From assembly GCA_037447655.1 (NCBI GenBank), contig JBBHKE010001415.1:1-33915 (forward strand): a stretch of 33,915 bases of DNA, written 5' to 3'. Positions 1 to 33,915 of this stretch are shown here, piece after piece. This stretch comes from Zygnema cylindricum. Taxonomy: Eukaryota > Streptophyta > Zygnematophyceae > Zygnematales > Zygnemataceae. Positions within the stretch are counted from its first letter, which is position 1. Each line of letters opens with the position of its first letter. The position numbers were made by a program, and so were the translations under genes. The notes under the pieces are model-generated. The model did not search any database, was not told the DNA's origin, and was given only the letters and a program-made list of their open reading frames with translations.

Positions 1-209
1 GGTACATAGAGTGGCTCGGACAAATCGAGTCAGGGTGGCTAGACCCGTGGGAGGGGTGGTGGAGATTTTGAGCAGCTTTTCGGAGGGCAGCTCTTCACAG
101 TTGGTGCACGAGAAGTCATAGAGAGCTCCCTATTCTCGCCTCCTCCATCTTCCTCTCAGGATATCGCAACCAGCAGACCTTCCCAGGGGGTAGGGAAAGG
201 GAGGCTTGA

Positions 210-530
210 GATCCATTAAGAAGAAAGCGGTTTGTCCACCGGGACAACAAGGGGAGATTTGCACCTCTTCCGAAGGATGAGACATCCCCACCTCCAGTGT
301 TTGCCTCAACCAAGAGAACTTCTCCTACCCCACCTCGTGACCAATTTGCCGCAGGGTTCTGGCGATCCGAATCCACTGATCCACAGGTTGCGGGTACGGA
401 ACCAGAAGATTTGTCTGAGGGAAGGTGGCGGACCAGACCCAATGATCCTAAAATTCCAGGGATGGGGATAGCGGATCTCACCAATGTGGTTGAAAAGGCC
501 AAGGAACTAGTGGAGGTTCTAAAATCCTAA
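210..530 (+). pseudogene. Gag N-terminal fragment
   Basis: An open stretch in frame 3 that follows an in-frame TGA at 207 and ends with TAA at 528. It is basic at the start (RRKRF, HRDNKGRF) and then rich in Pro, Ser and Thr; it ends in a short helical stretch (NVVEKAKELVEVLK). There is no recognisable enzyme domain. Position and composition fit the disordered head of a Gag polyprotein whose later parts continue in frames 2 and 1, which implies small indels. Assignment to Gag rests on context, not on a diagnostic motif. Confidence 0.4.
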
Positions 531-826
531 GGACGGGCTAGAATCGGGGCCGGACCTGCCACTGAAGATTGGGAGGCGTGGAGATAAAAAGGAGAAAGGT
601 ATAGGAACAGGAATTGATGTTTATTTGGGAAGCTCGGCGTAGGACAAGTGGGATTCTCAAGGGGAAGACCCCTCCTACACCGAAGACAGAGCCGCATGCC
701 GAAGCACCAGTTCTGGGAACTTCTCCTCTCCCAAGAACACAACCCGAAGTTCCTCCCTGAGGGTCTGGCCGAGAGCCTCCTCTTCAGCGGGAAGGGGGGG
801 AAACAACAGGACCTAATAAGAGGGGT

Positions 827-1333
827 TTGGGCGCAGATTTACCAAGTGAGTCTACTGCTATTCCCCGAGACGAGACAACCTTGGTCTCGGTAAAGGTGTC
901 TTCGGCAGTGGAGGCTTTAGTGGAGTTACGGCCGGACAAGAGGATTCACATTCCCTTGAGGCTGTCAACACCCCCTTCGCCACCTCTTAGAGCATCTCCA
1001 GATCTCCCATATTCTCCTCCTCCTCATTTCTCTCCCTCCTCGGCTCCTAATACAGAGCCTGGGGACTGCCCTTCACCATTCGTTTCTCCTGCTACTGTAG
1101 TTAGGGGGTCTCCGAAGCCGCTTGTTTTACCTTACAAACACGTCCCAGCTTACTCGTCTCCTCACAGAAGGTCCCCATCCTCGAGCTCCGGAAATCCTCC
1201 TCCCGAAGGCGACCTAGGAGACAGACACCTTTACGGAGACAGACACCTCCTCCCCAGAGCCTGTAGTCGTCCCTTTCTCCGCCACCAACCCTTCTTCAAG
1301 GACCTCGACCTCGCTTTCACATCTCATCATTGA
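827..1333 (+). pseudogene. Pro/Ser-rich Gag segment
   Basis: A frame 2 open stretch of about 168 codons, dominated by Pro and Ser (SPPPHFSPSSAP, SPATVVRGSPKPL). There is no credible start codon of its own; it reads as a middle piece of the same decayed Gag. Its composition suggests a flexible linker. Between 531 and 826 all frames are broken, so at least one indel separates it from the upstream fragment. No homologue recognised. Confidence 0.35.
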
Positions 1334-2535
1334 ATTAGGTTCCCAAAGAAGAACAATACTCTCTTGGATGTAGAGGAGTAGTGGGGAATATCCTTCCTCC
1401 GATGATACTTTCCGGCGCTGGTACTTCCTCTTTGGGAGGAGGATCCACACCTATCAGAGCAGCACCTCCTTCCGGAAGAGGACACGGTTCTGCTCCCGAG
1501 GAAGAGGATACAGGAGTCATCTCCCCGGCTGATTTTGTCAGTCCCACCGGGCCTTCTTTGTCACACTTCACAAATTCTGTAGAGGAAAAAAAGGAAATGG
1601 GGGACATCGGGATCTTTACAGGAGATAGCTCGGGGATTGCATTTTCGTACTTCGAGTTGTTGTGGAAGTCTTTCACGCAATCCGAAATCAATAAGTACAG
1701 GGGAGGAGCCATTTCGGATGACTTCGAGACAACCCTCTTCCCCATGATGGTCAACTACCTTTCTGGAGGGGCGTTGGCAGATTTCAAGGAGCATTAACCT
1801 CTTTTGATGGCTCATAGCATCAAGATCTCGGATCCAACCCTTGATGCAACAGTTCTGCAAGCGGAGGCTGACTTAGTGGCAGCAGCTGCAACCCTTGTAA
1901 CTGCTACCTTCACACAGGACATGAAAGTGCAAGCACAAGGGAGTGCCTATGTTAACCAGCTGCAAGCTATTCAGGCAGCCCAGACACCAACTCGTATGGT
2001 TGCTAATCCTAACCCTTGTACCACTGTGCTAAACATCAGGAGACTCCTCTATACAGAGAGGAACGAGTCAGCAATCAAGGAATTCACGGAATTCCGATGC
2101 TTGAAGAACGAGACTCCCCAAACTCTTTTCCACCGAATTTCAAGCCTTTGTCAGAAAAGGAAACTCTCCACGATTGACCTTCCAGCAATGTTAACTAAAT
2201 ACTTTATCGCTGTCCGTAATTCATTCGGATCAACAGGGGAGAGTGCTCTAGATAACTAGATTGGCGGACTGACAATTCAAGACATCAATCCGTTCGCCAA
2301 CGAAATCTCACTGGTGGCGATGAAATTATATGACTACTTTGTCCACAGTGAGGCACGGGAGAAGGCCGTGACCGGCAAAGCCCGTGCAAATTTTGCAAGA
2401 TTCATAAGCGAGACCTCTTTGAATGAGGAGAAAGAACCTGAACTTAAAGCATTGCGGAAGCTTAAGGGGAAGCAAGTGGCAGACAGCGGGTGAGAACCAG
2501 CGATGGTAGCAAATGAGTGGGTATTTCTCTATAAT

Positions 2536-2577
2536 TGCACAAATTGTCAACAGCCGGGTCATGGGCGGAAGCACTGC
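2536..2577 (+). other. CCHC zinc knuckle 1 of the decayed Gag
   Basis: Frame 1 encodes CTNCQQPGHGRKHC, an exact C-x2-C-x4-H-x4-C retroviral zinc knuckle, flanked by basic residues. Knuckles of this type bind element RNA during packaging. It lies between the stops at 2491 and 2650. Confidence 0.85.
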
Positions 2578-2844
2578 ACAAGAAAACTTAAATTGGAGCA
2601 AGCTTTGAAACTTAAGGAATGGGAGAAAGAACATGCAGAAAGGACCTTGTAACAGCAAGAAAAGCTTAAGGAAGGGAGGGGAGAGTACAAGACACCGATA
2701 ACCAAGGATACATACCGTCCCACTCCACAAAGCGAAACCATTAAGATATCCCAATCTGAGTTGCGGCAAATCAAACTTCCAAAGTTTGATGACGCCCAAA
2801 TCTCCAACAAGATCCAAAGTAAATGTACCACCGAGGGCGCCAAG

Positions 2845-2886
2845 TGAAAAGCTTGTGGATTTCTGGGGCACAAAAAAGGGCAATGT
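2845..2886 (+). other. CCHC zinc knuckle 2, first Cys replaced by a stop
   Basis: Frame 1 reads stop-K-A-C-G-F-L-G-H-K-K-G-Q-C. The last three zinc ligands have the spacing x2-C-x4-H-x4-C, and the TGA at 2845-2847 occupies the place of the first Cys. A Cys codon (TGT or TGC) becomes TGA by one base change. Two knuckles in tandem are common in Gag nucleocapsids. Confidence 0.75.
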
Positions 2887-3447
2887 TTCCGGAAGAATGG
2901 ATTACCCAAGGAAATGATGCAATTTGCTTTGTTTACGGGAGAAGGAGAAACAACCTTTAACTCTATCCCACTCCAACTTATTTATTCATGGGGGCGCCAA
3001 CTTATGCCCACGTTGGAGAGACGTGAGCAAACCGTGGTTACTTTGGCCAGGCTTACGCCGGAGATCATCATACAACAGCAAAGTCAGCAGCTGGTCGCAA
3101 TGGCTGCAGAGTAGGTTGCCCTCCGCTTGGGATCTTCTTCCCCGCCTGCTTCTCTCACAGCAGCACAACCACTCCAAAAGCAGAAACAGGAGTTGTTACA
3201 AAAGCTCGCCGAGCTTGAGCTTCAAGGCACAGCGGGTGCCAACGATGACGACTTATTGGGCTGGGATTTGGAACCCCCAAATGCCCACCATGCCCACACC
3301 TTCCTGTCCGAAGCTTGGAATGTTAGGGTGGGAGACAACCGCCGCCAACTACGCCATTCCACATCGATGCAAAGAGAGGACAGGCAGAAAATGAGTCAAA
3401 GGGATCACAACCGGAAAGCTACAGGGGCCTTTGTCATTTACTCCTAG

Positions 3448-3945
3448 GGCAGTAATGTTGAACAACGGCATCGGCTTAGGAATCAAACCTAATCACCCAC
3501 CATCTCTTCCTCCCAAACCTAAATTGCCTCTCGTTTTCAAAAATTACCAAACGAGACACACCAATGAAAGAAAGAATCACAGGAACGAGAGAAAAATGAC
3601 AATCAAGACTTGTTTGAGAAATATATGGCGGAACGCCTAGAGAATGACACAACCGAAACACCTCCAATCCCTGATTCCGGCTCCGAGAGTGAGATTGAAG
3701 AACAAGATTGGGATATGCAGGAACCGAACACATCCCAATCTTTACCGAAAGCAACACTTCTTTCCTTCAAACCGGCATGCTAGTCATGCTAGTTTGGCTC
3801 CTCATGCCCTATGCCCTCACCCACGTGAAAACTCTAGCATCCTCCCACAACCTGCCCAAAGAAATCCTCATTCAGGCATTAAGAGAGGAGTTCCACACTA
3901 GAAAGGGCGGGGGTAGACAGGACCACTCCGCCAACCGCAGTATTT
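3448..3945 (+). pseudogene. Broken linker between nucleocapsid and protease
   Basis: No frame stays open. Around 3600-3780, frame 1 shows an acidic stretch (SGSESEIEEQDWDM) of the kind found in unstructured linkers, then several stops; frames 2 and 3 are each open for about 80 codons over 3644-3960. The region probably joined Gag to the protease in the intact ancestor. No domain recognised. Confidence 0.35.
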
Positions 3946-4345
3946 TTGTCCACATATCCTAAAACCCCTATAGTGGAAAGGGACTACAAAGCCTTATCAG
4001 TGGCTGTTATACTTAACCGAACCGGGAACTTCAAGCTCAACGGGTACGGGGGATACCAGGACGTTGTGGTCGACACCGGAGCACTCCGCAACCTCATTAC
4101 CACCTCCGCTTTGCAGAAAATGCCCAAGGAACTCCAGCCCAAAATTTGCCCAAGAAACATCTGCTTAAGCACCGTAAGCAGCGGCAGTCAACCAGTCCAT
4201 GGAATAATCAAGGCCATGGAAATCGAGTTTTCTGATGACAGAGGCCAACGCGTGAAAATTGAGCTTCCCTTCTTGGTGATGGAAGGGACTCAATTCGAAA
4301 TTCTGTTGGGAATGGCCACTTGGACCCGGCTCAATATGAGTTTGA
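3946..4345 (+). pseudogene. Retroviral-type aspartic protease remnant
   Basis: The frame 1 product has the active-site motif VVVDTGALRNLIT (about 4060-4100; D-T-G-A) and, about 70 residues later, hydrophobic strands followed by FEILLGMATWTRL, matching the conserved I-L-G segment of pepsin-like retroelement proteases. These enzymes act as dimers and cut the polyprotein. The catalytic Asp is intact. The frame is lost near 4335-4345, where the reading continues in frame 3. It follows the nucleocapsid directly, as in Ty3-type and retroviral genomes. Which LTR class it belongs to is not decided by this fragment alone. Confidence 0.7.
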
Positions 4346-4719
4346 GCGTGTGGAAGAACAATGTACAATCCAGGACCCAAAAAATCCGGAAGGAACCAAA
4401 ATGGTGGTTCCTTTGGATTTATGGAACCGGGGGAAGACAAATGTCCCAGTGTTTGGTTGCTACCCAGTGTACACGACATCATCTGTGACGGAATTGTTGG
4501 GCAGGTCTACAGATATTGCCAAAGAAATCTAGCAATTCCCAATTTCCAAGCGGTGGGAAGAGGAATATAACAATAGATTATTGCAGGTAGCAAAACTCTG
4601 GTGGGGAGTGGATAAAGCATTTTCAGCCTTAACGTTGAAGAAGCTGTTTCTACACCACAATCTAATGCTTCCAAACCCAAGACCTGTAACGACAAGTTCA
4701 ATCGACAAGTGATGTCATT
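4320..4719 (+). pseudogene. Protease to methyltransferase linker
   Basis: Frame 3 is open from the end of the protease (PKNPEGTKMVVPLDLWNRG) through one stop at 4530-4532 and on to about 4690, ending in a Ser/Thr/Pro-rich stretch (VSTPQSNASKP). Around 4690-4712 the reading moves to frame 2 for about 60 bases and then back to frame 3, so two small compensating indels separate it from the methyltransferase motif I. No RT-like motif is present here, which is notable because RT normally follows protease. Confidence 0.4.
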
Positions 4720-5181
4720 GGCAGTCCCCGATTCAGGACTGCGTATTTTATCTCTATTTTTCGGGAATTAGTTATGATTTGGAAGCAGTTTTGCAAACAG
4801 GATATCGGGTGGAGTCATACACAACCGTGGAAATATCACTCGAGGCTCGGGCTGTCAGCAAACATCGCCTCCACCAACTTAAACACCTATATCCTCAACA
4901 ACTTCCAGTATCTGCCTTTTCCAAAGCTCACCGTAGTCTTCCCCACAATGTGGAAAACATCATGGCGACCCACCTGGCCAGTTTGGGAAGAGTGGATTTG
5001 GTGTTGGCAGACTGGCCTTGTCAAGGATACTCCTTAGCAAGACAAGGAAGAGGGCATCAAGACAGTAGAAGTGGAACATTTTTCTGGTTGATCAAATTAA
5101 TCTCGTGGCTTCAACAACTCCAAGACACACCGGTGGGGTACGTTTTGGAAAATGTCCACCCAGGAGACGATAAACATAAAC
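4716..5181 (+). pseudogene. C5 cytosine DNA methyltransferase domain, N-terminal half, truncated
   Basis: C5 methyltransferases transfer a methyl group from AdoMet to cytosine in DNA. Motif I is split by a frameshift: frame 2 gives SGLRILSLF, then frame 3 gives FSGI (4758-4769) followed by YDLEAVLQTGYRVE. Motif II is a Glu in YTTVEIS. Motif IV is DLVLADWPCQGYS with the catalytic Cys codon at 5019-5021, followed by RQGRGHQDSRSGTFF. Motif VI is YVLENV (ENV at 5148-5156). Spacing and order match the family. The target-recognition region and motifs VIII-X are missing because an LTR begins at 5182; the last residues of the open frame (to 5237) come from that LTR. It lies about 400 bases after the protease and in the same direction. 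The catalytic residues that remain are intact, but the copy cannot be functional. Confidence 0.85.
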
Positions 5182-5400
5182 TGTTGAAAATTAATAGATT
5201 TCTAGAGTATTTTCTAGGTTTAAATATGTTAGTATAAAAGGAAAAGAAAAGGAGGGACAGCTTGCCTCCACCTCCTCTCTCTCTAGCCCGCATACTTGGT
5301 GTAGTCACTGGAGGATAGAGAGGGTGGTTGATCCATGGCTGCCTTAGTTCAACAGGAAGTTATTTTTAGTAGGTTACTAAAAAATACCTAACGGGCCCGG

Positions 5401-5478
5401 GATTTGATCCCGTTACGTGCCGTCCGTCACGTTGGCCGATAGCAGTCAGCTTTATCCTATTAGACTATGACCATAGCT
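5401..5478 (-). other. tRNA-like segment in X-plus LTR
   Basis: On the minus strand a perfect A box TAGTCTAATAGG (5467-5456, pattern TRGYNNARYNGG) is followed 58 bases later by a B box GATCAAATC (5409-5401, pattern GWTCRANNC) in a T-arm-like stem with a 7-base loop. It is antisense to the LTR. No convincing acceptor stem, so it is a tRNA-derived segment rather than a tRNA gene. Confidence 0.55.
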
Positions 5479-5737
5479 AAATGGTATTGTATGTGATAAA
5501 TATATATGTATTTAGCAGGGAACAAATTCATCTAACTGAAACTCTATACGGCATGCATAGATACAGTTTTATAAAGTACGAAGTACGAAACTACTTTGAA
5601 ACGGATACCGCGCATTTTGTTTGGATAGCAAAAACAAATATTGCGCAAGTATTTATAACGGCTGAGATTGCATTTCAAGTCAAATCCAACGGTGCACATC
5701 ATTGCCGAAATCCTGAAATGGTCACTTTGGCATTCAG

Positions 5738-5763
5738 TGACGTGGCATGACTAGCGCCACGTG
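5738..5763 (+). promoter_or_regulatory. Paired ACGT-core boxes (G-box) in X-plus LTR
   Basis: TGACGTGGC and GCCACGTGG face each other about 10 bases apart; the second contains the palindrome CACGTG (5758-5763). Both are kept in the two X-minus LTRs (CACGTG at 19291-19296 and 24669-24674), and CACGTG is also in the W LTR (26087-26092). Plant bZIP factors bind such cores. A regulatory role in this LTR is inferred from conservation only. Confidence 0.4.
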
Positions 5764-6326
5764 GAGAGATAACATTCGGTCGCTGGAATTCCGAGGAATG
5801 TACGGACGAGTGGAAAATGGACACGCGTCCGCTTAATGGCCTTGTTGTACAAAGGTCGTACAAAAAGTACTTCGGCAGTAGTACTTTTATGTACTATACA
5901 CTATTCTAATTGGTTGGTACAGTTAATAGATAGGGGTTGTTGTTGTTCCACAACCACCGGTGCAAGTGGAGGAGCAGCAGTAGTAGTAGAAGTAGACATG
6001 ATACACTCTCAGAAGCTATCAAGAATCCTACCAAACAGCTATTCTGAAGTGCTCACCAATTCTTTTACAAGCATCCAAACTTCACAAAACTCTATCAGAA
6101 TATAGAGTAGCATAAACACTAACAACTCCCAAAGTTTCAGTACAATTGACCTAACAACATTCAAGATATAATACTCAGAGGTTTCCCAAAAACTGTGTGC
6201 AGTTTTACTACTTGGAAGTCTGGATACATAATATGTTATGAGTCCTAAGTATTATACTTGTGTTGAATTGGCAATGCCAGTGTACTTGGGAGGTACGTCA
6301 AACCACCAAGCTACCATTAATCTTTC

Positions 6327-6423
6327 AAGCTACCACTAAGCTATCACTAAGCTACCACTAAGCTATCACTAAGCTACCACTGAGTTACCCACTAAGTTAC
6401 CACTGAGTTACCCACTAAGTTTA
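6327..6423 (+). repeat. 11-base tandem array in Y LTR
   Basis: About five units of AAGCTACCACT / AAGCTATCACT in alternation, then related 11-12-base units GAGTTACCCACT / AAGTTACCACT. The same array is at 16827-16920 in the other LTR. No spacers, so not CRISPR. Confidence 0.85.
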
Positions 6424-6546
6424 CTAGAATCGTAGCTATCGTAGTTGCTCTATCTATACAGAATCACATTAGGAATATCAGACGTTGCGTTGTCTGTACG
6501 GACCATATCAAATATAATCGTGGTAACGTTGTCCTGTCTGTGTTGC

Positions 6547-6640
6547 AGCTTCGCTGCTGCGCTGCTCTGCTGCTGCGCTGCTCTGCTGTATAGCAGCTGC
6601 GCTGCTCTGTCTGTATAGTTGCTGCGCTGCTGCGCTACTC
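6547..6640 (+). repeat. GCTGC/GCTCT-rich simple repeat in Y LTR
   Basis: Runs of GCTGCGCTGCTCTGCTGCT interrupted by TATAGCAGCTGC; a counterpart lies at 17046-17146. It can pair with itself (GCAGC/GCTGC). Likely microsatellite expansion inside the LTR. Confidence 0.7.
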
Positions 6641-6822
6641 TGAAAGCTTTCCAAAATACAACATTCCCTAAAGCTTTAGAATCAATATATTAGCGCAGCT
6701 GCGGTGATAAACTAGCGCAGTATCACAGCATATCAATATAGCAATTAGCAAGTCGCTTAGTCCCACTACATCTCAATGGTGGACTTATCGCAGCGTGGCA
6801 GTATAGCAGTGCAGCAATTCAA

Positions 6823-7490
6823 CTATTCACTTAGTCCCACTGCGTCCCTACAATACTTCAGCTTAGGAGCAGGAAGAGCTTTAGTGAGCATATCAGCAAT
6901 CATTTTTGCATCTGGTAAATAGCATAATTTCATCACTCTAGAGAACACTTTTTCTCTTACAAAGTGTAATCGTACATCCATGCGCTTGCTTTTGAAGTGA
7001 TGACTCGGGTTAGAAGCAATGGCAATGGCAGCCTGGTTATCACACCAAATCACCTGTGGACCAACTTACATGTATCCTAGTTCTTGTAACATGGATTTTA
7101 CCCATAAGAGTTCTTTGAGGGCCGAGCTTGCTGCCATAAATTCTGACTCCATTGTCGACTATGCTGTCACCTTTATAAGTTTCTTGCTCCAGCAGCAAGT
7201 ACTGTTCCCAACTTGTAGAACGAATCTCGTGGTGGATTTCCAGTTGACATATCGCCATAGCTTGCATCACTCCACATTTGCAGTTTTACTTCTCCTCCGC
7301 CTAGTGTTAGTTTGAGGTGTTTGGTTCCGGCCAAATATCTTAAGACTTTCCTTGCTGCATCAAAGTCAGATTTTCTCGGATTCTCTAGACTCCTGCTCAG
7401 TACCTCGACTGCTGCAACAATGTCAAGACGGGTACAATTCATGAAATATATTAAGCTTCCCACTATTCGTCTGTAAGGTATTTGTGTCAT
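6823..7490 (-). pseudogene. Y-minus RNase H domain and Pol C-terminus
   Basis: The end of the copia Pol. From 7490 downward, one frame gives the late RT segment YRRIVGSLIYFMNCTRLDI and then WSDASYG, the first RNase H Asp region. A frameshift follows, and from 7053 another frame gives CDNQAAIAIASNP and MDVRLHFVREK, which match the copia RNase H end. It stops at 6823, 160 bases before the 3' LTR. The central RNase H segment (7054-7270) is scrambled. RNase H would remove the RNA strand after reverse transcription. Confidence 0.8.
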
Positions 7491-7538
7491 AGAATCATTC
7501 TCCCTTGATTCTAAATACTCACTAACAATGAGACCTGG

Positions 7539-8391
7539 TTATGTCTCTTCTCCCTCTAACTTTTGCCGAAACTCCATTGTAGTTAGACATCCTTTTGCCC
7601 CCCGCATTCCGTACTCATCTAACATGTTTCCAATAGCCTCCTTTTGAGTCAATTTTATTACTTTCTTACTTCTGTCCCTCTCTACCTGGATACCCAAAAT
7701 ATATTTTGCCTCACCGAGGTCTTTCATCTCGAACCGTGAGTTTAGAGCAGTATTGATTTTGTTGATTTCAGCCATTGTTTTACTAATTAATAATAAATCA
7801 TCTACATACACCGCTATATACACTATCCCATTTTCACATTTCAAAACGTAGACATAGTGATCAGATTTTATCCTGTGAAATCCTAGGCTAGTCAAGAATT
7901 CATCAAGCTTTAGATTCCACAATCTGGGGGGTGTTTTAGGCCGTACAGAGATTTAAGCAACTTGCATACTAAATGCTTTTTTCCTGGTTCTGCATACTTT
8001 TCAGGTTGCTGCATGTGAATGGTCTCTTCTAGTTCTCCATGCAAAAAGGCTGTCTTTACATCCATCTGATGTATTTCCATATCTTCTATAGCAGCTAGGG
8101 ACAGCAAAATCCTAACTGTCGGAAATATTACAACCGGAGAAAATGTTTCTTCAAAATCGATTCATTCCTTTTATTATACCTTTTTGCCACAAGTCTGGCC
8201 TTATAACGTTCAATGGTGTTATCGGGATTTAACTTCACCTTGAATACCCATTTGCTGCCGATTGCTTTTCGATCCGGAGGAAGGTCCACAAGCTCCCATG
8301 TTTGAGCCTCCATGATGGACTTCATTTCGTCGTTTGCTGCCTCGATCCAGTGATTCCGTTCTGGTGATGAGAAGGCCTCCTGAATGGTCAA
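7539..8391 (-). pseudogene. Y-minus reverse transcriptase
   Basis: Three overlapping or adjacent frame pieces cover the copia RT. 8391-8128 has MKSIMEAQTWELVDLPPD and SKWVFKVKLNPDNTIERYKARLVAK. 8107-7910 has MEIHQMDVKTAFLHGEL. 7922-7539 has the catalytic VYVDDLLL and FEMKDLGEAKYILGIQ. The YVDD box is intact, but two frameshifts, near 8125-8160 and 7910-7920, disable it. Confidence 0.85.
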
Positions 8392-9600
8392 AGGCTCCCC
8401 TGAGGCTGCCGAGTAGGCAAAGTGAGAACTTGCTTGCAGGCCACTGCTGGATCTTCTTCCCTCGGAATTCTGAGGCTGAGATCGTCAGATGCCGCTTATT
8501 GCGCTGATTGCGCTGGTTGCGATCTGTGTGGATTGACTGCTGTTGGTCCGTTTGGAACGGAACTTGTTAAGGAACTTGGAGAGAGTCTGACTCCGGAGTC
8601 ACTACAGGAAAATTTGGCATCTGTGGTACAATTTCCTGCAAGCAATCTTAAATGACATATTCATGTACCTTTTACTGCTTTTGGTGCTCTGTCATTTTAA
8701 ATAAATTGACGGTGTCAAGCTCATCCTTTACAATAATATTCCGTGCTACAACTTTTTTGTGCCTCTCAAACACAAAGACTCGATAACCTTTTGAGTGATC
8801 GTCATATCGTAACAAAATACCCGGTAGTCCCTTCGGTTCCATTTTCCATCTATCTGTGGACGTATCGAATATAAAGCATTGACTACCAAAGACTTTGAAA
8901 TGGCTAACATCTGGTTTGCTACCTGTCCAAATCTCGTAAGGAGTAGTGTCTACCGATTAGGATGCTATCCTATTCTTAATATAAACTACACAATTAAAAG
9001 CCTCAGCCCAGAATTTCGGATCCACATTCTTATCTGCGAGCATCGACCTGGAGCTCTCTGTGAGAGTTCTATTTACTCTTTCAGACACCCCATTTTGTTC
9101 TGGTTAATATGGAAGAGTCAATAGAAAACTAATACCTTCTTCGAGTAAAAAGGTTTCAAATTCTTTCGATGTATATTCACCACCATTGTCTGATGTGAGC
9201 TGCAAAATAGGTAAATTATGAAGTTTTTCAACCCATGCTTTATAGTGTTTCAAGTGACCAAACACTTCACTCTTTTCCTTCATAAAGTAAACTTTTGTAA
9301 ACCTGGAAAAATCATCTGTGAAGGTGACCATGTATTTCATCCCCCCTGGCAGATGGAACCTTCGCAGGACCAAAAACATCCGAATGAATTTGTTGAAGAA
9401 GTTTCGTTGACCGATGCTCAGACTCCTTAGGAAATGGCAATCGGTGGATTTTGCCTAAAGCGCAACCATCACAAGTTTTGACCGGCTTATCTGTGAGTGA
9501 TACACCCTCTATTTTTCTAGCAAGGACCATTTTCTTCAAACTATCATAGTTTACATGGCCTAATCTTTTATGCCACAACTCATCTGAGTGCAAGACACCG
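8392..9600 (-). pseudogene. Y-minus integrase
   Basis: The zinc-binding HHCC part is seen as LWHKRLGHVNYD and CDGCALGKIH (about 9575-9450). Core pieces include LTSDNGGEYTSKEFE (second catalytic Asp, about 9200) and, in another frame near 9060-9105, EQNGVSERVNRT, which keeps the catalytic Glu but follows a stop (PY-stop-PEQN). Downstream to 8392, fragments of the integrase C-terminal region and the linker to RT are scattered over frames. Integrase would insert the cDNA; this copy is broken in several places. Confidence 0.75.
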
Positions 9601-10328
9601 GAGTACAAAACATCATTCTCCTTGGTTTTAGCCATATCCATGCGATACATCTTGCTACTATCTCTAGTACCTGTAACCGCAACCTTGCCATTTTTGCTAA
9701 CAACCTGCCGACCATTTTTCAAATTAACCTCAAAGCCTTTACTCTCTACCAACGACGTAGAAAACAGATTTTTCTTAAAGTCATGCACAAATAAGACATT
9801 GTGAAGAGTCCTTTCAATTGCCTTTCCTTCTACATCAACTAGTAATGACACATCACCCATAGCACGAGTTGGGACACTCATTCCACAAGCATAATAAATA
9901 TTATTCTCCGGCGTTGCTTTCAGATTTTTGAAGACGGCCTCGTTCCACCACATGTGGGCTGACGCTCCTGTATCCATAATCCATCCAGGAACTTTCGCGC
10001 CCTCCATTGCTGTCGCCATAGCGAATAGATCCGTGTCGTCCTCGTCAGAAAATGTCAGAGTCGTCCTGGAGTGATGAAAAAGCTGAAAGCAGTGCATTTC
10101 CACGAGGTGTAGGCCTCGTGAAGCTTTTGTAAAACTGACTTTGTTGCCATCCCGGCCTATATAAACCTGTATCGTTAGCTTGTTTAATTTTAGGACAAAA
10201 TTTGTATCCATGACCTCTCTCACTACAATAAAAACATGCATTGTTTGATTGTCTATTTCCACCCTGATTAAACTGTCTGAACTGGGTAAACTGATTACGT
10301 TGCTGATTAAATTGACCTTTCTTCCCAA
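9601..10328 (-). pseudogene. Y-minus aspartic protease region
   Basis: The long open frame 10328-9312 (338 codons) contains GWIMDTGASAHMWW (active-site DTGA near 9980), the strand segment NVLFVHDFKKNLFSTSLVE typical of copia proteases, and then runs directly into the integrase HHCC region. Order and motifs are those of copia Pol. The frame is open here, so this part of Y is less decayed than the rest. Confidence 0.8.
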
Positions 10329-10974
10329 ATTCTGAATTAAAAGCCTCTACTTGCTCAACATTGAGAATATTAGATGTAGCTTCCTCCTCTAGTAAAATAT
10401 TGATGGCTAACTGTAAAGTCCAGCTAGCTTTATCTTTTTGTTTGAGCATGTCAGATGCTCCTTTCATACTACGAGGGAGACCCCTCATGAGCAATGCTGC
10501 CTGTTGAAACTAAGGAAACACCCCACCGGCACAACCATGTGCATCTACAAGGATACGAAATTTGTTAGAATATTCAGCTATTGTACCGCCAGTGTACTTA
10601 TAGTCCCAAATTTTTCCAGCCAATAGAAGCTCTTCCTAAACATTAGCCTTTTCATAATCACTTTTAATGGATTTCCAGATATCAATTGCCTTTTTTATTT
10701 TTATCCGAGACATAGCTAAGTCCTCAGATATACAAAATTTCAAAATAGAATGAGCCTGTGTATTTTTCTTAGACCATGACGGATCAGATTCATCTAGCGA
10801 ACCATCCAATATATCCAAAAGATTGACAGTCTCAAAATGTGTCTCCACCATATCGGCCCAGTAAACATACTTATCCCCGGAAAAGATAGGACTTCTTGAT
10901 GACAAGCCCATAACGTGTTGTTCCACAACCACCAGTGCAGGTGGAGGAGCAGCAGTAGTAGTAGAAGTAGACAT
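10045..10974 (-). pseudogene. Y-minus Gag
   Basis: The ATG at 10974 lies inside the 5' LTR (which ends at 10916), so about 19 codons are LTR-encoded. The first piece (10974-10636) has the UBN2-type Gag pattern, with YVYWADMVETHFE. A frame break between 10636 and 10494 is followed by 10494-10045, with the CCHC knuckle CFYCSERGHGYKFC. Gag would form the particle and bind RNA. An alternative start is the next ATG, in the primer-site area (10908). Confidence 0.75.
10906..10915 (-). other. Y-minus primer binding site, anticodon type
   Basis: On the element strand CGTTATGGGC lies directly after the LTR end. GTTATGGGC is complementary to the anticodon arm of eukaryotic initiator tRNA-Met (GCCCATAAC), as in Drosophila copia, which primes from a half tRNA. 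The match is shorter than in X. Confidence 0.6.
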
Positions 10975-11301
10975 GATACACTCTCAGAAGCTATCAAGAA
11001 TCCTACCAAACAGCTGTTCTTAAGTGCTCACCAATTCTTTTACAAGCATCCAAACCTCACAAAACTCTATCAGAATATAGAGTAGCATAAAAAATGACAA
11101 CTCCCAAAGTTTCAGCACAATTGACCCAACAACAGTCAAGATATAATACTCAAAAGTTTCCCAAAAATTGTCAGCAGTTTTACTACTTAGAAGTCTGGAT
11201 ACATAATATGTTCTGAGTCCTAAGTCTTATACCTGTGTTGAACTGGCAATGCCAGTGTACTTGGGAGGTACGTCAAACAACCAAGCTACCATTAATATGT
11301 C
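10916..11301 (-). repeat. Y-minus 5' LTR, downstream part
   Basis: The 3' half of the Y 5' LTR, ending at 10916 next to the primer site. It matches 5941-6321 closely. The Z element starts at 11302; its target copy ATGTC is at 11297-11301. Confidence 0.85.
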
Positions 11302-11603
11302 TGTTGAGAAGTAATCCTAAGTTAGTTCAGAAGATAGTGCATTAAAGGGAGAGAGCGCAGTGGCGCAATGGAGAAGCACAGTGCAGAAGTGCAAAGTGGA
11401 ATAACTTTCTTGTTAAATGGTTAAAACGAGCACGCGACCAAACGATCTTTATATACAGAGAAAGAGCTTTCGAACGAGCTATAGAGAGCAAGATTTGGAT
11501 ACGTAGATCAAAAGTTACAGGCGTGCAAAGCAGAAGCTTCTAGAAGGTTCCACAGGAAACGGTATGGACTTTTCCGAGGTGGTTCCTAAGTGTTTCCTTG
11601 GAG

Positions 11604-11697
11604 TTTCGGGGACATGTCTAGTTGGTTCTTGTGACGTGGAGAGCCACGAGTTTCGGGAACATGTCTAGTAGGTTCTTGTGACGTGGAGAGCCACGAG
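11604..11697 (+). repeat. 47-base tandem duplication in Z 5' LTR
   Basis: Two adjacent 47-base units (11604-11650 and 11651-11697), each starting TTTCGGG and ending GAGCCACGAG, differ at about two positions. The 3' LTR has one unit at the matching place (from about 16385), which accounts exactly for the 47-base length difference. Confidence 0.9.
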
Positions 11698-11765
11698 AAG
11701 GACACTTGTCAATAAGTTAGAGCTAGAAATGTCTAGAATGTCTAGAAGGGTAGAGTAGAAAAGAG

Positions 11766-11772
11766 TATATAT
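11766..11772 (+). promoter_or_regulatory. Z TATA box candidate
   Basis: TATATAT lies about 290 bases before the first gag ATG and is repeated at the same place in the 3' LTR. Transcription would start roughly 25-35 bases downstream. Motif and placement only. Confidence 0.5.
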
Positions 11773-12062
11773 GAAGTAGGAGAAGTAGACAAATCAATAC
11801 AATTGGAGAATTAGTTGTGACCATAGTTGAAGAGATAGTAAGAGTCCCTATAGTGAGGAAGCATTGTAACTCTCTGTGAGTTGAGATACAAAGATAAGTG
11901 AAGCCTTGTAAAGAGAACTTGGAGATAATAAAGTGATTCTTCTCGGAGAGGAAAATTTGAGAAAGTGTGCTTTTACTTTGTGAGTGAATTCTTTGTGACT
12001 TCGGAAGATTCTTGAGTGACCTGTGAGAGAGTTTTTGCTTTGTGAAGCTAGATTGTTGCAAG

Positions 12063-15000
12063 ATGAGTGAGGCCCACAAAATTCAACATGGTATCGGAGC
12101 AAACGAAGCCATGAAGTTCTCCAAGTTTGTTGGAGCAAATTTCCACAAATGGAAAGCGAAAATTAAGCAAGTGCTCAAGATGAAGAAACTATGGGGACAC
12201 GTTGATGGAACCGACCCGGCACCGGCGGCACAAGATGAGCTTGTGGTGTGGCAAGGAAAGGAGGAAGAGGCCAAAGGTTACATTTTGTTGAGTCTTGACG
12301 ACACTCAAGTATCCCACATTTTAGGATGCGATTCGGCAAAGGGGATGTGGGACACCTTGCTCAAGGTGTATGAAGATAGTGGAACGGCAAATGTGTTGCA
12401 ATTAAAGGAGAAACTTGCCACCTTTAAGATGAAGGAGACGGACTCGATTCAAACGCAAGTGAATCGACTTAAGGAGCTTGCGGAGCAACTAACGGCGGTC
12501 GGAAAGAAACAAGACGAAGAAGACCTCGTGCTTACGTTATTGAGGAGCCTCCCAAGTGAATATAAAATGCTCGTGACGGCGTTAAAATCACAAGAGAAGT
12601 TAAAGTTGGAGTACGTCGTAAGTCGGCTACTACAAGAGGAGCTCGACCTCAAGCATGGAGAAAGTGAGGAGTCGGGAGATTCGGCGCTTTTCACAAAAGG
12701 ACGCAAGAGCACTACTATGAGGAAGTGCTACAATTGCGGCAAAGCGGGTCACATAGCGAAGAATTGCCGACTATCGAAGAAGGCAAATGAGAGGCCGAAG
12801 GGAGGGAGCTCAACGGCATGCTACAATTGCGGAAAGGAGGGTCATCGAGCGTATGAGTGCAAATACAAAAAAAACAACGCGATGACCGTGGAACTTCAAC
12901 AAGCAAATCTCGTGGAGAAGAAGGGAAGTTCAAGTGATTGGATTGTAGACTCGGGAGCAACGCATCATATATGTAGTGAAAAGTCGTTGTTTCTAACTCT
13001 CACTAAATTGGATACACCAAAAAGAATTATTGTTGCTAATAATGAGTCTTTAGAGGTAAATATGGAGGGTGATGTGAGAGTAGATTTACCCACGGGTAGA
13101 GGTATAAACCGAGTCACTTTGAAAAATGTGTTTTATACTCCGCAATTAAAGAAGAATTTATTTAGTGTGATCCATGCCGTGAAGTTTGGACATAAAGTTG
13201 TATTTAAAGAGAACTATAAGTGTGAGATTATTGAAGAGAGCACGAGTAGAGTAAAAGGTGAAGGAATAGCGGAAGGGAATTTATTTAAGTTAAGAGTAAG
13301 GATACCACGAGTGAGAGGGGGATCATTTATTGCCGAGGGAAATTCAAGTGAGTTAAAGTCCTTTAGTTTATGGCATAAAAGGTTTGCGCATTTAGGAGAG
13401 GCCAACTTAAAGAAGTTAATTGAGAAGAAAATGGTGAAGGGGCTTGAAGGAGTTAGTGGAACTCTAACGGGGGTGTGTGACGGTTGTTTGGAGGGGAAAC
13501 AACATAGAGAGCCGTTTAAACGCACGGAGGAGAGAAGAACTCGGGAGAAGCTTGAGCTTGTCCACACGGACATAAGTGGACCGCACCCGAGGAGTCTTGG
13601 AGGGAGTAAATATTTCATCACTTTCACGGACGATTGTACGAGGAAAGTGTGGATTTACTTCATGAGGGAGAAACGGGAAGCTTTCGAGAAGTTTAAGGAG
13701 TTTAAGGCCGAAGCCGAGAAATATTCCGAAAAGAAGGTGAAGGCGCTACGATCCGACAACGGCGGAGAATACACCTCAGGAGCTTTTAAGTCGTTTTGTA
13801 AGAAGGAGGGAATTCGGCAAGAATTTACTACCCCTTATAGCCCGCAACAAAACGGAGTGGCCGAAAGATTAAACCGAACGTTGGTGGAGGGTGCACGAGC
13901 TATGGTCCACTCGGCGGACCTCGACAAGTCATTTTGGGCCGAGGCGATTTATTGCACCGTGCATGTTAAGAATCGGTCACCAAGCGCAAACTTAGAAGAC
14001 GTTACCCCCGAGGAGGCATGGAGTGGCTACAAGCCGAGTGTGCAACACTTGCGAGTGTTCGGATGCAAAGCGAGCGTATTTATTCCTTCACAAAAGCGAA
14101 AGAAGTTTGATAAGAAAAGTTGGACGGGAGTTTTCGTTGGATATGATGCGGCGAGAAAGGCGTATCGCGTTTGGGATACGAAAAAGCAAAAGGTCGTATC
14201 AAGCCGAGATGTTATTGTCCATGAAAAACAAGAGGCTAAAGAGGAGTCATTTGAGGATATGGAAATTAAGGAGCATGAAGAGGAGGTGGAGGTGGAAGAA
14301 GAAGCAAGTCCTTCGAGTTCGACTAGCACTCCACCCGAGACGGATGAGGCAAATTCAACTCCGGAAACAAGCCCGCAGGCACCGAGGAGATCCGGAAGAG
14401 TGAGAACAACACCAAAGAGATTAACCGCTACGAGACTTGGTGGTGTGAATGAGGAATTTGCCGGATTTGCATATTGTTTTCTTACGGAAGAGGAGGAGCC
14501 GCAGAGTTTTCAAGAGGCGATTACGTGTGCCGAAGCACAAAAATGGAGGGCGGCTATGGACGACGAAATGAGGAGTCTCTATGACAATGACACGTGGGAA
14601 CTCGTCCCAAGACCGGAGGGGAAAAATATTGTCGGTTGCAAATGGGTCTACAAAATTAAGAGGAAGGCGGACGGGACCGTGGAGCGTTACAAAGCCCGTT
14701 TAGTCGCGAAGGGATATTCCCAAAAGGAGGGGATTGACTACAATGAAACTTTTGCACCGGTTGTGAAATTTTCAAGCTTAAGGAGTTTGGTCGCGATTGC
14801 CGCATTGGAGGGCATGAAGATGCATCAAATGGACGTGAAGACGGCGTTCCTCAATGGAGAGCTTGACGAGGAAATTTATATGGAGCAACCGGAAGGCATG
14901 GTGAAGAAGGGAGAGGAGGACCTTGTGTGCAAGTTAAAGAAGCCTCTCTATGGTCTTAAACAAGGACCACGGTGTTGGAATCACCGTATCGACGGTGAAA

Positions 15001-16058
15001 TGAAAAAGGAAGGCTTTGAGAGATTTGAGACGGATAGAGCGGTGTATAAGCGTGGAGTAGGAAAATCTCTCACAATTGTGTCTATCTATGTGGATGATGT
15101 GAACATCTTTGGTTATCTCGATGATGAAATTTTGAAAGTTAAAAGGTTTCTCAAAAGTAAGTTTGAAATGAGTGATTTAGGAGAAACTAATTATTTGTTG
15201 GGAATTAAAGTGGATATTGATAAAGAGAAAGGCGAGGTGACCATGCACCAAGAGAAGTACGCGAGAGAAGTCCTCAAGCGATTTAATATGGAGAATTGCA
15301 AGCCGGTGAGCACACCAATGGACACGGGGCTGAAGCTCACGAAAAATATGTGTCCAACGAACGAGGACGAAAGGGAGCAAATGAAGGAAGTACCGTATCG
15401 AGAAGCGGTCGGGAGCTTGATGTATTTGATGGTAGCAACGAGACCGGATTTGGCTGCGGCGGTTGGGAGTGTTTCCCAATTCATGGAGAATCCGGGAATT
15501 ATACATTGGCAAGCCGTGAAAAGAATTTTGCGTTACCTCAAAGGAACGGTGAATTTCGGTTTAAAATTCAAGAGAGGAGAATCCGTAGAATTCACCGGAT
15601 ATGTCGACTCAGATTGGGGAGGCGACGAAGACACACGGCGAAGCACGACCGGATATGTTTTTACATGCGGAGGCGCAGCAATAAGTTGGAGCTCCCGAAG
15701 ACAAAGGACGGTTGCCCTATCGAGCACGGAAGCCGAATATATGGCAGCAACACACGCTACGAAGGAAGCCATATGGTTAAGGGCGTTCTTTAAAGAGGCG
15801 GGATTCGAGCAAGGAACAACGGTGATATACTCGGATAATCAAGGAAGTATTGCTCTCATGAAAAATCCCGTTTATCATGCTCGCACAAAGCATATTGACA
15901 TTCAATTTCATTTTGTTAGAGAATATGTTGAAAGTAAAGAGATAAAATTTGAGTATGTGCATACGAGCATGCAAGCGGCGGATAGTTTGACAAAGGCAAT
16001 CTCAAGAGAGAAAGTAAATTTGTGTAATGAGTTATTTGGACTTGTAAGTCATCATTGA
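12063..16058 (+). CDS. Z Gag-Pol polyprotein (copia)
   Basis: One frame of 1331 codons. With Met at 12063 as residue 1, it shows: UBN2-type Gag (about 20-200); two CCHC knuckles (222-235 and 253-266, CYNCGKAGHIAKNC and CYNCGKEGHRAYEC); protease (DSGA, Asp296); integrase zinc domain (His438 to Cys475) and core D503, D565, E601 with the D-x35-E spacing of integrases; RT with YVDD at 1009-1012; RNase H with Asp1182, Glu1223 and Asp1258. All catalytic residues are in place. The frame is open further up to 12042, but no ATG lies there. ATG 12063 is inside the LTR and reads through the primer site; ATG 12111 (1315 codons), just after the primer site, is the alternative and leaves Gag complete. Single-frame Gag-Pol is normal for plant copia. 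Confidence 0.95.
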   Translation: MSEAHKIQHGIGANEAMKFSKFVGANFHKWKAKIKQVLKMKKLWGHVDGTDPAPAAQDELVVWQGKEEEAKGYILLSLDDTQVSHILGCDSAKGMWDTLLKVYEDSGTANVLQLKEKLATFKMKETDSIQTQVNRLKELAEQLTAVGKKQDEEDLVLTLLRSLPSEYKMLVTALKSQEKLKLEYVVSRLLQEELDLKHGESEESGDSALFTKGRKSTTMRKCYNCGKAGHIAKNCRLSKKANERPKGGSSTACYNCGKEGHRAYECKYKKNNAMTVELQQANLVEKKGSSSDWIVDSGATHHICSEKSLFLTLTKLDTPKRIIVANNESLEVNMEGDVRVDLPTGRGINRVTLKNVFYTPQLKKNLFSVIHAVKFGHKVVFKENYKCEIIEESTSRVKGEGIAEGNLFKLRVRIPRVRGGSFIAEGNSSELKSFSLWHKRFAHLGEANLKKLIEKKMVKGLEGVSGTLTGVCDGCLEGKQHREPFKRTEERRTREKLELVHTDISGPHPRSLGGSKYFITFTDDCTRKVWIYFMREKREAFEKFKEFKAEAEKYSEKKVKALRSDNGGEYTSGAFKSFCKKEGIRQEFTTPYSPQQNGVAERLNRTLVEGARAMVHSADLDKSFWAEAIYCTVHVKNRSPSANLEDVTPEEAWSGYKPSVQHLRVFGCKASVFIPSQKRKKFDKKSWTGVFVGYDAARKAYRVWDTKKQKVVSSRDVIVHEKQEAKEESFEDMEIKEHEEEVEVEEEASPSSSTSTPPETDEANSTPETSPQAPRRSGRVRTTPKRLTATRLGGVNEEFAGFAYCFLTEEEEPQSFQEAITCAEAQKWRAAMDDEMRSLYDNDTWELVPRPEGKNIVGCKWVYKIKRKADGTVERYKARLVAKGYSQKEGIDYNETFAPVVKFSSLRSLVAIAALEGMKMHQMDVKTAFLNGELDEEIYMEQPEGMVKKGEEDLVCKLKKPLYGLKQGPRCWNHRIDGEMKKEGFERFETDRAVYKRGVGKSLTIVSIYVDDVNIFGYLDDEILKVKRFLKSKFEMSDLGETNYLLGIKVDIDKEKGEVTMHQEKYAREVLKRFNMENCKPVSTPMDTGLKLTKNMCPTNEDEREQMKEVPYREAVGSLMYLMVATRPDLAAAVGSVSQFMENPGIIHWQAVKRILRYLKGTVNFGLKFKRGESVEFTGYVDSDWGGDEDTRRSTTGYVFTCGGAAISWSSRRQRTVALSSTEAEYMAATHATKEAIWLRAFFKEAGFEQGTTVIYSDNQGSIALMKNPVYHARTKHIDIQFHFVREYVESKEIKFEYVHTSMQAADSLTKAISREKVNLCNELFGLVSHH
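12089..12100 (+). other. Z primer binding site
   Basis: TGGTATCGGAGC directly follows the LTR. It differs at one base from TGGTATCAGAGC, the usual plant copia site complementary to the 3' end of initiator tRNA-Met. Confidence 0.9.
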
Positions 16059-16072
16059 ACTAACTAATGATT

Positions 16073-16081
16073 AAGAGGGGG
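16073..16081 (+). other. Z polypurine tract
   Basis: AAGAGGGGG immediately before the 3' LTR at 16082, 15 bases after the gag-pol stop; the expected plus-strand primer. Confidence 0.85.
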
Positions 16082-16821
16082 TGTTGAGAAAGTAATCCTA
16101 AGTTAGTTCAGAAGATAGTGCATTAAAGGGAGAGAGCGCAGTGGCGCAATGGAGAAGCACAGTGCAGAAGTGCAAAGTGGAATAACTTTCTTGTTAAATG
16201 GTTAAATCGAGCACGCGACCAGACGATCTTTATCTACAGAGAAAGAGCTTTCGAACGAGCTTAGAGAGCAAGATTTGGATACGTAGATCAAAGGTTACAG
16301 GCGTGCAAAGCAGACGCTTCTAGAAGGTTCCACAGGAAACGGTATGGACTTTTCCGAGGTGGTTCCTAAGTGTTTCCTTGGAGTTTCGGGGACATGTCTA
16401 GTAGGTTATTGTGACGTGGAGAGCCACGAGAAGGACACTTGTCAATAAGTTAGAGCTAGAAATGTCTAGAATGTGTAGAAGGGTAGAGTAGAAAAGAGTA
16501 TATATGAAGTAGGAGAAGTACACAAATCAATACAATTGGAGAATTGGTTGTGACCATAGTTGAAGAGATAGTAAGAGTCCCTATTATGAGAAAGCATTGT
16601 AACTCTGTGTGAGTTGAGATACAAAGATAAGTGAAGCCTTGTAAAGAGAACTTGGAGATAATAAAGTGATTCTTCTCGGAGAGGAAAATTTGAGCAAGTG
16701 TGCTTTTACTTTGTGAGTGAATTCTTTGTGACTTCGGAAGATTCCTGAGTGACCTGTGAGAGAGTTTTTGCTTTGTGAAGCTAGATTGTTGCAAGATGAG
16801 TGAGGCCCACAAAATTCAACA
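16082..16821 (+). repeat. Z 3' LTR
   Basis: 740 bases, the same ends as the 5' LTR, a single copy of the 47-base unit, TATATAT at 16499-16505. Followed by the target copy ATGTC. Confidence 0.95.
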
Positions 16822-16826
16822 ATGTC

Positions 16827-17171
16827 AAGCTACCACTAAGCTATCACTAAGCTACCACTGAGCTATCACTAAGCTACCACTGAGTTACCCACTAAGTTAC
16901 CACTGAGTTACCCACTAAGTTTACTAGAATTGTATCTATCGCAGTTGCTCTATCTATACAGAATCACATTAAGAATATGAGACGCTGCGTTGTCCGTACG
17001 GACCATATCAAATATAATCGTGGTTGTGTTGTCTTGTCTGTGTTGCAGCTTCGCTGCTGCGCTGCTCTGCTGCTGCCCTACTGCGCTGCTCTACTGTATA
17101 GCAGCTGCGCTGCTCTGTCTGTATAGTTGTTGCGCTGCTGCGCTACTCTGAAAGCTTTCCAAAATACAACA
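16827..17171 (-). repeat. Y-minus 5' LTR, upstream part
   Basis: On the element strand this begins at 17171 with TGTTGTATTTTGG and runs to the Z insertion. It includes the GCTGC-rich stretch and the 11-base array, and matches 6327-6663. It is flanked at 17172-17176 by the target copy GTTGT. Confidence 0.85.
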
Positions 17172-17457
17172 GTTGTGAGAGGGAGCTAGGACTTAGAAAA
17201 ATCTGGTAGATGGTCTTTTCTCTCTTTGAGAGGTTGTATAAATTGACATTTTTGCCTGCTTATAACTTATCGCCTAGTTAGGCGTTTTCAGAGATTCTTT
17301 TTCTTATGGACTCAAAGGAGTCTAAGTTGCATAGGGGTGCAGTCATATTGTTTGCTTGTCTGCTAGGGTAGCACTGGTTGCTATTGAAAGTGGGTTAGTT
17401 AATAGCTATCTAGAGGCTTGCTGTACTTTGTATTCCAATGGAGGACACAGAGGTTCA
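17172..17457 (+). repeat. X-plus 5' LTR, second part
   Basis: Continues the LTR broken at 5940: GAGAGGGAGCTAGGACTTAG aligns with the X-minus LTRs and with W at about 26265. It ends GAGGTTCA at 17457, directly before the primer site. It carries the gag ATG at 17438. Confidence 0.85.
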
Positions 17458-17578
17458 GGTTATGGGCCCACCCTCTAGGAAGCCTACCTTCAATGGATCT
17501 GGGTTCATATATTGGGAAGCCATGATGATGGGAGCTTTGTTAGAAAAACGATACTGGGTATCGTCAGTGGACAAGTGA
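17438..17578 (+). pseudogene. X-plus Gag start, truncated
   Basis: 46 codons from an ATG that lies 20 bases inside the LTR, ending at TGA 17576. The peptide (VQVMGPPSRKPTF, then FIYWEAMMMGALLEKRYW) matches the X-minus Gag start at 24231. Shortly after KRYW the sequence leaves Gag: a 19-base direct repeat follows and then protease sequence. Capsid and nucleocapsid are deleted. Confidence 0.75.
17458..17470 (+). other. X-plus primer binding site, anticodon type
   Basis: GGTTATGGGCCCA touches the LTR end and is fully complementary to the anticodon arm of eukaryotic initiator tRNA-Met (TGGGCCCATAACC). The same 13 bases are found in X-minus (24199-24211). This is the half-tRNA priming arrangement known from Drosophila copia. 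Confidence 0.8.
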
Positions 17579-17599
17579 AACGCCAGTGGACAAGTGAAA
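17562..17599 (+). repeat. 19-base tandem duplication at Gag/protease junction
   Basis: CGTCAGTGGACAAGTGAAA followed at once by CGCCAGTGGACAAGTGAAA (18 of 19 identical). It sits exactly where X-type Gag ends and Y-like protease sequence begins. Confidence 0.9.
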
Positions 17600-18836
17600 A
17601 TTTTATTTTAGTGATGAGACCTTTGTTGAGTCGAAAGCAAAGGAAAGGGTGTCACTTATGTTGAATATAGAGGGAAAACCTGTGAAAAGGGTTTTAGAAG
17701 ATGTGTTGCATGTCCCAACTTTTAAAAGAAACTTTTTTTCTACGTTAGTGGCAGAAAAGAAAGGTTTTAAAATTATATTTGAGAATGGGAAAAAAAAAGT
17801 GAGTAAGAATAGAAAAATAGCTGCAGTGGGATTTGCTGGTGGAAACATTTTTTATCGATTGAGTCTTGCAAATGATAATGAAAATGATGTTATGTACTCA
17901 ACTGTAATCAGTGATTGTGATTTATGGCATAAACGTTTAGGACATGTGAATTATGATAGATTAGAAAAGATGGTAAATCAAAAAATAGTGGAAGGTGTAA
18001 AAACTAGTCAAAAACCAGCATCAAATGTATGTGATGGTTGTGCAATGGGAAAAATCCATAAGTTGCCTTTCCCTTCTCAAACTGATCATAGAAGTAGCAG
18101 GGTGCTAGAACTAATTTATTCAGATGTATGGGTGCCATCTAGATACCCATGTGTGGGAGGGGTTAAGTTTATGCTTAATTTTACGGATGATTATAGTAGG
18201 TTTACTACAGTTTATTTTTTAAAAAGTAAGGATGAAGTTTTTGCAAAATTTAAGGAGTATAAGGCTTGGGTTGAAAATTTGTATGAGAGAAAGATAGCAG
18301 GGTTCAGATCTGATAATGGAGGGGAGTACATTTCTAATGAGTTTGGAGAATTCTTAAAATTGCATGGAATCTCACGTCAGCTTACTGTTCCTTATTCCCC
18401 GGAACAAAATGGTCTTTCAAAGAGGATGAATAGGACAATATTAGAGTGTGCTAGGACAATGATGGCTCATATGGACATAGATTACAAGTTTTGGGTTGAG
18501 GCTATGAATGGTGCAGCTTATGTGAGAAACAGGTTAGAAACAAGGGCAGTAAAAGATAAAACTTCCTATTAAATGTGGACTAGACACAAACAAGATGAAA
18601 GTCACTTCAAGGTTTTTTAGAAGTAAAGTTTTTATCTTAGATAATGATCCGCAGAAATAGAAGCTAGAACCAAAAGGTATACCAGGGCTATTTCTAGGGT
18701 ATGATGATCATGCCAAAGGTTATAAAGTGTATGACACTAAGAGAAATATAGTTGTGGTAGCCAGAAACATTATTGTGAAGGATGAAGGAAAAGAAGTAGA
18801 GGTATTTAATAAGCGTATAGATGAGAAGAAGGATAG
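17600..18836 (+). pseudogene. X-plus protease end and integrase
   Basis: An open frame 17649-18572 (307 codons). It starts after the protease active site is lost, with EDVLHVPTFKRNFFST (end of protease). Then come the integrase HHCC (LWHKRLGHVNYD, CDGCAMGKIH), IYSDVWVP (first Asp), FRSDNGGEYIS (second Asp) and EQNGLSKRMNRT, where the catalytic Glu is Lys (GAG to AAG type change). A stop at 18570 and a frame change are followed by the integrase tail (GLFLGYDDHAKGYKVYD) to 18836, where X-minus begins. Sequence is closer to Y-minus than to X-minus integrase. Confidence 0.85.
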
Positions 18837-19871
18837 TGCAATTATGTGTCCTCCATTAGACCACAGAATAAAAGAAGCCTCTAGATAGTATTTAACTAAC
18901 CCACTTCAAGCCAGAACCACTGCTGTCCAGGAAGGCAAAATGACAGTTTGACTGCACCCTGCTGCCTAGACTCCCGTGAGTCCGTAGCAAAAAAAATCAC
19001 TTAAAACGGCCAACCAGCCGATGAGTTATGAGGCAGATAAAATGCCAATTTGTACAAACTCTCAAAGGGAGAGGTGACTACCTACCAAAATTTTCTAAGT
19101 CCTAATTCCCTCTAATAACTTCTATCTACTGAAGTACGGACCAATCAAATTACTGTACCGTACCAAAAAGTACTACTGCCGGTGTACCTTTTGTACGGCC
19201 TAAATACGACAAGGCTATTAAGTGAACGCGTGTATGCTTTTCACTTGTCCGTACATTCTTCAAAATTCCTATGACCGAATGTCATCTCTCCACGTGGCTC
19301 TAGGTCATGCCACGTCACAAAACGCCAAAGTGACAACTCCGGGATTGCGGCAATGATGTGCACCCTTGGAATCGCAGCGAGACGCTATCTTAGCCGTTAT
19401 AAATACTTGCGCGATATATGTTTCGCTGTCAAAACAAAATGCGTGGTATTCGTTTTGAAAAAGTGTCGTACTTCGTACTTTCATAAAACTATATCTATGC
19501 AAGCCGTATACAGTTTTAGTTAAATGAATGTGTTCCTCCTTTTAGATATATATATCTATCACATACTATACCATTTAGCTATGGTCATGGTCTAATAAGA
19601 TAAAGCTGACCGCTATCGGCCAACTTGATGAACCGAAGGTACCGCGATCAAATCCCAGGTCCGTCAGGTATATTTTTAGTAACCTACTAAAAATAACTTC
19701 CTATTTGAACTAAGGCAGCCATAGATCAACCTCCCTCTCTATCCTTCAGTGACTACAACAAGTATGGGGGCTAGAGAGAGGAGGTGGAGGCAGACTATCC
19801 ATCCTTTTTCTTTTCTTTTATACTAACCTATTAAACCTAGAAAATACTCTAGAAATCTATTATTTTTAACA
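18837..19871 (-). repeat. X-minus 3' LTR
   Basis: Aligns end to end with 24212-25249. On the element strand it begins TGTTAAAAATAATAG and ends TAATTGCA, including the gag-start ATG near 18856. It contains the tRNA-like segment and the G-box pair. Divergence from the 5' LTR is clearly higher than in Z. Confidence 0.85.
19588..19654 (+). other. tRNA-like segment in X-minus 3' LTR
   Basis: A box TGGTCTAATAAG (one mismatch to TRGYNNARYNGG) at 19588-19599 and B box GATCAAATC at 19646-19654, 58 bases apart as in the other copies. Between them lies the hairpin GACCG-CTAT-CGGCC. Antisense to the LTR. Confidence 0.5.
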
Positions 19872-19886
19872 CTCCTCTTATTTTTT
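19872..19886 (-). other. X-minus polypurine tract
   Basis: On the element strand AAAAAATAAGAGGAG lies directly before the LTR start TGTT. It overlaps the Pol stop codon (TAA, 19887-19885). Confidence 0.7.
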
Positions 19887-20322
19887 AGTCTAATTTTAAT
19901 TTTTCTTTCAACTCGCATTTTTCTTGAGAATATTTTATTTTAGGAGAGGGCACAGGTTTGGTGATCATGTTAGCCACCATTTTTTCATCAGGTCTAAACA
20001 CAAGATTTAGAATTTTATTTTCAATTTTTTCTCTTACGAAGCTTAATCTTATGTCCATATGTTTTGCTTTAAAATGGTGTTTTGGATTGGCTGCAATTGC
20101 GATAGCAGCTTGATTATCGCAAAAGATATCATACACTCCCTCCTTCATATATCCCAGTTCTTGCAACAATGACTTCACCCAAATTAGTTCTTTTACAGCA
20201 CAACAAGACGCCATATACTCAGCCTCCATAGTAGACCGAGCAACCACCTTTTGTTGCTTACTGCTCCAACAGCAAGCACCTTCCCCCACATACAAAACAT
20301 ATCCATAAGTGCATCTTCTCAT
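19885..20322 (-). pseudogene. X-minus RNase H and Pol C-terminus
   Basis: One open frame of 145 codons: TYGYVLYVGEGACCWSS, then the catalytic-Glu segment STMEAEYMASC, CDNQAAIAIAANP and MDIRLSFVREK, and a Lys-rich end. The first RNase H Asp lies upstream of 20322, in broken sequence. This is the best-kept part of the element and ends 14 bases from the LTR. Confidence 0.85.
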
Positions 20323-20417
20323 AGATGCATCCCCCTAACTGGCATCACTCCAAGTGGTGATATCAGTGTGCTCCCCTCCCAAATGCAACTATAATTCTCT
20401 GCTTCCAACCAGATATC

Positions 20418-21452
20418 TCATGACTCTCTTGGCTGCTTCCCAGTCTCTCTTTCTATGATCATTAAGATTCCTACGAGTACTCCAACTGCTGTCGCTATGT
20501 CCGGCCTGGTACAGTTTATAAAGTAGATCAAATTTCCTACGACCTGTCTATAAAGGATAGATTTCATAATCTCTCTCTCCTCTAGACTCATCTGATCGTC
20601 TAAGATCATCACTCCTCCTTCTACACTCCCATCACTTACTTTTTTCAAATCCATGGGAGTGGTACAATTGTTAGCATTTTCCATTCGAAATTTCTCAAGC
20701 ATATTAGCTATTGCTTCTTTCTGAGTAAGTCTGATAATCTTCTTCCCCCTATCTCTCTCCATTTGGATCCCCAAAATATATTTTGCCACCCCTAAATCCT
20801 TCATATCAAATCTGCCCCTAAGATCTTTCTTCAACCTATTGATCTTCTCCAAAGACTTACTGAACACAAGCAGATCATCCAGATAAATTGCAATAAAAAT
20901 GACACCATTCTCATCTTCAAACATATAGATAGAATGGTCAGAGCTAATTCAGATATATCCCAGATCGGTGAGAAACTCATCTAGTTTCTTATTCCACTGT
21001 TTGGGAGCCTGCTTCAGTCCATATAAGGATTTTATGATCCTGCCGACTTTGCTCTCCTCTCCTTCTTCCACGAACTCCTTGAGCTGCCTCATGAAAATTT
21101 CTTCCTCTAACTCACCATTAAGAAAAGTTGTGTTTATGTCCATCTGGTGGATTTCCATGTCTTCTGCTGCTACCAAACTGAGGAGAATCCTTGCTGAGGG
21201 GAACCGAACAACTGGAGCAAAGGTCTCCTCATAGTCAATCCCCTCTTTTTGAGTAAACCCCTTTGCTACCAATCGAGCCTTATATCTCTCAATGGTATTA
21301 TCTGGGTTCAGTTTTAGTTTAAATACCCATTTATACCCAATAAATTTTCTGTCTGGAGGACAATCCGCTAATTCCCGAGTATTTGCTTCCATGATAGAAG
21401 CCATCTCATCATTTATGGCTCTAATCCATCTTTCTTTCTCTAGACTATTCAC
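20418..21452 (-). pseudogene. X-minus reverse transcriptase
   Basis: Two open frames separated by a stop at 20949. The first (21452-20949) has YKWVFKLKLNPDNTIERYKA, EGIDYEETFAPVVRF, EIHQMDINTTFLNGEL and SLYGLKQAPKQWN. The second (20924-20418) has IAIYLDDLLVFSK, where the usual YVDD box is YLDD, and then FDMKDLGVAKYILGIQ and NLIYFINCTRPDI. Copia-type RT without doubt. The stop and a later frameshift before RNase H inactivate it. Confidence 0.88.
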
Positions 21453-21704
21453 TTTCTCTGAGAAAGACTAAGGCTCATTTGGGTGAGATAGCTTAGTTAC
21501 CTTATGAGCCGTTTGTTTTTCCTGTATCCTTTGGCTGCTCCTCCTTCCTCCCTCAAACTCTGAAGCTGGAATGGATAGAAGTTTTGGATTTCTTCTCACT
21601 GTCTCATCGGCTCCTTTGTCCATGGAAGCCGGTTCTTGTCTTGCTTCTTCTATGTCCTCGAAGTCTATAGGAGTATGTGAGGTTTCCAGTGAGTCTCCAG
21701 TACC

Positions 21705-22994
21705 TTAGATCTCCCCTGAATCTGCAATCACTGTTTCATTCATGTCCCTTTCGGGAACGACCGAGTTCTTCTCACTGTCGGACTCAAATTTGATTCTTAT
21801 CTTCTTTGTATATTTAAAGGGGTCAAATGACTTCCCTTCATTCATGACAACTAAGTATTTGACCAGAATTATATCTTTCTTTGCTAAGTCATAGACTTTA
21901 TATCCCTTAACATCCTCGTCATATCCCACAAAGTATCCAGGTTTTCCCTTAGGATCTAGTTTCCAACTTTTCCTATTCCGTGTCAAGACTGTAAACTTGG
22001 CTACCGAATACTTTAAGGTGTGAGATATCTGGTTTTCTTCCAACCCATCTCTCATAAGGTGTCATACCTTTGACTGCTGATGTGAGGACTCTATTTTTAA
22101 TGTAATTTGCACAGTTTATGGCTTTTGCCCAAAATCTCTTTCCTATTTTCTTGTCTGCCAACATACTGCATGCACTATCTCCTAGTGTTCGATTCAACCT
22201 ATCAGCTACCCCATTTTGTTCCGGGTTATATGGTACAATTTTCTGGTGCTGCACTCCCTCATCTCTCAGATATTCCTCAAACTGGTTAGAGGTATATTCC
22301 CCCCCATTATCACTCGTTATCCTCTTAATGAGGGTTTCATGCAACTTCTCACTCCAGGCTTTATATCCTTTGAAGTAAGTGATGCTTCAGACTTTGTTTT
22401 CAGAAAGCAGACTGTAGAGTATCTAGACCAGTCATCAGTTATTGTCGTCATAAACCTCTTTCCTCCAACCAAAGGTACTTTTGCTGGTCCCCAAATATCT
22501 GTGTGGACCAAGTCTAACACTTTCTCACCTCTATATGTGGCCCCTTTGGGTAAGGGAGGTATATGAGCCTTACCTTGTGCACAACCACTAGAATCATCTA
22601 TCATTTCATTATCCCCAAACTGAATGTCTTCTACTACCCCAAGCTTTTTCATTTCCCTCAACCTATCAAAATGCACATGCCCCGACTCCTTATGCCATAT
22701 CATCAACTTAGGAATACCAACATAATAGGCATTGTTCTTTTCATTATACAGGTTAAGCCTAAACATTCCTTGGCTACCCTTATCTACCGTGAAGTAAACT
22801 TCATCCCCATACTTAGCTGTAAAGACTCCCTTTCTAGTGAAGGTATCAAACTCTTTGTCATCTAGCACAGACGTAGAGAAAATATTTTTACTCAGCTGAG
22901 GAATGTAGAGTACATCTGAGAAAGTAAGTATAGAAGACTTACCCTCCACTAAGACTTTCATATCTACTGATCCCACTAGATCTGTAGTATCCAC
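21705..22994 (-). pseudogene. X-minus integrase
   Basis: Three overlapping frames cover the enzyme. 22994-22317: protease end, then IWHKESGHVHFD, SSGCAQGKAH and LVHTDIWGP (first Asp). 22344-21973: ITSDNGGEYTSNQF (second Asp) and EQNGVADRLNRT. 22055-21705: the C-terminal GYFVGYDEDVKGYKVYD. The first Cys of the zinc-binding C-x2-C is Ser, and the catalytic Glu is Asp. With the frameshifts, this integrase would not work. Confidence 0.85.
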
Positions 22995-23009
22995 TCTCCC
23001 ATCCCCATA

Positions 23010-23285
23010 CTATATTTCTACAGTAGGGATCTTTCTTAGCTTAGTGAAGAGTTCTTTATCACGACACATATGCATGGATGCACCTGAGTCGATAATCCAT
23101 CCTTCCAGTGGAGCTTCCCGAAATGCTCCAAGGGCACACTTGTGTCTCCGAGGGATCTCCTTCTCCTCCAAGCTCTCGTTAAGAAGAGGCTCCCCATCCT
23201 CCTCAAAGGACTCATCCTCGGTTTCTCCTGTCACTTTTGTAACCACAAGTGCTTTTTTCTTCCTTCCAGAAAAAACCCCCTCCAC
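23010..23285 (-). pseudogene. X-minus aspartic protease start
   Basis: The open frame has the active site EGWIIDSGASMHMCRDKELF (Asp-Ser-Gly-Ala), as in plant copia proteases. The upstream part is acidic and Glu-rich. The protease continues at 22994 in another frame (ILTFSDVLYIPQLSKNIFST). Confidence 0.8.
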
Positions 23286-24231
23286 GATTCTCTTGGAGCC
23301 TCAGCTCCGATAGCTTGACACAATCTGCGATGAAGTGTCTCGGCTTTTTGCAAAAATGACAAAGACCCTTTGGGGGCCTCCGCCCTCCAAAATGATCTCT
23401 TTCCCCTTTGTAAGGTTTCTTCGGGTCCTTCCCCATAGGTCCCCTCCAGCTACTAGAGCTTGAATGCTCTTCCCTCCTCTCCTAATCTCCATTGTGTTTT
23501 CCTGCACAATTATCATCCTGACCACTGTGTTCCATTTCCATTAACTATCAATCATTTCTTGTACTCGATACAGTATGTTCTCGAACTCATTTGGTAACTT
23601 CATGATAAGAGTGTTAACTATCACTTTCATTGTACCTGTCCACCCGGCACTTTCCATCTCCATATACAAACAAGAAAGATCATTACAGTAATTTAACATC
23701 TTTCCTCCTTTGTAAGTGTAACTCACTAGCTTTTGCTCAGCTAACTGGAGCTCCTAAATAGTCCAACTCTATAAATCTCCACCAAACTCACCCACAACTC
23801 CTCGGCCTTGTAAATGTGAAGATGAGGAGTGGCTAAAGCTTAATGAGGTGCCTGAGAATGAAGTTCTTGGCAGCCATGTTTACATCCTCCCACATTTGAG
23901 TATTGTTGTCCGCGGTCTTCATGGTCGCCGCTCTCGAGACTGTGGCAATAGGAGTAAGGGGTGTCTCCTTCCCTTTTCCCTTCTCGGACAAATTGCTCTC
24001 CCCATCATCTGCCTCCTCCGCTGAGGTAGCCGTTGCTGTAGGAAACCTTACTCCTCCAAATCCAGGTGGAGTTCCTGAAGGTGGACATTTCACTTCTCCA
24101 GTAACGATACCCCAGTATCGTTTTTCGCACAAAGCTCCCATCATCATGGCTTCCCAATAGATGAACCCACATCCATTGAAGCTGGGCACCCTAGAGGGTG
24201 GGCCCATAACCTGCAATTCTGTGTGATCCAT
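23212..24231 (-). pseudogene. X-minus Gag
   Basis: Begins with the ATG at 24231, 20 bases inside the LTR: VMGPPSRVPSFNG, then FIYWEAMMMGALCEKRYWG. Further pieces lie at 23726-23541 (LNYCNDLSCLYMEME, then VNTLIMKLPNEFENILY, a UBN2-like region) and 23436-23212 with the knuckle CHFCKKPRHFIADC (C-x2-C-x4-H-x4-C). Several frameshifts separate the pieces. An alternative start is the next ATG, in the primer site (VMGPP Met). Confidence 0.75.
24199..24211 (-). other. X-minus primer binding site, anticodon type
   Basis: Element-strand GGTTATGGGCCCA touches the LTR end at 24212; the same 13 bases as in X-plus. Confidence 0.8.
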
Positions 24232-25249
24232 TGGACCACAGAATACAGGAAGCTTATAGATAGTATTTAACTAACCCACTTCAAGCAACAACCACTGTTG
24301 TCTAAGAAGGCAAAATGACACTTTGACTGCATTCTCATGCAGCTTGGACTCCTTTGAGTCTGTAGCAAAAAGAATCAATGAAAACAGCCGACCAGGCGAT
24401 AAGTTATGAGATAGTAAAAATGTCAATTTGTACAAACTCTCAAAGGGAGAGGTGACTACCTACCAAAATTTTCTAAGTCGTGATTCCTCTAATAACTTCT
24501 ATCTACTGAAGTACGGACCAATCATTTTACCGTATCGTACCAAAAAGTACTATTGCCGGTGTACCTTTTGTACTGCCTATGTACGACAAGGTTATTAAGC
24601 GGACGCGTGTCTGCTTTTCACTTTTTCTGTACATTCTTCGGAATTCCTATGACCGAATGTCATCTCTCCACGTGGCTCCAGGTCATGCCACGTCACAAAA
24701 CGCCAAAGTGACCACTCCGGGATTCCGGCGATGATGTGCGCCGTTCGATTGGCAGCGAGACGCAATTTTAGCCGTTATAAATACTTGCGCGATATTTATT
24801 TCGCTGTCAAAACAAAATGTGTGGTGTTCGTTTTGAAAAAGTGTCGTACTTCGTTCTTTCATAAAACTGTATCTATGCAAGCCGTATACAGTTTTAGTTA
24901 AATGAATGTGTTCCTCCTTATAGATATATATATCTATCACATACTATAGCATTTAGCATTAGTCCTAGTCTAATAGGATAATGTTGACCGCTATCGGCCA
25001 ACTTGATGAACCGAAGGTACCGGGATCAAATCTCGGGTCCGTCAGTTATATTTCTAGTAACCTACTAATAATAACTGCCTGTTTGAACTAAGGCAGCTAT
25101 AGATCAACCTCCCTCTCTATCCTTTAGTGAATACAACAAATATGGGGGCTAGAGAGAGGAGGTGGAGGCAGGCTGTCCGTCCTTTTTCTTTTCTTTTATA
25201 TTAACCTATTAAACCTAGAAAATACTCTAGAAATCTATTATTTTGAACA
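24212..25249 (-). repeat. X-minus 5' LTR
   Basis: 1038 bases. Begins (element strand) TGTTCAAAATAATAG at 25249 and ends GAATTGCA at 24212. TATTTATAA at 24784-24776, G-box at 24669-24674, tRNA-like segment at 24966-25032. Confidence 0.88.
24966..25032 (+). other. tRNA-like segment in X-minus 5' LTR
   Basis: Perfect A box TAGTCTAATAGG (24966-24977) and B box GATCAAATC (25024-25032) in a CCGGG/CTCGG stem with a 7-base loop, resembling a T-arm. GTTGACCG-CTAT-CGGCCAAC between them forms a hairpin with one mismatch. Confidence 0.55.
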
Positions 25250-25816
25250 AATACAAATTGTTGATTATATCTTTTTAGAGGAAAATCCCATGTTTTTTAA
25301 GAAAAATATAGAAAATGCATCAACATTAGCTCAAAGTGACTTGCAATCATCTTCTCCACCAGAAACAGGAAGTGATATGCTCAAAAGAGTTCCAAACTCT
25401 CCTCTACCTCAAGCCGAACCTGAATCACAAGAATAATCACATGTATCAAGGAGGAGGACCCAACCAACTATACCAGCGACAGATTTTCCAGGTGGAGTGA
25501 GGCGAAGCGCACGACTCAGGGGAGAAAATGCAGCCTTTGCTCACTCAACACACATAGAAGAGCCTCTAACGTTGACGGAAGCTTTTTTGAGTAATGAAAG
25601 GGAACACTGGGTAGAAGCAGTCAATGAGGAAATGAAGTCCATCATGGAGGCCAAAACATGGGATCTGGTGGAACTTCCTCCTAGAAGAAAGGCTATTGGA
25701 AGTAAATGGGTGTTTAAATTAAAATTGAACCCAGATTATACCATAGCACGTATAAGGCTCGCTTGGTTGCTAAGGGATATAATCAAAAGGAGGGGATAGA
25801 TTATTAAGAAAATTTA
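25250..25816 (+). pseudogene. X-plus integrase/RT linker and RT start
   Basis: Resumes the X-plus pol after X-minus. Frame 3 is open from 25251 except for a stop at 25434: an acidic and Ser-rich linker (LQSSSPPETGSDM), the motif RRSARLRGENAAF, then the RT start EEMKSIMEAKTWDLVELPP and GSKWVFKLKLNPDYTI. One indel near 25745 moves the reading to another frame (YNQKEGIDY), and RT-like sequence ends abruptly near 25816. The RT catalytic part and RNase H are absent. Closest relative in the window is Y-minus RT. Confidence 0.8.
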
Positions 25817-25838
25817 TAGGGTTTGGTAATTCTAGGAA

Positions 25839-26558
25839 TGTTTCCACGTCGACTAATTCATTTAACGGTAAATATTTACTGGATACATAGATTTGGTTAT
25901 ATAAAATACAGATTAAGGTATGGAGGTGAAACATGTACCGCGCATTTGTTTCGATAGTGAAACGAATACCGCGCAGGTATTTATGACGGCTACGATTTAA
26001 ATCTGCATTTAATCGGACGGCCGGAATGAATGCCGAGATCGCGAAAGAGGATGTCGCTGGTTTGTGGTCATCGCCACATCGGATGACACGTGGCACCATG
26101 ACATTCGATTTTGGCATCTCTAAGGATTACGGAAACAAATCCGGATATGACATGTGTCGACTTTTTGGCCATATCGTACAATGTCCGTACAGAAAGTACA
26201 CCGGCACCTCTACCTTTCTGTACAGCACAGTAATATGATTGGTGCCGTACGTCAGTAGATAGAGTTTTAGAGAGAGATAGGACTTAGAAAAATTTGGTAG
26301 ATAGAACCCTCTCTTCAGAGAGCTTCTGTACAAAAGGTCAACTTTGACCCTCCATAACTTACTGCTCAGGGAAGCAAATTCAAATATTCTTTCTGCTATC
26401 GACTCCGAGGAGTCTTGCCTTCACAAGGGTGAAGGTGGTCAGAGTTTTGGTTTGCCAGGGTGGCAGGTATTCTTGCTGAAACACAAAGGGGTCAGGGTTA
26501 CCTAGAGGCTTCTTGCAAGCTGCCCTTTCTGAGGACCTATGGAGGTCTCAGAGTTGCA
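25839..26558 (+). repeat. W: diverged X-like LTR without the tRNA-like segment
   Basis: From about 25910 to 26558 it follows the X LTR: ACCGCGCATTTG, GCGCAGGTATTTATGACGGC, GACACGTGGC, GACTTAGAAAAATTTGGTAG and an end ATGGAGGTCTCAGAGTTGCA equivalent to the X gag-start/LTR end. The part holding the tRNA-like segment in X is absent, so the LTR is about 720 bases. No primer site follows, so it is a 3' or solo LTR. The left edge (TGTTTCC at 25839) is uncertain by some tens of bases. Confidence 0.65.
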
Positions 26559-27837
26559 CATTGGTACACGTGAAAAGGAAAAAAAAAAATCTACGTTGTA
26601 AAAGCGATCACAGGCGTGCACGTCGTACATGCCATGTGCCTCCTGCCACGTTGAATGCAGGTCAGATGAAAATATCCTCGCACGCTCCGTCTGACATCCA
26701 CCGACATTCAAAGTTTGCCGTTACCTTCAAAGTTTGTCGCGTCTTTTTGCCATTCTGTTTCGAAATTTTGATTCCTATTTTCAAAATCAAAATCTAGCCG
26801 AAAACTTTAGGTACGAATCATTATTTACCTCCGATGGTCAGAAATTTCGTACAGATATTCCGTTTGTATATTTTTTTGAAGAAATTTAGAATCTGGACTC
26901 TAACTTACGTGGCGCCAATCATAATTGAGGAAGGTTTGTTACTGGCCCGACACAATGGAATGGACTTCCAGTAAACGCTGCCAGTAGACTTGGCCGTACA
27001 TTTACTGGGACCGCCTGATATAACTTCACCCTAAATCAAACTAAATGAAACAAAACCAAATACGCGAACTGACGTGTGACCAAAACTAAACCACACTAAC
27101 TACGAACCAACATTACGTAAACATAGATTATAACATCATAAATCCTAACATAAGGTATTATTTTTATACTTTGTCCCTCTACCCACGACGAACAATGCTA
27201 AAGACCTTCAAAAGGAAATTATCACCAATTCCTTTAAAAAATATGAAAAAATCTCTTGCACAGAGAACATGCTCGACTTAATTCGATAAGATATAGACTA
27301 AGAAAACGAATTGAAAGTTCGTAAAAGTAGCTCCATCTCTACTTACTTGAAACAATGTCTTCCTATTAAATGCAAAGGGCCTTCAAATGACTTCGAAGAA
27401 AATGCCTGCAAATGTCATGCATGAGAGAGAAGCAAGGAAACCATGCATCATAACTAGCAAAGTCATGCTCACAAATTTTGTAGGGTCCAACTCACTCTAT
27501 GGGAGTATTCTTCCCTTTTTCTTTTTTGTTATATTCACATTGATGTATTATCATGGTTCATATACTTTTTGTCGGGTAAAAACCATCCCTAACTGCATGT
27601 CGCGTAACCTACATGGGTTCGCGACTTAAGTGAAAAGTTGTTATGAATCGCCACCAAACGATATCCTTGAACCCACGATTGTATGTCGTCCAAACGATAT
27701 CGGCGGTCGTCCTCCAAAATAGTGTGCCTACGCACGAAACGAAACAACGCGCACTAAATTAGTATACATTCCACGGGACGTGTACGCGAATGGCGTACAC
27801 GTCAAAAATAAGCGAATCAACAATATTAAACAAATGG
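26559..27837 (+). other. Non-coding stretch, nothing recognised
   Basis: Short open frames only, none with a domain or codon pattern I trust. CCAAACGATATC occurs twice, about 40 bases apart (near 27654 and 27691). The lost half of the methyltransferase does not appear here. Confidence 0.5.
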
Positions 27838-27985
27838 TCGTGTGAAAATCAGGTGTGCGAACGAAAACAATGAGTGCGAACGGAAATCATGTGTGCGTGC
27901 GGAAAATCGTGCGCGCGTGCCCAAAAATCGTGTATGTGTGCATAATATCGTGCGTGCTTGCGGGAAAATCGTGCGTGCGACCAAT
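27838..27985 (+). repeat. Degenerate tandem repeat, about 23-27 base unit
   Basis: Six or so imperfect units around AAAATCGTGCGTGCG (variants GGAAATCATGTGTGCGTGCG, CCAAAAATCGTGTATGTGTGC, GGAAAATCGTGCGTGCG). Confidence 0.7.
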
Positions 27986-28904
27986 CGATACAATGCGGCA
28001 TGACACAAAGAGTGGTAGCCTTAATAGCCATACTAACGTCCAAACATGGTAGAAAAAGAATCCACATAGAAAACACGAGGTAATAAGGAGTGATGTCTAT
28101 CGAATGGGAATAAATGCGTGGTAAACGGAGAGGGATGAATTCGTGACCGTATTGATGCGAGTGTATAGTTTAGGAGGAGGGGATCTTAAATTTTAAGTCC
28201 CCAATGAGACAAAATCACGAACAAAAACGTGGTCCTCGATTCCTCGTTGACACATTCCAACGTAAGTACAATTGAAGATATTGAAAGAGGGGTACTACAA
28301 AATAGCGACAACACTCAATATGGAGGGCGTAACCGACACCGACCGCAAAAAATGACAAAAAATGACACTATCCGAAACATTGTAAATGTGAATAACTATG
28401 TTTAAGATATTTGGGTGCAGGAGGTGCGAGAGGGAGAAAAGACACAAACTTATTTCTTATAAAGGTTGGTTATTGAAAAGGAAACACATGAAAATGATGG
28501 GGTGGAAAGAAAGGAAAACAACGGAGGGTAAAAACAATGGTGTGAGGAAAAGAGAATGGCTAAAAGAGTGGGAGAGGAGGGGAAATAGGGACATGGGAGA
28601 AAAAACCAATGTCGTTTTTTTGTTTTTTACTTTCCCAAAACCCTTATATTGTCCTACTTTCTAAAGTAAAAAAAAAACTCAGAAGTAAAAAACATGTGCA
28701 GGTGCGTCTCCGTTGTTTTTTTTTTTTTGTTCGTGAGTCAGGTTTGTGAATGTATGAAAATTGAGGAGGAAAACATATGGAGGAAAAGAGATTAAACTTT
28801 GTAAGAGGGCCACTTAGGAGAGATAGAGATTGGTGACGACAAAAGGGGACGCAACGCAAAATAAAAGCACGGTAATGGAATGGGGGAAAGGAGGGACGTT
28901 TTGT
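27986..28904 (+). other. Non-coding stretch, nothing recognised
   Basis: Mixed sequence with poly-T/poly-A runs (around 28614-28640 and 28664-28677, 28714-28730). It becomes purine-rich from about 28500. No convincing gene. Confidence 0.5.
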
Positions 28905-29447
28905 AAGGAGGGGTGTTTTGTAAGGAGGGATAAAGAGGAGAGAGAGGGAGAGGGAGTGGGAGAAGGAACGAGTGGGGGAGAGGGAGCGGGAGCAAGAGCG
29001 AGAGCAAGAATGGGAGAGGGAGACAGAGATGGAGAGGGAGAAAAGGAGGGAGCGAGAGTACGAGCAAGAGTGGGAGAGGGAGAGAGCACGGGGCAGGGTA
29101 CGGAGACGGAAAAGGAGCGAGAGCAAGAGCGAGAGTGGGAGAGGGAGAGGAAGAGGGAGGGGGAGGGGGAGCAAGGGCGAGAGCAGAAGAGGAAAAGAAA
29201 GAAGGGGAGGGAGAGGGAGGGGGGGGGGAGGGGAGGGAGAGCGAGAGAGGGAGAGAGAGAGAAGAGGGGGAGAGAGAGGGGGAGAGAGTGGGAGAGAGAG
29301 GGAGGGAAAGGGAGATAGGGGGAGAGAGGTGGAGAGAGAGAGAGAGTGGGAGAGACGGGGAGAGAGAGAGAGCGCGAGAGAAAGGGAGAGAGGAGAGAGG
29401 GGGAGTGAGGGGGGGAGGGGAAGAGAGGCGGAGAATGGTCAAGAGCC
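28905..29447 (+). repeat. Polypurine block (GGGAGA-type)
   Basis: About 540 bases almost entirely G and A, with scattered C in GCGAG and GCAAG motifs; typical units are GGGAGAGGGAGA, GAGCGAGAGCAAGA. Long open frames on both strands here are composition artefacts. Such tracts can form triplex DNA. Confidence 0.9.
29203..29241 (+). other. G-quadruplex motif
   Basis: Within the purine block, GGGGAGGGAGAGGGAGGGGG is followed by GGGGGAGGGGAGGGAG. More than four runs of three or more G with 1-3 base loops satisfy the standard G4 pattern. Confidence 0.7.
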
Positions 29448-29565
29448 ACAAATGTTAAGGAATTGTCAAAGGACAAAATAAATGTTGAGTAGGAGGCTAA
29501 TAGACCACCAATGGGGGGAGGGTAGGTGGGTAGCGGAATTTTTCTTGAGGGTGGGGGGAAGAAGA

Positions 29566-29682
29566 AAAAACAAAACAAAGCAAAAAAAAGTTAAACAAGA
29601 AACGAAACAAAACAAAACGAAACAAAACAAAATGAAACAAAACGAAACGAAACAAAATGAAACAAAAAATGAAAACAAAACA
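29566..29682 (+). repeat. AAAAC/GAAAC pentanucleotide repeat
   Basis: Runs of AAAAC and GAAAC units (CGAAACAAAACAAAACGAAAC) with interruptions, strongly A-rich on the + strand. Confidence 0.9.
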
Positions 29683-29717
29683 GACCATCGATGACGAGAA
29701 TAAAATGTTGTATTTCT

Positions 29718-30560
29718 CGAGACCAAAACTACTTGTGACTATTAAAATTTCCTCTAGGAAACAAATTTACGTGTGAATACCTAAACATCATATAGAAACC
29801 AAAACTTCGTGTGGATAGAAAAAGTACTCTTGGGTACTAAAAAAAATTGTGGGTACCAAAATGTTATGCAGACAAAATTTACACAATTTGTCGTTATTAG
29901 TGTTAAAGATTTTTTCGCCACTTAAAATATCTTTTCTTCGTGCACACTTATCAGCTTGTGAATCAGAGACCTCCAATAGGAAGGTAGGAATCTTGCCTTC
30001 CAATAGTAACCATCGGGGGATTGACAATTTGACAAGTGTGTATGGAGAAAATATGTTTTAAGTGGCGAAAAAAACTTTAACACTAATAATGATGAGCGGT
30101 GTACTTGTCGATATCATAACTACCCGCGGATACAAAAACTAAGTTTGGATACCATAACTACCAAGGATTTTGTGGATGTTAGATAAACCTTTTTTATTTG
30201 TGGAAACCAAAACTACGAATGGTTAAAAAAACTACGTATGGATACCAAACTTCCCTCTGGTACCAAAACTATCAGTCACTACCATAATTTACCCGTGGGG
30301 ACCGAAACTAATCATTATATTTGTGGATACCATAATAGCTTGTAGATACCAAACTAATAGTGGATACCAAGAAAATTTGTGAGTACTAAACCAACTTGTA
30401 AATATCGACCCTACACGTCAATTTACAAAACGACATGTGAACAACGAATCTACCTATAGAGACCATAACGACATATGGATTCCAAAATAACCTGTAGACC
30501 TGTGGACTATTTGTGGAGACCAAAAATCCTAGTAATTACCAAAACTACAAAGCCCAATCA
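29718..30560 (+). repeat. Field of degenerate GGATACCAAAACTAC repeats
   Basis: Variants of GTGGATACCAAAACTAC recur every 20-30 bases (GAGACCAAAACTAC, GAAACCAAAACTTC, GGATACCATAACTACC, GGAAACCAAAACTACG, GGTACCAAAACTATC, GATACCAAACTAATAG). An ancient minisatellite. A fold-back element at 29893-30092 interrupts it. Confidence 0.75.
29893..30092. repeat. 200-base fold-back with 38-42 base arms
   Basis: The left arm 29893-29930 (GTTATTAGTGTTAAAGA...) is almost the exact reverse complement of the right arm 30051-30092 (ATATGTTTTAAGTGG... to AACACTAATAATG). The 120-base loop holds further nested inverted repeats, CACACTT/AAGTGTG and GGAAGG/CCTTCC. It looks like a MITE or another hairpin element; no clear target duplication seen. 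Confidence 0.8.
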
Positions 30561-31554
30561 TTATTAACGTTAAACATTTGTCATGTAATTCGAAATTAGT
30601 ATATGTAAAACTAAATTAACCCGAGGAGACGTGGATTATTGTACTCCACCATATTAAATATCGTTGAAGGCACTATTTTATGATTATTCGTTCAAAAAAA
30701 GGTCGCCACATAATTATTGTTTGTTAACTCTCATAAGGATGGGTAGTTTACATGTGAATACAAAAAATTCCCTATCCACAATTTCCCGAGGATACCAAAT
30801 TCTACCTATGGATATGCAAAACAATGTTTGTCAAGTCGCACATAAGATCATATAATTTGTAAGTATTTCAAGCCTTGGAAAAACTTCACGAAAACCCAGA
30901 TAATTGTCTACCTCCTGATCTTTCTTTCGCTACATAAACAAAAGTGCTATAGAAACACATGCGAATACAACCGGCAAAATTTGAAAATACTTCAAATTTA
31001 ATTTCGAAAGTCCTACCGTCCGCAATTTCACATTATTGATTTTTGAATACCGTGGTACCAATCTCTTTCGTTGATACCGGCATTGACAGCAATTCGAATC
31101 TAAATTTTACTTATTGCAATAAAACATTCATTGTCTTTCATGATTTCATATATATGTACTTTCAATTTATCAATTATATTGAAAAGATATATATATTAAC
31201 TTTGTAGTTTTGTTTTGTTTTGTATTATAACATAAAAACATATTTATTGAGTCACATCAAGATTTCATTTTTGAAAAAGATAGCTCTCATTTGCCAAAGA
31301 ACAAAAATATAGTATATTTAGTAAAGTATGAAGCAAAAATCTCAAATACTTTTGCCCAAATATTGACCACAGAACTATATAACGAGAGAGAGAAGAAAAA
31401 AAAAAGTCTCAATATGTATCAAATTTAGTAACCGTAATCATCCACTATTTACAAAAATCTCACAACTGTCTTTTATATGACAAAGATTATATCTTCTCCT
31501 CTAAAGATAAAATTCGCTACTTCCGACTTTACCAACTTTTCAAACTGAAAGAAA
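30561..31554 (+). other. AT-rich non-coding stretch
   Basis: No gene. A few more GGATACCAAA-like words occur near 30785. Around 31140-31400 the sequence is very AT-rich, with ATATATAT and TTTTGTTTTGTTTTG. Confidence 0.5.
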
Positions 31555-31632
31555 TAAAACGGAACAGAACAGAACGAAACTAAACGGAACAGAATGAAAC
31601 AGAGCCGAACGGAACGAAACAGAACGGATCGG
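31555..31632 (+). repeat. GGAAC/GAAAC/CAGAA pentanucleotide repeat
   Basis: ACGGAACAGAACAGAACGAAAC and similar units continue for about 78 bases, in 5-base phase. Confidence 0.85.
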
Positions 31633-32069
31633 TGAAGAGATATACGTTTCAGAAACATGAGCTAAAACTCCAAACAAAGTACACATGTACCAAATTTACT
31701 TGACCCCATTTCTTACACCCCGTTTCTTTTATCCCATTTTTGATTTTACAGTAACAAATTACAGTAATAAGAGAATATAACAAAGCTTCCACTATTACAG
31801 GGATTTAAACACCATTTCTCCTCTCCTTCAAAAACCCCTTTTTTTTTTTACTATTTTCAACTTAAAGATTGAGATTCTCTTTTTCTCGAACGTAAAGCAG
31901 TCGAGCTCGGAAAAAAACCGGTTTTTTCCGACAGTAAAAACGGAAAGAGTAAAAACAAAAACCGAACTCTCTCTCAGTATCAAAAATTTGCGTAATTTGT
32001 GAAGACGAAAAACCAAACGAGAAAAACCGAAATCCAAATCTCTCAACTTTTCATTATTTAGTATCTTCT
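31633..32069 (+). other. Non-coding stretch, nothing recognised
   Basis: AT-rich; poly-T near 31838-31850 and a small palindrome AAAAAACCGGTTTTTT near 31912-31928. It lies downstream of the WD40 gene on that gene's strand. Confidence 0.45.
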
Positions 32070-32520
32070 CTTGAAATCAATCCCATCCACTTTTCATCCA
32101 TTTTTCCTCAATTTTTCGTCAAATTTCTGTCCGCTTTTCATCCGTACCTGTCCAATTTCCATCGATTTTGTTAGTTTTTCATCCACTTTCATCCATTTTT
32201 CCATTCGATTGTCGACCGATTCAACCCACTTTTCGATCCATTTCCTTCAATCTCTTCAAATATCTTCAAATTTATTCAAATTTCCTTCCAAATTCCTTCA
32301 ATATCCTCCAGATTTCTTCAAATTCCCTCCAAAATTCTCAAGATGTCTTCCAATATCTTCAAATTCAATCAAATTTCCTTGAATTTCCTTCAAATTCCTT
32401 CGAATTTCCTCCATTTCTTCCCATTTCCTTCCGTTTCCTTCCAATTCCCTCCAGTTTCAATCAAATTTCCTCCAAATTTCTTCAAATTTCCTCTAAATTT
32501 CTTACAACAAATTCTTTCAA
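32070..32520 (+). repeat. Degenerate CTTCAAATTTCC repeats
   Basis: Imperfect units of 10-15 bases (TTCAAATTTCCTCC, TTCCTTCAAATTCC, CCATTTTTCATCCA) over 450 bases, with T and C dominant on the + strand. Frames here translate into Phe/Pro/Ser/Asn-rich nonsense. It begins 12 bases past the stop of the WD40 exon, so it probably lies in that gene's 3' UTR or just downstream. Confidence 0.75.
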
Positions 32521-32531
32521 TTTTGTTCAGA

Positions 32532-32751
32532 TCACCAATAAGTGTCGAGAAAGGCCGTGTGACGATGTCGATTAAACTCCAACAAACTCGAATAAGTTCT
32601 ATCGGCGACTCCGATAAAAAGAGCTTCCGTATCGGGACTAAAAGAAATTCCCGCGACTTCTCCAAACAAATCAATTTCTTGACTCCGTTTATATTCTTGT
32701 TTCGTATCGAAAATATGAACAAAATCGGCCGGTTCCGACATAGCCATGAAT
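32532..32751 (-). CDS. Last coding exon of a WD40-repeat protein (plant C2A9.03-like family)
   Basis: The exon reads FMAMSEPADFVHIFD, then EIDLFGEVAGISFSPDTEAL, GVADRTYSSLLEFNR, and stops with TGA at 32534-32532. From memory, plant transducin/WD40 proteins annotated as uncharacterized WD repeat protein C2A9.03-like end in the same way (EPADFVH.(F/Y)D, (D/E)FFGE(I/V)(A/S)G(I/V)SFSPDTE, GVWDRTY.SLLE). These are beta-propeller scaffolds of unclear role. Here the usual Trp of GVWDRTY is Ala. On the minus strand the exon is preceded by GGATTTTGCAG, a good splice acceptor, giving an exon start at 32751; the upstream frame closes in the intron. Earlier exons must lie upstream (higher coordinates), and none is visible before the window end, so the last intron exceeds 1.1 kb. 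It is the only host gene I can support. Confidence 0.8.
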
Positions 32752-33110
32752 CTGCAAAATCCACACTAAGGATAGTTCAGGATTTCAGTTATAACCATAA
32801 ATATGCAAAAAAAAATCCACACTAAATTTCGGTGCAGGGTTTCAGTTAACCATAAAAATGCAAAAATCCATACGAAATTTTGCTTTTGGATTTCAGTTGG
32901 GATTCCAGTTAGAAATTCAGTAGCAGACAAAAGGTGATGAAAGAAAAAGAGGAAAAGGGAAGGGAGAAGAGGGAGGGACGAAGAGGAAGGAGGAATAGGA
33001 AGAGGGAAAGGTGAGAGAGGGAGTCCGATATAATCATAAAACTGCAAAAAATGCACACTAAATTTGATTACAGAATTGCAGTTGCCAGATTGGGATTTCA
33101 GTAACAAAAA
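32752..33110 (-). repeat. Intron repeats derived from the exon acceptor
   Basis: On the minus strand, the junction TAGTGTGGATTTTGCAG/ATTCATGGCTAT is echoed by TAGTGTGGATTTTTTTTTGC/ATATTTATGGTTAT (about 32790-32824), GTATGGATTTTTGC/ATTTTTATGGTTAA (about 32847-32876) and TAGTGTGCATTTTTTGCAG/TTTTATGATTATATCGGAC (about 33024-33062). The last keeps the AG and resembles the first 20 exon bases. CTGAAATCC-type words separate the units. Confidence 0.65.
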
Positions 33111-33119
33111 AAAAAATAT

Positions 33120-33915
33120 GAATGATATAAAAAGGAACAAGTAAGCGAGAAAAGGGAGGGGAGGGGAGAAGAAGGAAAAGCGGAAAAATGAGGTTGAAGT
33201 GGACAAGGAAATGGTTGACAAGAAGATGATAAGAGGTTAATTTATGGTTACAACAGGAAAATGGTTAAGAAGAAAAGTAAAAAAGAGAGGAGAAGAGGGA
33301 CAAAAGGAGGAGGAGAGAAGTCGCGTAAAGAAAAAGGACAAACATTAAGAAGAAAAACAACGAAAGATATCAGAGCAAAATGAGAAAAGGAAAAGGATGG
33401 GAGGAAAGAGAAAAATGGAGGAAAAGGAGAAGGCAGAAGAAAAAAATAAAAAGGTAGTATGCCGATTACGGGGTTAAACGATAGGAGACACACATATATG
33501 GATTTAAAAAAACTGGAACAAAGATACAGAGAGAAGGGTGAGGGGGAGGAACAGGGACAGGGAGAGGGAAAGGCAGCCGTCATCAAAGATGGACGGAGAG
33601 AGAGAGGAGGAGAGAGGAAGAGGGGGGGAGGGAGAAGGAGAGGAAGGGAAAGAGAGAGAAGGGAGGAGAAAGAGAGGGGGGAAAAGAGAAAGAGATAGAG
33701 AGGTAGGAGGACAGGGAGAGAAAGGGGAGGAAAAGGAAAAGAGAGAACGAGGGAGGTGAAGAAGAAACGAGCAAAGGGCAGAGGAGCAAGGAAACAGATG
33801 AAGAATCGAACAAAATGAAAAAGAAAGGGAGAGGAGACAGGGAGAGCAAGAGGCGAAGACAGAGGAAATGACAGACGGAGAGTCATACACAGAGAAAGAA
33901 GCAGAGAAAGAGAGA
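33120..33915 (+). repeat. Second polypurine region, inside the WD40 intron
   Basis: From 33120 to the window end the + strand is mostly G and A (GAGAGGAGAAGAGGG, GGGAGAGGGAAAG, AGAGAGAGGAGGAG), with less biased islands near 33440-33520. On the gene strand it is a long polypyrimidine run. Open frames here are artefacts of composition. No upstream exon recognised. Confidence 0.8.

Follow-up and report, generated by a model that had tools for sequence, protein, structure and literature searches.

A C5 cytosine methyltransferase fragment downstream of a retropepsin-like domain in a putative, decayed LTR-type retroelement

Does the cytosine methyltransferase fragment at this locus belong to the retroelement-like sequence that precedes it, or did the two come together by accident? 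The window, that is, the whole stretch of 33,915 bases analysed here, contains no N and is mostly repeat DNA in which Copia LTR retrotransposons dominate; it is therefore eukaryotic, and the Copia content hints at a green alga or plant as host. The part under study ends at position 5181 and carries, in this order and on one strand, a Gag-like region, a retropepsin-like domain, a linker and the N-terminal half of a C5 cytosine methyltransferase:

1339..3114, plus strand, decayed Gag-like region (frame 1; stops at 1795, 2257, 2491, 2650, 2845 and 3112)
2536..2577, plus strand, CCHC zinc knuckle CTNCQQPGHGRKHC (pattern C-X2-C-X4-H-X4-C)
2845..2886, plus strand, second knuckle-like stretch, broken by a stop codon (frame 1 translation)
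3883..4488, plus strand, retropepsin-like aspartic protease ORF (frame 1; domain at about 4060-4314)
4350..4736, plus strand, linker between protease and methyltransferase (frame 3, interrupted by stop codons at 4530 and at 4710; no Pfam match)
4743..5181, plus strand, C5 cytosine methyltransferase, N-terminal half with motifs I-VI (frame 3; zero internal stops)

The enzyme is the best-defined member of this series. The motifs named in the original prediction, I (FSG, 4758-4766), II (E, 4830-4832), IV (PCQ, 5016-5024) and VI (ENV, 5148-5156), numbered by the usual C5 methyltransferase scheme, were all located in frame 3, and motifs I, IV and VI stand in the order that defines a C5 methyltransferase. 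The fragment matches PF00145 above the Pfam cut-off (2.5e-6, 27.6 bits against a cut-off of 22), TIGR00675 at 7.4e-9, yet below that model's own cut-off, and four PHROG methyltransferase families (best 4.1e-9). Aligned with five phage C5 methyltransferases, it shares 19 invariant columns, including the F and G of FSG, E, P-C-Q, R-S, F-F and E-N-V. A tblastn search against phages returned matches in 102 of 50,697 records at E 0.01 (best 6e-9, 28%). A profile made from the five phage enzymes only, run on six frames of the entire window, has its sole significant place at 4755-5186 (50.1 bits, 8.2e-17), and the next and last place listed has a value of 1.9. Judged by these sequence comparisons, the match lies well beyond chance. 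The nearest sequence matches found are C5 methyltransferases of phages, among them Psychrobacillus phage Perkons, and of bacteria (28-32% identity over motifs I-VI for the best, with PCQ); unlike the fragment in the window, they have no retroelement context, and phage records annotate them as separate genes.

Only half of the enzyme is present because it is cut at 5181. Motifs VII-X and the target recognition domain were not found in six frames of the whole window, and the profile covers model positions 6-133 only. The fragment stops at 5181 because a Copia LTR begins at 5182, where TGTTGAAAAT (TGTTG) opens the 5′ LTR of X, as this Copia element is called here. Position 5181 is an insertion breakpoint: the X LTR (5182-5941 plus 17172-17449) is 80-84% identical, in inverted orientation, to the two LTRs of another Copia element (C, below) at 18837-19871 and 24212-25249, its first part being 82-84% identical, and the match begins exactly at 5182. 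The sequence that follows is a nest of Copia elements:

5182..5940, plus strand, first part of the 5′ LTR of X (resumes at about 17172-17449)
5941..17171, minus strand, Copia element A, inside the X LTR (its own LTR pair 95.0% identical, with GTTGT as target duplication)
11302..16821, plus strand, Copia element B, inside an LTR of A (nearly intact; ORF 12027-16058, 1343 aa)
17172..18836, plus strand, rest of the 5′ LTR and interior of X (integrase-like ORF 17598-18572, recognised by eye from the translation)
18837..25249, minus strand, Copia element C, taken as lying inside X (LTRs 90.7% identical)
25250..26415, plus strand, presumably the rest of X (disrupted RT piece at 25437-25799 and, at 25852-26415, a decayed stretch resembling an LTR, 65%)

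A natural end of the methyltransferase at 5181, or a run-on to 5237, was considered and rejected, as the ORF that reaches 5237 enters the Copia LTR by 56 bases. A continuation of the methyltransferase beyond X is unsupported, the six-frame profile finding nothing there, in a half of the enzyme that is poorly conserved and at a degraded right end of X. On its right side, X showed no matching end and no target duplication; decay of what is presumed to be this end of X kept both that duplication and the far side of the methyltransferase break from being found.

The Gag-like region upstream is decayed. Across 1339-2900, stops are fewest in frame 1 (5), which also has the best, though negative, codon score of the six frames. 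The Gag placed here by the original prediction found no match among Pfam families on 1339-3111, and its position and the knuckle are what suggest a Gag identity. Of the zinc knuckles claimed alongside it, one is intact, at 2536-2577, whereas a stop codon breaks the second, near 2845. The intact knuckle is the only occurrence of the CCHC pattern in six frames of 1-5181, and the pattern occurs at least once in 5 of 500 first-order Markov random sequences modelled on that stretch; the Pfam zf-CCHC match at the knuckle (0.13) is below its cut-off.

The DTGA of the predicted protease lies at 4072-4083 in frame 1, on the same strand as the methyltransferase, and an ILLG stretch occurs in the same ORF, but the frame is not that of the methyltransferase, and of the three related retropepsin families that the ORF matches in Pfam none reaches its curated cut-off (Asp_protease_2, 1.6e-4, 22.8 bits against 24.3; gag-asp_proteas, 0.0015; RVP_2, 0.089). 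A PDB sequence search with the ORF listed no protease among its matches, and a single-sequence structure model was uninformative (pLDDT 34). The order within frame 1 is a CCHC knuckle and then a retropepsin-like ORF, with the protease below cut-off and the Gag without a family match.

Linker and methyltransferase share frame 3, and that frame reaches back into the last part of the protease ORF: from 4263 to 5180 it has 2 stops in 306 codons (4530 and 4710). Among 2000 first-order Markov random versions of 4350-5181, only 3 contained, in any of the six frames, as few as 2 stops or fewer. Frame 3 also has the highest codon score of the six frames both in the linker and in the methyltransferase, although every frame scores below zero, so that the values rank the frames but do not alone show coding; within the linker only, one reverse frame has 1 stop versus 2 in frame 3. 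No repeats of at least 20 bases, which could mark a later junction, occur between protease and methyltransferase, and the stretch 1752-5181 showed no repeat boundary. The common strand, the mostly open linker and the lack of a junction repeat favour one retroelement polyprotein, and we consider it likely that Gag, protease, linker and methyltransferase were parts of a single polyprotein of an LTR-type retroelement that is now old and inactive.

The competing account is chance juxtaposition, in which a decayed Gag-protease element came to lie beside a host or bacterial-type methyltransferase gene, in retrocopied or fragmentary form, and the two were joined by an insertion or deletion. It would accommodate the different frames of protease and methyltransferase, the repeat-rich nest of insertions that makes up the window and the fact that the order protease-linker-methyltransferase is seen in one copy. 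It appears improbable against the nearly open run of the methyltransferase frame back to 4263, into the end of the protease ORF, the leading codon score of that frame on both sides of the linker-enzyme boundary and the lack of a repeat boundary between protease and methyltransferase; methyltransferases within the Pol of LTR elements are, moreover, already published (PMC5890265).

On the single-polyprotein reading, the change from protease frame 1 to methyltransferase frame 3, which falls somewhere within 4263-4488, may be either a programmed frameshift or a decay indel, which look alike in one copy. With protease and methyltransferase in separate frames and stops in the Gag-like region, this copy is dead. 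A run of six A occurs at 4379-4384, in the stretch over which the reading frame passes from that of the protease to that of the methyltransferase.

The placement of the methyltransferase inside an LTR retroelement, the core of the original prediction, is supported in part: the enzyme does follow a retropepsin-like domain across a mostly open linker, but no LTR, RT or integrase of such an element is visible. No repeat pair within the window flanks the Gag-protease-methyltransferase element as its own LTRs, no Pfam RT or integrase was detected in 1-5181 (four frames, three plus and one minus), and five primer-binding-site patterns are absent from the same stretch; the three plus frames of 25250-33915 hold Copia RT pieces only. 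Absence of LTRs, RT and integrase is not proof, because the element is cut at 5181 and perhaps also by the left end of the window. We infer LTR retroelement status from a stretch with neither LTR nor RT in view. The original polyprotein would have read Gag, protease, linker and C5 cytosine methyltransferase, and RT, RNase H and integrase presumably came next. A Copia element would then have landed in the methyltransferase region directly after motif VI; further insertions, together with decay, would have removed the recognisable remainder from the window.

Methyltransferase-bearing retrotransposons have precedent, as originally claimed: one report (de Mendoza et al. 2018, PMC5890265) describes them in Gypsy elements of Klebsormidium nitens and in DIRS and LINE elements of Symbiodinium. 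In K. nitens, Dnmt3 lies inside the Pol ORF of LTR Gypsy elements, and the Dnmt3-related enzyme has conserved key residues and is under purifying selection (Ka/Ks <0.2). As described there, KnitGypsy-Dnmt3 and the window copy share a C5 methyltransferase adjoining the Pol part of a retroelement, with retroelement domains on the same strand, and the fragment in the window resembles it further in having no visible introns; the window copy differs in being broken, in its PCQ motif IV and in having no RT or LTR in view. SymbioDIRS-Dnmt3 and SymbioLINE-Dnmt likewise encode a cytosine methyltransferase in a retrotransposon (PMC5890265). SymbioDIRS has a tyrosine recombinase and SymbioLINE carries its DNMT in the first ORF, and the Gag-like and retropepsin-like layout upstream in the window fits neither as described. 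For streptophytes and dinoflagellates, a 2025 DNMT survey (PMC12344493) mentions DNMT3 carried by LTR Copia and DIRS elements; by description, a methyltransferase within an LTR element is what they have in common with the element proposed here. Unlike the Copia elements described there, those in the window carry no recognisable methyltransferase, the phage-only profile having one significant place. By titles and abstract openings, no further LTR elements with a methyltransferase were recognised in the open-licence literature.

Because green algae and dinoflagellates have already yielded reports of similar elements, the element is probably a further example and not a new kind. Its best reading is as a putative relic like the Gypsy-Dnmt3 of Klebsormidium (PMC5890265). 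Actual membership of that published streptophyte lineage, in another host and with no new architecture, seems evenly poised: the kind of element is the same, protease-bearing and with a methyltransferase in the Pol position, and a fold search places DNMT3 nearest, while RT is absent from the window copy.

Motif IV raises a different origin, in which an LTR element, apart from the published Dnmt3 captures, took up between its protease and RT a Dcm-like methyltransferase with PCQ, of the type found in bacteria or phages. Motif IV is PCQ in the window versus PCN in DNMT3A, 3B and 3C, and PCQ occurs in all five aligned phage enzymes. However, the phage relative L001, which has PCQ, scores higher with DNMT3B (106 bits) than with HaeIII (57) or HhaI (46); PCQ is thus compatible with membership of the Dnmt3 group. 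A profile of the window fragment and the five phage enzymes scores DNMT3 at 152, HaeIII at 108 and HhaI at 106 bits, and phmmer against PDB ranks DNMT3 first, weakly (0.005). An AlphaFold2 model of the fragment is of moderate quality (pLDDT 64, from 21 sequences, 20 of them viral relatives), and a fold search with it places DNMT3A/3B first at E 1.2e-3, with no match at E <=0.001, a ranking that the viral relatives behind the model may pull toward DNMT3.

Phylogenetic placement was attempted with 89 loci, DNMT3A, DNMT3B and the window fragment, reduced to 22 sequences by dropping any with at least 60% identity over 100 residues to one already kept; both DNMT3s were always kept, and loci with a minus-strand best match were left out. 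The first tree (22 sequences) put the window fragment outside the DNMT3-plus-phage group with an ultrafast bootstrap of 98, in favour of an independent capture, a value not trusted because L087 and L088 lacked the N-terminal part and the window branch is long. Placement tests on the 115 columns of the window fragment, with 20 sequences (minus L087 and L088) and with 22, accepted both positions: with the DNMT3-plus-phage group (AU p 0.46 and 0.38, respectively) and with the Dcm-like group (0.64 and 0.54). On these columns the trees appear to fit a Dnmt3-like and a Dcm-like origin alike, without separating them. With both placements accepted, DNMT3 leading the phmmer and fold searches and L001 pairing PCQ with a nearer DNMT3B, an independent capture is unlikely; were it true, de novo methylation of an element's own cDNA would be a recurrent strategy of LTR elements.

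The earlier report (PMC5890265) shows de novo CG methylation by retrotransposon DNMTs, offers cDNA methylation before integration and a stealth role as a proposal or speculation, and finds no DNA methylation by a SymbioLINE DNMT in yeast; its authors regard the role as unclear. A live copy of the present element would set its methyltransferase free, or retain it in the particle together with RT, and the enzyme would act on the element's own cDNA before integration, probably at CG. By this analogy an intact copy would methylate its own cDNA. The window copy is not expected to methylate because of the stops in its Gag-like part and linker, the frame change and the truncated enzyme. Intact copies with a methyltransferase between protease and RT, if they exist, would be a further natural case of retrotransposons bearing their usual silencing mark, and would offer a way to test whether element-encoded methylation aids cDNA survival or insertion-site choice. 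The gain from the present copy is modest, as it is dead and truncated and its kind is already in print.

Scans of viral contigs with the methyltransferase and the protease, and of prokaryote genomes with the methyltransferase, yielded no close relative. With the methyltransferase of the window as query, 15 pattern matches in IMG/VR and 113 in prokaryote genomes gave 0 confirmed each, and the protease of the window gave 7 pattern matches in IMG/VR, none of them confirmed. When the query was the alignment of phage enzymes, IMG/VR returned at least 600 pattern matches, of which at least 352 were confirmed (best 2e-12 within the candidates listed), and the best 80 of these at least 352 confirmed loci were kept. 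PCQ occurs in 90 of 90 tblastn alignments from 85 loci, a circular count, since 80 of the loci were picked by a pattern requiring PCQ. Three IMG/VR searches with patterns placing W before the PCQ of motif IV found 0, 19 and 6 stretches; for these 25 loci one tblastn match was listed (L094, 45 bits), no better than the phages. Rfam gave 0 matches in its search, and 66 of 72,556 plasmids match the methyltransferase (best E among those listed, 1e-5).

Within the nest to the right of the breakpoint, no matching target duplication flanks element C. The LTRs of element B are 97.8% identical leaving gaps out, or 91.8% in the gapped BLAST match, with a target duplication of ATGTC; its 1343-aa ORF has Gag, integrase and RT domains, and its insertion is probably recent. 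Across the four-Copia nest (5182-26415), LTR identity is 90.7% in C, 95.0% in A and 97.8% in B. The CpG observed/expected ratio stands at 1.03 for B and at 0.31-0.63 for the measured stretches of A, X and C, a pattern as expected if the older Copia copies were methylated and decayed. Further right, a long low-complexity stretch with purine/pyrimidine bias (28644-29590) is open in several frames on both strands, and the ORFs within it look mechanical. Short tandem-like repeats, 74-77% identical, occupy 32238-32514.
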